A program made the position numbers and the translations under genes. From an uncultured Sphingomonas sp. (GTDB lineage: Bacteria; Pseudomonadota; Alphaproteobacteria; Sphingomonadales; Sphingomonadaceae), in the NCBI GenBank assembly GCA_913776045.1, contig CAJYOI010000041.1, positions 124,001 through 188,000 on the forward strand: a DNA stretch of 64,000 bases. The letters run 5' to 3'. Below are positions 1-64,000 of this stretch, one piece after another. The number at the start of each line of letters is the position of its first letter. The stretch's first letter is position 1. Under the pieces are notes generated by a model, which saw nothing but the letters and a program-made list of their open reading frames with translations, did no database searches and had not been told where the DNA came from.

Positions 1-104
1 ACGGACGAAACTTCACCACGAGATTCCGTGACTTACACCTGAACCATCGCGCGCGGTCTGCAATTCAAGGGCAGTCGTGGGATACCCGCCCGTCCCCCTG
101 CCGA

Positions 105-133
105 TTGCACCCGCCCCCCGCGTCCGATATAGG
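105..133 (+). promoter_or_regulatory. Possible purC promoter
   Basis: A TTGCAC hexamer (105-110) and TATAGG (128-133) stand 17 bases apart about 60 bases before the purC start. The match to sigma-70 consensus is partial, so this is a suggestion only. Confidence 0.3.
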
Positions 134-194
134 CGCCACCATTCCCGCCCCGGCTGCCCCCGCCGCCGGGGCGCACGCATTTGAAGGACTGCCG

Positions 195-977
195 ATGGCC
201 CGTCGCCGCCAGATCTACGAAGGCAAGGCAAAGATCCTCTACGAGGGTCCTGAGCCGGGCACGCTGATCCAGTATTTCAAGGACGACGCGACCGCCTTCA
301 ACGCCCAGAAGAAGGGGACGATCAACGGCAAGGGCGTCCTCAACAACCGCATTTCCGAGCATGTCTTCACCCTGCTCGGCGCGATCGGCATTCCGACGCA
401 CTTCATACGCCGTCTTAACATGCGCGAACAACTCATTCGCCAGGTTGAGATCGTTCCGATCGAGGTCGTCGTGCGCAACGTCGCCGCCGGTTCGCTCAGC
501 AAGCGCCTTGGGATCGAGGAGGGCACGCCGCTGCCCCGCACGATCGTCGAATATTATTACAAGGACGACGCGCTCGGCGATCCGATGATCTCGGAGGAAC
601 ACGTCCTGTGCTTCGGCTGGGCAAGCCAGGACGAATTGCACGACATGGCCGACATGGCCATTCGCGTGAACGATTTCCTGACCGGACTGTTCGCCGGCAT
701 CGGCATCCGCCTCGTCGACTTCAAGCTCGAATTCGGGCGCATCTGGGACAACGACTACGGTCGGATCATCCTGGCCGACGAAATCAGCCCGGACGGCTGC
801 CGCCTGTGGGACATGGCCTCGGGCGAAAAGCTCGACAAGGACCGCTTCCGTCGCGATCTGGGCGGCGAGGTCGAAGCCTATCAGGAAGTGGCGCGTCGGC
901 TGGGCCTGTTCCCGGAAGGCGAAGGCGATTCGGCCGTTCTCGACATGGAGAGCCATAGAAAGCGGCGTGGTAAGTAG
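195..977 (+). CDS. purC: Phosphoribosylaminoimidazole-succinocarboxamide synthase
   Basis: SAICAR synthetase, which joins CAIR and aspartate with ATP in de novo purine synthesis (cytoplasmic). The 260-residue product has the usual family length and starts with the typical YEGKAK nucleotide-binding strand at residues 8-13; the conserved VDFKLEFG and DEISPD motifs follow. An upstream in-frame start at 105 exists, but the ATG at 195 is preferred because it follows an AAGGA-like ribosome site and gives the standard N-terminus [10 protein letters not shown]. It lies upstream of purS and purQ on the same strand, with one small opposite-strand gene between. Identification is secure from motifs. Confidence 0.97.
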
Positions 978-991
978 GAAACGGGCGCCGC

Positions 992-1014
992 GCGATTTGC
1001 CGACGGCAAATCGC
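992..1014 (+). terminator. Hairpin downstream of purC
   Basis: A 9-bp perfect stem (GCGATTTGC / GCAAATCGC) with a 5-base loop lies 15 bases after the purC stop. There is no T-run, so it may be an mRNA 3' stabiliser rather than a full intrinsic terminator. Confidence 0.4.
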
Positions 1015-1079
1015 CGACTCGCCACGTCGGCCAGCGTTGCCGGCGCAGCCGGTTCCGTCTGACGTGCGAGGCGCCCCCG

Positions 1080-1223
1080 CTACCCCTTCACCTTGAACCC
1101 GCAAATCACACCGAACACGAACGTCGCGAACAGCGCCAGTTCCACATGGGTCCCCGACCAGTGAAAATAGTCACGCCCGAACCCCACGAGCGCGACGAAC
1201 ATCACCATCGCCAGATACGCCAT
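1080..1223 (-). CDS. Small membrane protein, unknown
   Basis: A 47-residue product starting MAYLAMVMF. Most of it is hydrophobic: a first segment at residues 2-15, a short polar GRDYFHWSG stretch, and a second hydrophobic helix at about 26-44, ending in the basic tail GFKVKG. The ATG at 1223 is preferred over the longer reading (to 1346) because a GGAG ribosome site lies a few bases upstream and the extra N-terminal residues look non-coding. It sits between purC and purS on the opposite strand. Function is unknown; a two-helix inner-membrane micropeptide is the likely topology. Confidence 0.6.
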   Translation of the reverse strand: MAYLAMVMFVALVGFGRDYFHWSGTHVELALFATFVFGVICGFKVKG

Positions 1224-1375
1224 CGTTTCCACTCCACCCACCGGCGCGGACGACGCGCCGCCACCCTTGAGAGTGTTCCCAAAACGTAAACGCGGGATGA
1301 AGCCTTGCCCCATATGCCGCGCGGGGGCATAGGCGCGGCCATCCAATCCAAACCAGCCCTGGGGACCCGGTTCAG

Positions 1376-1609
1376 ATGAAACTTCGCATCGTCGTGACGC
1401 TCAAGCCCGGCGTACTCGATCCGCAGGGCAAGGCGATCGAACATGCGCTCGGCAGCCTCGGCTTCGGCAGCGTGGGCGAGGTTCGCGCGGGCAAGATCTT
1501 CGAACTCGACGTCGCCGACGACACCAGCGACGCCGCGATCGACGAGATGTGCCGCAAGCTGCTGGCGAACACGGTCATCGAAAACTACCGCATCGAGCGC
1601 GCACAATGA
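1376..1609 (+). CDS. purS: Phosphoribosylformylglycinamidine synthase subunit PurS
   Basis: A 77-residue product, the normal PurS size. PurS is the small dimeric subunit of the PurS/PurQ/PurL FGAM synthase and helps ammonia transfer between PurQ and PurL. Recognisable features are the [19 protein letters not shown] stretch and the [11 protein letters not shown] strand. Its stop overlaps the purQ start (ATGA at 1606-1609), so the two are translationally coupled. purL is not in the window. Confidence 0.96.
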
Positions 1610-2271
1610 GCGCCGCGGTCGTCGTCTTCCCGGGTTCGAACTGCGACCGCGATCTGGCGACCGCGATCCACGAGGTTACCGGCCGCGCCCCGCACATGGT
1701 CTGGCACGGTGACAGCGAGCTGCCGGACAGCCTCGACCTGATCGCGATCCCCGGCGGCTTCTCCTACGGCGATTATCTGCGCTGCGGCGCGATCGCGGCG
1801 CGGTCGCCGGTGATGGGCGCGGTCACCAAGGCGGCCGAACGTGGCGTGCCGGTGCTGGGCGTGTGCAACGGCTTTCAGGTGCTGACCGAAAGCGGCCTGC
1901 TGCCGGGTGCGCTGATGCGCAACGCCGGCCTCGACTTCGTGTGCCGCGACGTCGCGCTGACGGTCGAGAACAGCCAGAGCATCTTCACCAGCCAGTATCG
2001 CAGCGACGAGAGGCTGTCGGTGCCGGTCGCGCATCACGACGGCAATTATTTCGCCGACACCGAAACGCTCGATCGACTGGAAGGCGAAGGCCGCGTCGCG
2101 TTCCGCTATGGCGAGAGCGTCAACGGATCGGCCCGCAACATCGCCGGCATCCTCAACGCCGCCGGCAACGTGCTCGGCATGATGCCGCACCCGGAACGCA
2201 AGATCGAAGCCGCGCACGGTGGCACCGATGGCCGCCGGATGTTCGAGGGTCTGCTGGCGGCGGTTGCGTAA
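1606..2271 (+). CDS. purQ: Phosphoribosylformylglycinamidine synthase subunit PurQ
   Basis: A 221-residue class-I glutamine amidotransferase that supplies ammonia to FGAM synthase. Visible motifs: FPGSNCDRD at the N-terminus, the oxyanion segment [11 protein letters not shown], the nucleophile elbow GVCNGFQ with the catalytic cysteine, and the MMPHPER motif carrying catalytic His and Glu near the C-terminus. The ATG at 1606 overlaps the purS stop; a longer in-frame reading (from 1549) would run inside purS and is rejected. Confidence 0.97.
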
Positions 2272-2280
2272 GCGCCGCAC

Positions 2281-3027
2281 CTATACCTTCGCCTTGAACG
2301 GCGTGAAATCCGTCGTGTCGTCGAAGACATCGATTCCCTCTTTCCGCTTCAGGAAATTGACCACCGCATAGGTGAAGGGCGTCAGCAGCGCTTCCCACGC
2401 CGTCTTCAGGATAAACTGGCTGAGTACCACCTGGATGATCGCATCGGTCGTCCAGCCGGGCGTGCCGGCGAAGGCGAGCGGGTAGAACAGCAGGCTGTCG
2501 AGCCCCTGCCCGACGATCGTCGACCCGATCGTGCGCATCCACAGATACCGCCCCTTCGTCAGTAGCTTCATTCGTGCCAGCACGACGCTGTTGGCGAATT
2601 CGCCCGCCCAGAACGCGGTCATCGATGCGCCGACGATCCGCCAGGTGTTGCCGAACACACTTTCATAGGCCGCCTGCCCCGGCCAGCTGCGCGCGGGCGG
2701 CAGCGAGACGATGACCCAGGCCATGAACGCCATGAAGACGAGCGCGCCGAACCCCATCCAGATCACCCGGCGCGCCCGGGCATAGCCATAGACTTCGGTC
2801 AGAACGTCGCCGACGATGTAGCTGACGGGAAAGAAGAACACCCCCGCCCCGAACGACCATAGGCCGATCCCCGGCAGGTCGAGTTCCGCACGCTTCGACG
2901 CGCCGATCAGGTTCGACAGCAACAGGATCACGACGAACGCGACCATGACGATGTCGAAATAGCGGAAATCCCCGCGCCCAACCGCACCCGCGCTGACGCG
3001 CGTCGGCTGATCTGCCCCCTGATCCAT
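2281..3027 (-). CDS. yhhQ: Queuosine precursor transporter (YhhQ family)
   Basis: A 248-residue integral membrane protein of the VUT/YhhQ family, which imports 7-deaza-guanine precursors of queuosine. About six hydrophobic segments are visible, the first being FDIVMVAFVVILLLSNL. Family hallmarks include the SYIVGDVLTEVYGYARAR motif and a conserved GQGLDSLLFYPLAF stretch. It converges on purQ with only nine bases between the stop codons. This is the last core-like protein gene before the tRNA and the accessory region. Confidence 0.92.
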   Translation of the reverse strand: MDQGADQPTRVSAGAVGRGDFRYFDIVMVAFVVILLLSNLIGASKRAELDLPGIGLWSFGAGVFFFPVSYIVGDVLTEVYGYARARRVIWMGFGALVFMAFMAWVIVSLPPARSWPGQAAYESVFGNTWRIVGASMTAFWAGEFANSVVLARMKLLTKGRYLWMRTIGSTIVGQGLDSLLFYPLAFAGTPGWTTDAIIQVVLSQFILKTAWEALLTPFTYAVVNFLKRKEGIDVFDDTTDFTPFKAKV

Positions 3028-3085
3028 GGCGACCTTATGATCGCCGTTTCGCCGACGATCAATCCGCGCTAACGGAACCTTGTGC

Positions 3086-3162
3086 GCGCCCGTAGCTCAG
3101 CTGGATAGAGCAAGGAGCTTCTACCTCCTCGGTCGGGGGTTCGAATCCCTCCGGGCGCGCCA
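3086..3162 (+). tRNA. tRNA-Arg (anticodon UCU)
   Basis: A complete cloverleaf can be folded by eye: acceptor arms GCGCCCG / CGGGCGC, D-arm GCTC...GAGC, anticodon stem AGGAG / CTCCT with loop CTTCTAC giving anticodon TCT, and T-arm GGGGG-TTCGAAT-CCCTC (one G-U pair), with the 3' CCA encoded. Accessory genes begin directly after it. tRNA 3' ends are common attachment sites for integrative elements, so this may be the left boundary of an island. Confidence 0.96.
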
Positions 3163-3235
3163 ACCCTGTGTGCAGTTGCATCGGCGAGGCACCGGAGACG
3201 CACAAAGCGTCACCTCGTTTCCGTGAGGGCAAACG

Positions 3236-3250
3236 GGCCGGAAAACGGCC
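3236..3250 (+). terminator. Short hairpin after tRNA-Arg
   Basis: GGCCG / CGGCC with a GAAAA loop, about 75 bases after the tRNA. It is a weak terminator candidate because no T-run follows. The rest of 3163-3357 shows no gene. Confidence 0.25.
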
Positions 3251-3357
3251 TCTCCAGCGATTTCTAGGCGATCGCCGCCCGACCGCCAAGCGCCATGTTC
3301 AGCGCCGGCGTCCCACAACGAATCACATGTCGAAATCGGCGCCCGCGACCTATCGGA

Positions 3358-5238
3358 TCAGATGGCCTTCTCGATCAGCGGAGCGACCTCGTCCCGCCAG
3401 TATGGGCGAAGCGGAAGCACGACGAGCCACAGGATGAACCAGCATCCGTATATCGCGTAGGGCGAATGGAATGCGCCCCACCCGAGCTTGCCGTGAGCGA
3501 GTTCGTTGCGAAGTGACGGACCGGGCCGGAAGTTGAAGACGATGTCGATCAGGTGGACCGCGTCCTCGCCGAGGATCTCGGTCAGCCGGGGACGGTCGAC
3601 ATCGAGCAGCGCACCGAGCGCCCGGTCGCCCTGAAGCAGGTCCGGTTCGATCTTCGAAGGATCCTCGCCGTGCGTGACGAGGATGTGCCGGAGGATGTTC
3701 TCCAGCTGCGGATACAGGAGGTGGCAGGCGGAGAGGTAGTCGCCCTGGATCATGCGGACGATGCCGACGGCCATGATCTCGACCCGGCCCGCGGGGATGA
3801 AGGGGCTGTTGACGACGATCGGCGCGACGTGCCGCTCGGCGATCGCGAACCTGGTCAGCAGCGTGCGGCGGGCCGGCTCGATGCGGCCATTGACGTGCTC
3901 GACGAGCACGAACTCCATGTGCTTCACGGCCTCCGCACGATACCAGACGTCATCCGGCTCAGCATCGAAGTTCAGCGCATCGACACGGGCGACCTCCCGC
4001 CCCTGCCCATCCATGTGGACGCTGGCGAATATGTTGCTGAGCGGGTGCTTCTTCGCCTGCTCCAGGACGATCTTTCGAAGCTCGGCCTCGCTCGGCGGTG
4101 CGGCCATCTCAATCAGCAGCGCCAACGCCTTCCCCAAAGGTGCCTGCTGGAACAGCTCGGCGGTGGCTGCCTGCAACTCGCCGAGATCCATCGACCACTT
4201 ATGTGAGACGACCTCGTCCTGAGCGGCGCCCTGCAGCTGGCGCAACTCGTCACGGAGCACGCGCACACGGTCGACGCTGCCGGTGACCTGACGCATCTCG
4301 CCGATCGCGGCCATCGTCCAGTGCGCCTTGGCCGAAGGCTGGGCGCAGTCGTCGCGCATGCGGAGCGTCGCCTCGGCCCGCTCCATCAGGCAGCGCATCT
4401 CCTCGGGCTCGTCCCCGGCCATCGCATGGCACCGCGCAGCCAGCGCCCAGAGACGACGGAGCATCTCGGCGTAGGTGCCGACCGGCGCCGCGACGGCCAA
4501 CTGCTCGGCAACCCGAGCGACTTCCGCCTGATCGATGAGCCGGTAGCCAATGCCGAGTTCGGAAAATTCAACGAAGCCGAACAGATCGAACCGCTCGACC
4601 GTGCTCGCGTGGCAGACGTCGAAGGCGCTGCGGACGGTCTCGGCGACCTGTCCCTTCTTCTCGGTCCTGCTCATGAGCGCCAGGGCGCGCGTCATCATCT
4701 CGAGCGCCTCGTGCATGGTCCGGTCGAGATCGGGGAACTGCTGTTCGATCTCGCCCGCGACATGGCGCCTGGCCAGATGGCAATATGCCTCCATCGCGGC
4801 GCGCGCGGCGCGGCCTTGCCGGCGGTCGTTGTGGAACGCGACGTCGCCCAGACGGGCGCGAAGCATCGGATGCGCGATGTCCACAGCGACGGCACCGATG
4901 ATCGCGTTCTGCTCGCCGTGCAGATCCGACGGCTTCATCGAACGCGTCTCGCGCATCTCCCACATCGGGTGGAACGGCTCGGCGTCGTTCTCCGGCTGCG
5001 CGTGCATCGACATCATCGACGACAGGAGGCGGAACACCGACGACGCCCCCTCGTCCTCCTCGTGGATGCGCTTCGCCTCGTCCCACAGCCGCTGCTGAAG
5101 GCCATGGTCGTGGATGTCGGCGCAGGTGGCGAGGAAGGCATCCAGCCTGTCGCGCGCAGCGTCGAAATCCGCCTGGCTCACGACCTTCGGCGGCGCCTCC
5201 GCACTCGCTGGATCATCCTGTCGCTCTTCAGCTTCCAT
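3358..5238 (-). CDS. DUF4209-like protein with C-terminal HEPN motif
   Basis: A 626-residue product. The N-terminal two-thirds is helical without a recognised fold. The C-terminal region resembles DUF4209 and carries RNELAHG at residues 577-583, which fits the Rx4-6H motif of HEPN ribonucleases; a hydrophobic segment (CWFILWLVVLPL) follows near the end. HEPN domains are common in toxins and anti-phage systems, so an RNA-targeting defence role is inferred. The ATG at 5238 follows a good AGGAG site. The reading frame stays open far upstream (to 8505), but that extension is only the antisense of the genes opposite. It is divergent from the next gene, with 135 bases between. Confidence 0.72.
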   Translation of the reverse strand: MEAEERQDDPASAEAPPKVVSQADFDAARDRLDAFLATCADIHDHGLQQRLWDEAKRIHEEDEGASSVFRLLSSMMSMHAQPENDAEPFHPMWEMRETRSMKPSDLHGEQNAIIGAVAVDIAHPMLRARLGDVAFHNDRRQGRAARAAMEAYCHLARRHVAGEIEQQFPDLDRTMHEALEMMTRALALMSRTEKKGQVAETVRSAFDVCHASTVERFDLFGFVEFSELGIGYRLIDQAEVARVAEQLAVAAPVGTYAEMLRRLWALAARCHAMAGDEPEEMRCLMERAEATLRMRDDCAQPSAKAHWTMAAIGEMRQVTGSVDRVRVLRDELRQLQGAAQDEVVSHKWSMDLGELQAATAELFQQAPLGKALALLIEMAAPPSEAELRKIVLEQAKKHPLSNIFASVHMDGQGREVARVDALNFDAEPDDVWYRAEAVKHMEFVLVEHVNGRIEPARRTLLTRFAIAERHVAPIVVNSPFIPAGRVEIMAVGIVRMIQGDYLSACHLLYPQLENILRHILVTHGEDPSKIEPDLLQGDRALGALLDVDRPRLTEILGEDAVHLIDIVFNFRPGPSLRNELAHGKLGWGAFHSPYAIYGCWFILWLVVLPLRPYWRDEVAPLIEKAI

Positions 5239-5373
5239 CGCACGCTCCTGCGCCGAACGTAGCAAGAACGCTCGTCCACTGCGAGCGACTTGGACGGGAG
5301 GCGAGCGGTAGCGGATCAGACACGCATCACATCGGAACCACCCCCTCACCTTTGCCAAAAAAATGGAAAGCCC

Positions 5374-6168
5374 ATGAAGAAGTCTCTTGCCGACACGCTC
5401 GCACGTCTCGCCCTTCCCCCGACCATGCGCATCGACGAAATCGAGATCATGCCTCCGTTGGGCGCCGATCCAGCCACCACGCCCGGCACCGTCCCATTCC
5501 TCGACCCTGATTGCATCGATGTCCGCGTGATGGGTTCCGGGCTGTCCCCGACGCTCCATCCCATCGCGATATTCCAGGGCATCAGGACGTTCCATGGCAC
5601 GCCTGACGAGATCGCCGCCGCGCTCGCTCCCGCGGTCAGCATCCAGAAGAGCCGGCATGAGGCCGCGCTGGCCATTGGGCAGCCGGGCGGTGCATCCGTC
5701 GACAGGATCGGCCACATCGTGGTGGACCGACTGCTGCTCGAACGCGCACCACATCTGCCCGACAGCGTCCGCCGCGCGGTCGCCGAGATGCCGGCCTCGA
5801 CCATCAACGCCTCCCACCGGCGGTATTCTACGGACGAAGTTGAATTCGCCGACGGCCTCACGGCTGGAGAGCCGCCCCGGGCGCGATGCGAGGTCTGCGA
5901 GCGGTGGGGCAGCTATCTCGGCGACTACATGCGCATCGACGATCTGGTCATCCCGGAAACGATGCTCGCCGCCATGGACGGGCGCAGGGCCGGCGAGGTC
6001 GTCGACCGAACCACGATCGACGAAGGATACGCCGCCCTGCTCGATCGCCGCATCGTCCTCGCCCAGATGTCGCAGGCCGCGTCTGCGAGGCTGCTCCTGC
6101 ATTTTGATGCGGACTGGGTTCCGATCTCGGCGAAGCCAACAGGGACCGGGACGGCCATCGACGGATGA
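5374..6168 (+). CDS. Hypothetical protein
   Basis: A 264-residue product of unknown family. It is rich in Ala/Pro and acidic residues with no predicted membrane segment. A single CEVC pair near residue 175 is not enough for a zinc site. The ATG at 5374 follows GGAAAG; a longer reading from 5290 would intrude on the divergent promoter region. It reads away from the HEPN/DUF4209 gene. The 207 bases after it (6169-6375) show no gene. Confidence 0.6.
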   Translation: MKKSLADTLARLALPPTMRIDEIEIMPPLGADPATTPGTVPFLDPDCIDVRVMGSGLSPTLHPIAIFQGIRTFHGTPDEIAAALAPAVSIQKSRHEAALAIGQPGGASVDRIGHIVVDRLLLERAPHLPDSVRRAVAEMPASTINASHRRYSTDEVEFADGLTAGEPPRARCEVCERWGSYLGDYMRIDDLVIPETMLAAMDGRRAGEVVDRTTIDEGYAALLDRRIVLAQMSQAASARLLLHFDADWVPISAKPTGTGTAIDG

Positions 6169-6375
6169 CAACTCGCGCTGGCGAATTCCCGGTCCGTCCC
6201 CTTTCCAAGGCGACACCCGAGACCTATTTATGTGGAAGGCCCCGGACAGGGGCATGCCGCCCGCCAGCAGCGTAGCCGTCATCGGCACTGTCTTGAACGA
6301 ACCGACGGTCATCCCTCGGGTCCGACGTGAAGTGGTGGGCGGGCGACGCTTCGCATAGCGGACCGGGAGATCGAC

Positions 6376-7278
6376 ATGTCGAAGCACGAAGACCTGCGTC
6401 CAACCACCATCGACGGCATCAAGCGCCTCGCCCGACGCATCAAAGCCTCCACGCCCATGAAGCTCGCCGACGCGCTCGACCAAGCGGCGCGCCAGGCCGG
6501 GTTCGAGAACTACGCCCACGCAGTGGGCAGGATCGGCACCTCGAGCGAAGTTGCGCCAGAGACGAATCAGCCCCGCCGCCAGCCGATGAGCGAGCGCGAG
6601 GCCTATCGCGCACGCACCCGGTCTGACTGGATCGCGACGATCGACGCAGTCCCCGGAGCGACAGGCAGCGCCGCGCTGTCCTGGACGGATGTCGGGGAGA
6701 TGGTCGAAACACTCAGCCCGTTCATGGGAACCGGCCGCAACCACGGCTTCTTCCCTACGGGCGGAGGACACGACTTCACCGCCGTGAGCGCATCCGTCAC
6801 AGAGCCCGGCTGCATTGAGTTCAGGGTCGGCCGAAAGCTCGTCTATCTCGGTCGCCCGGCCCGTCTGCGGCTCGAGCGGATCGAGGCGGAGCCGGCCGAA
6901 TCGTTCCTGTTCGTCGAACTGGAAGAGATTGCGTCCAGCGGCGTCTATGCCGCCGATGATGAATTCGCCGAGAACGAAGCTCCTGCGCGCGTGCGCGTCG
7001 ACGAGGAACTGGTCGATCTGGGCGGCGGCGACTACGTCGAGCGCGGTGCCTGGGATCGCGGTTTCGTCGACGACGAGGACGAGCCCCTGCCCGACGATGC
7101 GCGTCTGGTGCACCGCCTGCTGCGCGGCGGGCTGATGCTCGCGTGCAAGGCGAGCGTCTGGAATGGCATCCCTCAGACCTACAACGCGATCCACGACAAG
7201 CTCGGTGCCGACGGCGTGCGTCGCGAGATCGAGCGCGGCCTCGCCCGTCGCGACGAGCGCCAAGACGGTCGGAGCTGA
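6376..7278 (+). CDS. DUF5623-like protein
   Basis: A 300-residue product. The N-terminus (TIDGIKRLARRIK ... ALDQAARQAGFENYAHA) matches my recollection of DUF5623-type proteins found in sphingomonad accessory regions, which share an alpha-helical leader. The rest is a mixed-fold, acidic domain without visible catalytic motifs. The next gene starts three bases after its stop, suggesting co-transcription with the HNH-like gene. Function unknown. Confidence 0.65.
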   Translation: MSKHEDLRPTTIDGIKRLARRIKASTPMKLADALDQAARQAGFENYAHAVGRIGTSSEVAPETNQPRRQPMSEREAYRARTRSDWIATIDAVPGATGSAALSWTDVGEMVETLSPFMGTGRNHGFFPTGGGHDFTAVSASVTEPGCIEFRVGRKLVYLGRPARLRLERIEAEPAESFLFVELEEIASSGVYAADDEFAENEAPARVRVDEELVDLGGGDYVERGAWDRGFVDDEDEPLPDDARLVHRLLRGGLMLACKASVWNGIPQTYNAIHDKLGADGVRREIERGLARRDERQDGRS

Positions 7279-7281
7279 GGA

Positions 7282-8373
7282 ATGAAGGACGCCCCCATCG
7301 CGATTCTGCCGCCGGGTGCCACGATCAGGAACGACGCGGGAGAGGTTCTGCTGTTCTCCTGGCCAGACTTCGTCGCGACGATCTGCGAGGGGGCGGCCTG
7401 CTTCATTTGCGGCCGCTCGAAGCGCGAGGTCGCCTTCAACGACGAACACATCGTGCCGAACTGGGCGCTCCATGCATTCGGCCTGCATGGAAAGAAGGTC
7501 ACGCTGCCCAACGGACAGCGCACCGTCTACGGCAACTACACGATCCCCTGCTGCGAACCCTGCAACACCGAGATGGCGCGCCGCTTCGAGGACGACATGA
7601 GCGCCTTGGTCCGCGCGGGCCCCGGTGCGATCCACGACCATGTCGCCAAAGGCGGCGGCTTCCAGGTGTTTAACTGGATGGCATTGATCTTCCTCAAGCT
7701 GCACTTGAAGGACCGCCGACTGAAGATGCATCTCGACCGCAGGCTCGGCGACGACCCGATCTCGGCGGGATACATCTGGGAGAACATGCACCACCTCCAC
7801 GCCGTCGCGCGCGCCTTCCACATCGGCGCGACGGTCCAGGGCGAGGCGACCGGCTCGCTTTACGTCTTTCCGATCGACGCCGCGCCGGATGCATTCGACC
7901 TGCTCACCTTCACAGAGGCGCAGACGCTCTACATACAGCTCGGCACGACCGGCCTGATCGCGGTGTTCGACGACGCCCATGCTGCGACCAATCGCGTAAT
8001 GTGGATCATCGAACGCATCACCGGGCCACTCAGCCCATTCCAAGGCAGGAACATGGCCGTCCACTACGCGATGGCGAACCTCGATCTCGAGAACCGCCCT
8101 CGCTTCTACACGCTCATTTCCGAGGATCGGACGAGAGTGACGATTGGCGGCAGCGTCGGCGCCGCGCCGATCTTCCGCCCCTATGACCCGGCGCTGTTCG
8201 GTGATCTGATGTCGGCCGCGTTCCCGGTTTTGCCGGCCGTGAACGATCTCGACCCAGAGGAGGCTCGTGCCCGGCTTGCCTCCGGCGACATGAACTTCCT
8301 GCTCGACGAGCAAAATCGATTCGTCGCCGACCACGCGCGAAGAAGCGGTCTCGTCCTGCCTCCGGACGAATGA
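7282..8373 (+). CDS. HNH-like zinc endonuclease
   Basis: A 363-residue product with an HNH-type treble clef: CFIC at residues 40-43, DEHIVPNW at 54-61, and a second CEPCN pair at about 90. This is the usual Cx2C...H...Cx2C layout of HNH nucleases that cut DNA or RNA with one metal ion. The remaining 250 residues are a long unassigned domain. It probably shares a transcript with the DUF5623-like gene just upstream. A defence nuclease is the likely role, but no partner methylase or ATPase is adjacent. Confidence 0.7.
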   Translation: MKDAPIAILPPGATIRNDAGEVLLFSWPDFVATICEGAACFICGRSKREVAFNDEHIVPNWALHAFGLHGKKVTLPNGQRTVYGNYTIPCCEPCNTEMARRFEDDMSALVRAGPGAIHDHVAKGGGFQVFNWMALIFLKLHLKDRRLKMHLDRRLGDDPISAGYIWENMHHLHAVARAFHIGATVQGEATGSLYVFPIDAAPDAFDLLTFTEAQTLYIQLGTTGLIAVFDDAHAATNRVMWIIERITGPLSPFQGRNMAVHYAMANLDLENRPRFYTLISEDRTRVTIGGSVGAAPIFRPYDPALFGDLMSAAFPVLPAVNDLDPEEARARLASGDMNFLLDEQNRFVADHARRSGLVLPPDE

Positions 8374-8383
8374 TGGAACGCGC

Positions 8384-9037
8384 TCAGACATTGGCCTGAC
8401 GGTTCCACGGCCGCGCCCACGGCAGCCGCCATTCCAGCGGCGCGGCCGCGAACGCGAGCACCGTCCTCCCGCGCGTCGCGTCCACGGTCGCCGACCGCAC
8501 GACATATTCGCCCCGCACCGTCGCCAGATGCTCGAACACCCGGTCGAGCGGGCCGCCCACCATCATCTCCCGCTCGTCCTCGGGAAGCAGCCAGGGAAGC
8601 GAGAGCATGCCGCCGTCGTCCGTGGTGGCGAGAGAGGCGTCGCCGACGCGCAGGATCATGTGGGCCGCCCGGTCCGAGAGGCAGAGGCAGAGCATGTCGG
8701 ATACGATGGGCCCCTTCCCATCCGGCCCCGCCACCGCGACCCTGACCGGACTGAACGCCGATCCGCGCATCGACCGGCCACGCACCATAGTCCGCAGGGT
8801 CGGACGCTCCGGCCAGTGCCGGGTGGGATGGATGAGCCACGCGGCCGCGTCGAGTTCGCCGGGCCGGCAGGCGTCGACGAGCAATGGCGACGCGAGGCAC
8901 ACGTTCCGACCGGCGTGCATCCGGAAGATGTTCTGGCGCATGCGCGCGGCCTCGCGGTCGACGCGCGCGAGCTTCGACGCCAACTCGGGATCCCTGACGG
9001 GCCGATGCGGCGGTCCAGGCAGCGAACCGGCGGTCAT
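8384..9037 (-). CDS. Unknown protein, last gene of the ubiquitin-like operon
   Basis: A 217-residue product. Its ATG (9037) overlaps the stop of the E1-like gene (ATGA at 9034-9037), so it is almost certainly made with it. No JAB deubiquitinase motif (HxH...D) and no RING-type cysteine pattern are visible; a lone CLC in SDMLCLCLSD is the only cysteine-rich spot after the N-terminal half. In related bacterial operons an E2-like or protease-like partner often accompanies the multiubiquitin and E1 genes; whether this protein is a divergent E2 cannot be decided from sequence alone. Confidence 0.65.
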   Translation of the reverse strand: MTAGSLPGPPHRPVRDPELASKLARVDREAARMRQNIFRMHAGRNVCLASPLLVDACRPGELDAAAWLIHPTRHWPERPTLRTMVRGRSMRGSAFSPVRVAVAGPDGKGPIVSDMLCLCLSDRAAHMILRVGDASLATTDDGGMLSLPWLLPEDEREMMVGGPLDRVFEHLATVRGEYVVRSATVDATRGRTVLAFAAAPLEWRLPWARPWNRQANV

Positions 9038-10230
9038 GGCGCGACGGGACCGAGATGGTCCTCGTTGAGCAGGTGATTGCCGTCGACGGTGAAAACCGAG
9101 TGATGCTCGCGCGACAGATCGAGATAGAAGCCGGACATGCGTTTCCAGCGGATCACCGCAAGCGTGGCGGCGAGGGAGTTCAGATCGGCCACCTGGGCGG
9201 CAGAGCCGTAGGGATCGTCGTCCAGGATGGCGGCCACCGGTATGCGCTTCTGCGCACGGTCCCGCTCGCGCATCCCCTCCGCGCTCGTCGTGACGCGCAC
9301 CGTTCCGACCAGGCCGCCGTCGGCGACGTGCATGCCGAGGCCCACGTCGATGAACGGCATCCCGCGCCGCTCCATCTCCTCGACCAGCACTCGCCTCGAC
9401 GCTGTGGAATCGACGCAGAGGAAGACGAAGTCGAGGTGGTCGAGCAGATGCAGGTTGCGCAGCCCCAGCCGCGCCTCGTGCGCGACGATGCCGAGGTGCA
9501 TCCGCGAATAGATGCCCTCGAAGTGCCCCACCTTGCTCGGCCGCGCTCGAAGTTCGTCGAGCGACGCTGCGCCCGGCGCACGGAAGGCGTTGTGCTGCTC
9601 GAGCCGGTCGTCGTCGAACAGATGGATCCGGCCGACCGGGCACTTCGCGACCAGATCGAGAACGTAGCCACCGGTGCCGCCGAGACCCACGATGCCGACG
9701 CTCGTCCCCGCCAGCCGCGCGTTGAGCGCGCCGATGCCGTGGCGCGAACTGGCCGTGTCGACATAGGTGAAGCAGGACCGGCCCGCCGCCGATACGACGC
9801 GCCCCGTCTTCGCCGTGGCCGTCGGATCGATGTAGTGGACATGGCCCGTCACCTGCGCGACGAACGTGGTCATCTTCGCGTGGAAGTCACGGAACTCGCC
9901 ATCGACCGGCCGGCTGCACAGCAGGTGGTCGGCGACCAGGCCGCTGCCGAGATCGACGCGGTTCCGGCCATGGGCCATCTCCCCGAGCGCGCGTCCCGTA
10001 GCGTCGCATGGCGTTCCGCCCCCGAACCACGCGGTGTGGTCCGACGGCGAGATCGTGCGATCGCCAGCCAGGTCGAGGCGCGAGATCAGAAGGCCGCGGC
10101 GGATGCGCCGCCCGCCATCGACGAAGGGAACATCCCGCAGAACGAGATGCCCCTCCTCGATGGACACGGCGTATCCCTCGTCCGCCAGCCGGGCGAGATC
10201 CGGATTAAGACTTATCAGTTGCCGTGACAT
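9034..10230 (-). CDS. ThiF/E1-like adenylyltransferase
   Basis: A 398-residue protein. The N-terminal ~155 residues form an extra domain of the kind fused to E1s in bacterial multiubiquitin operons (DUF6791-like). The C-terminal half is a ThiF/E1 Rossmann domain with the ATP-binding loop VGLGGTGGYVLDLVA followed by FDDDRLEQHNAFR. Such enzymes adenylate the C-terminus of ubiquitin-like proteins. Notably, no cysteine is present after FLCVDS (about residue 265), so the usual downstream thioester cysteine of canonical E1s is missing. The start overlaps the multiubiquitin gene by 26 bases, and the stop overlaps the next gene. Confidence 0.85.
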   Translation of the reverse strand: MSRQLISLNPDLARLADEGYAVSIEEGHLVLRDVPFVDGGRRIRRGLLISRLDLAGDRTISPSDHTAWFGGGTPCDATGRALGEMAHGRNRVDLGSGLVADHLLCSRPVDGEFRDFHAKMTTFVAQVTGHVHYIDPTATAKTGRVVSAAGRSCFTYVDTASSRHGIGALNARLAGTSVGIVGLGGTGGYVLDLVAKCPVGRIHLFDDDRLEQHNAFRAPGAASLDELRARPSKVGHFEGIYSRMHLGIVAHEARLGLRNLHLLDHLDFVFLCVDSTASRRVLVEEMERRGMPFIDVGLGMHVADGGLVGTVRVTTSAEGMRERDRAQKRIPVAAILDDDPYGSAAQVADLNSLAATLAVIRWKRMSGFYLDLSREHHSVFTVDGNHLLNEDHLGPVAP

Positions 10231-10876
10231 TGATCACCGTCCCCCTCGTCGCATGGAGCCTCTGGGTGGGCACCAGACTGCCCTCGGGGCGATCAGCCGG
10301 GCCGTCGCGGTAGGTCACCGTGAACATGCGGTTCGCCAGATCCCGGCGATCCGGGAAGGCCCGACCGACCAGATCCTCGTAGGTGACGTCCTCGGCCACC
10401 AGCTCGCGGCTGCGTCCGTTGACGACCACCGGCACCGTCGCGCGCTCGGTTGCCACCTGCCGCGTGACGACATGCGGCACCCAGTCCGCCGTCAGGTCGA
10501 CCATAGACCCGCGCCGCAACGGCTCGCCGCCGCTGTTGGCGAGGAACAGCCCCACATCATCCGCCACGTCCGCGATCTCGCGGATGTCGCTCTCCTGGAT
10601 GCCGGCCGCACCCCATTCCCACAGGCGTCCGTCCACCTTGAGGTGGCGAAGGCCGCCGTTGCGGTGGACGCGGAACGTCGCGACCGTGTCCTCGTCCGCC
10701 TCGACGGGATCGGTCGGCGCCACCAGCCGCGCCGCGCCGCCGTCGTCGCGGATCAGGACGTCGCGCCGCTCGGGATCTCCACCCGCCGCCATGAGAACGT
10801 CGCGACCCGTCAGGGCGCCACGAGGGAGGACATGCTCCTTGCCGTCGACGACCACCGTGATGCTTTCGCTGGACAT
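10205..10876 (-). CDS. Multiubiquitin (three beta-grasp lobes)
   Basis: A 223-residue product composed of ubiquitin-like repeats. Lobe 1 is residues ~4-80 (SITVVVDGKEHVL...), lobe 2 ~80-147 (LKVDGRLWEWGAAGIQESDIRE...), and lobe 3 ~150-223 (VPVVVNGRSREL...EDLVGRAFPDRR...VTYRDG), ending NVTATDKS. These patterns match the bacterial multiubiquitin family, whose members are substrates of a linked E1. The ATG at 10876 has a strong GAGGAG site. A 26-base overlap with the E1-like gene supports co-translation. Confidence 0.88.
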   Translation of the reverse strand: MSSESITVVVDGKEHVLPRGALTGRDVLMAAGGDPERRDVLIRDDGGAARLVAPTDPVEADEDTVATFRVHRNGGLRHLKVDGRLWEWGAAGIQESDIREIADVADDVGLFLANSGGEPLRRGSMVDLTADWVPHVVTRQVATERATVPVVVNGRSRELVAEDVTYEDLVGRAFPDRRDLANRMFTVTYRDGPADRPEGSLVPTQRLHATRGTVINVTATDKS

Positions 10877-11057
10877 GCTTCTTCTCCTCTTCGCTGTTGA
10901 ACCTGTCGTTTGGGCGGGGCGTCGCGGGCGCACCGCGCGGAAGCGCGGGCACAATCGAGCCAGGTGCGCGCGATCGCGGCGCACCACTCCCGTCTGTGGA
11001 TGAAGATCTTGCCGATCCAACCGACCGAGGTCGGCGAGCTGCCGGCGGACCTGCCGG

Positions 11058-12002
11058 TCAGCCGCTCAGCTGGCGGGCGATCTCGTCGTAGAGGCTGGCC
11101 GTCGTGACGGTCCGCCGGTAGCCGCCGCGTCGGACCACGCTGCCGTGCACGATCGCGCGGATCGTCTCGGCGTCGGGTTCGTCGAGGCCGTGATCGGCGA
11201 TGACCTCGGCGATCAGGTCGATCACCAGAAAGGTCGCGTCCATGTCCTCCGGCTCCTCCAGCCGGACTTCGAGCAGCACGTCGCGCAGGCGGTCGCGCAG
11301 GGCGTCCGGCGCGCTCGACTGGACCAGCCACGTCACCTGGCTGAGGTCGAGCGTCGCCCCGAGCCCCGGCTCCACGATCCGGCCGTTATGCCGCACGTCG
11401 AGAAGCCGGGCGACGTGCGCCAGCGCCTCCCTGTCCGCATCGTCGACGTTGATCACGGTCACCACCGGGTTCGCGCAGCGCGTCAGCGCCATCCCGATCA
11501 CCGGCGTGATCGGCATCGGCACGTCGGGCGCGTGGCGCCGATGGGCTGCATCGTGGTCGCGCACGTCCATCACCAGATGCGGCACCCCGGCGGCGTCCGA
11601 GATGCGTCGGGCGATGTGCGTCCGCCCCACACCCGCCGGTCCGGAGAGCAGCGTCGGCGGCATCGTGAACCAGGGGCGGCCGCGCACGCGCTGGTCGTCG
11701 CAGGCCGCCTCCACCAGCCGCATTAGCGCCGGGTGCCAGTCCATCGCCAGATCGCAGGCGATGCCGTTCGGGCCCAGGCGGTCACCGCCCCGCAGCTCGA
11801 ACGCGCCGTCGAGGCCGAGCGGCACCGCGCGCGTGGAGAAGCCGGAGGCGATCTCCATCATGGGGACACTGGGCCGGGGCGGCTTCGACGGCCGCGAAGG
11901 CATGGCGTGCGGCCCGTCATGCAGGACGATCGGCAGTTCGACGGCCGGCAGGATCGCGCCGTCGCGATCACCGGCGCCGTTGGGTTCGTCACGGTCGCTC
12001 AT
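11058..12002 (-). CDS. AAA-type ATPase with altered Walker motifs
   Basis: A 314-residue product resembling Lon/MoxR-type AAA proteins. The P-loop is GPAGVGRTH (121-129), where the invariant lysine is arginine, and the Walker B strand reads VVTVINVDDAD (180-190) with Asp in place of the catalytic Glu. Binding without normal hydrolysis, or a purely structural role, is therefore possible. Its start overlaps the stop of the gene upstream (ATGA at 11999-12002). The 181 bases downstream (10877-11057) show no convincing gene, then multiubiquitin follows on the same strand. Confidence 0.75.
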   Translation of the reverse strand: MSDRDEPNGAGDRDGAILPAVELPIVLHDGPHAMPSRPSKPPRPSVPMMEIASGFSTRAVPLGLDGAFELRGGDRLGPNGIACDLAMDWHPALMRLVEAACDDQRVRGRPWFTMPPTLLSGPAGVGRTHIARRISDAAGVPHLVMDVRDHDAAHRRHAPDVPMPITPVIGMALTRCANPVVTVINVDDADREALAHVARLLDVRHNGRIVEPGLGATLDLSQVTWLVQSSAPDALRDRLRDVLLEVRLEEPEDMDATFLVIDLIAEVIADHGLDEPDAETIRAIVHGSVVRRGGYRRTVTTASLYDEIARQLSG

Positions 12003-12658
12003 GCCTCGCCCCTCCAGAACCTGAGGGGACGGCGGCCGGAGCTGGTGATGCCCTTCGCCTTCGCGGCGCGCTCGGCGTCGCGCATCCCGGCGAGGACCAG
12101 CCGCTCCAGCTCGAGCGAGCCGTGCTCGCCGAGGAACTCCTCGAATTCGGTGAAGCGCGGCTGCTGCCAGCGGAGCCAGTCTACGACGCGGTCGCGCTCC
12201 CACTTCTCGGTGAAGGTCATCCGCCAGAACGCCTTGTCCTCGCTGCCGCGCTGCAGGCCGAGCGACGGCCGCTTGTGCTTTGGATCGTAGAGATAGAGCG
12301 TGATCTCGCGCGACAGGCGCTCCTGCTCGCGGGCCTCCTTGCGCAGCTCGCGCTCCCGCTCCGCCTCCTCGGCCGCGTGCTCGCGGGCGCGGTCGATGAT
12401 CATCGGGCCGAGCGTGGCGGACCCGATGCGGAGCGCCACCCTCCCCCACAGCGACCATTCCCCCGGCATCGACCACATCCAGCCGCACAGCGACTTCGCC
12501 TCCTTCGGCGAGCATTCGTGCGTCCAGACCGGAACGTGCGTGCCGTCCGGCAGGCGCCGCAGCAGCGAGACCGCCGAGCTACGGCCCTCGCCCTTGGCGA
12601 CGTGCGGGATGAAGGGGGCCGTGCCGACGTCCACGGGCCCGCGATCGGTGTTCGGCAT
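11999..12658 (-). CDS. Hypothetical protein, first gene of the ubiquitin-like operon
   Basis: A 219-residue product with a strongly charged, probably coiled-coil segment in its middle (AEEAERERELRKEAREQE). The ATG at 12658 has a GGAGG site 8 bases upstream; a TTG at 12707-12709 in the same frame is less likely because it falls inside an operator palindrome. The family is not recognised. It leads an operon with the AAA protein and probably the multiubiquitin genes, and its promoter region carries two GTTCAA-N6-TTGAAC sites. Confidence 0.65.
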   Translation of the reverse strand: MPNTDRGPVDVGTAPFIPHVAKGEGRSSAVSLLRRLPDGTHVPVWTHECSPKEAKSLCGWMWSMPGEWSLWGRVALRIGSATLGPMIIDRAREHAAEEAERERELRKEAREQERLSREITLYLYDPKHKRPSLGLQRGSEDKAFWRMTFTEKWERDRVVDWLRWQQPRFTEFEEFLGEHGSLELERLVLAGMRDAERAAKAKGITSSGRRPLRFWRGEA

Positions 12659-12703
12659 GTCGGACGCCTCCGCCTGCGCGCGTCCACCGTGGACACGCCA
12701 AAA

Positions 12704-12721
12704 GTTCAAAGATAGTTGAAC
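12704..12721 (+). promoter_or_regulatory. 18-bp palindromic operator 1
   Basis: GTTCAAAGATAGTTGAAC: perfect 6-bp arms around a 6-base centre. It lies about 46 bases upstream of the ubiquitin-like operon start and is paired with a second copy at 12731-12748. The same form recurs at 19736 and 24373. Confidence 0.75.
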
Positions 12722-12730
12722 GGTTTAATC

Positions 12731-12748
12731 GTTCAATGGGTATTGAAC
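12731..12748 (+). promoter_or_regulatory. 18-bp palindromic operator 2
   Basis: GTTCAATGGGTATTGAAC: perfect 7-bp arms with a 4-base centre. Its centre is 27 bases from that of operator 1. It lies between the divergent ubiquitin-like operon and the sce7726 gene, so it could control both. Confidence 0.78.
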
Positions 12749-12840
12749 TATTTTTTTACCGGCCTCATTTCGGTCCGCAAATCGGTCAGCCCAACAATTG
12801 CGCGTTGCGCTCCGAGGACGGTCGAGGCTACCCAACTGGG

Positions 12841-13437
12841 ATGCGGGGACAGCGACTTCGAGATGGCGACGTGCGCCAGGCGGCTTACGGCCGTCTGCTG
12901 TCCCATGCACGCGCCTGCCCCGACACGCTGGTGATAGACGAGCTCGGTCTGGATCACGGCGCAAGCAGGATCGACATCGCGGTGATCAACGGCCACATCC
13001 GTGGCCTCGAGATCAAGGCTGAGGCGGACACCCTCGAGCGGCTCCCTCGCCAGGTAGCCGCCTATAGCGAGGTCGTAGATAAGGCTTCGCTCATCGTCGC
13101 GCCGAGACACCTCGACGGCGCGATGGCCATCATCCCCGATTGGTGGGGAATCATCGTCGCAGATCGGGGAACGCGTCAGGGCGTCATCTTCAACCGCGTC
13201 CGACCGGAACGGGCCAACCGGGCCGTCAACCCGCTTGTCCTTGCCCGCCTGCTTTGGCGGCCGGAGGTCCAACGGATCCTGGAGGGCATCGGCGTGCCCA
13301 AGCGCGACCTCAGGGCCCCGCGCGAGGATCTCTACCAGCGGCTGGTTACCGAGCTTCCCGCCAGACAGCTCGCCTACGAGGTCCGGACCGCCCTCAAGAC
13401 GCGCTCAATCTGGCGAGGTCCTCCACCACCTTTGTGA
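12841..13437 (+). CDS. sce7726 family protein (nuclease-like)
   Basis: A 198-residue product with the family core VIDELGLDHGASRIDIAVING ... GLEIKAEADTLERLP ... AAYSEVVDKASLIVAPRH. The D...(E)xK pattern (RIDIAV; LEIKAE) resembles a PD-(D/E)XK nuclease fold. The start at 12841 gives the usual family N-terminus; an ATG at 12736 in the same frame sits inside an operator and would add a non-family leader. It converges on the beta-protein gene with a 44-base overlap. Such proteins are often found beside beta-family and ImmA genes. Function is not established. Confidence 0.75.
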   Translation: MRGQRLRDGDVRQAAYGRLLSHARACPDTLVIDELGLDHGASRIDIAVINGHIRGLEIKAEADTLERLPRQVAAYSEVVDKASLIVAPRHLDGAMAIIPDWWGIIVADRGTRQGVIFNRVRPERANRAVNPLVLARLLWRPEVQRILEGIGVPKRDLRAPREDLYQRLVTELPARQLAYEVRTALKTRSIWRGPPPPL

Positions 13438-14476
13438 TGTGGTGGTTGGTCGCCACCCACTTCCATGTGGTGGGGTTGCCCTTCTTCTCGATGCCGAGGC
13501 GACAGCCGTCGATGTATCTCGACCCCTCGGAGAAAGCAGCACCGGCGAAGCGACCGGAGTTGACGATGCTGCCGCACAGCCCCGGATACGCCGCGTTGTT
13601 CTGCGACTTCTGCCGCTTGGCCTTTGCAACGAGCCACGCGTCGTCGATAGCATACCGGACGTTGGGCGAGCCCCGCATGTAGCGCATGTCACCCTGCGGG
13701 AAACTCACCGCAGCGATGGTGTAGTCGCCGAAGCCGGGCCGCCGGACATGCGCAGGCAGTGCTGCGACTAGTGCCTTGTAGAGCAGCCACTCGCGCCGCG
13801 GCAGCATGGTGGCGCCGTAATCGAGAGCGCTGAGGCTGTCCGGAAACGACGTCGCCAGCATTGTGACGGAATGGGCCTTGGCGATCACCTCGCTCTGCGC
13901 GAGTGCTGCCGAAATAATCCCGATCAACCCATCCTGCGGGTCGAATTGCGGGCAACGCAGATCGAGCAGGATATCGATGCGTTCGATGGGCACGCCGAGA
14001 GACTGGAAGAGCGACTTCGCATCCCTGTCGAAATCCGGATCGACCGTGTCCTCCAGACTGCATCGAAGCACCACGCCCTTGTTGTCGGTCGCGACGATCC
14101 CGCGAACCGCCTGCTGATAGTCTCCATCTCGATCGAGCGCGGTCACTGGAGACAGCGTGACGCCCTGCAGACGGGCGTCGTCGAATATGAAAGTGAGCGG
14201 ATGGCGACCATCCGACATCCGCGTCGGTGCCGGTATCTGGACGGTGTCGATCATGGCCGGCCGGCCCGGCCAGTTCTTCGCGACCTGCTTCACGAAGGGC
14301 TCGAGTTGCTCGTTGATGTGCTTCTTCGGCTTGTGCAGCTCAAAGTCGTAGTCCGGCGGCAGGACCTCGACGAGCGGCACTGTCCTGGCTCGAACACCAT
14401 CGTTCAGCCTGCGAAGTGCTTGGTATTCACCCATTCGCCACCGGAGAAGCGGGACGTAATAGTTCGGAACCACCAT
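13394..14476 (-). CDS. Beta family protein (phage T4 beta-like)
   Basis: A 360-residue product. It starts NYYVPLLRWRMGEYQAL, the typical beginning of the beta-protein family, with the later DGYTIA-like and RYMRG motifs also recognisable. The molecular role of the family is unknown; members recur in bacterial accessory regions next to XRE-ImmA/IrrE proteins, as here. Its start lies 11 bases after the ImmA-type gene stop, so the two form one transcript. The 3' end overlaps sce7726 tail to tail. Confidence 0.75.
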   Translation of the reverse strand: MVVPNYYVPLLRWRMGEYQALRRLNDGVRARTVPLVEVLPPDYDFELHKPKKHINEQLEPFVKQVAKNWPGRPAMIDTVQIPAPTRMSDGRHPLTFIFDDARLQGVTLSPVTALDRDGDYQQAVRGIVATDNKGVVLRCSLEDTVDPDFDRDAKSLFQSLGVPIERIDILLDLRCPQFDPQDGLIGIISAALAQSEVIAKAHSVTMLATSFPDSLSALDYGATMLPRREWLLYKALVAALPAHVRRPGFGDYTIAAVSFPQGDMRYMRGSPNVRYAIDDAWLVAKAKRQKSQNNAAYPGLCGSIVNSGRFAGAAFSEGSRYIDGCRLGIEKKGNPTTWKWVATNHHITKVVEDLARLSAS

Positions 14477-14487
14477 CCATCCTTCCT

Positions 14488-15753
14488 TCAGAACTCGAAT
14501 TGACGCCTCACTTCGCCCTGGCCGACCATAGACTTGAGCAACGTATAGTCACCGGCCTCACGACGCACACGTCCGGCAATAATCGCGGACGATACTCCAA
14601 ACCTCTTCGCGTCCGTCATCACGGACTTCTCCGTCCGCGAGAAGCGCGACACGGCAAGCTGCCAGTCGGCTGACGAGATCAGAGCCTCCTGCGCGAAATA
14701 GTCCGCCTCTACCTCCTTCTCGTCGGCCGCCGGCGAATCGGTGTCGTCGAATATGGCCGAATACTCACCGTCGCCGATGTGCAACTTCAGATGCGCGATC
14801 TCGTGCAGCAGCGTGAACCAGAAGTTGTCGAGCCGATCGTAACGCAGCGTCATTGCGACAATCGCATGATCGCCGGAAGACGCCAGGGCCGCCCCGTCCA
14901 GCAACGTGCCCGGCAGGTGGCGCTCGATGACGAGCGAGATGCCCATGTCGCGAAGATACCCCACGGCCGACTGCGGCCCATCCTCGGTGGTGCTGAGCGA
15001 CACTAGGCCACGCACCCAATCGTCGGTGATCGCGTCGCGGTCGAACCGGTGCGGTGGCGGCAAACGATCCGCGACGCGCCGGACACGCGCCTCCCAAGCG
15101 GCGATCGCCGCCTCGTGCACCTGCCCGCTGGACCGCACCGACTTCTTGTGGAGCGCAGCCATAGCGGGATGAGAATGACTGCCGTGCAGGAACATGGGCA
15201 TCAGTTCGCCCAGTGACTTCTTCGCCTGCGCAAGCGTGCCCGAAAAATCCTCGAACCATCCACGCTTGAACATCTCTGCGACTGGAAACGCCTGCCACGC
15301 ATCCGTCGGCAACGCCTGCAACGCCGAGTTGCCCACCAACTGCCCCTGCTCCGAAATCCTAACGCTGAGGGCATCGGCGATCTCGATCAGCCGATCGAGG
15401 CTTGCGGCGCGATAGCGCTCGGCCTCATAACGCTGAACCTGCTGCTCCTTCAGGCCCAGGAAATCGGCCAGATCCCTCTGACTCATGCCACGCGCGATGC
15501 GTGCCTGGATGAGGATGTCCGGGAGGTCATGCAGGCTCTCCGCTGCGAAGGTTGAAACCTTCCCAGCGCGCAGATCCTCGTAGAACCGGACGTCCTCCTC
15601 CAATTCGACGATCTGGTTACTGATCGCGGACACCTGGGCACGGATCAGTTCCGGCGGCAGACCAGCATCCGACGCACCAATCGCATCCAGCGACGACTTG
15701 AACTTGTCTATAGAGGCCCTGCTTGCCCGATACTGCTTCTCATTGGTGATCAT
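14488..15753 (-). CDS. XRE-type regulator fused to ImmA/IrrE metallopeptidase
   Basis: A 421-residue product. After a coiled N-terminus (~1-65) comes an XRE helix-turn-helix (about 78-132: QARIARGMSQRDLADFLGLKEQQVQRYE). The C-terminal ImmA/IrrE zinc-protease domain has HEIAH at 317-321 and downstream acidic ligands (DEKEVEADYFAQEAL). Such proteins cleave or sequester phage or toxin-operon repressors. The start overlaps the DUF6932 gene stop (ATGA at 15750-15753). With the gene upstream and the beta gene downstream it makes a three-gene operon. Confidence 0.85.
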   Translation of the reverse strand: MITNEKQYRASRASIDKFKSSLDAIGASDAGLPPELIRAQVSAISNQIVELEEDVRFYEDLRAGKVSTFAAESLHDLPDILIQARIARGMSQRDLADFLGLKEQQVQRYEAERYRAASLDRLIEIADALSVRISEQGQLVGNSALQALPTDAWQAFPVAEMFKRGWFEDFSGTLAQAKKSLGELMPMFLHGSHSHPAMAALHKKSVRSSGQVHEAAIAAWEARVRRVADRLPPPHRFDRDAITDDWVRGLVSLSTTEDGPQSAVGYLRDMGISLVIERHLPGTLLDGAALASSGDHAIVAMTLRYDRLDNFWFTLLHEIAHLKLHIGDGEYSAIFDDTDSPAADEKEVEADYFAQEALISSADWQLAVSRFSRTEKSVMTDAKRFGVSSAIIAGRVRREAGDYTLLKSMVGQGEVRRQFEF

Positions 15754-16211
15754 GGCGTCGCTCCTTTCGGCGGCGCGAGCGAGATGCGGAGTATGCCCTT
15801 GGCGGCTCCGCTGAACTTCTCGACTTGGAAGAAATCAAGGAATGGGGCGACGCCACTCGACAGTGCGGCGATGAACATCTCGCCGAGATACTTCGCCTTC
15901 TGTGCGGCACGCTTGTTGTCGAAATCGAGCAGCACGGGATCGAGCCTGCTGAAGTCGACGCCGACATGATCCCAGCAACCATCGTAGTCGCCCGGGTGAG
16001 GCTTCGCCGTGACGAAGCTGCCGTCCAGATAGACCGTGCGGCATCCCACGTGCCGCAAAGCGTCGGTCACTCGGATGAACCCCTCGAACAGCCACCGGCG
16101 ATGCGGTGTCGTCGCAAACCGGACCTCGACCTCTGCGAGCGTGGCGTCGTGAATCCCCGGCGGAAGCACCGCCCATGGGCACGAGGGGAGATCGACCAGA
16201 TCCGGTATCAT
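15750..16211 (-). CDS. DUF6932-like, nucleotidyltransferase-type protein
   Basis: A 153-residue product. YLDGSFVTAKPHPGDYDGCWD resembles the GS...DxD core of minimal nucleotidyltransferases and DUF6932 proteins, which are often toxin-antitoxin or regulatory partners. No clear ribosome site precedes the ATG at 16211; a palindrome lies immediately upstream, so this may be a leaderless or tightly regulated start. An alternative TTG at 16238 would include that palindrome. It is the first gene of the DUF6932 / XRE-ImmA / beta operon. Confidence 0.68.
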   Translation of the reverse strand: MIPDLVDLPSCPWAVLPPGIHDATLAEVEVRFATTPHRRWLFEGFIRVTDALRHVGCRTVYLDGSFVTAKPHPGDYDGCWDHVGVDFSRLDPVLLDFDNKRAAQKAKYLGEMFIAALSSGVAPFLDFFQVEKFSGAAKGILRISLAPPKGATP

Positions 16212-16213
16212 GA

Positions 16214-16233
16214 ACACAACAATATCGTTGTGT
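16214..16233 (-). promoter_or_regulatory. Inverted repeat at the DUF6932 operon start
   Basis: ACACAAC-aatatc-GTTGTGT: 7-bp perfect arms with a 6-base spacer, starting 3 bases from the ATG. It is a plausible operator for the XRE domain of the same operon (autoregulation), by inference. Confidence 0.5.
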
Positions 16234-16330
16234 CGCAAAATTGTCTAGCCCCCGCTTTGGAAGATGCGGACGCCACCGGACAAGGGTGTCCAGCCTTCAA
16301 CGGCGGGGCCAGCTCGACTATGATTGAACT

Positions 16331-17026
16331 ATGGAAAACGACGCCATCCTGAGACGCTACACGAACCTCCCGGTTCTCATCGACATGCTGGTCCGGGAAC
16401 AGATCACGATCCTTGGCTACAACCATTGGGTCGACGCAAATGACCGGCGTGGCCTAGAACTGTATCAGGACAAGCTGAGGTTCGGTTTCGTCGGAGCCAT
16501 GTGTCTCACGATGGCTTCCGAGACATTCCACCACTGGCAGATTTTCGCTCAGGGAGAATCAGGCGTCTGCATAGTGTTCGACCGCGGACGGCTCGAGGCC
16601 GCGCTTCGCGACCGCGAGCATTTCATCGCCAAGCCGGTTGACTATGTGCAGCTCAATGCGATCGGCGACATCGATCCCACCGACATCCATCGCCTTCCAT
16701 TTCTGAAACGCTACGGTTTCAGGGATGAGCGAGAGTATCGCCTGCTGGCGTTCGCAGCCGAGCAACATTCCTCCATGGCGGTCCGATTAACACCTGACCT
16801 GATCCAGCGCGTGGTGTTCAGCCCCTTCACCCACCCGAATATCGTCGCCAGCCTCAAGATCGCGCTGCGGTCGCTGCCAGTATGGCGCGGATTGAGCGTG
16901 GGACGTTCGCATCTCACCGCGAACGAAACTTGGCAGGGCGCCCTTCAGGACATGGTGGTCAGGCACGGCATCGAATACGGCGATTGGGAACCGATCGACC
17001 CGAGAGCCTTGCTCGGGCCCGCATAG
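16331..17026 (+). CDS. DUF2971-like protein
   Basis: A 231-residue product: RRYTNLPVLIDMLVREQIT ... HHWQIFAQGESGVCIVFDR ... ERVEYRL-type segment (FRDEREYRLLAF). This arrangement resembles DUF2971 proteins, which are widespread in accessory DNA near phage-defence genes, with unknown activity. It is divergent from the DUF6932 operon with 119 bases between. Confidence 0.62.
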   Translation: MENDAILRRYTNLPVLIDMLVREQITILGYNHWVDANDRRGLELYQDKLRFGFVGAMCLTMASETFHHWQIFAQGESGVCIVFDRGRLEAALRDREHFIAKPVDYVQLNAIGDIDPTDIHRLPFLKRYGFRDEREYRLLAFAAEQHSSMAVRLTPDLIQRVVFSPFTHPNIVASLKIALRSLPVWRGLSVGRSHLTANETWQGALQDMVVRHGIEYGDWEPIDPRALLGPA

Positions 17027-17070
17027 CAACACCGACCTTGGCCGATTCCTCCAGCGGGACTTGAGATATC

Positions 17071-17964
17071 TTGGATCCACCCTTTAGTTTGGTGGCATCA
17101 ACAATCCGGCGCCTTCCCTTGACCAAGCAGACCTACGAACAGCCCCGCCCCACCCTTCCCGCTGACATTCGCCGGTCTATCCTGGTGGAGGCCGGACATG
17201 CGTGCGCGGTGAAGAACTGCAATGAACACACCTACCTCGACATTCATCACATCGATCATAACCGCGAGAACAACAGCCTCGACAATCTCATCCTCCTCTG
17301 CCGCAAACATCATGGAATGGCGCATGATGAGGTCATCGATCGCAAATCGCTGCGAGCCTATAAGGAGCTGCTGAAGGGCGCAGAGCTATCACAAATTCAG
17401 GCTCGTCTGAGCGATCTCGAGACCGCACTGAACGTCGAGAAGCAGAATGTGCCCGAACAGACAGTCAGTGACGACCAACCGGCCAGCGGCCTCGCGGAGA
17501 AGTCAACTGCCGGCCGTAACGCCGTGTTGCACTTCGCGCTCTACCATGTAGCGATTTCGAGGTATGAGGCCGACTGCAGACTATACTTTGAACGGAACGT
17601 CGAGTTCCGCTCAGGTGAGCAGACGCTGACGGTGGACGGCCTACACGTCGGTGCAAACGGGGAACACGATACGATCGTCGAGGTATTCTACATCCGGAAA
17701 CCTTATCTCGATTCACCGGCCTATGCATCGTTCGTTCACCAGAAGGCAGTTCTCTACGAACTCCTGACCGGACGGGTGGCAAAGGGCGTTCTACTTGCCG
17801 TAGTTGGACGCGAGAGGATGCTCGGAGACGGCTACCTGTCGGCGACGGCTGAGGGTGTGGCCAATTTCGACGACGTCTCGTTGCAGGTCTATTCCTGCGA
17901 ACAAGTCGGTTTCCATCCCGGACCAATCAGCGCTGCCGTGATCGGACGGAACAGCGCGGTTTAG
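17071..17964 (+). CDS. HNH endonuclease with C-terminal unknown domain
   Basis: Up to 297 residues. The N-terminal treble-clef HNH is clear: CAVKNC ... YLDIHHIDHNRENNSLDNLILLCRKHH. The C-terminal half (from about 150) is a separate mixed alpha/beta domain with no known family, possibly restriction-nuclease-like. The start is uncertain: TTG at 17071 is the longest reading, while GTG at 17092 and TTG at 17119 are alternatives, and none has a strong ribosome site. It ends in a convergent terminator shared with the exonuclease gene. Confidence 0.7.
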   Translation: MDPPFSLVASTIRRLPLTKQTYEQPRPTLPADIRRSILVEAGHACAVKNCNEHTYLDIHHIDHNRENNSLDNLILLCRKHHGMAHDEVIDRKSLRAYKELLKGAELSQIQARLSDLETALNVEKQNVPEQTVSDDQPASGLAEKSTAGRNAVLHFALYHVAISRYEADCRLYFERNVEFRSGEQTLTVDGLHVGANGEHDTIVEVFYIRKPYLDSPAYASFVHQKAVLYELLTGRVAKGVLLAVVGRERMLGDGYLSATAEGVANFDDVSLQVYSCEQVGFHPGPISAAVIGRNSAV

Positions 17965-17979
17965 ATCGCTGCCGTTCCC

Positions 17980-18011
17980 GCCTGATCGCGCGGTTCGCTC
18001 CGCGATCAGGC
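17980..18011 (+). terminator. Bidirectional terminator hairpin
   Basis: Perfect 11-bp inverted repeat (GCCTGATCGCG / CGCGATCAGGC) with a 10-base loop, lying between two convergent genes and overlapping the stop codon of the exonuclease gene. Convergent placement supports a terminator role in both directions. Confidence 0.65.
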
Positions 18012-18890
18012 CCACCGCTCCCGGTTCGTGATCTGCACCCACTCCGGCCCCATCGACTTCGGGTTGGCCGAGGCGGCATAGACGTTTGCCGCCAGCCACC
18101 ACTCCTCCTCGCTGCGGTCGGACACCTCCATCCACCACAATTTGCGGTCGGCGTCCCACCTGTATCCCCTCGCCTTCAGCGTGTCCTTCAGCTCGAACGC
18201 CGCGCCGTTCGCGCGCACGATCCAGGTCTCCCGAAACGAACGGTCCACGAGTTCCGCCAGCGCCGTGCGCCCCGGTCTAACCTCGTGCGCCAGCAGCGCG
18301 ATGGTGCTGTCGACGTCGTCCGACGCCCTGTGCGCCCCGTTGTAGAAGCCGATCTGCGATAGCAGATATCCCAAGCTGCGGCCGTCGAACCCGGCCTCGG
18401 CCCAGTCGATCTCCATGCAACTGCACGCCCAGGGTCCGCCCTTGATGTCGAGCCGGGATTCAACCCGGGGCCGGTCGAACGATGCGTTATGGGCGATGGT
18501 GACGGTGGCGCTGGCCAGTATCGACTTCGCCGCATGCTCGTCGATCGCCTGCCCCGCCAGCATGCCGTCGTCCAATCCGGTGAGACGAACGATCTTCGGA
18601 TCGAGCGCGCGGCAAGGATCCTCCAGCCAGCTGTAGCGCTGGCCGACCTCGGTGATCCGGCCGGCACCGTCCCATCGGAACCTACGCATCGCGAGCTCGA
18701 TGATCACGTCGTCGGTCGCCGAGAGGCCGGTGGTCTCGACGTCGACCACGACGCCGACGTTCCAGCCCCCCGGCTCACCGACGCCGGTATAGCCCTCCGG
18801 GATGCGCAGCCGGTGCAGGATGCGGGTCTCCGCCTCCGGCATGCGCATCCATTCAAGTCCGGCCGTGCGGACGGCCGGGGCCTCGCTCAC
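18006..18890 (-). CDS. DEDDh 3'-5' exonuclease
   Basis: A 294-residue product with the DnaQ-type motifs VVDVETTGL (Exo I), HNASFDRP (Exo II) and HRASDDVDST (Exo III, DEDDh). A C-terminal extension of about 70 residues follows, including a Trp-rich WWMEVSDRSEEEWWLAA stretch. Proofreading-type exonucleases of this kind act on single-stranded DNA or RNA ends. The GTG start at 18890 overlaps the stop of the upstream gene (GTGA at 18887-18890). Confidence 0.82.
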   Translation of the reverse strand: MSEAPAVRTAGLEWMRMPEAETRILHRLRIPEGYTGVGEPGGWNVGVVVDVETTGLSATDDVIIELAMRRFRWDGAGRITEVGQRYSWLEDPCRALDPKIVRLTGLDDGMLAGQAIDEHAAKSILASATVTIAHNASFDRPRVESRLDIKGGPWACSCMEIDWAEAGFDGRSLGYLLSQIGFYNGAHRASDDVDSTIALLAHEVRPGRTALAELVDRSFRETWIVRANGAAFELKDTLKARGYRWDADRKLWWMEVSDRSEEEWWLAANVYAASANPKSMGPEWVQITNRERWA

Positions 18891-19633
18891 GCATCTAGCT
18901 CCACGACGCGCTCGGCGGTGACCGCCACGCCACGTCCGACGCGGCCGAGCTCCGCCGCCACGAGCGTCTCGATCAGGTCTGGCGCGACCAGCCCCTCGAC
19001 CATGCGGACGCTGGGATTGATGCCCTCGCTGCACACGGCGTCCTGGAGGGCCTCGTATCCGAAGATCGAGGCGACACGGCCACGGAACTCGCCGATCGAC
19101 CGCGCCATCGAGGCGTGGAAGCCATGCCGGATGCTGCCACCACGGTCGACATCGACGGTGGCCGAAAACAGGCGCGGCTCGTGGCGGTGCAGAGCAGAGA
19201 ACGCCGGCGCATCGGCATAGCCGCCGCCGACCAGGAAGTCGTCGTCATCGGCGCCTTCCAGATCGGAATCGGCTTCCGCATCGAAATCATCATCGTCCTC
19301 CCCGCCGAGAGCGTCGATCGCGTCGGGAGACGCGTCCAGGCCCAAGGACAGGCCGTGAAGGAGGATCGCGCGGGCGAAGTCGGTGCGGGCGACGCAGGCG
19401 TCGAGCGCGCTCGCGCCATCGAACAGCTCGCGCGGCGTGAGCATCCACGCCATGGGGTCGACCTCGATCCCCTCGCGCTCGAAGCGCGAGGCGGTCTCGG
19501 CGGCGACATAGGCGACGCGGCAGAGCGCGCGGCGCGAGATCATGAGGACGCTGTCCTCGGGGCGGTCGTATTCGAGGGGGTCCTCAACGGTAACGTTGGG
19601 ATTGGTCTTCCTCAGGTCGGCGGTCATGAGCAT
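18887..19633 (-). CDS. Hypothetical protein, DUF2384-like segment
   Basis: A 248-residue product. The stretch WMLTPRELFDGASALDACV followed by ARAILLHGLSLG recalls the toxin-binding Xre/MbcA (DUF2384) fold, but the match is weak. An acidic tract (GEDDDDFDAEADSDLEGADDDD) interrupts the middle. The ATG at 19633 has GGAG 6 bases upstream. It forms an operon with the exonuclease. Its promoter region holds the palindrome at 19736, shared with the divergent ArsR gene. Confidence 0.6.
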   Translation of the reverse strand: MLMTADLRKTNPNVTVEDPLEYDRPEDSVLMISRRALCRVAYVAAETASRFEREGIEVDPMAWMLTPRELFDGASALDACVARTDFARAILLHGLSLGLDASPDAIDALGGEDDDDFDAEADSDLEGADDDDFLVGGGYADAPAFSALHRHEPRLFSATVDVDRGGSIRHGFHASMARSIGEFRGRVASIFGYEALQDAVCSEGINPSVRMVEGLVAPDLIETLVAAELGRVGRGVAVTAERVVELDA

Positions 19634-19735
19634 GAACGTCTCCAGTTCCGGCGGGTGATTGGTCCTCTCCTGCACTCCGCGGCCCCGTCGGTTCTGCCGC
19701 GCCATTCCGGACCATATAGTCCAGAATGGTTCAAT

Positions 19736-19753
19736 GTTCAACGACCGTTGAAT
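19736..19753 (+). promoter_or_regulatory. 18-bp palindromic operator 3
   Basis: GTTCAACGACCGTTGAAT: inner 6-bp arms TTCAAC/GTTGAA are perfect, with one outer mismatch. An adjacent half-site GTTCAAT starts at 19729. It lies between the 18887-19633 operon and arsR-like gene. Confidence 0.72.
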
Positions 19754-19797
19754 AATTGATTTTAGTCCCGCGCTGGGACTTTTCATGCTGGCAATCC

Positions 19798-19811
19798 GTT
19801 CAATGTTCAAT
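19798..19811 (+). promoter_or_regulatory. Tandem operator half-sites before arsR-like gene
   Basis: GTTCAAT repeated directly twice (19798-19804 and 19805-19811), 12 bases before the ArsR-type start codon. The same GTTCAATGTTCAA string occurs at 19729-19741. The position fits autorepression by the gene product. Confidence 0.5.
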
Positions 19812-19823
19812 TATATGTGACTG

Positions 19824-20114
19824 ATGTCTCAACCAAACCTCCCGATCTTCACCGCACTCGGCCAGCAGACCCGCTGGAGGGCCTTCGAGGTCCTTCTCGA
19901 ACACGGTGACAAGGGACTGCTCCAACGCGAGATAGCGGCGGCGCTCGGCATCGAGAAGAACCTGATGTCGGTGCACCTGCGGATCCTGAAGGAGGCGGAC
20001 CTCGTCTCCGCGGAGAAGAACGGCCGCGAAGTCACCTATCGGGTCACACCCGCCGCCGCGCGCGAGGCAGCCGAGATCCTGCTGCGGACCATCGAGGGCG
20101 GCAAGTCCGCCTGA
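19824..20114 (+). CDS. ArsR-family transcriptional regulator
   Basis: A 96-residue winged-helix protein: PIFTALGQQTRWRAFEVLLEHGDKG, then recognition region LQREIAAALGIEKNLMSVHLRILKEADLV and wing SAEKNGREVTYRVTP. It has no cysteines, so it lacks the ELCVC-type metal site of arsenic/cadmium sensors and is unlikely to sense metals that way. Operator half-sites lie just before it, and it is the only stand-alone small DNA-binding regulator near the three GTTCAA-N6-TTGAAC loci, making it the prime candidate for their control. Confidence 0.88.
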   Translation: MSQPNLPIFTALGQQTRWRAFEVLLEHGDKGLLQREIAAALGIEKNLMSVHLRILKEADLVSAEKNGREVTYRVTPAAAREAAEILLRTIEGGKSA

Positions 20115-20473
20115 TAGGTCGCGCATGGCGACCCGCCGTAAACAGACGCCGCGTTCGCGCGCCTGCGACCGGTGCGCCATCACCCGACCATCGGCCAGGC
20201 GGCACGAAGTCACTCCCTGACGGGGCCCGGGAAAGGCTGATCCCGCCCGTATCCGCACGGGTTTTGGTATAGCGAGTTCGCTGGCTCTCGCATCTACCTG
20301 CGCCAGCATCCCCCATGTCACACATAATGGGCCGGACCGATGCAGACCCCCGGAGAGGCCCGCGACCTCTTCCTGCCCGGATGGCATCCGCGACGGAGTT
20401 GCGCGGGCGCATCACTTCGATGGCGTCAGCCCTCCTCCGTCGACCGACCCGATCTCTGACAGGAGGATACAAC
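20115..20473. other. Gene-poor stretch between arsR-like and MBL genes
   Basis: 359 bases with no credible ORF. It holds a terminator-like hairpin at 20246-20265 and the ribosome site AGGAGG (20461-20466) for the MBL gene. Nothing else was recognised. Confidence 0.6.
20246..20265 (+). terminator. Possible intrinsic terminator after arsR-like gene
   Basis: CCCGT / ACGGG stem with a 6-base loop followed by TTTT. The stem is short, so strength is doubtful. Confidence 0.4.
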
Positions 20474-21211
20474 ATGAAGCCCGAGAAGTTCGCACGCCAC
20501 GCCGATCCCGCCACCGAGGAGATGGTCTCGTCGCGCTACGCGCTGAAGTTCGGCGACAAGGAGGTCCTGATCGTCAGCGACGGCGTGCTGCCGCTGCCGA
20601 CGACCACGCTGGCACACAACGCCGATCCGACCAGCCGCGCCGGTTGGTTCAAGGAGATGTTCCTGCCGTCCGACGCGCTCGACTGGCCGCTCAACGTCGC
20701 CGTCATCCGCACGGGCGACCAGGTGATCCTCGTCGACGCCGGTCTCGGTGGCCAATTCCCTGGCTTCCCGCGCGCTGGCCAGTTCCCGCAGCGCCTCAAG
20801 CATGCGGGCATCCCGCTCTCGTCCGTGACCGACATCGTCATCACCCACATGCACATGGACCATATCGGCGGCCTGCTCGTCGATGGCGTGAAGGAGCAGT
20901 TCCGCCCCGACGTCCGCATCCATGTCGCGGCATCCGAGGTCGAGTTCTGGAAGGCGCCCGACTTCACCCTCACCGTCATGCCCGAGGCCGTGCCGCCGGT
21001 GCTGCGTGCCACCGCCGCGAAGTTCGTCGAGGTCTATGGCAGCATGATCCGCACCTTCGACGAGGAATACGAGGTGGCGCCCGGCGTGCTCGCATGGCGG
21101 ACCGGCGGCCACACCCCCGGCCACTGCGTCGTCCGCGTCACCTCGGGCGAGGATCGGCTGACGTTCGCGGGCGACGCCATCTTCCCCGTCGGCTTCGACC
21201 AATCGGACTGA
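20474..21211 (+). pseudogene. MBL-fold hydrolase, C-terminally truncated
   Basis: A 245-residue metallo-beta-lactamase-fold protein. The zinc motif THMHMDHIGG, the HTPGH histidine and the bridging FAGDAIFP aspartate are present, but the reading frame stops 9 residues later (FPVGFDQSD). Family members continue for about 70 more residues and carry the last zinc-ligand histidine, so this copy is probably inactive. It has a strong AGGAGG ribosome site. The break lies 154 bases upstream of the SLATT/SMODS pair, suggesting loss of its 3' end during insertion of that cassette. Confidence 0.72.
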
Positions 21212-21365
21212 TCGATCTCGGTCCTGCCACCTCAAGCGCTGGTCTGCCACGATATCCACGGAAATCGTGAAATCATCCGGCCGGCAGCATGTTGGAACGC
21301 TTGATCCGTTTACGATCTGTTCTAGACTATTACCCATCCGACATGACAGGCCGGCAAGGTGGAAT

Positions 21366-21878
21366 ATGAGCGACGCCCCGAACTCGATGATCGCAATCAA
21401 GGACGAACTTGAGCGCATCGAGGAAGACTGCATCCATTCGGGCAAGGCCCAGTTCAACGCTGGCGTTCGGTGGAGCCGCTATCATCTCCTGTTGGGCGTC
21501 CCTGCCGTAATCCTCAGCGCGCTCGCCGGAACCGCGTTCTTCAAGGATCAGCCTGAGATCGCGGGTGTCATGTCGACGATCGTCGCCATCCTGACCGCCC
21601 TGTCCACCTTCCTGAAGCCGTCGGAGCGCGCCTCGTCGCACAAGGGCAGCGGGGACCAGTATCTCACCCTTCGGAACGACGCCCGCGTCCTGCGCACCAT
21701 CAAGCTGGATTCCGCCTGCGACGAAGCGGCCGCCATCGCGAACCTCGATGAGATCACCAAGCGCCGGAACGAGCTGAACCAGGCGAGCGCGCAGGCTTCG
21801 CGTTCCGATTTCGAGAAGGCCCGCAAGGGCATCGACGAGGGTGAGGCCGCTCACCGCGTCGACCGCAAGGAGTCCTAA
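21366..21878 (+). CDS. SLATT-domain membrane protein (CBASS-like effector)
   Basis: A 170-residue product with two adjacent membrane helices (about 41-58 and 66-83) flanked by charged cytoplasmic helices, the SLATT architecture. SLATT proteins are predicted pore-forming effectors paired with nucleotide-signal synthases. The ATG at 21366 follows AGGTGGA. The stop (TAA) overlaps the start of the SMODS gene by one base, so the pair is coupled. Function inferred from context and architecture. Confidence 0.82.
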   Translation: MSDAPNSMIAIKDELERIEEDCIHSGKAQFNAGVRWSRYHLLLGVPAVILSALAGTAFFKDQPEIAGVMSTIVAILTALSTFLKPSERASSHKGSGDQYLTLRNDARVLRTIKLDSACDEAAAIANLDEITKRRNELNQASAQASRSDFEKARKGIDEGEAAHRVDRKES

Positions 21879-22651
21879 TGTCCGTCCTCAGCTACCTGCA
21901 GACCCGTGCCAGCCAAGCCGTTCTTTCAACCACCGAAAACACTTCCATCAATACGTCCATCTCGACGCTGGCGACGCGCCTGAACTATCATTTCGGCGCC
22001 AACGTCAGCTCGCATTTCCGGTTCGGCTCATCGACGCGCGGCACGATCCTACCACGTGCGATGGATGACCATTCCGACATCGACTACATGGTTGTGTTCG
22101 CGCAGGGTGGCTATTCGCCCCAGACATACATCGACCGACTGCGGGAATTCGCCGAGACCTACTATTCCACCTCGGACATCAAGCAGTCGTCGCCGACGAT
22201 CGTGCTGCAGCTCAATCACATCAAATTCGATCTGGTGCCTGCCCTCGCCGGCTACTGGCCCGGGGTATACCAGATCCCGAACGGCCCCACCGCGTGGCGG
22301 GACACCAACCCGAACGACTTCAACGCCAAACTGACTGCCAAGAACCAGGCCGAGCTCAACCTCATCAAGCCGACCATCCGCCTGGCGAAGTTCTGGAACG
22401 CGCGGAACGGTTACGTCTACGATTCCTACGGGTTCGAAAAGTGGATCGTCGAGCAGTCCTATTATTTCGACAACAACCAAAAGGCGTATCTCTTCTCCGT
22501 TTTCGACAAGCTCGGCGCCAACGAGGCGGCCGCCTGGCGCAACGAGAAGATCAACCGTGCGAAGCAGATCATCGCCAAGGTCCGCGAATATGAAGCGGAC
22601 AACATGCCGTTCACCGCGGAGAGCGAGATCAAGAAGCTGATCCCTGAATAG
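21878..22651 (+). CDS. SMODS/CD-NTase-like nucleotidyltransferase
   Basis: A 257-residue product with the polymerase-beta core: FRFGSSTRGT (GS at 50-51), DHSDIDY (catalytic Asp67 and Asp69) and a third acidic residue in IKFDLVPA (Asp118). This matches SMODS/CD-NTase enzymes that make cyclic oligonucleotide alarm signals in CBASS. With the SLATT gene it forms a minimal two-gene module; no ubiquitin-type or HORMA accessory gene is adjacent. Confidence 0.85.
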   Translation: MSVLSYLQTRASQAVLSTTENTSINTSISTLATRLNYHFGANVSSHFRFGSSTRGTILPRAMDDHSDIDYMVVFAQGGYSPQTYIDRLREFAETYYSTSDIKQSSPTIVLQLNHIKFDLVPALAGYWPGVYQIPNGPTAWRDTNPNDFNAKLTAKNQAELNLIKPTIRLAKFWNARNGYVYDSYGFEKWIVEQSYYFDNNQKAYLFSVFDKLGANEAAAWRNEKINRAKQIIAKVREYEADNMPFTAESEIKKLIPE

Positions 22652-22768
22652 GGCATTTGAGCGCCCCGACATCGCCACCGTTTGGTCCAGCCCGATTTCC
22701 CGATCTCGGGTCTGCCCGTAGCCGCGCCGCCCTGTCAGCTTCCAGGCTGGGCAAATCGGGAAGGCAAC

Positions 22769-23699
22769 ATGACGGTAATGGACACGGTGGTGGAGGTCAG
22801 CAGGGAGAAACTGCTGCATTCGCTCTACGAAGCGGCGGAACTCGAACACAACTTGATGTGCACCTACCTCTACGCCGCCTTCAGCCTGAAGGACGGCGAC
22901 GACGACGGCGTGACCGCCGAGGAGGGCGAGGCGCTCCGTCGCTGGCGCCATGCCATCGTCGCGGTCGCCGTCGAGGAGATGGGGCACCTCACCGCCGTCT
23001 GGAACATCACCTCGTCGATCGGCGGGGCACCCCACTTCGGCCGCACGAACTTCCCGATCGAGCCGGGATTTCTTCCGGCCGGTGTCGTGGTGAAGCTGGC
23101 CCCGTTCAGCCACGCCGCTCTCCAGCACTTCGTCTATCTTGAGCGGCCCGAGGGGTCAGACTAACCCGACGGCCCCGGCTTCGAACCGGAATGCCGCTCC
23201 ATCCGGCCCCCCGCCCCTCCGCGTCTGACCCCCGCCGCATTCGACTATGCGACCGTCGGCGAGTTCTACGCCCGCATCGAGCGCGGCCTCGTCCAGCTCG
23301 TCGAACAGGTCGGCGAGGCGGCGGCGTTCTGCGGCGACCCTCGGCTCCAGCTATCCCCCGCCGAAGTCATGCTGACGGGTGCGTCAGTCGTCGACGGCCT
23401 GGCATCCGCCCGCGAGGCGCTCCGCCTGATCGTCGAGCAGGGTGAAGGCGCGCCGGTCGATTCCGAGGGCTCGCACTTCCAGAAGTTCGTGCGGATCCGA
23501 GACGAGCTGACGGCCATCGAGCGCGCCAATCCGGACTTCCGGCCTGCGCATGCGGCGGCCCACAATCCGGTCCTGCGCAAGCCACCGCGTCCCGAGGGGC
23601 GGGTCTGGATCGAGGATCCCGAAGCGATCGAGACCGTCGATCTCGCCAACGCCGTCTACTCCCTCTCCCTGCGCCTGCTCGCCGCATCCTACGCGGTGC
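22769..23699 (+). pseudogene. Ferritin-like protein, nonsense-interrupted and truncated
   Basis: The ORF begins MTVMDTVVEVSREKLLHSLYEAAELEHNLMC, the typical start of ferritin-like (VioB-type) proteins, and is stopped by an in-frame TAA at 23162-23164 after 131 codons. The same frame then continues coherently (PDGPGFEPECRS ... TPAAFDYATVGEFYARIERG ... NAVYSLSLRLLAASYAV) to about 23699, where histidine-kinase sequence in another frame takes over. So it has both a nonsense codon and a lost 3' end. The start at 22769 has GGGAAGG upstream. Confidence 0.78.
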
Positions 23700-23879
23700 A
23701 CCGGCCTCGGCCTCGCACAGATCGTCACCTTCGCCCGCAGCGTCGGTGGTGGGATCTGCGTGGATTCCGCGGTCGGGATCGGGACGACCTTCCGACTGCT
23801 CCTCCCCTGCACGGCCAAGGTGGACCGACCACTCGACGAGCTTCGCGCCGTCGATGCCGTGGCCCGGGTCGCGGCCTGA
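23700..23879 (+). pseudogene. Histidine kinase C-terminal fragment
   Basis: About 59 codons starting TGLGLAQIVTFARSVGGG and then VDSAVGIGTTFRLLLPC, the G2-box end of a sensor-kinase ATPase domain. No start or upstream kinase sequence is present; the 5' side joins directly to the ferritin-like remnant, so this is a deletion scar. Confidence 0.72.
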
Positions 23880-23905
23880 CTCCGCACCCAAGGCGCGGGG
23901 GGCGA

Positions 23906-24319
23906 TCAGCCGCCACGCCGCTCGACGATGTGGATGTCGCCCCCCGTCTCCAGCGACCGCCAGTTAGGGCAGCAGTCGCCGATCTCGGCCAGTCGGTCGC
24001 GGAGCGCCTCGGGAACGATCCTGCGGACGATCGGGTGGTCGACGTCGATGCCGTCCACGACCTCGACCAGTCCCAGATGCTTCGCGGGAATGCGCTGCGA
24101 GACACGTCCCAGAACCTCGCTGCGGCTCGTCGCGTGGCAGGCGTGGAAGATCTCGATCTCGTAATCCTCACCGTCGATGCGGCACGTGGCGGTGAAAAGA
24201 CGGGTGGGCGCCGATCGTTGAGCTGCACCGATCGGAAGCGCCCGACCCCAGTTCAGCCAGGGAAAGCACGGCGCGGCCATCGCCGGTTCACCCGTCATGG
24301 AAAGCGTCATCGCGTTCAT
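23906..24319 (-). CDS. Hypothetical protein
   Basis: A 137-residue product of unknown family. It is a compact mixed-fold protein with no membrane segment; a CRIDGEDYEIEIFHACHATSR segment is the most distinctive part. The ATG at 24319 has a GAGG site just upstream. Its promoter region (24320-24415) carries operator 4, so it probably belongs to the palindrome regulon. Confidence 0.6.
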   Translation of the reverse strand: MNAMTLSMTGEPAMAAPCFPWLNWGRALPIGAAQRSAPTRLFTATCRIDGEDYEIEIFHACHATSRSEVLGRVSQRIPAKHLGLVEVVDGIDVDHPIVRRIVPEALRDRLAEIGDCCPNWRSLETGGDIHIVERRGG

Positions 24320-24372
24320 CCTCGCCTCCAGGTCAGTCAATGAGGGCGCGGATGTGGGTTGTGAAATCAATT

Positions 24373-24390
24373 GTTCAATGGTTGTTGAAC
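24373..24390 (-). promoter_or_regulatory. 18-bp palindromic operator 4
   Basis: GTTCAATGGTTGTTGAAC: perfect 6-bp arms, the same form as at 12704, 12731 and 19736. A further half-site GTTGAAT is at 24400-24406. It lies 54 bases before the 23906-24319 gene. Confidence 0.75.
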
Positions 24391-24415
24391 ATTCCAGCGG
24401 TTGAATGCGCGACAT

Positions 24416-24607
24416 TCACTGGACCGTGAGACTCGCCGCCTTGAGTTCATCGAATTTGGCGGCGATGTCGCGCCAGCGCTGGACACCGTCTCCGTCCCCC
24501 TGCAGCGCGAGCGCCCTGACGCGATCGGCGATGAACGCGGGCGTTCCCTCGCCGTGCGCGCGTTCGACGGCCAGCGCCTCCGCCCATCGCTCCTGCTCGG
24601 GCGTCAA
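24416..24607 (-). CDS. DUF6961-like small protein
   Basis: A 63-residue product read from a TTG (24607) that overlaps the SRAP stop codon (TTGA at 24604-24607). The segments TPEQERWAEALAVERAHG and DRVRALALQGDGDGVQRW match my recollection of DUF6961-type sphingomonad proteins. Function unknown; co-expressed with the SRAP gene. Confidence 0.6.
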   Translation of the reverse strand: MTPEQERWAEALAVERAHGEGTPAFIADRVRALALQGDGDGVQRWRDIAAKFDELKAASLTVQ

Positions 24608-25251
24608 GAGAGCGCCAGTCCCTCGGCCGGCGGCGTCTTCCGCCTGACCCACAGTTCGTCGGTCCGCGTCGTCTCGATCAGGTCGGCCGGGAACACTCGC
24701 GACTGGAAGGCGATCGCGTCGTCGAACGATCCGTTGAGCCAGCGGTCATACTCGTCGGCGTGCAGCAGCACCGGCATCCGGTCGTGGACCGGCTGTATCG
24801 CCTCGTTGGCGTCGGTCATGACGCCCGAATAGACCGGACCCCACTCGTCGCTGATCCGCCAGAGCCCCGCCCATGCGAAGATCGGTTCGCCCGGCACGTT
24901 GAACCAAGTGCGGGTCTTCGCGCCTTTCGGTCCCTCGGCCTCGGCGAATTCGGTCAGAGGGATGAGGCAGCGCCAACGCGGCTTGGCGGCCAGCCCCTTC
25001 CACATCGGCTTGCCCAGATCCGCGATGTTGTTGACCGGCTTCGGCTTCGCTGTCGGGGACATACCCTTCAGCCGGAGCGGGAAGCCCCAGGTCATGGACT
25101 GCATGACGCGCGCGCCGTCCTCCTCGCGCACGAGCATACCCGGTGTGCCGGGATACACCTCCTCCCCCGCGTTCGACTGGACCGGGTTCGCCACGCCGAA
25201 GTGCGCGGCGACCTCGGCCGCGCTCAGGCGCTCGGTATAGAGGTTGCACAT
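24604..25251 (-). CDS. SOS response-associated peptidase (SRAP/HMCES-YedK)
   Basis: A 215-residue product that shields abasic sites by forming a DNA-protein crosslink. All catalytic residues of the family are visible: Cys2 (MCNLY), the Asn in VNNIADL, the Glu in LIPLTEF and the His in VHDRMPV. The start at 25251 yields Cys2 after Met removal, as required. Contrast the second copy at 26867, which lacks all four. It is followed by the DUF6961-like gene. Confidence 0.93.
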   Translation of the reverse strand: MCNLYTERLSAAEVAAHFGVANPVQSNAGEEVYPGTPGMLVREEDGARVMQSMTWGFPLRLKGMSPTAKPKPVNNIADLGKPMWKGLAAKPRWRCLIPLTEFAEAEGPKGAKTRTWFNVPGEPIFAWAGLWRISDEWGPVYSGVMTDANEAIQPVHDRMPVLLHADEYDRWLNGSFDDAIAFQSRVFPADLIETTRTDELWVRRKTPPAEGLALS

Positions 25252-25306
25252 GGGGCGGATCCTAGCTGCGTGTTAGATGGCGGCAATGCCCGGACGTTGA
25301 CGCCGT

Positions 25307-26050
25307 TCATGGCCGCCTGGCCTTGCGTGCCCGCATCTCGGTGAAGAATCGCCTCGACGGCGCGCTGGACGACAACTGGCGATGCATCCGTCCCTCCTCG
25401 GTCAGCTCGGCATCACCTGTGACGAAGGCCCCGATCGTCCTTCCGCGCAGCCAGCACTCGGCAGGAAGGGTCGATCCGTTGCGTCGCCTGTCGATCTTCA
25501 GGAAGAAGATGAAACTGCCAACCGTGAAGCGGACGACGTTCGCTCCCTCCTTCCGATCAGGCATCGGCGTCCTGTAGAAATAAACGTCGCCGTCCAGCTC
25601 CACTATCCGGAGCATCGCCACGTCGACCGAGGACGGGATCGACGTGTTCCGCAGCGCCACGTCGGCCAGCACGTCGACCTAGGGCCCGATGTCTATCCGG
25701 CCGGGTTGGGTGGTCACGGCATACTTCCACGCGATCCCCGCCGCGAACCGCACCATGCGGTCCCCATCAATCGGATCCACCGTGAACATGCCGCCCGAAG
25801 GCGCCTTGGCCTTCCGCAATTCCCGCAGCAGCTCGAGCGCGTAATCCTCGTGCCCGCCCAGGATGGAGTCGCACGGCCCGCAGAGGATGCCGCGGTCGTA
25901 TACGCCCGTGTTGCTCACTCTCGGCCGCTCCTCGCCCTTGTGCAGGATGAGATGCTGCTCGCCGCGCTCCGTCTTCACCTCCGCGACGAACGCCTTCGGG
26001 ATCAGGTGCGCCTCGATCGTCTTCGCTTCACCACAGATGAGACAAGCCAT
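25307..26050 (-). pseudogene. HNH-like zinc protein interrupted by a TAG codon
   Basis: Two pieces in one frame. The N-terminal 123 residues (MACLICGEAKTIEAHLIPKAF ... GILCGPCD) form a treble-clef HNH-like domain; the frame then meets TAG at 25679-25681 and continues uninterrupted as VDVLADVALRN ... VYFYRTPMPDRKEG ... FIFFLKIDRR to 25307. A single base change (TAC/TAT to TAG) would explain this. Restored length is about 247 residues. The second half could also be expressed from an internal TTG as a separate protein, which is less likely. Confidence 0.62.
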
Positions 26051-26182
26051 CGGGCGACGATATCCGGAGGAAAAACCTCGTCAAGCGAGGGCTGCACAGA
26101 CCCAGTCAGTGGCGCCCAGCAACCTCTTGCGAACAGATCACTTAGTCAAGGTGAGGAATATCCATTGCGAAAGGATAGTTGG

Positions 26183-26851
26183 ATGGCAGATGAACCCAGC
26201 TCACGAAACTCGGCGGAGGTCCATGAGCACTTCCACTCATATCTAATGAAGTTCAACTATGGCGGAGAGTTCGGTTCCGGCGACAAGCGCGCGGCCGCCG
26301 ACGTCCACGGATTTCTCGAGGTCAGCGAGCAGGAGCCCCTCGAAGTTGGGGACATCGCCCTGTGGCACGGGACCGGAGAGCGCCGCTGGGAATTGGGTTG
26401 GGTCGTCGAGATACGCCGCCGGCACCCTTTCTGGCAGGAATACCTTGTCCAGAGCGTCTTCGACGGTTCCCGCAGCTGGCTGACCGACAATGGCATCGCG
26501 TTCCTCGAGCGCGGGCGTCACCAATACTGCTGGCACTGGACCGACCGGCAGCTCGCCCTGAAGGATCGCTGGCTGGCATCCGGCCCGGCGCGCCCGACCG
26601 GAGTGGAGCAGCCGGTTTCGGCATCTCACATCTCGTTCGGTGCTGACCGCGAGGTGACGCTGGTGGCGACCGGCGAGACCGGTGCCGTCCGCGAGACATA
26701 CAAGCGATCGTTTCCCGACTGGCGGAAAGTGACGAAGGCCCAGATGGGCGAATTCCTCGCGGAATGCGCGACCGAACACGCGCGTTCGGTTCTGAGGTCG
26801 AGGCGCAAGGAACGACGCGGTAAGCGTGAAGCTGCTGCGGCGAAATCCTGA
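26183..26851 (+). CDS. Hypothetical protein
   Basis: A 222-residue product of unknown family. It is Trp-rich (ERRWELGWVVEI, QYCWHWTDRQLALKDRW) and ends in a basic tail (RSRRKERRGKREAAAAKS) that could bind nucleic acid. The ATG at 26183 follows AAAGGA. It lies between two SRAP loci on the opposite strand. Confidence 0.58.
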   Translation: MADEPSSRNSAEVHEHFHSYLMKFNYGGEFGSGDKRAAADVHGFLEVSEQEPLEVGDIALWHGTGERRWELGWVVEIRRRHPFWQEYLVQSVFDGSRSWLTDNGIAFLERGRHQYCWHWTDRQLALKDRWLASGPARPTGVEQPVSASHISFGADREVTLVATGETGAVRETYKRSFPDWRKVTKAQMGEFLAECATEHARSVLRSRRKERRGKREAAAAKS

Positions 26852-26866
26852 CCGCCCTCGGATCCG

Positions 26867-27526
26867 CTAGAGCAGCGCCATCTGCGGCTGCGTGCCGGGT
26901 GGCCCCTCGCCGCTCCTCCACGCATCCTCGGTTCGAATGACGTCCAGGCGCGAGGCCGCGAACGGCGGTCGGAACATGAAGCGGATCACGTCCTGGATCG
27001 AGCCATGCAGCCACCGTTCGTGGTCCTCGGGATCGAGCAGCACCGGCATGCGATCATTCGTCGGCGGGATCGCCTCGTTCGCGTCCATCGTCATTCCGGC
27101 GTAGACCGGCCCCTGCTCCGGGATGTTCCGACAGAAGCCGGCCCACGCGACGATCGGTCGATCCCGAACCGCGAACCAGGTCCGCGTCTTCGATCCCGCA
27201 TCTCCGTCGGGATTGGCGAAATGGGTGATGGGGATAAGGCAGCGGTAGCGCGGGTCGACCACCATCTGCTCCCACATCGGATTGGTGAGATCGGCGACCA
27301 TGCCGACGCGGCCCGGCGCGTCGCCGTTCGCCCGCATCTCCTTCGTCAGCCGGGGAAAGCCCCACGTCATAGACCGGAGCCGGCGATGGTCATTTGCTTC
27401 ATGCACGACGAGCCCCGGCAGACCCTCGACCGTCTCGTCAGGCACGACGAGGCCGGGCACCGGATCTGCACCGAATGTCGCGGCGACATCGGCCACACTG
27501 GCTCTAAGCGCGTGCAAGCGGGACAT
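26867..27526 (-). CDS. SRAP-family pseudoenzyme
   Basis: A 219-residue paralogue of the SRAP gene at 24604; the fold-defining motifs are kept (LRSMTWGFPRL, MWEQMVVDPRYRCLIPITHF, AGMTMDANEAIPPTNDRMPV). Every catalytic residue is changed: Cys2 to Ser (MSR), Asn to Gly (RVGMVADL), Glu to His (ITHF), His to Asn (TNDRM). It therefore cannot form the usual abasic-site crosslink. A ribosome site GAGGTGG precedes the ATG, and a LexA-like box lies about 40 bases upstream, so it is probably expressed. Confidence 0.85.
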   Translation of the reverse strand: MSRLHALRASVADVAATFGADPVPGLVVPDETVEGLPGLVVHEANDHRRLRSMTWGFPRLTKEMRANGDAPGRVGMVADLTNPMWEQMVVDPRYRCLIPITHFANPDGDAGSKTRTWFAVRDRPIVAWAGFCRNIPEQGPVYAGMTMDANEAIPPTNDRMPVLLDPEDHERWLHGSIQDVIRFMFRPPFAASRLDVIRTEDAWRSGEGPPGTQPQMALL

Positions 27527-27564
27527 GATCCACCTCGCGACTCCATTTCCCCGTCATTACCATA

Positions 27565-27579
27565 GAACAAAATGGAAAC
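27565..27579 (-). promoter_or_regulatory. LexA-like box before SRAP pseudoenzyme
   Basis: GAAC-AAAATGG-AAAC: one mismatch from the alphaproteobacterial GAAC-N7-GAAC SOS box. About 39 bases upstream of the 27526 start. Confidence 0.5.
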
Positions 27580-27625
27580 GAAATTACTGAGGAGTCGCCC
27601 AGGCGACACAGTCCGCAATGCCCGA

Positions 27626-28216
27626 TCAGTTGCCCACCGCCCCGGCCCATCGCGACGATGGCGTCCTGAATGTGATGGACCAGCGCGGTCGATCCATCTC
27701 GACGATGCTGTGTTCCCAGTCGTGCCGCGCCTCCCCCGCCATGTGGTATGCGCCGCGCGGCTCCAGCGGGACGGAGATCCTGTCGAACCCACCGGGAGGC
27801 CGTCGGCGTCGGAAGCGCATGTTCGCCGGCGCGCCAAGCGAGAGGCCGAGGACATGCTCGTATATGGGCCGATCACGGTGCCAGCCGATCCCTGCACCCG
27901 GGTCGTAGCGGATTAGCAGCGCCTGGATCAGATCGTCGGGATCCAACCCGGCGAACGCCGCCATCCGATCACGGATCGACAGCAACCAGTCGGGCATGGG
28001 ATCCGCCCTCGCGACCCGGTGCGTATCGAAATCGTAGTTGAACCCGAACGAGGTCGTCAGCCGCTTACCTTCCCACCCCTGGAAGCGGAACGGTGTGAGG
28101 GCCGTCGCGTCGATGCGGGACACCAGTTCCCGCTCCTCCTCCCCCGTCACCAGATCGATGGCACGCGCGAGGCCGGGGAGAACCGGGGCGTCGAATAGGT
28201 CGAACATGGCAGTCAT
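27626..28216 (-). CDS. AlkB-like 2OG-Fe(II) dioxygenase
   Basis: A 196-residue product. AlkB-family enzymes remove alkyl groups from DNA or RNA bases oxidatively. Visible motifs: SFGFNYDF substrate region, iron ligands GWHRDRP (HxD) and a later His in RHDWEHSI, and the 2-oxoglutarate-binding RWSITFRT arginine. Starts at 28216 or 28207 are both possible; neither has a good ribosome site. It is divergent from imuA with the shared LexA box between them. Confidence 0.88.
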   Translation of the reverse strand: MTAMFDLFDAPVLPGLARAIDLVTGEEERELVSRIDATALTPFRFQGWEGKRLTTSFGFNYDFDTHRVARADPMPDWLLSIRDRMAAFAGLDPDDLIQALLIRYDPGAGIGWHRDRPIYEHVLGLSLGAPANMRFRRRRPPGGFDRISVPLEPRGAYHMAGEARHDWEHSIVEMDRPRWSITFRTPSSRWAGAVGN

Positions 28217-28285
28217 ATCGACATCATGTCGTGTCGTTTCACCTTCGAGGACGGACGCCCATTGACTCAGAACGGACAAACATAC

Positions 28286-28300
28286 GAACAAATAGGGAAC
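28286..28300 (+). promoter_or_regulatory. LexA (SOS) box before imuA
   Basis: GAAC-AAATAGG-GAAC, an exact match to the alphaproteobacterial GAAC-N7-GAAC form, 33 bases before imuA and in the shared region with the alkB-like gene. Confidence 0.8.
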
Positions 28301-28332
28301 AATCAACCCGCTTCCCGCGTCTCGTCTTCACC

Positions 28333-29061
28333 ATGCAGCCGTCTGCCGTCCTCGATGATCTCCGCAGCCGCATCGCGCGCATCGAGGGTTCGGGCACCCG
28401 CCATCCGACGCTCCCCTTCGGCGTCGCCGCGATCGACGATCACATCCCGGCGGGCGGCATCGCGACCGGTGCGCTCCACGAGGTGGCCGGCAGTCGGGAG
28501 CTGGCCGACGACGCTGCCGCCACTGTCTTCCTGGCCGGCATCCTGGCGAGGACGGAGGGCACCGTCTTCTGGTGCCTGTGCTGGCGCGACCTGTTCGCCC
28601 CCGCCCTGCATCTAGCCGGCCTGCATCCCGACCGGGTCGTGTTCGTCGAGGCCGGCAGCGACACCAACGTGCTCGTCGCGATGGAGGAATGCCTACGCCA
28701 TCCCGGCCTCGGGGGTGTGGTCGGCGAACTGAAGAAGATGACGCTCACCGCGTCGCGGCGCCTGCAGCTGGCCGCCGAGCAATCGGGCGTGCCCGCGTTC
28801 GTGTTCCGGCGATTTTCGGCGGTGGAGGCCGAGACCGAGGGCAGCGCCGCCACGACGCGCTGGCGGCTGCAGGCCACTCCGAGCGAGCGGCTGGAGATGC
28901 CGAGCCTCGGGCGGCCGCGCTGGCAGCTCGCGCTCGAGCGTGCGCGCGGAGGCGAGCCGAAGGTCTGGACAGTCGAGGCCTGCGATGCAGCTGGACGCAT
29001 CGCACTGCCCGGTGGCACCGCCACGCCCCCACGGGTGTCCGAGGATCGTCGCGTCGCCTGA
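28333..29061 (+). CDS. imuA: ImuA, RecA-like mutasome protein
   Basis: A 242-residue RecA/SulA-like protein that partners ImuB and DnaE2 in damage-induced mutagenic translesion synthesis. Recognisable motifs are PFGVAAIDDHIPAGGIATGALHEVAG and the ELKKMTLTASRRLQLAAE region. The gene is separated from imuB-dnaE2 by an opposite-strand HEPN gene, which is unusual, as the three genes are commonly contiguous. A perfect SOS box precedes it. Confidence 0.88.
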   Translation: MQPSAVLDDLRSRIARIEGSGTRHPTLPFGVAAIDDHIPAGGIATGALHEVAGSRELADDAAATVFLAGILARTEGTVFWCLCWRDLFAPALHLAGLHPDRVVFVEAGSDTNVLVAMEECLRHPGLGGVVGELKKMTLTASRRLQLAAEQSGVPAFVFRRFSAVEAETEGSAATTRWRLQATPSERLEMPSLGRPRWQLALERARGGEPKVWTVEACDAAGRIALPGGTATPPRVSEDRRVA

Positions 29062-29066
29062 CGCCG

Positions 29067-29876
29067 TCAGGCCTCCAGGGACGCCGCGTCGAACGCCGCG
29101 ATTGCGGGAATCTGCTCCTCGACCAAGTCCCTGAAGGCGTCGAACGCGCGGTAGCAATGGTCGCGCTCGATCGCGAGCAGGTCCGCGACCTGGTCCAGCC
29201 CGAGGGGTTCGGTGCCGCCGATGCCGTAGGCCACCGCGCCGTCCTTGCCGACGATCCGGGTTACGGCGCCGGTGATCCCGATCACGAAGCGCGCGGAGAA
29301 GCGGTGCTGATACGCATTCCGGAAGTCTTCGGTCGCCTCCTTGAACGCCGTGCCGGCGATCGGCTCCACCCTTCGCTTGAACGCCCCATACTTCCGCCAC
29401 CCCGAGCAGATCGGATCGACGAGATGCAGGTAGAGTGCCCGGACGTCAGGGAACTCGTCCTTCCAGTCGTTTCCGTCGCGGGTGCGGTTGGCCTGATGGG
29501 CGAGCGTCCCCGCCGCGAAGGCGAAGCGCGACTTGATCGCGTAGGGCAGCCCGAGCGAGACGGTGCCCAGGGTGTCGATGAACTCTTGCGTCGCCGCGAG
29601 GCGCTCTTCGTCGTCGAGCGTCTCGATTACCCGCGCCCATGCCCGCAGCCGATGGACGTTGTGGGTCAGGTCGTTGACGATGTTCGCCAGCTCGGTCGCG
29701 TATTTGCCCAGCATCTGCGAATAGATCATCCAGACGAAGCTGCCGCGCTCGGGCGACGTCCACCAACGGTAGGGCAGGAACCGCCCCTCTATCTCCTTGG
29801 CGTCGAGAGCCTCGCGATAGGCGGTGAACAGACGAACCGCCTGCGCGGACTGCTTGCGCGTGAACTCGTCGGCCAT
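29067..29876 (-). CDS. HEPN-domain protein (Cthe_2314-like)
   Basis: A 269-residue helical product. FRNAYQHRF (Arg186, His191) fits the HEPN Rx4H ribonuclease motif. It stands between imuA and imuB, on the opposite strand, ending 5 bases from imuA's stop. The ATG at 29876 has only a distant ribosome site; upstream in-frame starts up to 30101 would overlap the imuB promoter. A toxin or abortive-infection nuclease role is inferred only from the motif. Confidence 0.65.
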   Translation of the reverse strand: MADEFTRKQSAQAVRLFTAYREALDAKEIEGRFLPYRWWTSPERGSFVWMIYSQMLGKYATELANIVNDLTHNVHRLRAWARVIETLDDEERLAATQEFIDTLGTVSLGLPYAIKSRFAFAAGTLAHQANRTRDGNDWKDEFPDVRALYLHLVDPICSGWRKYGAFKRRVEPIAGTAFKEATEDFRNAYQHRFSARFVIGITGAVTRIVGKDGAVAYGIGGTEPLGLDQVADLLAIERDHCYRAFDAFRDLVEEQIPAIAAFDAASLEA

Positions 29877-30187
29877 CAGGTCCGTGCGCTCCGCACTCGC
29901 TCGAACATCACCACATCCACCTAGACTATCCCCTCGCGTCGTTCCGTCCGGAAAATGGGGTGTCGTCTGCGCCGATTGTAGTGGAGGCGCGCCGCCGACC
30001 GCCGATGTGATCCTAGTCGAATACCCAAGCTGGGACGGAACCGCGGACAAGCCGCTTGACGACTCGCCCACCGATGATCGAACAAAAAGGGAACGAATCA
30101 ACCAACATCCGAGTCTCCGGCGATTGAAATGCCTCTGTGTTCTGCCCCGTCGAATGATTGCGCCTCGCCCGCGCGGGGTGGCTGACC
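29877..30187. other. Intergenic region before imuB
   Basis: 311 bases without a credible gene. It contains the second SOS box at 30080-30094 and the promoter region for the divergent HEPN and imuB genes. Confidence 0.6.
30080..30094 (+). promoter_or_regulatory. LexA (SOS) box before imuB-dnaE2
   Basis: GAAC-AAAAAGG-GAAC, exact match to GAAC-N7-GAAC. Its N7 differs from the imuA box by a single base. About 94 bases before the imuB start. Confidence 0.8.
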
Positions 30188-31729
30188 GTGCGGCGGATCG
30201 TGTCCATCCACCTGCCGACTTGGCCGACCGACAGGATCAGGCGGAAGGGCGGCGGTCGGCCTGAAGGCAGCGCCCTGCCGCTCGCGACCGCGCTACCCGA
30301 GCATGGCCGTCGCGTGATCGCGGCGGTGGACGAGGATGCGCGCCGGCTCGGCATCGCACCCGGCATGACCGTCACGCGCGCCCGTTCGCTGGCACCCGAC
30401 CTCTCGGTGATGGATGCCGATCCCGATGGTGATCTCGACGGACTGCGCCGCCTCGCGCTCTGGGCCGGCAAGCGATACTCGCCCATTGTCGCCCCGGACC
30501 CGCCCGACGGAATCTGGCTCGACGTCACCGGCTGCGCGCACCTGTTCGAAGGCGAGAAGCCTCTGCTCAAGGACATCCTGCGCCGCGTCACCGGAGCCGG
30601 CATGGCGTGCCAGCTCGCCGTGGCCGATACAGCCGGCTGCGCGCACGCGGTCGCCCGCTGCGTGCCGTCCGGGCGTCCGAGCATCATCGAGCCCGGCGCG
30701 ACGCGCGCCGCCCTATCCATCCTTCCCGTCTCGGCGCTCCGCATCGAACCCGGCGTCGCCGTCGAGTTGCGGCGGATAGGCTTCGAGCGCGTGGAACAAC
30801 TGATCGCGGCCCCACGGGCGCCGTTGGCCAAGCGGTTCGGCCGCCAGCTCCACCGGCGGCTGGACCAGGCGCTCGGTCAGATCTCCGAACCCATCGACCC
30901 GATCTTCCCTGGCGAGATGCCGCACGTCCGGCGCGGCCTGCTCGAACCGATCGCCACCGCCGACGCCTTCGCGCAAGTCATCGGCGATCTCGCCGCCGAC
31001 ATCGTCGCCGACCTGACGAAGGCGGGCACGGGCGCGCGCCGGCTGGACCTCCACTTCCACCGCGTCGACGGCCACACCCAGGCGGTTCGCGTCAGCACCG
31101 CAAAGCCGACACGCGAGGCGCGCCACATCGCCAAGCTGCTGTGCCAGCGCATCGAGGCCGTCGATCCCGGCATGGGAGTGGAGGCCATGACGCTGCTCGC
31201 TCCGCTCGTGCAGCCGATGGGCGCGGCGCAGGTCGGCTCGGTGCTGACGGCCGACCGCCGCGGTCCCGACCTCGCCGCCATCGTCGACACCCTCGCCAAC
31301 CGCTTCGGCGCGCGCAACCTCTACCGGACCCAGCCCCGCGAGAGCACGATGCCCGAACGAGAGGTCCGCGACGTCCCAGCCCTTGCGACGCAGGGCGGCA
31401 ACGGCTGGGACGACGACCTTCCGCGCCCGTCCCGGATGATAAGCCCACCCGAGGCGGTCGAGGTCATGGCAATGCTGCCGGACCACCCGCCCGCCATGTT
31501 CATATGGCGCGGCAGACGTCACCGGGTCGCGCAGGCCGACGGCCCCGAGCGCCTGCATGGCGAATGGTGGCGGGAGGCAGGGCACGAAGCCGACACGCCC
31601 TATGCCGTTCGAGACTATTTCCAGGTCGAGACGACGACCGGCGGCCGATACTGGCTGTTCCGGCTGGGAGATGGCGAACGCGCAGCGACGGGACCGATGC
31701 GCTGGTTCATCCACGGAGCGTTCGCATGA
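30188..31729 (+). CDS. imuB: ImuB, Y-family polymerase-like mutasome protein
   Basis: A 513-residue Y-family-related protein. ImuB carries no polymerase activity; consistent with that, the catalytic N-terminal aspartate motif is replaced by [10 protein letters not shown]. It recruits DnaE2 to the sliding clamp. The GTG at 30188 gives the family N-terminus ([16 protein letters not shown]). Its stop overlaps the dnaE2 start (ATGA at 31726-31729). Confidence 0.88.
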
Positions 31730-34700
31730 GCGACGACGATCCGCTCGACGGCGCCCGATACGTCGAACTCCAAGTCACGACGCACTTCTCTTTCCTGCGC
31801 GGCGCATCCAGCCCGGAGGAGCTGTTCTCCGCCGCCGCGCTGCTCGGCCTTCCCGCCCTCGGCATCGTCGACCGCAACACCTTCGGGGGTCTGGTCCGCG
31901 CGTGGGACGGGCAGAAAGTAACCGGCGTCCGTTCCATACCAGGCTGCCGCGTCGATCTGACCTGCGGCACATCGCTGCTGCTCTACCCGAAGGACCGCTC
32001 CGCATACTCGCGGCTGTGTCGCATGCTCACCGTCGGCAAGACCCGCGCCGGCAAGGGAGGCTGCCATCTTGCCTGGTCCGACGTGGAGGAGTGGACCGAG
32101 GGCGTGATCGGGATCCTCGTGCCGGACCGGGCGGACGCTACCACCGGCTCCGCTCTCGCCCGGCTCGTCCGCGTGTTCGACGATCGCGCATACATGGCCC
32201 TCTCGATCCGACGACGCCCCCGAGATGCGATCAGGCTGCGCGACCTTGCCGCCATGGCCGCTACTGTCGGCGTCGCGACCGTCGCCACGGGCGACGTTCT
32301 CTATCATTCGCCCGACCGGCGGCTGCTGCAGGATGTGGTGAGCTGCATAAGGGAGAAGTGCACGGTCGACACGCTCGGTCGGCGGCGCGAGCGGTTCGCC
32401 GACCGGCACCTGAAGGACGTCGACGAGATGGAGCGGCTGTTCGCCCGCTATCTCGGCGACACCACGCCGCTCGCTCGGAGCGTCGAGATCGCCCGCGCCT
32501 GCTCATTCGACCTAGGCGACCTGACCTACACATATCCGGACGAGATCGGGGACAGCGGTCTGACGCCGCAGCAGGAGCTGGAGCGGCTCACCTGGATCAA
32601 GGCGCCGGATCGGTATCCCGACGGCATTCCCGCCGAGGTCCGTCATCAGCTCGAGCACGAACTCGGCCTGATCGCCGAACTGGCCTACGCGCCATACTTC
32701 CTCACCGTGCATTCGATCGTCGCCTTCGCGCGCTCGAAGGGGATCCTGTGCCAGGGGCGCGGCAGCGCGGCCAACTCCGCCGTCTGCTTCGTGCTGGGCA
32801 TCACCTCGATCGACCCGGTGAAGTCGGAGCTGCTGTTCGAACGGTTCGTGTCGCTGGAGCGCCGCGAGCCACCCGACATCGACGTGGACTTCGAGCATGA
32901 GCGCCGGGAGGAGGTGATCCAGTGGATCTACCAGACCTACGGGCGCGAGCGCTCGGCGCTGACTGCCGTAGTGACCCGGTTCCGGGCGCGCGGCGCGGTG
33001 CGCGAAGTTGGCAAGGCGCTCGGGCTCACCGAGGACGTGGTTGGCGGTCTCGCCAGCCAGGTCTGGGGCTGGAGCCGCGAGGGCGTCGAGGCTCGCCATG
33101 CCGAGGAGCTGAACCTCGACACCGCCGACCGGCGGCTGGCGCTCACCCTCGAACTCTCCCGCATCCTAATCAACACGCCGCGCCACACGTCACAGCACCC
33201 CGGTGGCTTCGTGCTGACGCTCGGCCGGCTCGACGAACTGGTGCCGATCGAACCGGCCGCCATGCCGGACCGCCAGATCCTTGAATGGGACAAGGACGAT
33301 ATCGACGCGCTCGGCTTCATGAAGGTCGACGTGCTCGGGCTCGGGATGCTCGGCTGCATGCGCCGCGCGTTCGAGCTGCTGGAGCACGACAAGGGCGTCG
33401 CGATGGATCTCGCGTCGATCCCGCATGACGATCCCGCGACCTTCGCCATGATCCAGAAGGCCGACACACTCGGCGTTTTCCAGATCGAGAGCCGGGCGCA
33501 GATGGCGTCGCTCCCGCTGCACAAACCGAGGGAATTCTACGATCTCGTCATCCAGGTGGCGATCGTGCGCCCCGGCCCGATCCAGGGAGACATGGTGCAT
33601 CCCTACCGGCGGCGTCGGGCCGGGCTCGAGCCAGTCATCTACCCGACCGAGGAGTTGCGGAGGGTGTTGGAGAAGACGCTCGGGGTTCCGCTGTTCCAAG
33701 AGCAGGCGATGCGCGTCGCGATCGAGTGCGCCGGCTTCACGGCGAGCGAGGCCGACCTGCTGCGCCGGGCGATGGCCACCTTCAAGCTGACCGGAGGCGT
33801 CTCCCATTTCCGGGACAAGCTGATCGATGGAATGATCGCGCGCGGATACGATCGCGAATTCGCCGAGACCACGTTCAAGCAGATCGAGGGGTTTGGATCC
33901 TACGGCTTCCCCGAAAGCCACGCCGCCTCCTTCGCGCTGATCGCCTACGCATCGTCATGGATGAAGTGCCACCATCCCGACGTGTTCGCCTGCGCCCTGC
34001 TCAACGCCCAGCCGATGGGCTTCTACGCACCGGCGCAGATCGTGCGCGACGCGCGCCAGCATGGCGTGCCCGTCCTGCCCATCGACGTGAACCACAGCCG
34101 GTGGGACTGCACGCTTGAGCCAGGCGGCGGGCGATACCACGCCATCCGCATGGGGCTGCGATACGTGCGCGACCTCAAGAACGAGGATGGTGCGGCCATC
34201 GTGCTCGCCCGCGGCGACGCTGCCTACGCCCACGTGGAGGAAATCCAGCGTCGCGCGGGCGTGAGCGGGCGGGTGCTGGACCGGATCGGGCACGCGAACG
34301 GCTTCGGCACCCTAGACCTGACCCGCCGGGCCGGTCTGTGGGAGGTGAAGGGGCTCGGCCCAGAGGCCCTGCCGCTGTTCGCCGCCGCCGACGAACGCGC
34401 GGGCCAGGCGATGCCGGAGGCGGCGGAGCCGGAGGTCGCGCTACCGCGCATGGGCGACGGCGAAGAGGTGGTGGAGGACTATCGCGCGGTCGGCCTGTCG
34501 CTGCGCGCACACCCCCTTGCCTTCCTGCGCGACGAACTGGTGGCCCGGCGGATGATCACCTGCGCGCAGCTGCGGGACACGCGCGACGGTCGCTGGATCG
34601 ATATCGCCGGCCTCGTCCTGCTCCGGCAGAAGCCCGGATCGGCGAAGGGGGTGATGTTCATCACGCTGGAGGACGAGACCGACGTCGCCAACCTCGTCGT

Positions 34701-35055
34701 CTGGCCCAACCTGTTCGAGAAGCACCGCCGCATCGTGCTCGGCGCGTCGATGATGGGCGTGCGCGGCCAGGTCCAGCGCGAGGGCGACGTGATCCACGTG
34801 ATCGCCCAGCGCCTCGACGACCTGTCGCCGTTGCTGGCCAGCGTGGGCCGACGCGACGACGTCGCCAGCGTCTATCAGGTCAGCCGCGCTGACATCGTCC
34901 GCAGCCCGATGGCACCCGATCCCCGTGATCCGGCGGAACGGGCGCTCGGGCGGGCGCCGCGCGACATCTACATCCCCGACCTGCGCCTCGGTTCGGGGAT
35001 CATCCCCGGGCAGCCGACCGAGGGGATCAAGGTGAAGCCGCGCGACTTCAGGTGA
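31726..35055 (+). CDS. dnaE2: Error-prone DNA polymerase III alpha subunit DnaE2
   Basis: A 1109-residue C-family polymerase, the usual DnaE2 size. The N-terminal PHP domain starts [17 protein letters not shown]; the palm motif [15 protein letters not shown] carries catalytic aspartates; finger and tRNA-like OB-fold regions follow ([15 protein letters not shown]). It extends past lesions in the ImuA/ImuB pathway. Overlaps the imuB stop. Ends 8 bases into the convergent PIN-like gene. Confidence 0.95.
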
Positions 35056-36163
35056 GGAAAGACGGATCGGACCATTTCACGATCGAACTCTCGCCCGCTT
35101 CGATCATCTCCGCGATCGGATCGCCCGGAAGGTCTGCACCGCGGTTGCGACCCGCGCCGACGATCTCGACGCATTCGAAGTATCGATTGCGAATGCGCCG
35201 CGCTTCCTTCGCGGGCCACCATCGTTCGAGTTGCTCGACGAGCGCGGGAAAGTCCTCGGTCGCCTCCGGACCGCAGAACATGGTCGACGCGACGTCGACC
35301 AGCGCCCGATCCGCGGACGCGAAGACATACTGCCGGTTCGTATTGTCCCTCAACGTAGAGAGCCTGCCGAACTCGCTCAGATAGGTTACATCCCACGCCG
35401 CGTTGCGAACGCCGAGTATCGCCTCCTCCCTGTCGGCGGCTCGAAGGTCCTTCAGCATCTTCGCGCTGGCGACGCGCGGTCCGAAATACCGGGCGGCATA
35501 CATTGCCGCCGGCCCGGCCAGGATGAAGTCGTCGATCATCCAGTCGAGCAGCGCCAGCATCGATGAGAGCGGGTTGCCACCAACCAGGGCGAGCTGGGCC
35601 GCCTTGAGCATGGCGATGTAGTTGCGGTTCCACCGCATGAGCGGCTTCGAAAGCTCGTGCAGTTCGACCGGCCCAACGTCGCCGAGATCGACGGTGGCCG
35701 TCCGCCGCATTGCGACGTCGATCCATTTGCGGGCGGCGCCTCGGTCGGCAGCCCGGAACCAGCCCAGCTCGCCGTGCGCGACGAGGTCGCCCTGACGATG
35801 AGCCAGTTCGTGAAAGGCGAGCCCAGGTTCGATGTCGAGGTTCATCGTCTGGGCGAAGGCCATGAGGTTGATTGCGACCTCGGTCGGATAATCCCAGACC
35901 CGGGGCGCCCCCTCATTGGCGAGCTGTGCCATCCGGGAGGCTAGGTTCCGGTCCACGACCAGCACCGTCTCCAGGCCATCGACATGCTCGGCGTAGGTGA
36001 GGGCACGGATGTCGAGCAGTCCAACAGGTGGAGCCACGAACCCCGGCACTAGGCACCCGAGCGACATCAGCCGCGAGCCGATCTCCTCGACCTCCTCGAG
36101 CGGAAAATCCGGTTCCAGGAAGATCGCAAAGCTGTCCACGCCGCCGTCGTCCATCCGGTCCAT
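35048..36163 (-). CDS. Hypothetical protein, PIN-like core
   Basis: A 371-residue product. Scattered acidic motifs ([31 protein letters not shown]) resemble the Asp positions of a PIN-like nuclease fold. A separate FHELAH (HExxH) occurs at about 117; this may be a chance match, since no downstream zinc ligand is obvious. AAGGAGG lies 2 bases before the ATG at 36163, and an alternative ATG at 36154 has better spacing. It overlaps the dnaE2 end by 8 bases (convergent). Confidence 0.6.
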
Positions 36164-36243
36164 CGCCTCCTTCGCCAGTCAGGGCATGAGGCCCTGATGC
36201 GCGATGCAGCTATATGGCCCGATCCGGGTGCAAACGAGGCGGT

Positions 36244-36765
36244 TCAAGTGGCGGCGACGACAGGGTGCGCCGCAGAGGCGGTGCGCTTGGCGACCTCGCG
36301 CAGCATCGGCACCGTGTCCCATTGCTTCGCCGTGATCCATGACTGGGCGACGGACCAGTCCGCCATGAGCGGAACAGCCGCGCCCTCGACCCGATCGATC
36401 ACGAGGACGAAGCCGCCGTCGTCCTCGTGAAAGCCGAAGGCCCAGCCACCGCGCACCTTCACCCAATTCTCGCCGGACCTCGACCGGTAACCGTAGATCG
36501 GCACCACGCAGCGCTGCGTGGCCATCATGCACCAACGCTCGACTTTCTCCAGCTGCTCGACCAACGCGTTCGCAACCAAACCAGCTTCACCGCCACGCAC
36601 ATCAAGGCCGAACCGCAGCCGCTTCCAGCTTGGACCGGAACCGCGGGGTGCCACCATCACATCTGTCATCCCGCCGACGTCGACGAAGGGTTCACTGGGC
36701 GAGCGCCCGGGAAGAACGCCATCGAGATCGCCCCTGGGATGAAAGGTCTGGAAGGTTGAACACAT
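36244..36765 (-). CDS. Hypothetical protein
   Basis: A 173-residue product of unknown family: mostly beta-type with a helix around residues 65-80 (ANALVEQLEKVERWCMM). The ATG at 36669 is an alternative start giving 141 residues; neither start has a strong ribosome site. Stands alone. Confidence 0.5.
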   Translation of the reverse strand: MCSTFQTFHPRGDLDGVLPGRSPSEPFVDVGGMTDVMVAPRGSGPSWKRLRFGLDVRGGEAGLVANALVEQLEKVERWCMMATQRCVVPIYGYRSRSGENWVKVRGGWAFGFHEDDGGFVLVIDRVEGAAVPLMADWSVAQSWITAKQWDTVPMLREVAKRTASAAHPVVAAT

Positions 36766-36892
36766 GCGCGCGGTCTCGATTCGTGGATCTGACCTTCCCG
36801 ATTAGGATGCAATTCTGAACGACCGGTCACCGCTCCGCTCCTCGCATCGGGGTTCATCTTGATGTATACGGACGGCCGGGGGGATTTTCGCG

Positions 36893-37246
36893 ATGTTCGA
36901 ACTCACCGGTCTCGACGGCAGCAAGCTGCTCGTCTCCGCAGGCAGCATTTTCCGCATCCGACCGGCGACGCCCACCGAGGGCGCAGACACCGTGAAGGTC
37001 GAATATGGCGGCGGCTACGTCTTCACCAAGGAGTCGGTCGACGATCTGTTCGACCGCCTTGCCGGACAGCTCCGCCTCGTGAAGCTGACGAGCCGCTCGG
37101 GCGTGCACGTCCATCTCAACGTCGGTTCGATCACGCGGGTGCGCAAGGCGCTCGCCATCAACGGCCCCGGCACAGAGATTTCCGTTGCCGGTCACTACCA
37201 GCACGTCATCGAAACCGTGGAAGAGGTGACAAGGCTCATCGCATGA
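36893..37246 (+). CDS. Hypothetical small protein
   Basis: A 117-residue product, likely all-beta with repeating Val/Gly strands (LVSAGSIFRIRPA, VHLNVGSITRVRKA). No family recognised. Its stop overlaps the next start (ATGA at 37243-37246), so it is coupled to the membrane protein. Confidence 0.58.
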   Translation: MFELTGLDGSKLLVSAGSIFRIRPATPTEGADTVKVEYGGGYVFTKESVDDLFDRLAGQLRLVKLTSRSGVHVHLNVGSITRVRKALAINGPGTEISVAGHYQHVIETVEEVTRLIA

Positions 37247-38076
37247 ACACGCCGCCGCCCGGTGACGAGTCGGCGCGACCGGCGGCGTCCCCCACGTCGG
37301 AGCCAAAGGCGCTGGCGGCGTCTTCTCGTCTGGCTGGGCCGAAGAGCATCAACGAAGTCGCCGACCTCATCAACAAGATCGTCTTCTCGCTCTGCACGAT
37401 CGCGATCGCGGCGGCCGGGTTCCTGCTCAACAAGTCGGTCGACGACGGCAACCGCCGGCGCGAACTCTACACCTTCCTCGCGGACACCCCGCTCCAGGCG
37501 GTGTCGCCGGACGAGATCAAGCGCGTCGGCTTCCTCAAGAAGGTGTGCAGCAGCTACCTCGGCCGGGTGGAGGACGTCGGCGCCGACGAACTATGCAAGG
37601 CCCTGCCCGCGCCCAGCGCCAAGACCGTCGCCGCCGTCGCGAAGAGCAGCGTGGCCGCCGCCGATGCCGCAGCGCAGACCGGCGATCCCGGCGCCTATCT
37701 CAAGACGCCGCAGGCCGCAGCCCAGAACGACGTCGTGGCCGCCACCGCGCCCGTCGTCGTCGTTCCCGACCAGCAGTGGTTCGTGGTCCTCGCGACCGTC
37801 CCGACCAGTCAGCCCTCCGCGGCCGCCAAGCTCCAGCAGAGCATCGCAAAGCTCGTTCCCCCCGATCTGACCGGGAACCGCACGGTGTCGGTGTATCGCA
37901 CGCGCATCAGCAACAGCTTCGCGGTGACTCTGGGCGGGGGCATGTCGAAGGCCGACGCGACCCAACTCGCCTCGAACATCCGCCGCGTGCCGCCTTTCGA
38001 CGACGCCTTCGCCCAGCCCGACCGCGACTGGTCGGCCTGCGACGCCAAATGCCTAGGTGTTGAAGTAGGACGATAG
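37243..38076 (+). CDS. Membrane-anchored SPOR-like protein
   Basis: A 277-residue product: short cytoplasmic N-terminus, one membrane helix (VFSLCTIAIAAAGFLL, ~47-62), an Ala-rich linker and a C-terminal domain (WFVVLATVPTS ... VSVYRTRISNSFAVTLGG) with the strand pattern of SPOR-type peptidoglycan-binding repeats. Likely a periplasm-facing protein; not in a known pathway. Converges on the PLD gene with a 24-base overlap. Confidence 0.55.
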   Translation: MNTPPPGDESARPAASPTSEPKALAASSRLAGPKSINEVADLINKIVFSLCTIAIAAAGFLLNKSVDDGNRRRELYTFLADTPLQAVSPDEIKRVGFLKKVCSSYLGRVEDVGADELCKALPAPSAKTVAAVAKSSVAAADAAAQTGDPGAYLKTPQAAAQNDVVAATAPVVVVPDQQWFVVLATVPTSQPSAAAKLQQSIAKLVPPDLTGNRTVSVYRTRISNSFAVTLGGGMSKADATQLASNIRRVPPFDDAFAQPDRDWSACDAKCLGVEVGR

Positions 38077-40041
38077 CCGGTGCGACGCCTTCGCCTGCCA
38101 GGCGTCGGTCGTGTCGAGGAACCCGTCCCACCGCGTGTCCGCAGCCGCCCTTCCCTTCTTCTTGCTCGCAAGCTCGGCCTCGACCGCCCGGAAGCGATAA
38201 TGGTCGTATACGTCGAGGCAATGGACGGCATAGGCCTGCGCCAAGGCCTGATGGCCCCGGACGATGACGAGATTCTCGTCGTTCGAATAGGAGGCCTTGT
38301 AGCCGAGGTTGTGGCTGCCGAACGCCACCACGCACTTCTCGGGATCGTGCGGATCAAGCACCAACACCTTGTCGTGGATGATGGCGCGGCCGAGCGTCAG
38401 AGTCTCGTCGGTGCGGAAGTCGCCGACGGCCCGACCGATCTCCCTGTCGGTCAGCGCAGTCGCTCTTACGACCGACACGCCACCCTGCTGGAAAACGTGC
38501 GGAGACCATGCGGGCAGCTTCCTGTCGCCTTCCTCCCGCGATGGCTCGTAGCCCCACATCGCCTGCGTGTCGGATATGGCACCCACGACATTCAGGCCCG
38601 TGTCCTTCAGACCTAGTGCGATCGCCTCGGACACCACCGAGTTCACGCCCCCACGGGACGGCATGAAAACCAGGAAGAAGATAGCGCGCTCGGTCTTCCT
38701 CAGCAGCGAGAAGAGCCGATCCATGTCCGGCGGCGGCGGCGCCGGCTTGGCGGTCTTCGACGGTGGCTGCTTCTTCCCGGGCATGTTCGGTGAGAACCAG
38801 ACCTCGACGGAGGCGTCATCCGAACTCACGCGGGCCGGCGTGCGGTTCGCAGCCTTCAGATCGTCCCCCTGATCCGCGCCGGTCGCCTTGGCCGAGAGCG
38901 GAACGGGATCGGTCAGCGCATCCTGCTTGAGGCGCGTCCAATACTGGAAGAAGGCGCCCGCGACGCCGTCGTCGTCGATGCGGATGCAGTTGTTGCTTTG
39001 TCCCGCAACCCCCGACCAGGTCCAGTTCGTCGAGCCGGTGAGCACCGAACGGGGCGTGCCGTCGTCGTCGGAATACACCACGAACTTGTTGTGCCCGATG
39101 TGGCCCGAGCCGTTGAAAAGGCGGTTCTGGAGGGAAAAGGTGCTGCCGGGGGCATCCGCAAGTTCGCGCAGCGCTGCGCGCGCGTGCGCGTTGCGCGTAT
39201 CGTAAATTGTCGGCCGCTTGCCCTTTTCATTCGGCTCGGCGTCCTCGTCGGTTCCGCTGCCGGCGTCCGACAGGATCAGATCGAGACGTGACGCATGGTC
39301 CTTCAGGATGTCGAGAAGCTCCTCATCCTCCAGTTCGTAGAGCGCGGCATGGAATCGTCCGCCGGGCTGGACGAAGAAATCATGGATGATCGGCAGCACG
39401 TCGCCGGCCAGATACTCTCTCAGCCAGTCCTTCGGCTTCCGGAGGTGCTTCTCCAGTTCACCTGGCGTGATCTCGCCGTCCTCGCTCAGCACGCGCGACA
39501 GGAACTGCGTCGACAGGATGCCGTTCGTGAAGCTACTGGTGAACGCTCCCCGCCTCGTGGTCACATCGACCTCGTTCGTCTTCACGGCCTCGGTTAGATA
39601 GCCGAGCGGTATCGGCTTCCCCTCGTAGCCGTGCTCGACGAGCCTTCCCGTTCCGCGCTCTCGGTGGCTTTCCGGCAAGACCTCGACCGGCTCCAGACCG
39701 TCACGCATCCGCCCGACCGCTCTGATGCGATAGCGCACCCGCTCGTTCTCGGGACGGCGCTCGGCCTTGTTCCTGCGCTTGCGCAGCGTCAGATCGCGCC
39801 AGTTGAATTTCTGGACCGGCCACACCGTCGTGTTCTGCGCCAACCAGTCCGGATTACGCTGCCCCTTGAACGCCACATACGACGCGAGCGGGCTCTCCTC
39901 GACGACCTCCCCGCCGTCCCCGATCCGCTCGCGGACGATATGGAAGCCAAGGCAGCCCGGAATGGCCGTGCCGTCGGTCTCCCAGGCAACATAGGCGACC
40001 TCATTGTTCGCGATGGCGATCGCGCGCGTGATTGACGGCAT
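38053..40041 (-). CDS. Phospholipase D-like protein (two HKD motifs)
   Basis: A 662-residue product with paired PLD active-site motifs: HNKFVVYSDD (His317, Lys319) followed by GSTNWT, and HDKVLVLDPHD (His556, Lys558) followed by GSHNLG. PLD-fold enzymes cleave phosphodiesters in lipids or nucleic acids; standalone large PLD proteins occur in defence loci. The start at 40041 has GGGAG nearby. A 36-base gap separates it from a truncated upstream gene end. Confidence 0.85.
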   Translation of the reverse strand: MPSITRAIAIANNEVAYVAWETDGTAIPGCLGFHIVRERIGDGGEVVEESPLASYVAFKGQRNPDWLAQNTTVWPVQKFNWRDLTLRKRRNKAERRPENERVRYRIRAVGRMRDGLEPVEVLPESHRERGTGRLVEHGYEGKPIPLGYLTEAVKTNEVDVTTRRGAFTSSFTNGILSTQFLSRVLSEDGEITPGELEKHLRKPKDWLREYLAGDVLPIIHDFFVQPGGRFHAALYELEDEELLDILKDHASRLDLILSDAGSGTDEDAEPNEKGKRPTIYDTRNAHARAALRELADAPGSTFSLQNRLFNGSGHIGHNKFVVYSDDDGTPRSVLTGSTNWTWSGVAGQSNNCIRIDDDGVAGAFFQYWTRLKQDALTDPVPLSAKATGADQGDDLKAANRTPARVSSDDASVEVWFSPNMPGKKQPPSKTAKPAPPPPDMDRLFSLLRKTERAIFFLVFMPSRGGVNSVVSEAIALGLKDTGLNVVGAISDTQAMWGYEPSREEGDRKLPAWSPHVFQQGGVSVVRATALTDREIGRAVGDFRTDETLTLGRAIIHDKVLVLDPHDPEKCVVAFGSHNLGYKASYSNDENLVIVRGHQALAQAYAVHCLDVYDHYRFRAVEAELASKKKGRAAADTRWDGFLDTTDAWQAKASHRLSSYFNT

Positions 40042-40076
40042 GACGACTCCCCCGAGCTTCGACGCATAGTCTTCGC

Positions 40077-40200
40077 TCACTGCATCCTGATGACAAGCGG
40101 GATCGCGACCGATCCCGACGAAGTCTGATCGAAGGTCAGCGAAGTTCCCGCCTTCGGCAGTCCGCTCTGGTGAAAGGAAAATGCGCGTCGCACCCGAATA
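40077..40200 (-). pseudogene. 3' remnant of a gene upstream of the PLD gene
   Basis: The last ~38 codons of a reading frame (AFSFHQSGLPKAGTSL... ending VIRMQ, stop at 40077) look protein-like but have no start codon with a ribosome site and merge upstream into non-coding-looking sequence. Possibly an operon partner of the PLD gene lost when the adjacent element inserted. Weak evidence. Confidence 0.3.
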
Positions 40201-40308
40201 GGACGCGCCGCAAAGCTGGCGCAGGCATCGACGGATGCCGCGCGCGGTCGACCTCGACCGCCCCCCAATTCCCAACAGTCCCAAGCAAATTCAATAACGA
40301 GGTGGAAA

Positions 40309-41262
40309 ATGAAAGAGCTCGACTTCACGGGCATCGACCCCCTGCGCGTGCCCGAGGCCCGCCGCCGGATCACAGCGCTCGAAGAGTATCTGGCGCTGCC
40401 GAGCCCCGGCACCGCCGACGCCAAGCGCATCTCGAAGACGATCGACCTGAGCCATCTGCAGTTCCAGCGCCTCGCCCGCGTGTGGCGAGACCACCGCGAC
40501 CCCCGTCTGATCGTGGTCGGCAAACGCGGACCGAACACCCGCAGCTATGGCATCGCACCCCGCGCGATCGAGATCTCGAACCAGGTCATCGAAGCCTCGC
40601 CGGCGGATGCGTCCGTCACCGAGATCGCGATCGAGATCGAGCGCCTCTGCGCGGTCGAGGAGGTCGCACCACCCTCGCGTCCGACGGTATGGAGCTATGT
40701 GCGCAAGGCCCGCGCCGCCGGCCGCGTGCCAGCCGCCGGACCCCGCCGCATCGTCATCGGCCGCATGTGGTTCCACATGCCGGTCAAGGACCAGCCGGCC
40801 GACGCGATGCCCGCGCTCCTCGCCGCCGTTCTGCTGCCGGAGGGCCACGTCATCGCGCACCGCGTCTCGGTCGATCCGCTCTCGCCGCCATCCGTCGACG
40901 GCCTGCTCGCCGAGCTGTCCGACCGCCGCTCCAAGGGCGCCGCGGCACTGCCGCTCGTCATGGATGTCGAGGACCGGCGGGCCGCCGAGGAGGCGCTGGA
41001 CGCTGCCGGCCTCTCCGCCGTCAGCGGCCAGCGCAGCTCGACGCAGACCGACCTCTCGCGCGCGTTCAACGGCCAGCTCGGGCCGCTGACCGTCATCCAT
41101 CGCCGCTCGAAGGCCCGCCCAGCGACCCGGAAGCCCGAGACGCGGCTCGAGCAGGCGCTGGACGCCACCGAAGCGGTGTCGGTGATCGAAGCCGCCGTCG
41201 CCTCGAACAACGCCGCGACGCTCATGTCGACGCCGGCGTTCGACATCGCCGGCACCGGGTGA
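40309..41262 (+). CDS. Transposase/integrase-like protein A, catalytic residues not conserved
   Basis: A 317-residue protein. Residues ~20-65 and 80-140 look like two helix-turn-helix regions (TWO-HTH layout of Mu/TnsB-type transposases). The C-terminal part (VIGRMWFHMPVKD ... LLAAVLLPEGHVIAHRVSVD ... LPLVMDVEDRRAAEEAL) follows the strand order of an RNase-H/rve fold but lacks a DD(35)E triad. It has the same organisation as the protein encoded at 45821, which faces it across a SIR2/ATPase/HNH cassette. GAGGTGG precedes the ATG. Role unknown; regulator or targeting factor is possible. Confidence 0.6.
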   Translation: MKELDFTGIDPLRVPEARRRITALEEYLALPSPGTADAKRISKTIDLSHLQFQRLARVWRDHRDPRLIVVGKRGPNTRSYGIAPRAIEISNQVIEASPADASVTEIAIEIERLCAVEEVAPPSRPTVWSYVRKARAAGRVPAAGPRRIVIGRMWFHMPVKDQPADAMPALLAAVLLPEGHVIAHRVSVDPLSPPSVDGLLAELSDRRSKGAAALPLVMDVEDRRAAEEALDAAGLSAVSGQRSSTQTDLSRAFNGQLGPLTVIHRRSKARPATRKPETRLEQALDATEAVSVIEAAVASNNAATLMSTPAFDIAGTG

Positions 41263-41318
41263 CGGGAATAGGGCGGCATCTTCTTGGAAAGCCGCTCTTC
41301 CCCACCGATAGAGGAGGG

Positions 41319-43061
41319 ATGATAGAACTCGACCCTCTCGATTCCCTCGCGCTCACCCTGCATCATGCGCCCGGCGTCCAGGCGCTCCTCCTGGGCAGCG
41401 GCATCTCGCGCGCCGCCGGCATCCCGACCGGCTGGGAGATCACGGTCGATCTGATCAAGCGCCTCGGCCGAGCGCGTGACGCTGGGGACCAGACGGACTG
41501 GCCGGCTTGGTATCAGGCGACGTTCGATCGGGCGCCGAGCTATTCGGAGATCCTCGACGCCGTCGCGGTGACGCCCGCAGAGCGCCGCGCCGTCATCCAG
41601 GGTTACATCGAGCCTGTCGAGGGCGAGGAAGGTCGCCGGCCGACCAAGGCGCACGAGGCGATCGCCAAGCTGGTCGCCGCCGGCGCGATCCGCGTCATCG
41701 TGACGACGAACTTTGACCGCCTGCTCGAGGCGGCGCTCCGCGATGTCGGCGTCGAGCCGGTCGTGATCGCCAGCGACGACGCTATTGTCGGCGCGACGCC
41801 CCTCGTCCATTCCCGGTGCACGATCATCAAGCTGCACGGCGACTATATGGACGCCCGCATCAAGAACACCGATGACGAGCTGGAGACATATTCCTCGGAA
41901 ATGAACGCCCTCCTCGACCGCGTGCTGGACGAGTTCGGGCTGGTGGTGTGCGGCTGGTCGGGCGACTGGGATACTGCCCTCAAGGCCGCGATCATGCGGA
42001 CGGCGAGCCGGCGCTACCCCTTCTACTGGATGAGCCGGGGCGACCCCACGGCGCTCGGCGCCGACATCATCGCGCACCGCCAGGGCCGGGTCGTCCGTGC
42101 CGCCGATGCGGACACCTTCTTCACGCGCACGCTATCGAAGTTCGACGCGATCCGGGCCGACAGCCCCCATCCCCAGTCTGTCGCCATGACCATCGCACAG
42201 GGCAAGCAGGTCTGCCGGGAGGACCGGACGGCGCCGGACTGGGCGGATCTGCTGGCAGTCGAGGTTGATAAGGTGCTGAGCTTCCTGTCTGGCTCCGACT
42301 ATCCGACAGAACGTCCGACCAACGAGTCAATCAACACTCTCGTCGCAACCTTGGTGGCGCGGTCCGAGGCCCTGCGTCGATTAGTGTTGATCGGAACGCG
42401 GTGGGGCGGCCCCGAGGCTTTCCGCGCCGTTCTCCGCGCGATCGCGGCCGTCGCGAACCCGGGCGGCAACACTTCCGGCTTCACATACCTGATCTCACTT
42501 CGCCTCCTTCCTGCCTCGCTCTGCTTTCACTGGGCGGCGGCGGGAGCAGTGATGCGCGGCGATGACGCGCGCCTCGCTGCGCTGATGCATCTTCCGATGC
42601 CTCGAATGAACGGGGAGCGGCATCTGGCGGTGTCGAAGCTCCCCTTGCTCGCACTGGAAACGGTCGAGTGGAAGGTGCTCGACGGTTTTGAGCGGGCTCG
42701 AACGCCGCACAGCAATTATTTCCACGCCATCTTCGCAACCGAGGCACGAGACGTGGCCATCGGTTCGCAAGAGGCCGATGAGGCCTGGGATACCGCCGAG
42801 TTCTGGGTCGCGATGGAATTCGCCGCGATCCGTCTTCCCGAATATCAGGCCAACAAGGGTTGGTTCTGGACACCGGTCGGCCGATTCATCTGGCGACGCG
42901 AGGGCATGTCGCATGTCGAACGGCTCGACTCAGTGCGGGCACTCAGGAGCGACGCGCCCGCGTTGAAGGCTGGTTTGCTTGGGGGAACCCCGGAGAAGGC
43001 AAAGGAGATCGCCGATGCTGTCACCGAATTCTTCGGAAAGGTCGGCTCAGGTTTCTTTTGA
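41319..43061 (+). CDS. SIR2-family NADase-like protein
   Basis: A 580-residue product with a SIR2 domain in the first ~270 residues: LLLGSGISRAAGIPTGW (NAD-binding, 24-39), VTTNFDRLLEAAL (128-140), IIKLHGDYMD (catalytic His173) and VVCGWSGDWD. The C-terminal ~300 residues are unassigned. SIR2 proteins of this kind deplete NAD in anti-phage defence. GAGGAGG sits unusually close to the ATG. First gene of a cassette with an ATPase and an HNH nuclease. Confidence 0.85.
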   Translation: MIELDPLDSLALTLHHAPGVQALLLGSGISRAAGIPTGWEITVDLIKRLGRARDAGDQTDWPAWYQATFDRAPSYSEILDAVAVTPAERRAVIQGYIEPVEGEEGRRPTKAHEAIAKLVAAGAIRVIVTTNFDRLLEAALRDVGVEPVVIASDDAIVGATPLVHSRCTIIKLHGDYMDARIKNTDDELETYSSEMNALLDRVLDEFGLVVCGWSGDWDTALKAAIMRTASRRYPFYWMSRGDPTALGADIIAHRQGRVVRAADADTFFTRTLSKFDAIRADSPHPQSVAMTIAQGKQVCREDRTAPDWADLLAVEVDKVLSFLSGSDYPTERPTNESINTLVATLVARSEALRRLVLIGTRWGGPEAFRAVLRAIAAVANPGGNTSGFTYLISLRLLPASLCFHWAAAGAVMRGDDARLAALMHLPMPRMNGERHLAVSKLPLLALETVEWKVLDGFERARTPHSNYFHAIFATEARDVAIGSQEADEAWDTAEFWVAMEFAAIRLPEYQANKGWFWTPVGRFIWRREGMSHVERLDSVRALRSDAPALKAGLLGGTPEKAKEIADAVTEFFGKVGSGFF

Positions 43062-43156
43062 CTTCGGCGTAGCGCCGCCTTGCAGAAGAGACCGGCCCGC
43101 CTAGAAACACGAACAGATCAAACCGCTCCATCGAATTTCATCAACAGGTCTTCAGA

Positions 43157-44875
43157 ATGCCCGAAGTCATCCCGGCCAACGTCCCGGTCGACATTTACAT
43201 CGCGAAGACACTCGCCAACGTGGCCGACCTCCCTGAACCGGTGGTCGCGGTGCTGCCAGTCAATGACAACTGGAACGATTACGGCAGAAATTTCTTTGCC
43301 CGCCTTCACATACGAGCGGAAGGGGTGGAGCCGTTCGAGATCCACATGCGCTTGATGTTCGACGGCGTGAATCGAAGCGAGTTTGAGTTCGCACGTCTTT
43401 TCAAGGAACACGGCGACGTATTCCCCATAGATTTGTTCGAAAAGCCGTTCGCATCGCTGCTTGTAGAGGTCGAGCACTATCAGCAGGTCATCAGCGCACT
43501 CGGATTCGACGTCGGTGTCAGTGCATTGCGCAGACTCCACGATGCGACCGTTGCCAGAACCGAGGGAGTGGATCAGGCACTGCTCGCGCTAGTCGATGGT
43601 GAGGAATTCCACTTCGGAGCGCTGCGAAACGGCGGGGCGTATGATTCATTGCGACGCGGAAGCCGCTTCTTCCGCCCGGACGACCCGGCCCCGGTCGAGG
43701 ACGCGGCCATCGACTTCGTTTTCTCGGCCCACGTGCTTAGCGCCGACAATCTCTACACCCTACCCTTCCGTTTCAACCGTGACGGCATCTTTCGTGACCG
43801 GGCGTCCGTCCTCATCGGTAGAAACGGGGTCGGGAAGACCCAACTGCTCAAGGCGATTGTCGATGGTCTTCACTCGGACCATGCAGCAGGCTTTCTCAGA
43901 CCGCACTTCCTGCCCGCCTTTCGACCCTCGCGGGTTCTCGTCTTCTCCTCCGTGCCCACAGATCCGTTTCCCCGCTGGATCGCACCGTGGCACGGCATCG
44001 ACTACGAATATTTCGCGGTGAACGCGTCTGGCGACGAAGGTGCAGACCCGCTGCTGGTCGCACTCGTCGCCTGCAAGAAATCGGAGGAGAGGAACGGGTT
44101 CGGCGAAAACCGGGACAAATCACGCTTGGATGTGGTCGAAGCCGCCCTCGACGCGATCGGTCTTTGGGACCGACTTCATCTTCCGCTCCGCCCTCGACGT
44201 CCGGACGACGAGCTTCCCCACGTCATCCAGCCGAGAGGTCAAAGCTATTTCCCCATCGGAAGACGCCTCAACGAGCAGAACACCATCCGGCTCATCCAGC
44301 AGATTGACTGGAACCGTCCGGCAATCGTCCTCGACGGGCAGATGGAGCCCCGCCGGTTGAGCAGCGGCGAATACGCGATGCTGCGCTTCGCGGCACAATC
44401 GGCGGCTGCGATCGAACAGGGCAGCCTGCTGCTCCTCGATGAACCCGAGACCCACCTGCATCCGAACTTCGTATCCGATCTGATGGAGATCCTGGACAAC
44501 TTGCTCCAATCGACGAAATCAATCGCGGTAATCGCCACGCACTCGGCATACGTGGTCCGTGAGACGCCACGCGACCGAGTGAACATCCTGACGCTGAAGG
44601 AACGCGAGATCCGGATCGATGCGCCGCGCATGCAGACATTCGGTGCAACGATCGACAGTATTTCACAGTTCGTGTTCGGCGATACGAACATCTCGCACCG
44701 CTACCAGAGGACGCTCTCCGATTGGGCCGAGGGCGCCGGCCGCGAACTCGGGATCGACGGCGTAATCGAAGAGTATGGCGCCGAGCTAAATTCGGAGAGC
44801 CTATCCTTCATCGCACGTCGGTTGGCTCAGCCTCCGGCCGCCCAGCCCGCCCCCGACGAGCCGGAGGCGTTCTGA
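43157..44875 (+). CDS. ABC/SMC-type ATPase (Septu PtuA-like)
   Basis: A 572-residue ATPase with Walker A GRNGVGKT (221-228), ABC signature LSSGE (401-405) and Walker B LLLLDEPETHLHP (424-436) followed by an H-loop (ATHSAYVVRE). It belongs to the AAA_15/AAA_21 type used as sensors in Septu, Gabija-like and retron systems. The HNH gene starts 4 bases after its stop. The pair matches the Septu arrangement (ATPase PtuA, HNH nuclease PtuB). Confidence 0.85.
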   Translation: MPEVIPANVPVDIYIAKTLANVADLPEPVVAVLPVNDNWNDYGRNFFARLHIRAEGVEPFEIHMRLMFDGVNRSEFEFARLFKEHGDVFPIDLFEKPFASLLVEVEHYQQVISALGFDVGVSALRRLHDATVARTEGVDQALLALVDGEEFHFGALRNGGAYDSLRRGSRFFRPDDPAPVEDAAIDFVFSAHVLSADNLYTLPFRFNRDGIFRDRASVLIGRNGVGKTQLLKAIVDGLHSDHAAGFLRPHFLPAFRPSRVLVFSSVPTDPFPRWIAPWHGIDYEYFAVNASGDEGADPLLVALVACKKSEERNGFGENRDKSRLDVVEAALDAIGLWDRLHLPLRPRRPDDELPHVIQPRGQSYFPIGRRLNEQNTIRLIQQIDWNRPAIVLDGQMEPRRLSSGEYAMLRFAAQSAAAIEQGSLLLLDEPETHLHPNFVSDLMEILDNLLQSTKSIAVIATHSAYVVRETPRDRVNILTLKEREIRIDAPRMQTFGATIDSISQFVFGDTNISHRYQRTLSDWAEGAGRELGIDGVIEEYGAELNSESLSFIARRLAQPPAAQPAPDEPEAF

Positions 44876-44878
44876 CCG

Positions 44879-45697
44879 ATGCAACACCTTCCCCTGCCGG
44901 CAACCGCCGCCGAGGACGAGGCCGTCGTGAAGAAACTCGCCAAGAAGGCCGAGTGGACCGCGCACGAGGCTGACTGGCTCACCGCATATCAGACGTATCG
45001 TGCGAACGGCGGTAGCCCTTTTGCCGTGGCCGCGCATGACTTCGGTCCCGGTGTCGGTCAGCGTCAATACGACCTATACGATACCCGAAAGCGGTCCGGC
45101 GACCTGAAGCGAATGCGCCAGAAGGCGGGGTTGAAATCGTGCCCAGTTTGCGGCTCGCCGGTGACAGGCGACCTCGACCACTATCTTCCCCGCGACCTGT
45201 ATCGCGAGTTCTCGATCATGCGGGCCAACCTCGTTCCAGCATGCCGGCACTGCAATTCGGGCGTGAAGGGAAAAACGGTCCACGGCGGGAATCGCCGCCG
45301 CTTCATCCATCCGTATTTCGACACCTGGGCCGCCGACGCTCTCTGGTATGTCGGGATCGTCCCGCCGTTCAAGGCAGCGACGTTCCAGCCACGCGTCCTA
45401 GCCGGACTGGCTGCGCCAAGGGACCAGATCGCCGCCTTCCACCTCGAGAACGTGCTCGGCACGCAGTTTCACCTGTCGATGGCGACCGAGTGGTCCACCC
45501 TGCCCGGCCAGATAAAGCTGCGCGACCCCGTCCTCAGCCTCCAGAGTGTCACGGATCAAATCGCCCTCGAACTTCGCGTCGCAATTATGTCGAAGGGCAT
45601 CAATAGCTGGCAAGCCGCACTGATGCGTGGGATCCAGACTGCTCCGGCAGCGATAGCGCATCTCCGTCAGGAGGCGGTTCTTGCGGTGCTGCCGTAG
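44879..45697 (+). CDS. HNH endonuclease (Septu PtuB-like)
   Basis: A 272-residue product with an HNH treble clef: CPVCG (88-92), DLDHYLPRD (98-106) and ACRHCNSGVKGK (121-132). PtuB-type proteins use the same Cx2C, DHxLP, CxxCN pattern. It follows the ATPase with 3 bases between, so it is its likely effector. The assignment to Septu is by analogy; the preceding SIR2 gene is not part of classical Septu. Confidence 0.8.
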   Translation: MQHLPLPATAAEDEAVVKKLAKKAEWTAHEADWLTAYQTYRANGGSPFAVAAHDFGPGVGQRQYDLYDTRKRSGDLKRMRQKAGLKSCPVCGSPVTGDLDHYLPRDLYREFSIMRANLVPACRHCNSGVKGKTVHGGNRRRFIHPYFDTWAADALWYVGIVPPFKAATFQPRVLAGLAAPRDQIAAFHLENVLGTQFHLSMATEWSTLPGQIKLRDPVLSLQSVTDQIALELRVAIMSKGINSWQAALMRGIQTAPAAIAHLRQEAVLAVLP

Positions 45698-45711
45698 TAG
45701 ACGCGAGAGTG

Positions 45712-45774
45712 CGATCGATATCCACAACGCCGCCGTTCGTATCGACACGCCAACGTTCGACATCGCGCGGTGGC
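45712..45774 (+). pseudogene. Remnant of a protein-A-like 3' end
   Basis: In one frame this reads HNAAVRIDTPTFDIA, compared with NNAATLMSTPAFDIA at the end of the protein A gene (41207-41256): nine of fourteen residues are identical after the first, and 13 bases of DNA are identical. It lies directly after the HNH gene and before the convergent protein-B gene, as if the cassette had entered downstream of an A-like gene and left an old end behind. Diverged, so not a recent duplication. Confidence 0.5.
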
Positions 45775-45820
45775 AACCTTGCGACGGCCCGCTACAGGCG
45801 CCTCCGCGGGTGCCACCGGA

Positions 45821-46897
45821 TCAGTCAGCGAGCGTGCGCAGTGCCTGCAGCAGGTCGTCCGGGATGCGCTTGCCCCCCTCGCCGACCAGGTCAGCGAGCA
45901 CCGCCTCGTTGTGCTGGTCGACGCCGACGCGGAGCGCGGCCCTCGCCTCCTCGATCGACCACGGGGTCATGTCGCCGTTGTCAGCCGCAGCCAATCCCTC
46001 CTCGGTGCGCAGCGGCGTGATCTCCACGCGCGCGATACGCGTGCCCACGATCGCGCGGAAATAGCGCCCGAACCGGCGGGGCACCCGGGCGAGCTGCACG
46101 TTCGCGCGAACACCCCCCACCTTCAGACGATCGAGCAGGCTAGTCGACGCGTCCAGATCGGTGCCGGCTGTGATCTCCATGCGCGCGGTGCGCAGCGCCC
46201 ACGGCAGGCGTGCGCCAATGCGGGCCAGACGCTCTAGCGCGTCGACCGCAGCCAGCCGGTATCCCTCGGCAGCCGTGGCATCCTCGATGATGGCCGCGCC
46301 CAGGATCAAACGCGTGCCCTCATCCAGACAGGCGAACATGGCATATGGGCGCCCGCCCGCACGCGGCAGGTTGATCGCCGAGCAGTCGAACTTGACCGCG
46401 TGGCCGGCCTCGCCGGTGGCGGCGACACGGCGCTGCTCGTCCTCGACGATCGCGCGCAGCTTCGACGTGCCGGGCAGGTCGTCCGTGGATACGCCCGCCT
46501 CCTGCACCATCATCTGCACAAGCTGGCTGACGCTCGCGCCCGCGTTCATCGACACGACCTTCGACACCACGGACTGCAGTGCGTTGACGACCTCGGGGTT
46601 CAGACGCGACTTCGTGCCGCCCGTCCCGGCGAAGGCGCCGAGCGCCACCAGCGAGGGCGCGGCACGCCAGTCCGCCGCCATCCGGTAGAATCGGCTGCTG
46701 CTCAGGCCAGTTGATTCGAGCGCCGATTCGATGTCGATCGTCCCCGCATTCCACTTCTCGATGGCGTCGAGCCGGTCCGTCGCGCGCCTCCGTTGGGCCG
46801 CCGTCATCGCGTTCCAGCGCTCGCGGTCGACCTCTGGGAGCGATGTCGGCATCGCGCCGTCCGACGCGGCATCTGAGCCAACACCTTCAGATTTCAT
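45821..46897 (-). CDS. Transposase/integrase-like protein B, catalytic residues not conserved
   Basis: A 358-residue protein: N-terminal HTH region, central helical part (~90-150), then an rve-like core with VKFDCSAINLP, GGRPYAMFACLDEGTRLILGAA and GRYFRAIVGTR where active transposases show D...D...E. The second position reads RTARMEITAGTD, with no matching acidic residue, so it is probably catalytically dead. It is a distant relative of protein A and faces it across the defence cassette. The 156 bases upstream are shared with the Tn7-like operon. Start at 46897 is an ATG. Confidence 0.65.
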   Translation of the reverse strand: MKSEGVGSDAASDGAMPTSLPEVDRERWNAMTAAQRRRATDRLDAIEKWNAGTIDIESALESTGLSSSRFYRMAADWRAAPSLVALGAFAGTGGTKSRLNPEVVNALQSVVSKVVSMNAGASVSQLVQMMVQEAGVSTDDLPGTSKLRAIVEDEQRRVAATGEAGHAVKFDCSAINLPRAGGRPYAMFACLDEGTRLILGAAIIEDATAAEGYRLAAVDALERLARIGARLPWALRTARMEITAGTDLDASTSLLDRLKVGGVRANVQLARVPRRFGRYFRAIVGTRIARVEITPLRTEEGLAAADNGDMTPWSIEEARAALRVGVDQHNEAVLADLVGEGGKRIPDDLLQALRTLAD

Positions 46898-46961
46898 GGG
46901 TTTTGTTCAAGTCGCTCGTCATAACCGTGCCTACATAGCACAAGGTTAAATTCCGTTCACG

Positions 46962-46982
46962 CACTTTTTGGATCGCGACGCA
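46962..46982 (+). repeat. Direct repeat copy 1 near the Tn7-like operon
   Basis: Contains CACTTTTTGGATCG and ACGCA; nearly identical to the copy at 47016-47035. The two are 54 bases apart, between gene B and the transposition operon. Confidence 0.55.
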
Positions 46983-47015
46983 TCTTTTTGACTTGAAATG
47001 AAGCGGCATCGGTGC

Positions 47016-47035
47016 CACTTTTGGATCGGAACGCA
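47016..47035 (+). repeat. Direct repeat copy 2 near the Tn7-like operon
   Basis: Contains CACTTTTGGATCG and ACGCA (copy 1 at 46962). Could be transposase-binding sites of a transposon end or an operator for the divergent genes. Confidence 0.55.
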
Positions 47036-47053
47036 GCAGCACGGAGCGTCTCG

Positions 47054-47230
47054 ATGCCTACCCCTACCGACCCCACCGTTAACAACTCCCTTACGCCCGA
47101 ATACGACCCGCTCTTCCTCCTGCTCGACCGCGACCTGGCTCGCCTGGAGCGTGTCCGCTCCTACCGTCGCCGTCCCCGCAGCCGCACCTCCAGCTGGCGC
47201 CAGGGTCGCCGCACCGAAGGCCGCGCGTGA
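47054..47230 (+). CDS. Small basic protein, first gene of Tn7-like operon
   Basis: A 58-residue product with an Arg-rich C-terminus (RSYRRRPRSRTSSWRQGRR). GGAG is 7 bases before the ATG. Its stop overlaps the GTG start of the next gene. Family not recognised; a DNA-binding accessory is possible. Confidence 0.55.
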   Translation: MPTPTDPTVNNSLTPEYDPLFLLLDRDLARLERVRSYRRRPRSRTSSWRQGRRTEGRA

Positions 47231-47778
47231 AGGTCCCGACGCGATACGCCATGCACGTGGCTAGCCGTGGGGCGACGCGCAAGCGCCTGCTGGCTGCCCT
47301 GCGCCGCCCGCTGCCGACCGGCCCGTCGACGCAGTTCGACCGGGATCCCGATCACGAGTGGGGCGGAGCGGCGTGGCCGGCGACCGCCAAGATCACTCCT
47401 GCCGCCCGCCTCGCGATGGGCGGTGAGCCGATGATGATCGATGGCGACGTCTATCACGTCGATCAGATCTTGCCAGCAACGCGTGGCAAGTCGATCCAGA
47501 TCGGTCTCGATCTCACCGACGTCGAGGATGAGGTGCTCACGTCCGGCGGCACGCAGCGCGACGTCCTTATCCTGCGTGGCACGGAATCCATGCGCTGCGA
47601 CGAACGGTCCGTCTGCCGTGCGATGCAGGTGCGCGATCTCGAGGTCCTGATCGATCAGGACCGGGTCGAGTTCCCCTACCAGGGCTACAGCGGACGGGAC
47701 CTCAACCTGGCCCGGGGCTGGAACAGAGGCGGCCGCACCTTGGCGTCCCTCGGCATCACCCTGGGGGCCCACGCGTGA
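47227..47778 (+). CDS. Hypothetical protein in Tn7-like operon
   Basis: A 183-residue product from a GTG overlapping the previous stop (GTGA at 47227-47230). No motif recognised; mostly beta-rich with a CDERSVCRAMQVRDLEVL helix. Its stop in turn overlaps the tnsA start (GTGA at 47775-47778). Confidence 0.55.
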   Translation: MKVPTRYAMHVASRGATRKRLLAALRRPLPTGPSTQFDRDPDHEWGGAAWPATAKITPAARLAMGGEPMMIDGDVYHVDQILPATRGKSIQIGLDLTDVEDEVLTSGGTQRDVLILRGTESMRCDERSVCRAMQVRDLEVLIDQDRVEFPYQGYSGRDLNLARGWNRGGRTLASLGITLGAHA

Positions 47779-48671
47779 GGATCAAGCCCGGCACCAAGGG
47801 CGGCAACGAGCCGGCAGCCTCGACGGGGCTGCCGGCCCAGCCGAGGGCCCTGCCCGCGAACATCGCGATGGCCTCGGTCCGCATCCCGCTGTCGCAGAAG
47901 GTGGTGCGCGGCGTCGAGCTGCACCGCCAGCTGCGCGATCTCTCCTTCGAACCCGACCGCACCCGCCTCATCCCGATCGAGGACATGCCGTTCGCCGATG
48001 AGCGTCTCACCTCGATGGGCGAGATGATCATGGAGGCCGACGGCGGATCGCTGCGCACCTTCAGCGGGAACCGCGCCCACGAGAACGGCTGGTGGCCGAG
48101 CCGCAAGCGTCGCCGCCTCCAGCACTGGGAGGGCACGGCGCAGCGCTTCGCCCTCCTGGCTCTGGAGTGCGACTTCACGATCGAATGGGCGCAGACAGAG
48201 CCGTGCCTGCTGCGCTTCCCGATCGGGAGCACCTGGTATGAATGGTATGCCGACATGCTCGTCAGCCGGTTCAACGGGCCCGACGAACTCTGGGAGATCA
48301 AGCGCGACGAGCGCCAGCTGGAGGATCCGGAATACCGGCTCAAGCTAGCCGGTGCCGAGGAGATCTGCCGCCGGATCGGCATGAAGTTCCGCCTGGTCAT
48401 GGCCGACGAGATCTTCGTCGACCGCTTCCACCGCGACAATCTGGAGCTGTTCGCCTCGCGCCGCTTCGTCAGCGTGCCCCCGGCCCACATGCGCCGCTTC
48501 GAGGCCTTTGCCCTGAAGAACGGCCCGCAGACCACCTACGGCGAGCTCGCCAACGCCATCGACCCGGCCTGCCCGTCCCGCGGCGCGGCGCGGCGATCAT
48601 CCAGGGCCTCACCGTCCGTCGCCGGGTCGAAGTCGACCTGCGCGACACGCTCACCAACCGCACCCCCATGA
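47775..48671 (+). CDS. tnsA: TnsA-like endonuclease (probable 3' frameshift)
   Basis: A 298-residue product as it reads now. Restriction-fold core: YEWYADMLVSRFNG and ELWEIKRDERQLED carry the D...ExK catalytic pattern of TnsA, which cuts the 5' ends of Tn7-like elements. Near 48577-48600 a GCGGC repeat breaks the frame: removing two bases restores the family-like tail AIIQGLTVRRRVEVDLRDTL ending at 48682. As written, the last ~30 residues are Arg/Ser-rich nonsense. It may be a real mutation or a sequencing slip. Confidence 0.78.
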   Translation: MRIKPGTKGGNEPAASTGLPAQPRALPANIAMASVRIPLSQKVVRGVELHRQLRDLSFEPDRTRLIPIEDMPFADERLTSMGEMIMEADGGSLRTFSGNRAHENGWWPSRKRRRLQHWEGTAQRFALLALECDFTIEWAQTEPCLLRFPIGSTWYEWYADMLVSRFNGPDELWEIKRDERQLEDPEYRLKLAGAEEICRRIGMKFRLVMADEIFVDRFHRDNLELFASRRFVSVPPAHMRRFEAFALKNGPQTTYGELANAIDPACPSRGAARRSSRASPSVAGSKSTCATRSPTAPP

Positions 48672-48696
48672 CCATCCACTGATCGGAGACGACGAC

Positions 48697-48924
48697 ATGA
48701 AGCAGCACCGCATGCCCCGCTCGATGGCCAAGCGCAAGGCGCCCCCCGGCGCCTTCCAGGGCCGCAGCCTGCCCCGCCTCTCGGGGCGCGAGACCGCCTC
48801 CGGCTGGTCGGTCTTCGGTCTCCCCGGAGTGATCGTAACGGACGGAAATCGGGACCTGATCGGCTCGGTCGCCATCGCTCAGCCTGACGGCGGCTGGCTC
48901 GTCCTCACCCCGCCCGATGCCTGA
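48697..48924 (+). CDS. Hypothetical small protein in Tn7-like operon
   Basis: A 75-residue product: basic N-terminus (MPRSMAKRKAPPGAF) and a beta-rich end (FGLPGVIVTDGNRDLIGSVA). GGAG lies before the ATG. No family recognised. Confidence 0.5.
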   Translation: MKQHRMPRSMAKRKAPPGAFQGRSLPRLSGRETASGWSVFGLPGVIVTDGNRDLIGSVAIAQPDGGWLVLTPPDA

Positions 48925-48966
48925 TCCACCACCGCCCCCAACGCCCAGCCCGCAAGGAACCGCCCG

Positions 48967-49239
48967 ATGAATACCCTCCGCAAGTCCCGCTCCGTCGAGA
49001 ACCGCAACGCCCGCAAGGACGTGATCGCCTACGGTGGCCGCACGCCCCTCGCAGCGTCGTTCCGCCCCGAACGCTTCCTGTCCGACCGCCGCGTGCGTCG
49101 CGTCGCCCGTCGGGCCGGCATCGACACCGCCGCGCTCGACCTCATCGTCCTCAACGAGGACTGCACGTTCGGCCGGCCGACCATCACCGTCGTGATGGAC
49201 GAGCGCACCCGCCAGATCCTCGGCTGCCACATGAGCTAG
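48967..49239 (+). CDS. Small rve-like fragment in Tn7-like operon
   Basis: A 90-residue product whose end TFGRPTITVVMDERTRQILG matches the second beta-hairpin of transposase rve domains (compare AGRPWLTLAIDVHSRAILA in the adjacent TnsB). It looks like a shortened transposase core kept as a separate gene, or a decayed copy. AAGGA precedes the ATG. Confidence 0.5.
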   Translation: MNTLRKSRSVENRNARKDVIAYGGRTPLAASFRPERFLSDRRVRRVARRAGIDTAALDLIVLNEDCTFGRPTITVVMDERTRQILGCHMS

Positions 49240-49346
49240 TCGATCCGGCTGCCCCCAGGGGCGGCCACGAACCCCGAAATCGGGACGCCTGACCGGCGCC
49301 CCCGTCCGGGTTCGCAGGCCCGGTTCACCGAGACCGTGCGCCTGCG

Positions 49347-49363
49347 GTCGGCGGAATGCCGAC
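49347..49363 (+). promoter_or_regulatory. Hairpin before tnsB
   Basis: GTCGGC / GCCGAC 6-bp stem with 5-base loop. It contains the upstream ATG at 49356 and may influence which tnsB start is used. Confidence 0.3.
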
Positions 49364-49391
49364 GCACGCTCTCCGAACATGGAGAATACGC

Positions 49392-51719
49392 GTGGAATAC
49401 CAAGGCCTCCCCAACTTCATCTATCCCGTCGGCACGGTCATCGAGATCGACGGCCGCCCCCACAAGCCGCCGGTCGAGCACGTCCCCGGCCTCCTCAGCA
49501 TCGTCGACATGCAGACCGGCCAGCCGCTCCTCGTCCCCGACGGCCAGGGGGGCACGCGCTACCCCAAGCAGTCCGACTACGACGCCATGACGATCGACGG
49601 CCGCATCGAGGTGATCCTCCCGACCAACGTCATCGCGTCGCGGGCCCTGATGGCCAAGGCCGAATGGGACATGTCGGATCTCGAGGCGATCGATCCCGGT
49701 GTCCGCAAGATCACCGCCATCTGCGAAACGCTGGACGAGAACGGCGTCAAGAACGGCCTGAAGGCCGTCGAGACCGGGCTGAAGAAGTATTGGACCGAGG
49801 AGCTGCGCGCCAAGTTCGGCGACGCGCCCAAGCCCTCGACCGTAAAGAAGTGGCGCATGACGCGCGGCAAGCCGGGCGCCCGCATCCCGCGCCTCATGGT
49901 GCGCCTCAACGGCAAGGTGCCGCGCAAGCCGCACGACAGCGACGTGCCGCTCGAAATCCGCCGCAAGCACGCCCTCGCCGCCTGGACCGGCAAGGGCAAG
50001 ATCAAGGTCCACCACGGTCTCGCGACCACCGAGCTGATCGAGGTGAACGAGGGGCGCAGCACCCTCTACCCGAAGCCGGACACACCGTATCCGATCTTCA
50101 GCTACGACACGTTCCGCCGCGATTACTACAAGATCGTCGGTTCGGAGACCGCCGAGACGCGCGACGGCAAGCGGATGGTGGAATCGGCCATGCGCGGCGG
50201 CGGCAAGCCGCTCACGGCCAGCCGCATCAACGAAAAGGTCATCATCGACCACACCCCGCTCGACTGCTTCCTCGTCGTGGATCCGGAGCGTGACATCGTC
50301 GCCGGCCGCCCGTGGCTGACCCTCGCCATCGACGTCCACAGCCGCGCGATCCTCGCCTGGGTGATCACCTTCCGTCCGCCCAGCTACTGGACGGTCTGCG
50401 AGTGCCTGCGCCGCATGAACCTGCCGAAGCGTCCGCCGCCCATGGACCTCGAGCGCTATCCGATCCTCGCCCGCATCTGCGGCAAGCCGGGTGAGCTGAT
50501 CCTCGACAACGCCGCCGAGTTCACCGGCCACGGCCTGGAGGACGCGGCGAAGTCCGGCTCCTTCTCGGTGCGCTTCTGCCCGATCAAGCAGCCGCGCTAC
50601 CGTGCAATCGGCGAGCGCGCCATCGGCACCATCCAGCGCCGCATGCTGGAGAACCTGCCCGGCGGCACCATGCCGATCGAATATACCCGCCGCACGGAAT
50701 ACGACGCTCAGGACCTCGCCGTCGCCACGCCGAACGAGTTGGAGGCGCTCGCGAACAAGGCGATCGCCGAATATCATGTCGAGCCGCATGACGGTCTCGG
50801 CGGGCTCCAGCCGGCGCTCGTCTTCCAGAAGAGCGCGAACCGCCACGGCATCGATGTGATGGGCGACACCGCCCGCTGGCGCTTGGAGACCCTGGAGAGC
50901 AAGCCGAACGTCCAGGTCACCAAGTCCGGCGTCCGCATCTTCAACGGTCTGCGCTACGAGTGCGCGGTCGGTGTGCCGCGCCTCATCAACAACTGCCTGC
51001 GTTTCGAACCGCAGCGCCAGAGTTCGGTCGACGCATCCATCACCACCAAGGTCAAGTATGACCCCGAGAACATCTCGGTCATCCACGCCTGGGACAAGAC
51101 CACGCTCAGCTACGTCAAGCTGAAGTGCTCGGACGAAACGTATGCGGACGGCATGCCCCTGTGGTTCCACCAGCACCTCGCGGAGCTTGCGGGGAAGGCT
51201 GCGACGGGCAAGGCCAAGCCGACGGCCCGCAAGCGTGTAAAGCTGCCCACCGACCCGGCTGCCCGCGCCGACGCCATCGAGAAGATGCGTCAGGAGGAGC
51301 AGGAGCAGGACGCGGCCGCGATCAAGGGCTTCAATACCGAGGCCGAGCGCCTCGCCTCCCGCACTCTGCGCATCGAGGCGATCCGCAAGATCGCCCCCGG
51401 CGCTCTCCACCGCGAGCGCATCACCGTCGCCCGGCTCTACGAGATCCCGCGCCTCCGCCAGCTGACCGGGAACATCGTTCACCTCAAGACCGACTACGCG
51501 GCGTCAGCCACCACCGACGACTTCATCTCGCATGACGTCTCGGCCCTGACCGCCCTCGACGCCGAGATCCTGGCGCTGCGCCCGAATGTCGAGAAGCCCA
51601 AGTCGCGGACCGGCAAGGCCGACCGCCGTGACTCCGGCAAGGCCCGCAAGGCCACGCCCGAACAGCAGGCCGACCAGCCTGCCGTCGCCCCCAGCCGCCG
51701 CCGCCAGGCTCGCGGCTGA
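49392..51719 (+). CDS. tnsB: TnsB-like DDE transposase
   Basis: A 775-residue transposase. DDE residues are Asp286 (IIDHTP), Asp372 (LILDNAAEF) and Glu408 (IGERAIG); the last two are spaced by 35, the classical DD(35)E. A long N-terminal DNA-binding part and a C-terminal Mu-type domain (IFNGLRYECAV; YDPENISVIHAWD) are present. TnsB joins transposon ends to target. The GTG at 49392 has GGAG 7 bases upstream; the ATG at 49356 in the same frame is the alternative start. Confidence 0.9.
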   Translation: MEYQGLPNFIYPVGTVIEIDGRPHKPPVEHVPGLLSIVDMQTGQPLLVPDGQGGTRYPKQSDYDAMTIDGRIEVILPTNVIASRALMAKAEWDMSDLEAIDPGVRKITAICETLDENGVKNGLKAVETGLKKYWTEELRAKFGDAPKPSTVKKWRMTRGKPGARIPRLMVRLNGKVPRKPHDSDVPLEIRRKHALAAWTGKGKIKVHHGLATTELIEVNEGRSTLYPKPDTPYPIFSYDTFRRDYYKIVGSETAETRDGKRMVESAMRGGGKPLTASRINEKVIIDHTPLDCFLVVDPERDIVAGRPWLTLAIDVHSRAILAWVITFRPPSYWTVCECLRRMNLPKRPPPMDLERYPILARICGKPGELILDNAAEFTGHGLEDAAKSGSFSVRFCPIKQPRYRAIGERAIGTIQRRMLENLPGGTMPIEYTRRTEYDAQDLAVATPNELEALANKAIAEYHVEPHDGLGGLQPALVFQKSANRHGIDVMGDTARWRLETLESKPNVQVTKSGVRIFNGLRYECAVGVPRLINNCLRFEPQRQSSVDASITTKVKYDPENISVIHAWDKTTLSYVKLKCSDETYADGMPLWFHQHLAELAGKAATGKAKPTARKRVKLPTDPAARADAIEKMRQEEQEQDAAAIKGFNTEAERLASRTLRIEAIRKIAPGALHRERITVARLYEIPRLRQLTGNIVHLKTDYAASATTDDFISHDVSALTALDAEILALRPNVEKPKSRTGKADRRDSGKARKATPEQQADQPAVAPSRRRQARG

Positions 51720-51726
51720 CCACCCG

Positions 51727-51753
51727 CCCCGCCCGCCGCGGTGGCGGGCGGGG
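51727..51753 (+). terminator. 11-bp hairpin between tnsB and tnsC
   Basis: Perfect CCCCGCCCGCC / GGCGGGCGGGG stem with a 5-base loop just before tnsC. It could act as an attenuator or mRNA-processing site; no T-run follows. Confidence 0.45.
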
Positions 51754-51774
51754 TCTTCCACGAAGGAGAAGACC

Positions 51775-52986
51775 ATGACGCTCAACAACCTGAACCAGAC
51801 CGCCCAAGACGCCGACGAGGACTTCCGCGAGGATCCCGACCACGATGTGAACCAGATTGTGGAGGCGGCCGCCCAGCCCGCCACCGCCAGCGACCGCCTG
51901 CGGCGCCTGAAGCTGCTCGCCGAACGCCGCCTCCTCGTCCGCGGCATCATGCTGCCCTACGCCCCCCAGCAGGAGCTGCATGACGCGTGTGACGAGGCGC
52001 TCTATGCGGCCGAGGCGCTGCGCGAGGCCAACCTGCCCCAGCCGATGGTCCAGCTGCTCGCCGACAGCTTCTCGGGCAAGACCGCAGGCATCAAGGCCTA
52101 CATCGCAGATGTCTTCGCCCGCGCCGAGCATACCGAGGGCACCACGCCGGTCGCCTATGCCAAGATCGACACGGACGGCACCGTCGGCTCGCTCGCGGCC
52201 GACATCCTTCGCGCCCTCGGCGAAAGGCGCCCCACGTCCCTCTCCCCCGACAAGCGCTGGGAACGCGCCCGTCAGGCGATCCGCGACCACGGCGTGCGGC
52301 TGTTCATCTTCGACGAGTGCCAGCGCGCTGGGCGCCGCCCGACGATCAGCCCGGTCATCGGCGGCAAGATCCTCGACATCATGGACGGTGACGGGACCGT
52401 CGGCGGCGACTGCGCCTGCGTCTTCCTCGGAAAGACGTCGGCCAGCAACTTCTTCGACGCCTGCCCGGACCTCAAGAACCGTCAGGACACGCCGGTTCTG
52501 ATGCCCCGCCTGCGCTGGACCACCGATAAGGACGACTTCATGAAGTTCGCCGACGCCTTCGACCAGGCGCTGGTCGACGGCGGCGTGACGAAGTTCAAGT
52601 CGGGTCTCGGTGACGAGGAGATTGCCCAGCTCCTGCTCGAGGCCTCCAACGGTCTGATCGGCCAGTTCAGCCGGATCATCGAGACGGCCGTCATCATGAT
52701 CACCCGTGACGGTAACGACGCCATCACCCGCACCGACCTCCGCGACGCAGTGCAGGACTGGTCGATCGGAAACGGGCGGATCGGCTACAACCCTTTCGAC
52801 AAGGCGCAGGAGGAGAAACCCGCTAAGAAGAAGACCTCGAAGAAGGCCAAGGCCGAGGCGCAGGCGGAGTCCGATCAGGAGGAGGATGCCGACGAAGGCA
52901 TGTCGTCCGACCTCGACGATGACGACAGCGTCCACCCCTTCGGCGACGGCGGTTTCGACGAAGGCGACGACGAGGACGGCCAGTGA
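51775..52986 (+). CDS. tnsC: TnsC/TniB-like AAA ATPase
   Basis: A 403-residue ATPase that selects target sites in Tn7-like systems. Walker A is ADSFSGKT (96-103), a slightly off form lacking the leading Gly, and Walker B is RLFIFDECQR (Asp180, Glu181). The C-terminal tail is Lys/Glu-rich then acidic (DDDDSVHPF). AAGGAG precedes the ATG. Ends in a GTGA overlap with tniQ. Confidence 0.85.
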   Translation: MTLNNLNQTAQDADEDFREDPDHDVNQIVEAAAQPATASDRLRRLKLLAERRLLVRGIMLPYAPQQELHDACDEALYAAEALREANLPQPMVQLLADSFSGKTAGIKAYIADVFARAEHTEGTTPVAYAKIDTDGTVGSLAADILRALGERRPTSLSPDKRWERARQAIRDHGVRLFIFDECQRAGRRPTISPVIGGKILDIMDGDGTVGGDCACVFLGKTSASNFFDACPDLKNRQDTPVLMPRLRWTTDKDDFMKFADAFDQALVDGGVTKFKSGLGDEEIAQLLLEASNGLIGQFSRIIETAVIMITRDGNDAITRTDLRDAVQDWSIGNGRIGYNPFDKAQEEKPAKKKTSKKAKAEAQAESDQEEDADEGMSSDLDDDDSVHPFGDGGFDEGDDEDGQ

Positions 52987-54902
52987 GTGCCGCGACCTCT
53001 CCGAAGGGGCCCTTCGCCTTCCGCGACGGTGAGTCCTTCAATGGCGCGGTGGCCCGCTGGGCGGCCGACAACGGGGTCGAGCGCATGCTCGACCTCACCC
53101 GCGTCGCCGGCGTGAGCTGGGGGCACCGCCAGTCGGCCGCATCGGCCGACGAGGATTCCATCACGGCGCTCGCCGAGGAGATGGAGATCGATCCCGCCGG
53201 CCTCCTGTCCCGTGCCATGCCCTTCGTGGGCGACCAGCTAGGCTCCTACGGGAAGCGGCGCTTTCAGGGTCTCGAACTGCCCGTCACTTTCATCGAGAAC
53301 CAGGCGCGTCGCTACGCCCCAGCCGCGCTGGCCCTCCCCGGCGGCGCATATCACCGCGCCCTGTGGGATCTGCGCCTGCTGCCGATCTGCACCGAAACGG
53401 GCCAGCTGCTTCTGGACCGTTGCCAGGGGCCGATCTGCGACCATCAGCGCGTGGGCTGGCGGCACACCATGGAGATCGATCGGTGCGAGCACTGCATGGT
53501 CGATCTGACCACCAGCGCAGCGGAATTCATTCCCGCCGAGCTGCTGGAGGCCCTTCAGGCACCCGCCGGACTGTTCGACCGGTCACGTCGGCCGGCATCG
53601 CTCGCTCGGTTGCCGGCCACGCTCACCGGCGACGGTGGTCAGTTGGCGGTCGACCTGCTGATCCGACTTCTCCCGGTGATAGATCCGGCGCTAAGTGACT
53701 TCAGGGCAGCCCCACTGCGTGCGGATCCCCGCCGTCTGTGCGAGGCCATCGCCCAGTCGTGGCACGTCATGGAGGGGTGGCCGCACCGCTTTCTCGACCT
53801 CGCACTCATGCGCGTCATCAACCGGACCAAGCGCCACGACGACGGCAATGACGGCGAAACGATGCGCTTCCTCAAGATCGAGGCAAGCTATCGGACGTCA
53901 TCCGCGCTGGCCGCGATCGCCGCCGGCATCCGCGATGGTCTCGACCTCAACGGGCCGAACGGCCCGGCCATTCTCGCGGCAACCTACACGACCAAACAGG
54001 GGGCGAAGGCGCTCGGCCTGCAGACCACCATCATTACCGACATCCGGCGGAAGAAGGCGCTGCGTAACGTGCTCATCCTCGACCAGAACCGGCCCCAGGC
54101 GCTGTTCGACCGCGCGGAGATATTTGCGATCCGCGAGATGATGGACGGGAGGATCGGCTTCGACAACATGCGCGCCGAACTCGGCATCTCCCATCACGGC
54201 GTCGAGCAGATCGCCGACATGGGTCTTGTCGAGGTGCTGACCCATCCGTTCATCGCCGAACGCTACGACTGCATGCAGGCCACGCGTGCCTCGTTCGACC
54301 GTCTGCTCGCCGACCTCCATGCGGCCGCGGCCTCGTCCCTTTGCGGGCCAACCAAGCCGCTCGTCATGGCGATGAAGGCCGTGGGCGGGCGCCTCAAGCC
54401 GTGGGGGCCGGCATTCCAGGCGCTCCTGCTTGGCCATATCCCGTTCCACATAGAGCTGGGTGACGATCCCCTCGTCTGGCGGATCCAGGTCCCCACGGCG
54501 GCAGTCGCGACGCTCGCCGGGCTCACCTTCCGTCCGTGCGTTCCTCCGACGATCGTGTTCTCGACGATGATGTCGAAGCTCGACGCGATGGAGGCGCTGA
54601 ACTCGGCGCCGCGCCAGATCACCGAGATCTTCGCCCACGTGCCCACCGGACGGGGAGGCGTCGGCCCATCCCTCTCGGTCGACGACGTCCTCGACATAGC
54701 CGAGACTCGCATCACCGCCAGCGAACTCGCCATCCGCCGCGGGGTGTCGCTGTCCACGGCCACGGCCGACGCGCGTCGCCTCGGCGTGCCCAGCCATGGC
54801 GCCGCGGGGTTCTGCCGAACGACCGCGGAGGCGGCGTTCGGGCTGTCCCCCACGGTCGACAGGATCGTCAACCCTCCCGCCCAGCCGGACCCGGTGCCGT
54901 GA
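52983..54902 (+). CDS. tniQ: TniQ/TnsD-like target-selection protein
   Basis: A 639-residue TniQ-family protein. The zinc region WDLRLLPICTETGQLLLDRC ... GPIC ... CEHC (about 127-172) and flanking helices are typical; a long C-terminal part with HTH-like segments follows. TniQ recognises the attachment or guide complex and recruits TnsC. The GTG at 52983 overlaps the tnsC stop; its stop overlaps the next GTG. Confidence 0.85.
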   Translation: MSAATSPKGPFAFRDGESFNGAVARWAADNGVERMLDLTRVAGVSWGHRQSAASADEDSITALAEEMEIDPAGLLSRAMPFVGDQLGSYGKRRFQGLELPVTFIENQARRYAPAALALPGGAYHRALWDLRLLPICTETGQLLLDRCQGPICDHQRVGWRHTMEIDRCEHCMVDLTTSAAEFIPAELLEALQAPAGLFDRSRRPASLARLPATLTGDGGQLAVDLLIRLLPVIDPALSDFRAAPLRADPRRLCEAIAQSWHVMEGWPHRFLDLALMRVINRTKRHDDGNDGETMRFLKIEASYRTSSALAAIAAGIRDGLDLNGPNGPAILAATYTTKQGAKALGLQTTIITDIRRKKALRNVLILDQNRPQALFDRAEIFAIREMMDGRIGFDNMRAELGISHHGVEQIADMGLVEVLTHPFIAERYDCMQATRASFDRLLADLHAAAASSLCGPTKPLVMAMKAVGGRLKPWGPAFQALLLGHIPFHIELGDDPLVWRIQVPTAAVATLAGLTFRPCVPPTIVFSTMMSKLDAMEALNSAPRQITEIFAHVPTGRGGVGPSLSVDDVLDIAETRITASELAIRRGVSLSTATADARRLGVPSHGAAGFCRTTAEAAFGLSPTVDRIVNPPAQPDPVP

Positions 54903-55762
54903 CCCTATTCCGCAACGCCAGGCGGTTCGAGGGGCTGCTGCAGGACCAGTGCGACAGGCTGTTCCGAACCGTGCCAGACAAGATCCGTGTGGCCGTCGAG
55001 GCGGGGCCGAGGGACACCCGCACGATGCGCTTCACCTACGAAAGCTGGACGCCCGTCCTCGTCCGGGCTCGGGTCGACAACCACTTGGATCTCGACATCG
55101 CAGCTGGCGGAATGGGCGTGGCTCACGCGCTCGGCGAGGAGGATCTCGCCCTTGCGCTGGCGGAACACCTCTTCGGTCACTTGGTCGCCATGCAACGGAG
55201 CCGGAACGCCGCCGCCCGGCGGTTCGGCCTGGAGCGCGACGGCGGCTGGATCGACCTCCCGTTCGAGCGTATGCTGGTGGACCCGACGATCTACCGTTTG
55301 CTGGATGGGACACGCACCGCCATCCTGCTCATGGCTCATGCCGCCCGAGCCAAGCCGACCAATCGATGGTGGCTCAGTGCGTTCGAGGTCGCCGGCCACT
55401 CCGAGGGCATGCAGGTGATCGACATAACCCAGAAGGGCCTCGGGCAGCCAGCCATCACGAGCAGCTGCATGATCGGTCCGGCTAGATACGACGGCAGCAC
55501 GCTCGAACTGCCCGACATCATTCCCGAAGCCGTCGCCTGCCTGGCGGTGGGCCGACCCGTTGGCACCCTGATCGCGACCGGTCACGACGACATTGACCGT
55601 CGACCGATCCTGTCGGTCGAGGCGACGGAGGAATGGGAGCCCGATCTCGCCCACGAACGCGGGATGCGGACACGCATCCGCTTCAAGCAGCACCTGACCC
55701 CAATCGGCAGCCTCATCGTGCGACGTCCGCGTGGTTCGGGAAAATGGCGCAGGCACGGGTAG
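54899..55762 (+). CDS. Unknown gene coupled to tniQ
   Basis: A 287-residue product from a GTG overlapping the tniQ stop (GTGA at 54899-54902). No motif was recognised; it starts VTLFRNARRFEGLLQDQ and ends in basic residues (RRPRGSGKWRRHG). Tight coupling suggests a role in transposition or targeting specific to this element. 55763-55883 holds no further gene. Confidence 0.6.
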   Translation: MTLFRNARRFEGLLQDQCDRLFRTVPDKIRVAVEAGPRDTRTMRFTYESWTPVLVRARVDNHLDLDIAAGGMGVAHALGEEDLALALAEHLFGHLVAMQRSRNAAARRFGLERDGGWIDLPFERMLVDPTIYRLLDGTRTAILLMAHAARAKPTNRWWLSAFEVAGHSEGMQVIDITQKGLGQPAITSSCMIGPARYDGSTLELPDIIPEAVACLAVGRPVGTLIATGHDDIDRRPILSVEATEEWEPDLAHERGMRTRIRFKQHLTPIGSLIVRRPRGSGKWRRHG

Positions 55763-55883
55763 CGCTTCCCCTCAACCCATACGCGATCGCATCCGAGAAA
55801 CGGACGAACCACGTCAAACCGATGCTAAGGCAACCATGGGTCGGGGCTGGATAGCTGCTGGATAAATTTGGCCGGGCTATTTC

Positions 55884-57353
55884 CTAGAACTTGTAGTCGC
55901 GCTTCTCCGACCGGTGCCGAGACACCTCGAACTCGTCGGTGTCGAACGTCACGCCCTTCACATGCCGGACCCGCAACCCGTCCTGCCGCACGCGCAGATA
56001 GGGCTCGCGCCCATCCGCGTTCGGATCGAAACGGAGTTCGTGCGGCCGCATCCGCATAAATTCGCCCAGCCCGAGATCGTCAGGCTCCTCGGCCACAGGC
56101 TCCGGCTTTGGCGGCACCTCCTCGAACACGGTGTAATCGGGCTTCGGCCCGTCCTCGCTCGTCGAGATCTGCTGCACCGAAAGCTCTGTGCCCTCCGGGA
56201 TCTCCAGCGCCTCGACACGAGACGCGTGCTGGAACAGAACCACGTTGCGCTGCTCGCCCGGCTGCTGGACCGAGCGGAAGAGGATGCCGTCCAGACCTGG
56301 TGCCGGGCGCCGCGCCAGATAGCCCGCGATCATCTGCGTGATCAGATATTCGGTGGGCTCGTCGTCCGGCATCACAGGCATCGTCATCCGGTTGCTCAGC
56401 CGCGCCATGAACTTTGCCAGCTCCATCCGCCGCTGATAGTCGGGGTCGAACAGGCTGCCTTCGACATAGAGCGACTGCAGCGCCGTGACATCGAGCAGAC
56501 GCACGTCCCTTAGCAGCTCGAACTCGCCGACCACCGCGCGGCTACCGACCGGCGGTCGGACCTCGGCAAGCGCCACCTCGGGATCCGACGCCCCGTAGAA
56601 GGCCGCGATGCCGTGCGCATTCATCCGTCCCGCGCGTGCCTTCGCCGCCGGCGGCGGACCCAGATGAATATCCGGCCGCAACAGCGCGTCGTCCATTTCG
56701 TCATGGTGGTGGAAGACGCGTGCCCGGAAGAAGGACTTGATGTCTTGTTCGGGGCCGGCCGTCACGATGACCGGGGTGTTATCGCGTGTCAGCTGCCCGT
56801 CAAGGCCGTCGAACAGGCGCCCCATCAGCGCCTCCGCTGCGGGGTTGAAGTAGCGCGCCTCGACCTTCAGCGATCGTTCCAACTCGTGCCATTCGGCCGC
56901 GATCTCGCGGTCATCGACACCCTTGGACTCGTAGTGGCTGTCCTCGCCGAACTCGCATTCGTCACCCATCTGGGCAGCCTCATAGTCGCCGTGCCGCTCC
57001 TCCAGGATATCCAGAACGGCCTGCGCCACCTTCTCGTTGATCGAGGCGGCGTCGGCGATGGCGTAGAGCACGGGCTCGCCGTGCCGATACCACTCGTAAT
57101 TGATCTCGCGGTCGCGGATCATCATCTCCTCGAACATGTCGGGATCGGGCGAGGTCCGCTCGAAGTGGCGGTCGAAGGCGCCCTCGACATGGTCGGCCAT
57201 CTCCTCGACCGTGATGGTCGCCTCCTCGTCCGCGCCGCAGAAAGTGCACTCCGCGACGACGCCGTCGCGATTGATCAGCGCGCGCAGGTGGTCCTCGCCG
57301 ACACAGCCCCGGCACACCCGTTCAACATCATCGTCATCGCCAATGTCCGGCAT
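55884..57353 (-). CDS. RES-domain toxin with zinc-ribbon/HEPN-RES N-terminus
   Basis: A 489-residue protein. The N-terminus carries a zinc ribbon (CRGC, CTFC) followed by a helical HEPN/RES-N-type domain; the RES domain follows (FFRARVF ... LGPPPAAKARAGRMN ... FYGASDPEVALAEVRPPVG), whose Arg, Glu, Ser give the family name. RES enzymes degrade NAD by phosphorolysis and act as toxins. No adjacent Xre antitoxin gene is present. It is divergent from 57459. Confidence 0.82.
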   Translation of the reverse strand: MPDIGDDDDVERVCRGCVGEDHLRALINRDGVVAECTFCGADEEATITVEEMADHVEGAFDRHFERTSPDPDMFEEMMIRDREINYEWYRHGEPVLYAIADAASINEKVAQAVLDILEERHGDYEAAQMGDECEFGEDSHYESKGVDDREIAAEWHELERSLKVEARYFNPAAEALMGRLFDGLDGQLTRDNTPVIVTAGPEQDIKSFFRARVFHHHDEMDDALLRPDIHLGPPPAAKARAGRMNAHGIAAFYGASDPEVALAEVRPPVGSRAVVGEFELLRDVRLLDVTALQSLYVEGSLFDPDYQRRMELAKFMARLSNRMTMPVMPDDEPTEYLITQMIAGYLARRPAPGLDGILFRSVQQPGEQRNVVLFQHASRVEALEIPEGTELSVQQISTSEDGPKPDYTVFEEVPPKPEPVAEEPDDLGLGEFMRMRPHELRFDPNADGREPYLRVRQDGLRVRHVKGVTFDTDEFEVSRHRSEKRDYKF

Positions 57354-57400
57354 CGCGACCTCCGGGGCGGCATCCCTCCGCCGCCATCATGATGTTGTCA

Positions 57401-57429
57401 GATTACGCAACATAGCATAGTTACGTCAA
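57401..57429. promoter_or_regulatory. Divergent regulatory region of the RES gene
   Basis: ATTACGCAA and GTTACGTCAA occur as imperfect direct repeats 21 bases apart, between the RES gene and the 57459 gene. They may be a bound operator; evidence is weak. Confidence 0.3.
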
Positions 57430-57458
57430 ATACCGATTCTACGCGAAGGCAGATCATC

Positions 57459-58394
57459 ATGGAGTTCCGCTCGCCCACCGTGGCCGCCCAGCAAAACGCC
57501 GCGGCCGTCACCTACCTCACCAAGAACCTGAGCGATCAGGAGGCCGGTCGCGCGCTCGTCGCAGAACTGATCGAGGAACTGGGTAGCTCGGTCGACCGCT
57601 ACCCCGACTGGCACCCGATCCTGACTGCACCGACGCGCGGAACGCCCGAGCAGTCGTCCAGCCTGACGCAGGTCAAGGCCTATGCCGGGATGGACCACAC
57701 CCAGGAATTCGTCCGCGGCTTCGTCACCTGCCCCTATTCGCCGGAGCGGGCAGACAGGCTGGTGGAGTCAGTGGGGAAAATCCCGGGCCTATATGCCCGT
57801 CGGCTCGATGCCCCGCTCTATGCGGACACCGCCCATCCGGTCGTCGTCGTCGCCATGAACGTGGAGCTTGAGGCGGACGGCACGATACGCAGCCGGGACG
57901 CCATCGCCTGGTTCACCCAGAACATGGCAGCCGCGGCCGACGGCGCGCAGGTGGCCGAGACGTGGTGGAACATCCGCCCGAACATTCTCGGCGGGCCTCA
58001 CGGCTCCCGCTCGTCGCTGTTCGTGAACCAGCACGCCGGCCTCCATATGCGCAAGATCCTGGAGGCGATGAACGCCAGCGGCATGTTCGGCCCCGTCCTA
58101 GAATCCTCGCTCGACATGCTGTCCCCGAAGAAGCGGGATGCGATCGCCCGCACCCTCCTACGCACCGCCATCGACGCATGGGACCGTGAGAGCCCGTCGT
58201 TCGAGTTCGAGCTGCGCGGCGAGACCTGCAAGGCCGGCATCCGCGACACGTGGGACGACGGCATGGAGCTGTCGATCCGCGTCGAGATCGGCAAGCACGA
58301 CCTATTCGTGTCCGGCTTCCACTACCCGAAGGACGACAAGATCACGCATTCGGACCCGTCCGGGCGGCGGGACATCGCGGAGAAGTTCCTCTAG
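57459..58394 (+). CDS. Hypothetical protein
   Basis: A 311-residue product, divergent from the RES-domain gene. Mixed alpha/beta with no membrane segment; a His/Trp-rich stretch (AETWWNIRPNILGGPHGSRSS) is notable. Family not recognised. Whether it protects against the RES protein is an open question suggested only by proximity. Confidence 0.58.
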   Translation: MEFRSPTVAAQQNAAAVTYLTKNLSDQEAGRALVAELIEELGSSVDRYPDWHPILTAPTRGTPEQSSSLTQVKAYAGMDHTQEFVRGFVTCPYSPERADRLVESVGKIPGLYARRLDAPLYADTAHPVVVVAMNVELEADGTIRSRDAIAWFTQNMAAAADGAQVAETWWNIRPNILGGPHGSRSSLFVNQHAGLHMRKILEAMNASGMFGPVLESSLDMLSPKKRDAIARTLLRTAIDAWDRESPSFEFELRGETCKAGIRDTWDDGMELSIRVEIGKHDLFVSGFHYPKDDKITHSDPSGRRDIAEKFL

Positions 58395-58403
58395 CGCGGC
58401 CGG

Positions 58404-58591
58404 TCAAACGGTCAGCTTGGCACCCGTCGCTTCGTCGACCTTGCCCGACAGGCCCGGCACCTCGTCGAGCTGGCGCAGGCTGCCGAACGCCCCCGCTCCT
58501 CGCGATAGCGCACGATCTCGAAGCCGTGACCGCGAAGCCCTTCGACGGAGTCGAGTTCATCCGCTCCGGCCACGTTCACGTTCACGTTCAC
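58404..58591 (-). pseudogene. Small gene with a frameshift in a G-run
   Basis: From a GTG at 58591 the frame reads VNVNVNVAGADELDSVEGL ... VRYREERG; then a run of G has one base too few and the sensible continuation AFGSLRQLDEVPGLSGKV to DEATGAKLTV lies in the next frame, ending at 58404. Adding one G joins them into about 62 residues. The N-terminus is a hexamer repeat (CACGTT three times on the plus strand, 58571-58591). Confidence 0.5.
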
Positions 58592-58638
58592 CTACGCCAT
58601 ATCGCCATTCGTTCCCACTGGTGCACGACCCTGCCCGA

Positions 58639-59469
58639 CTAGAGCATCTCCAGCCGGACCCGCCCGCGCGGCGCGGGGAAGGCGTCGTCCAGCATCGCGA
58701 GCACCTCCGCCGACAGCTCCACGTCGGCGGCGTGCCGGTTCTCGCGCACGTGCGCGACGGTGCCGGCCTTTGGGATCCCGATCACCTCGCTGCGCCGTAG
58801 CGCCCAGGCGAGCGCAAGCTGGGCGGCTGTCAGCCCGATCGTATCCGCGATCTCCGACAGGTCGGCGTCGTCGACAAGACGCCCCTGCTCGACCGGGCTG
58901 TAGGCCATGGCCGACATGCCATGCTCCGTCAGCCACGGAAGCAGCTCTCGTTCGGGGCCACGTCGCCCGAGGTTGTATAGGATCTGGTCGGTGACGCAGG
59001 CCGCGCCGCTTGCCGCCACCAACTCCTCCATGTCGTCGACGTCGAGATTGCTGACGCCCCAGTGGCGGATCTTCCCCGCCGTCACGAGCGCCTCCATTGC
59101 CCCGACCGTCTCGGCAAGCGGGACTCGACCGCGCCAATGCAACAGATAGAGGTCGAGCCGATCGGTCCGCAGCCGTCGCAGACTGACCTCGCACGCGCGT
59201 TCCAGCCGGTCGCGCGAGGCATTCTGCGGATACGCCTTGCTGACGAGGAACACGTCGTCACGGATGCCGGACAGCGCCTCGCCGACCAGTTCCTCGGTCG
59301 TGCCATCGCCATACATCTCCGCCGTGTCGACGAGCGTCATACCCAGTTCGACGCCCGCGCGCAGCGCCGCGATCTCGTCCGCGCGCCGGTCCGCGCGCTC
59401 ACCCATGTTCCAGGTTCCCTGCCCCAGGCAGGGAACGGTCTCGCCACCAACGATCACGACTTCGCGCAT
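58639..59469 (-). CDS. Aldo/keto reductase
   Basis: A 276-residue NADPH-dependent oxidoreductase of the AKR superfamily. Conserved residues are visible: DTAEMYG (Asp, Tyr), VSKAYP (catalytic Lys), LHWRG (His) and the cofactor loop IPKAG. TIM-barrel length is normal. Role is general carbonyl reduction; it sits among accessory genes without a clear partner. Confidence 0.9.
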   Translation of the reverse strand: MREVVIVGGETVPCLGQGTWNMGERADRRADEIAALRAGVELGMTLVDTAEMYGDGTTEELVGEALSGIRDDVFLVSKAYPQNASRDRLERACEVSLRRLRTDRLDLYLLHWRGRVPLAETVGAMEALVTAGKIRHWGVSNLDVDDMEELVAASGAACVTDQILYNLGRRGPERELLPWLTEHGMSAMAYSPVEQGRLVDDADLSEIADTIGLTAAQLALAWALRRSEVIGIPKAGTVAHVRENRHAADVELSAEVLAMLDDAFPAPRGRVRLEML

Positions 59470-59514
59470 CCACGTCTCCCGCGGCGATGGCCGCCTTCGT
59501 CGACATCGAACGCA

Positions 59515-59543
59515 CTGGCCGCCCGATGGTCCCGGGCGGCCAG
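59515..59543 (+). terminator. Hairpin upstream of 59717 gene
   Basis: Perfect 11-bp stem (CTGGCCGCCCG / CGGGCGGCCAG) with a 7-base loop. No T-run. It lies in the 247-base gap between the aldo/keto reductase and the 59717 gene. Confidence 0.4.
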
Positions 59544-59716
59544 CGAAGAAAGTCGAACGCCGATGGCCTGGCGGGCCCGGCGAACAGCCGGAGGCGGTGG
59601 CCCCTCAGGGCATACCGCACCGGCCCGCTGCGACCACGCAGCCCTCACCGCCGTGAGGAGGAAGGTGTCCCCATGGTGAGTGGGGAAAATTGAACCCCTA
59701 CCAGGAAGGGCATTCC

Positions 59717-60238
59717 ATGACCGAAGACCAGAACCAGAAGATCGCGGCCAACTACATGGCCGCCGTCGCCCACCTCCTCGGTGGCCGCCCCGGTCTGCAC
59801 GACGAATTCATCAGGAAGGTCGAGCTGATCCTCAGCGGCAACGAGCCGCACGCGCTCCAGCTCATGCAGTTCAGCGAGACCGTGCGGAGGACCGGCCGCC
59901 CCGTGATCTGGATCCACCATCCGGAGGACTGGAACAACTTCCCCCAGATCGGCCTGGTCGCGCTCGCCGGTGAGCAGGTCTTCATGATCGAGAACTGCGT
60001 GCCATGGATGCGGGCCAGCGACGACCGCGCGCACCTCATCCCGGACTGCTACAAGATGGGCGCCTTCAGGTTCGACGACGAACTGCGCCTGCAATACGTC
60101 CGCAAGTCGCCCGCCAGCGGCTTCAAGTCGGCCATCAAGTCGATCGCCCGCGCCCACATCCGGCTGCGCGAGATCGAGACCGAGCAGCGCGAGCGCGGCG
60201 ACGTCTTCACGCTGCCTCAGCTCGCCAAGGCCGCCTGA
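59717..60238 (+). CDS. Hypothetical protein
   Basis: A 173-residue product; helical N-terminus (NQKIAANYMAAVAHLLGG) and a beta-rich middle (VIWIHHPEDWNNFPQIGLVAL). No family recognised. AGGAAGGG lies just before the ATG. A 10-bp hairpin follows. Confidence 0.58.
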   Translation: MTEDQNQKIAANYMAAVAHLLGGRPGLHDEFIRKVELILSGNEPHALQLMQFSETVRRTGRPVIWIHHPEDWNNFPQIGLVALAGEQVFMIENCVPWMRASDDRAHLIPDCYKMGAFRFDDELRLQYVRKSPASGFKSAIKSIARAHIRLREIETEQRERGDVFTLPQLAKAA

Positions 60239-60246
60239 ACCATGCA

Positions 60247-60278
60247 TCTCGTCGGGTTGCCGGTGGCGCCCGACGAGA
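60247..60278 (+). terminator. Terminator-like hairpin after 59717 gene
   Basis: TCTCGTCGGG / CCCGACGAGA perfect 10-bp arms with a 12-base loop, 9 bases after the stop codon. Confidence 0.5.
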
Positions 60279-60442
60279 CCCGCCGTCCAGCGCACGCGAA
60301 TCTCGCTCCGTCTGCGATTTCGCTCCTAGCATAACCAAACTCTCACAAGATCATTGCCAAACGGTTCACGAACTTGGTGAATGGCGACCCTTCACGATGG
60401 GACATCGAAAATCGAAAATCCTGAGTGAAGGAAGGGGGAAGC

Positions 60443-61546
60443 GTGCCGCTGTTCATCGCCAAGCCGATCATGTGGAACACGGATGGCTACCGCCAACCGT
60501 CCGGTGTGCGGATCAACTCCGGCTATCCTCTCGAGCACGGCTTCGGCCACGAGGAATGGAACAACGCGCCCGCCCTGGCCTATCGGGAGAACGGCGTCGC
60601 GATGCGCGCGTTCCACACCGAGCGCGTGGGCAATGCGCCGGTGGACGATGAGGCCGGGGACGTCTTCGTATTCATGTATGCGTCGCACGACGGCGTGCAG
60701 GAACTGGTCGGCATCGCGGGTGGTGCGACGTGCCTCATCGATCACGAGGAGCGGCGGCAGGAGCTGACCACGCGGCTGCGACTGGACCGGCTTCGTTCGC
60801 AGGCATGGGCTGTTCCGCGGGTGCGCGAACTGCACAGGCAGGACGATGGTCTGTTCGACAAGGTCTGGGATGGCGACCTGGCCTGGATCCCGAACTGGAC
60901 GTGCCCTGCCGACACCTACCTCTGGCTCGACGTGCCGGCTCCTCTCGACGCCCACGCGATCCGCGGCACCGGCAAGCTGCTCACCATGTTCGGCCGGCAC
61001 ACGAACCTCGAAGCCGCGGAGGCCGCCACGATGATGGAGGCCGTCCCGGTCCGGCAGCGTGATGCGACCTGGCAGCGGATCCGCGCCCGGATCGACGCCG
61101 AAGGGAACGGGACGGTCGACCAGGATCTCGGCGACATCAAGAAGCGAAGAGACCTGAAACCCACGGTGAGGAAGCAGCTGGTCGACGCGCGTCTAGGTCA
61201 AGGCCGCTTCCGTCGCGACGTCGAGCGGCTATGGGATCGCGCCTGCTCCGTCTCGGGCTGCTCGCTGCGCGAGACGCTTCGCGCCTCGCACATCAAGCCC
61301 TGGAAGCCGAGCAGCAACGAAGAGCGGCTGGACGGCGAGAACGGTCTGCTGCTGACCGCCGACCTGGACGCGCTGTTCGACAAGGGCCTGATCTCCTTCG
61401 CCGACGACGGGGAGATGCTCATCGCCGATCGCGTCGGGAAGACCGAGCGCAACCTGTTCCGGCTTCCGCGTCCACTGCGCAGGAAGCCGACGCGTGGCCA
61501 GCGCCGATATCTGGCTGACCATCGGCGCAGGTGGGCCTTCACATAG
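60443..61546 (+). CDS. HNH endonuclease (HNH_2 type)
   Basis: A 367-residue product. The C-terminal HNH is recognisable: VRKQLVDARLGQGRFRRDV, CSVSGCSLRETLRASHIKPW, and NGLLLTADLDALFDKGLISF, typical of HNH_2 domains. The N-terminal half is a separate unknown domain. The GTG at 60443 has GGGGGA nearby; a GTG at 60425 is the alternative. Likely DNA cleavage in defence or mobility. Confidence 0.8.
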   Translation: MPLFIAKPIMWNTDGYRQPSGVRINSGYPLEHGFGHEEWNNAPALAYRENGVAMRAFHTERVGNAPVDDEAGDVFVFMYASHDGVQELVGIAGGATCLIDHEERRQELTTRLRLDRLRSQAWAVPRVRELHRQDDGLFDKVWDGDLAWIPNWTCPADTYLWLDVPAPLDAHAIRGTGKLLTMFGRHTNLEAAEAATMMEAVPVRQRDATWQRIRARIDAEGNGTVDQDLGDIKKRRDLKPTVRKQLVDARLGQGRFRRDVERLWDRACSVSGCSLRETLRASHIKPWKPSSNEERLDGENGLLLTADLDALFDKGLISFADDGEMLIADRVGKTERNLFRLPRPLRRKPTRGQRRYLADHRRRWAFT

Positions 61547-61560
61547 GTCGAACCACCGTC

Positions 61561-62112
61561 TCAGCCGCTCGCGATGACCAGAGCCCGCGCCGCGTCGCGC
61601 GTGCGAACCCACTTCTCCTGCTCGGCGACGGCGTCCGGCAGCGCCCGGTGCGCCGGGGGACCGCCCTCGTCCACCGCCGCCCGCGCCACCAGGTTATGGA
61701 CCTCGGTTTCGAGCCGCGGCCCCGAGAACACGGCCGACAGGATCTCGAGCGCCGTCTCCCGCAGCGCCTCGTCGGTGTCCTTCAACCGCAACTCGTGACG
61801 CGGAATGCCGGCCGACCGGAGGAGCGTGCTCAGCCACTTGCCGTCCCATGATGGCGCGCTCGCGAACAGGTCGTGGCCGGACAGGGCCTCGACCATGCGC
61901 CGCGCGACCACGTCATGCGGCTCCCCGTCCGCGGCGAGCATCTCGCGGGTGATGTGGTGGATGTCCTCCGCCTCGTCGTCCCAGTCAGTCCAGTTCGGTG
62001 CCGGCGTGATCAGGTGGCTCTCCTGACGACCGTTCTGGAACACCCATGCCACCTCGATGGGGTGGCTGCGGTCGGCAAGCGACGACGCCTCGAAATCCAG
62101 GAAGACCTTCAT
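61561..62112 (-). CDS. DEDD-type 3'-5' exonuclease, short
   Basis: A 183-residue product. FLDFEASSL supplies the first DxE acidic pair and HRALPDAVAEQ the last His/Asp of a DEDDh nuclease; the middle Exo II motif is weaker (SAPSWDGKWL). ATG at 62112; a longer reading from 62166 adds a non-family leader. Confidence 0.72.
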   Translation of the reverse strand: MKVFLDFEASSLADRSHPIEVAWVFQNGRQESHLITPAPNWTDWDDEAEDIHHITREMLAADGEPHDVVARRMVEALSGHDLFASAPSWDGKWLSTLLRSAGIPRHELRLKDTDEALRETALEILSAVFSGPRLETEVHNLVARAAVDEGGPPAHRALPDAVAEQEKWVRTRDAARALVIASG

Positions 62113-62184
62113 CGTTCGGCTCTGCACGAAGGGCACATGCGAGTCATGCGCGTTCGGCTGGGCCACATCGCCCGCCCCTGACCA

Positions 62185-63066
62185 TCACCACGCCAGCGGC
62201 AACGCCAAGCGATGCCTGATCTCGTCCTCCAGGACGATCTCGATCGAGGCGCCGCCGCGGCGCAGTTCCTCGGCCCTGCGATGGTCGGCGTGCGACGTGA
62301 AGAAGCGGCCGAACGGCTGGTCTCCGCTCACCACCAGCATGGTCGTCGTCGTTCCGACCGAGGCCATGACGCGGGCACCCTGGGATGCAAGGAAGCAGGC
62401 CAGCGCGCCATCGCGCGGTGCGCCGAGGATGGCGATCCGCTCCCCCTTCAGCGGGCCGACCGCGGCAGCCTTCGGGGCCGGCCCACCGCGCGCGTTCACC
62501 GGCGCCAGCCAGCCGGCCAGCTCGATACCGGTGTGCTCAATGGCGCGCACGATCACCATGCCGGCGGCCCGCGCGTCGCTGAGCGCGTCGTGGTGCTTGT
62601 GCCGGACGCCGAGGAACTTCGTCAGGACGTTGAGCCGATGACTGGAAAGCTCAGGCCACGCACGCTTGGCGACGCGAACGCTGTCGAGCCACGTCGTCTC
62701 GATCGCGGGCCGGCGATGTATGCAGCAGGCCGCGCCCAGCGCGCCCTTGTCGAAATAGGAGTGCGCGACCGTGATCCGCCCGCCCAAATGGCCGTCGACC
62801 GCGGCATGGATGTCGGCGAACGTCGGCGCGCCGAGGACATGGTCGCCCGTGATGCCGTGGATGCCGATGTTGAACGACGAGAAGCGGTCGAGCGGATCGA
62901 CCAGCGTCTCATACTCGAAGATCTCGACGCCGTCCTTGAAGCCGACGATGCCGACCTGGCAGATGCTCGACACGTTCGAGCACGACGTCTCGACGTCCAT
63001 CACGACGAAGTCGGGCAAGGCTGCTGCGTCGATGGTCGGGGGCACGTCTGATGGGCGGGGCGTCAT
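62185..63066 (-). CDS. DEDDh exonuclease with C-terminal BRCT-like domain
   Basis: A 293-residue product. DnaQ motifs are FVVMDVETSC (Exo I), AHSYFDKGAL (Exo II) and HKHHDALSDARAAG (Exo III). The C-terminal ~90 residues (LKGERIAILGAPRDGALACF ... LVVSGDQPFGRFFTSHAD) resemble a BRCT domain, as in DNA polymerase epsilon-type exonucleases. The start overlaps the dinB stop (ATGA at 63063-63066). Confidence 0.8.
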   Translation of the reverse strand: MTPRPSDVPPTIDAAALPDFVVMDVETSCSNVSSICQVGIVGFKDGVEIFEYETLVDPLDRFSSFNIGIHGITGDHVLGAPTFADIHAAVDGHLGGRITVAHSYFDKGALGAACCIHRRPAIETTWLDSVRVAKRAWPELSSHRLNVLTKFLGVRHKHHDALSDARAAGMVIVRAIEHTGIELAGWLAPVNARGGPAPKAAAVGPLKGERIAILGAPRDGALACFLASQGARVMASVGTTTTMLVVSGDQPFGRFFTSHADHRRAEELRRGGASIEIVLEDEIRHRLALPLAW

Positions 63067-64000
63067 GCGGCGATGCCCTCGGCGAATATCGGCAGCTCGG
63101 CAATCTCGGCGGCGGTGGCTTGAGCCTCCACGAAGTTCGACACGGTGACCCCGACCAGACGGATGCCCTTCTCCGCCGGCAGAACCGACCGGATCAGTTC
63201 CAGCGCCGCCTGACGAAGACCGTCATGGGTCGCCACCGCCGTTGGCTGGCTCCGACTGCGCGTGATCTGCTGGAAGTCGCCATACTTCACCTTCACGGTC
63301 ACGGTGCGACCGAACGAGCACCTGCCGTCACACCAGCGCCAGACCTCGTCAGCCATGCGCAGCACGCCCGCCTTGATATCCGCCGCCTCGACCAGATTGC
63401 GATCGAACGTGGTTTCCGACCCCGACGACTTGCGCACACGGTTAGGATTCACCGGCCGGTCGTCCACCCCGCGCGCGATGGCGTGATACCAACCGGCGGA
63501 ACTGCCGAAGTGCTCCTGCAGGAACTCGAACGGCTTCGCGCGCAGGTCCGCGCCCGTCTCGATGCCCAAGCGCTTCATCTTCTCGGCGGTCACCGGCCCC
63601 ACGCCGTGGAACCGACTGACCGGCAGTGTCTCGACCCAGGCAGCACCCATGTCCGGCGTGACCGCGAACTGCCCGTTGGGCTTGCGGTGGTCGGACGCGA
63701 GCTTGGCCAGGAACTTGTTGTAGGAGATGCCGGCCGACGCGGTCAGCCCGGTCTCCTCCAGGATCGCCGCGCGGATGGCCTTCGCCGTCAGCCATGCGGT
63801 CTCGATCCCCGCCTTGTTGGCGGTCACGTCGAGATAGGCCTCGTCGAGCGAAAGCGGCTGGATCAAGTCGGTGTAGCGCGCGAAAACCTCGTGGATCTGC
63901 CCCGAGACCTGCTTGTAGACGTCGAAGCGCGGCGGCACGAACACCAGGTCCGGGCAGCGGCGCATCGCCGTCACCGAAGGCAGCGCAGACCGGACGCCGA
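63063..64000 (-). CDS. dinB: DNA polymerase IV (DinB), 5' end beyond window
   Basis: At least 312 residues visible, continuing past position 64000 (GVRSALPS... frame is open to the edge). Motifs: SLDEAYLDVT (catalytic Asp/Glu), GISYNKFLAKLASDHRKPNG (HhH and thumb region), and a little-finger end VGVTVSNF. Y-family translesion polymerase. The missing N-terminus would carry the first catalytic Asp. Confidence 0.93.
   Translation of the reverse strand, partial: GVRSALPSVTAMRRCPDLVFVPPRFDVYKQVSGQIHEVFARYTDLIQPLSLDEAYLDVTANKAGIETAWLTAKAIRAAILEETGLTASAGISYNKFLAKLASDHRKPNGQFAVTPDMGAAWVETLPVSRFHGVGPVTAEKMKRLGIETGADLRAKPFEFLQEHFGSSAGWYHAIARGVDDRPVNPNRVRKSSGSETTFDRNLVEAADIKAGVLRMADEVWRWCDGRCSFGRTVTVKVKYGDFQQITRSRSQPTAVATHDGLRQAALELIRSVLPAEKGIRLVGVTVSNFVEAQATAAEIAELPIFAEGIAA

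Follow-up and report, generated by a model that had tools for sequence, protein, structure and literature searches.

An 18-bp palindrome, GTTCAA-N6-TTGAAC, is probably the operator of a small ArsR-type protein that would act at several separate promoters in the window, the 64,000-nucleotide stretch of sphingomonad DNA analysed here. The controlled units are likely to be the 23906 gene, the 18887 gene with its exonuclease, and the op1-AAA-multiubiquitin-E1-8384 gene set. Comparison with related loci makes it quite probable that these units derive from one operon repressed by ArsR, which has been split and whose distal half now has its own operators.

Distribution of the palindrome

The palindrome was located by a pattern search of the window and the genome. 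Operators 1a (12704..12721) and 1b (12731..12748), 27 bp apart from centre to centre, are exact, as is operator 3 (24373..24390), which lies 54 bp before the start of the 23906 gene. Operator 2 (19736..19753), in the divergent spacer between arsR and the 18887 gene, carries one mismatch (the last base is T). The preliminary description had listed all four as copies of the palindrome; the sites at 12704, 12731 and 24373 are exact, and that at 19736 is near-exact. Together they span 11.7 kb of the window. When up to two mismatches were allowed, the window contained five matches against 0.68 expected and a maximum of three in 100 shuffles, the fifth being a two-mismatch site at 16312-16329.

Operators 1a, 1b and 3 are the only exact palindromes anywhere in the genome, which comprises 3,150,225 bases in 68 contigs. 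A one-mismatch search of the genome returned six matches, four of them in the window, and the reversed-pattern control returned none; the two outside matches lie inside a long coding frame (C9:3853) and in sequence without a convincing gene (C20:86312). The core TTCAA-N6-TTGAA is found exactly at five places in the genome, namely the four window operators and a position inside a long coding frame (C3:58524). Across 29 genomes (~98.7 Mb, the sum of their listed sizes), the exact palindrome has seven matches, five of which are in loci of this arsR clade, and the reversed-pattern control has one. Beyond the loci of the clade, these genomes hardly contain the exact 18-bp palindrome. The preliminary description had proposed such a search of the genome and of related islands, and had held that a similar density at random genome positions would tell against a regulon; exact copies occur in this genome only in the window, and in relatives the palindrome is conserved beside arsR orthologues. 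Chance palindromes are ruled out by the counts in the window, the genome and the relatives.

The core TTCAA-N6-TTGAA was also observed in 11 loci outside the sites of the clade, mostly on contigs of distant ArsR relatives; at one of them, L043, it precedes a distant match to arsR by ~20 bp.

A gene system probably interrupted by inserted blocks

The distal half, on the minus strand, begins with op1 (11999..12655). It continues with an AAA-type ATPase-like protein (11058..12002; Pfam AAA_16/AAA matches weak and below cut-off; homologues in L055, L180, L214 and L215), a multiubiquitin protein (10205..10885; three Multi_ubiq stretches, PF14452, E 1.6e-19) and an E1-like protein (9034..10230; DUF6791 and ThiF, PF20590 E 2.9e-46 and PF00899 E 3.2e-13). 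It closes, in the window as in L055 and L180, with the 8384 gene (c7; 8384..9031), which occurs in both system variants, has no Pfam match and shows no cysteine conserved throughout its family alignment. No match to op1 was found in Pfam, NCBIfam or PHROG; it is 54% identical to its L055 homologue. Its 30% identity to L179 c4 (E 4.5e-4) and a C-terminal pattern seen by eye in both make a relationship with c4, a gene of the other system variant, probable. A profile search with the c4 family gave no PDB match.

The remaining genes of the system on the minus strand are a DEDDh 3'-5' exonuclease of the PRK09182 type (18006..18893; PF00929; NF006615, 259 bits against a cut-off of 207), the 18887 gene (18887..19636) and the 23906 gene (23906..24319), a paralogue of the 18887 C-terminal domain. 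Nothing in Pfam, PADLOC, NCBIfam or PHROGs matches the 18887 gene, and a profile search of its family against the PDB gave two weak matches (E 0.038 and 0.95), both to ribosomal protein S4. The 23906 reading frame in the preliminary description, extending to 24415, reads across the palindrome; by eye, the likely start is the ATG at 24319, which follows GGAGGCGAGG and is separated from the palindrome by 54 bp. The probable starts of op1 and sce7726, also assigned by eye, are 12655 and 12841.

In Sphingobium quisquiliarum (L055), the 23906 gene, arsR, the 18887 gene, the DEDDh exonuclease, op1, AAA, multiubiquitin, E1 and the 8384 gene are contiguous, and their order and strands are those of the window minus its inserts. 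The 18887-to-8384 stretch is contiguous in L180 too, where no 23906 homologue was found, and the exonuclease-op1 distance in L055 and L180 is 66-177 bp. In L053 (Novosphingobium rosa), L054 and L055, arsR and the 23906 gene are convergent neighbours, and ArsR is 62-64% identical in these three orthologous loci. The palindrome precedes the 23906 homologue at the same position as in the window, exactly in L054 and L055 and with one mismatch in L053. One-mismatch palindromes in the three genomes number 4, 2 and 4, with 4, 2 and 3 for the reversed control, so that there only the position beside arsR marks the site.

Two blocks interrupt this arrangement in the window. The block between the exonuclease and op1 (12756..18005, limits approximate, ~5.3 kb) contains sce7726, Beta_protein, HTH-M78 (14488-15753), DUF6932, DUF2971 and HNH genes, and that between arsR and the 23906 gene (20115..23905, limits approximate, 3.8 kb) contains MBL, SLATT_4, SMODS CD-NTase and ferritin-like genes. 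The double palindrome is located where the distal half is severed from its upstream genes. The first inserted cassette, the sce7726-family gene (12841..13437, plus strand; NF033832, 145 bits against a cut-off of 70), shares with op1 one intergenic region, which holds operators 1a and 1b; sce7726 is a possible, unproven target of the pair.

The preliminary description had proposed that ArsR represses unrelated defence modules in trans. Comparison supports a putative operator at several promoters. The targets themselves are contiguous in L055, and from 18887 to 8384 in L180, so we regard them as parts of one system and have dropped the notion that they are unrelated. We likewise consider it unlikely that an island-level regulator has recruited unrelated defence modules by means of operators placed in front of them. 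Three separate promoters do carry operators, sce7726 may be a recruited cassette given that it flanks the 12704/12731 pair opposite op1, and solo op1-E1 modules exist. However, all clear targets belong to the system that is contiguous in L055, and the window search found no exact or one-mismatch palindrome in front of the other cassettes of the island (Beta_protein/HTH-M78/DUF6932, HNH, MBL and CD-NTase among them), DUF2971 having only the two-mismatch site at 16312.

The op1-AAA-multiubiquitin-E1 unit is also found without the other genes of the system, and the 8384 gene has no match (E 0.01) in two such solo loci, L214 and L215; some gene picks, among them those for solo modules, followed an ad hoc rule based on G+C by codon position, which misses genes. 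Six DUF6791 loci from other families contain multiubiquitin and E1, with op1, the 18887 gene and arsR unmatched. Given these loci and the solo units, the distal half of the window could have been joined to the system, not split off from it. In a plasmid search, E1 relatives were found in 93 records, ArsR in 7 (all <60% identity), the 18887 protein in 1 and op1 in none; no ArsR match was confirmed in viral contigs.

The ArsR-type protein and its putative operators

The candidate regulator (19824..20114, plus strand, 96 aa) scores above the curated cut-off of NF033788 (59.2 bits against 55) and the Pfam cut-off of PF01022 (23.3 against 22), its best Pfam match being MarR_2 (29.7 against 27). Searched against solved structures, its family profile gave 19 distinct sequences with E values no higher than 1e-10, which are ArsR-type regulators by name. 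The protein is free of cysteine, as described earlier, and the residues of cysteine-type metal or thiol sensors are absent; release would therefore not occur via cysteine metal or sulfide sites. Pfam scans of the protein gave no match to a WYL domain (E 0.1) or a STAS domain, and no HTH-STAS-GHKL kinase is present among the 20 window proteins scanned. Among the genes scanned, ArsR is the only regulator-type protein recognised as common to the compared loci.

The 18887 gene was used as the query to locate the system in other genomes. A divergent arsR, recognised by a short peptide motif, is present at 30 of 34 18887 loci, and an exonuclease is nearby at 28 of the 34; this set supersedes a narrower peptide motif, which gave 22 of 33. 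Loci with no arsR detected (L179, L185, L188, L190) and near-copies (L191, L193, L195, L196) were left out, the latter reducing 30 spacers to 26. TTCAA-N6-TTGAA with up to two mismatches is present in 21 of these 26 non-redundant arsR-18887 spacers, the window included, against a mean of 2.34 and a maximum of 6 in 200 shuffles. The L055 spacer has only a two-mismatch N6 match. Five spacers have no site (L180, L186, L198, L199, L213); L180 is among them, yet it is one of the two contiguous homologues. Other arm gaps from 0 to 21 were found in 0 to 7 loci, except gaps of 3, 14 and 19 (13, 17 and 11 loci), which we read as tandem half-sites.

Extra half-sites, noted in the preliminary description, are indeed present: GTTCAATGTTCAA occurs at ~19729 and again at ~19799, immediately before the arsR start. 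The latter tandem half-sites (19799..19812) occupy the -10/start region of arsR and by eye recur in similar form in L054 and L055. Only in L053 did a palindrome close to arsR exceed shuffles; in the window, L054 and L055 it did not.

There is little probability that the palindromes bind another regulator, whether an SOS repressor, HTH-M78 or the 18887 protein. The HTH-M78 protein is a nearby HTH protein, and the 18887 protein, which stays a candidate, is found at every compared locus, being the search query. However, the location of the site in the arsR spacer points to ArsR, and of the compared loci of relatives only L180 and L202 (the latter at E 0.006) gave a tblastn match to HTH-M78. The alphaproteobacterial LexA site has the form GTTC-N7-GTTC, and its three window matches (1.72 expected) include none at the palindromes, which rejects LexA-type sites.

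By eye, operator 1a overlaps a candidate -10 element of op1 (TATCTT), operator 1b provides its candidate -35 element (TTGAAC), and at operator 2 a candidate TTGAAC-17-TATATG is directed toward the 18887 gene. A promoter consensus scan gave no promoter at operators 1 and 3; at operator 2 it found ATGAAA-16-TAAAAT (19786 to 19759), also toward the 18887 gene, from which the start would fall within the operator. These scans neither support nor refute the operators. Operator 1b with its flank matches the L053 23906 promoter at 24 of 28 bases and five other stretches match at 19-21, in a comparison without a shuffle control. A role of the palindromes as conserved elements of promoters or as RNA hairpins, and not as operators, is highly improbable: the TTGAAC arms can act as -35 elements and one terminator-like hairpin was scored (12736-12716), but the N6 spacing is specific and the exact form is so rare in the 29 genomes.

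Proposed mechanism and relation to known systems

For ArsR repression of a split operon, we hypothesize an ancestral locus resembling L055, with the 23906 gene, a convergent arsR and a divergent spacer bearing operator half-sites, followed in one direction by the ancestral 18887 gene, exonuclease, op1, AAA, multiubiquitin, E1 and 8384 gene. Two cassette insertions would have split this locus, and the distal half would now be expressed from its own promoter, whose two operators may be copies of those at a 23906-type promoter. One ArsR repressor, a dimer by family, would still keep every part silent in trans across ~12 kb, probably by blocking RNA polymerase, as the TTGAAC of the palindrome arms makes a fair -35 element. 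The output would be a ubiquitin-like (E1/poly-Ubl) response together with an exonuclease, perhaps against mobile DNA.

As with the ArsR/SmtB repressors of solved structure (HlyU, YgaV, BigR, NolR, SmtB), an inverted repeat lies in the regulator's own divergent spacer, whereas here the protein has no cysteine, the putative operator is GTTCAA-N6-TTGAAC and the linked genes form a ubiquitin-like/exonuclease system. The WYL regulators BrxR and CapW are described as defence-island repressors acting on inverted repeats (PMC9122601; PMC9122588), BrxR at two sites, R-BOX1 and R-BOX2 (PMC9122601); in contrast, the ArsR of the window has no WYL domain, and its sites are at three transcription units. In the account of CapK/CapS, a wHTH repressor resembling ArsR and MarR binds palindromes of two spacings, the genes precede operons of the Bub (bacterial ubiquitination-like), CBASS and Bil types, and control was shown with a Bub-operon reporter (PMC13373217). 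CapS contains a STAS domain and is paired with a kinase (PMC13373217); neither feature was found among the window proteins scanned. RptR, a small repressor of a defence island with one system embedded in another, is described as repressing the promoter of the island by way of three direct repeats (core TAGCTA), and not palindromes as here (PMC12255303).

The tandem Ub-like domains (three Multi_ubiq) and E1-like protein (DUF6791-ThiF) resemble the PolyUbl operons in row 6e of Iyer et al. 2006, clusters described as mobile, in which the E1-like protein has a JAB domain or another domain ('domain X') replacing it (PMC1779556). Unlike row 6e, they are joined here to arsR, the 18887 gene, the DEDDh exonuclease, op1 and AAA. 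Pfam recognised no JAB, E2/RWD-like or metal-binding protein of that row among the window proteins scanned. The open-licence papers searched yielded nothing on DUF6791 and no such ArsR case in antiphage defence or a defence island.

It is conceivable, though we think it doubtful, that the operators are portable, with copies preceding both stranded genes and incoming cassettes (sce7726 first), and that ArsR is an island switch sensing phage or mobile-element entry, a signal novel for ArsR. The analysis names a probable regulator and a putative operator for a sphingomonad ubiquitin-like/exonuclease system that we did not find in print. The locus also supplies a natural case in which a broken operon apparently keeps its co-regulation through further operators, and the putative operator provides a handle for finding the inducer, and hence the trigger of the system.

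Distribution of the palindrome

The palindrome GTTCAA-N6-TTGAAC was searched for across the window and the 3.15-Mb genome. The four sites in the preliminary description were recovered, with those at 12704-12721, 12731-12748 and 24373-24390 (operators 1a, 1b and 3) being exact and that at 19736-19753 (operator 2) carrying one mismatch. Allowing ≤2 mismatches, five matches were found in the window, against 0.68 expected and a maximum of 3 in 100 shuffles. Genome-wide, exact copies are confined to 12704, 12731 and 24373, and six copies have ≤1 mismatch (4/6 in the window) compared to none of the reversed pattern; the two outside the window look like background. A similar density at random positions was thus not seen, and the cluster in the window is not due to chance. 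A copy with two mismatches immediately 5′ of the DUF2971 start (16312-16329) is likely fortuitous.

The host genome encodes one ArsR protein of the window kind (19824-20114, plus strand, 96 aa), the next matches having E-values of 0.058 or worse. Among 71 ArsR loci in the genome_contigs collection, close orthologues (62-64% identical) are found in three, L053 (Novosphingobium rosa), L054 (Sphingobium vermicomposti) and L055 (S. quisquiliarum); the remaining 68 are more distant (best-segment identity ≤48%). In all three, the palindrome lies ~770-800 bp downstream of the arsR start, 5′ of a homologue of the 23906 gene (23906-24319, minus strand), and is exact in L054 and L055, with one mismatch in L053. 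Copies with one mismatch number 4, 2 and 4 in the L053, L054 and L055 genomes, an abundance matched by the reversed control (4, 2 and 3), and these genomes therefore give no indication of a more extensive regulon. Across 29 genomes (~98.7 Mb), seven exact palindromes were found, five in loci of the window arsR clade and two elsewhere, compared to one for the reversed control.

The 18887 gene (18887-19636, minus strand) was collected from 34 loci. Of these, 32 (the window, L053 and L055 among them) came from a search of 396 Sphingomonadales genomes, 28 of which carry the gene; the other two are L054 and one plasmid (L213). A profile search of a second, overlapping genome draw found it in 26 of 376 genomes. 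Judged by a short peptide motif, a divergent arsR is present in 30 of the 34 loci, and ArsR is the sole regulator-type protein common to them among the proteins recognised. After removal of near-copies, TTCAA-N6-TTGAA (≤2 mismatches) occurs in 21/26 arsR-18887 spacers, the window's included (mean 2.34, maximum 6 in 200 shuffles), and is absent from those of L180, L186, L198, L199 and L213. Half-site gaps of 3 (13/26), 14 (17/26) and 19 (11/26) are also enriched and are read as tandem half-sites; a gap of 18 (7/26) likewise exceeds every shuffle. The palindrome is taken to be the putative operator of the ArsR protein.

Genes resembling heavy-metal efflux parts (CDF, RND, membrane-fusion and outer-membrane), judged by sequence appearance, lie near the arsR-18887 loci L190, L192, L195 and L199. 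In L213, a Sphingomonas parapaucimobilis plasmid, the genes downstream of the pair are annotated as caspase-family, S8 peptidase and TIR-domain.

Candidate promoters and probable mode of control

By eye, the operator arms provide the −35 element TTGAAC in TTGAAC-16-TATCTT (op1, 11999-12655, minus strand) and TTGAAC-17-TATATG (18887 gene). A consensus promoter scan returned neither, and its candidate towards the 18887 gene, ATGAAA-16-TAAAAT, would place the start within operator 2. Whichever 18887 promoter holds, repression would most likely act by blocking polymerase. The arsR gene itself would be controlled from the spacer it shares with the 18887 gene. Because the ArsR protein contains no cysteine, sensing of metal or sulfide through cysteines can be excluded for it. 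The start of sce7726 (12841-13437, plus strand) is ~90 bp from operator 1b; no good rightward promoter fitting operators 1a/1b was found by eye, and sce7726 is therefore only a possible member.

Gene order and origin of the distal half

In L055, homologues of nine window genes are contiguous, in the same order and on the same strands: the 23906 gene (52% identity), arsR (64%), the 18887 gene (65%, N-terminal part), the DEDDh exonuclease (18006-18893, 60%), op1 (54%), AAA (11058-12002, 39%), multiubiquitin (10205-10885, 58%), E1 (DUF6791 + ThiF, 9034-10230, 63%) and the 8384 gene (8384-9031, 43%). In L180, a second N. rosa locus, the 18887 gene through the 8384 gene are likewise consecutive; its arsR is 37% identical to the window's and its spacer is negative in the operator test. 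In other loci, families c3 and c4 follow the exonuclease (13/33 and 12/33 loci by our own gene picks); c4 is related to op1, the L053 copy of c3 matches phrog_2164, and the 8384 family comes next in several such loci. Judged by gene order, L055, L180 and the c3/c4 loci represent a single system that exists in at least two variants. The palindromes had been described as preceding different accessory operons; these are instead pieces of one system, contiguous in L055. The C-terminal domain of the 18887 protein recurs as a free-standing copy, the 23906 gene, and in L189 the two halves are found as separate stretches next to each other.

In the window, sce7726, Beta_protein, HTH-M78, DUF6932, DUF2971 and HNH genes lie between the exonuclease and op1, and MBL, SLATT, CD-NTase and ferritin-like genes between arsR and the 23906 gene. 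The second block includes a CBASS-like pair (21267-22651) in which a SLATT_4 protein precedes a nucleotidyltransferase with a SMODS domain, each scoring above its Pfam cut-off. The DUF2971 gene (16331-17026) has a 58% identical relative at L176:11247-11903, near another arsR-18887 locus, hinting at a repeated insertion place. A tRNA-Arg gene (TCT anticodon, 3086-3162) left of the accessory region is a possible integration site. At 49356-54902, three successive genes match rve (below cut-off), TniB (above) and TniQ (below), which we take to be a Tn7/Tn5053-like transposition gene set.

The exonuclease-op1 gap is short in L055 and L180, with no palindrome seen there by eye; op1 of the window is preceded by operators 1a and 1b, spaced 27 bp centre to centre. 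Together with its A-rich flank, operator 1b equals the N. rosa 23906 promoter in 24/28 bases, against 19-21/28 for the five other stretches compared, which suggests that a 23906-type promoter may have been copied to the front of op1. Alternatively, the op1-E1 module, rather than being split off, may have joined the system later: such modules exist without arsR and the 18887 gene in L214 and L215, op1 being detected in 4/397 genomes, and multiubiquitin and E1 occur in the absence of op1 at six DUF6791 loci belonging to other families. However, the 8384 gene terminates the window's distal half, and that half is more closely related to L055/L180 than to L214/L215 (E1 identity 63% vs 40-49%), both of which speak for a split.

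Relation to known systems

Of three features tested for the polyUbl operons in row 6e of Iyer et al. 2006 (PMC1779556), the polyUbl/E1 part of the window has two, tandem Ub-like domains and an E1-like protein; for the third, an inactive E2/RWD-like protein and a metal-binding protein, Pfam recognised no candidate. According to PMC13373217, phage protection has yet to be demonstrated for Bub operons themselves. The open-licence literature searched yielded no paper on DUF6791 and no ArsR protein as a defence-island controller. According to the respective papers, BrxR (PMC9122601), CapS (PMC13373217) and RptR (PMC12255303) are small repressors that control a defence island or operon through repeated operators. 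Given the neighbouring genes, a defence role of the window system is plausible.
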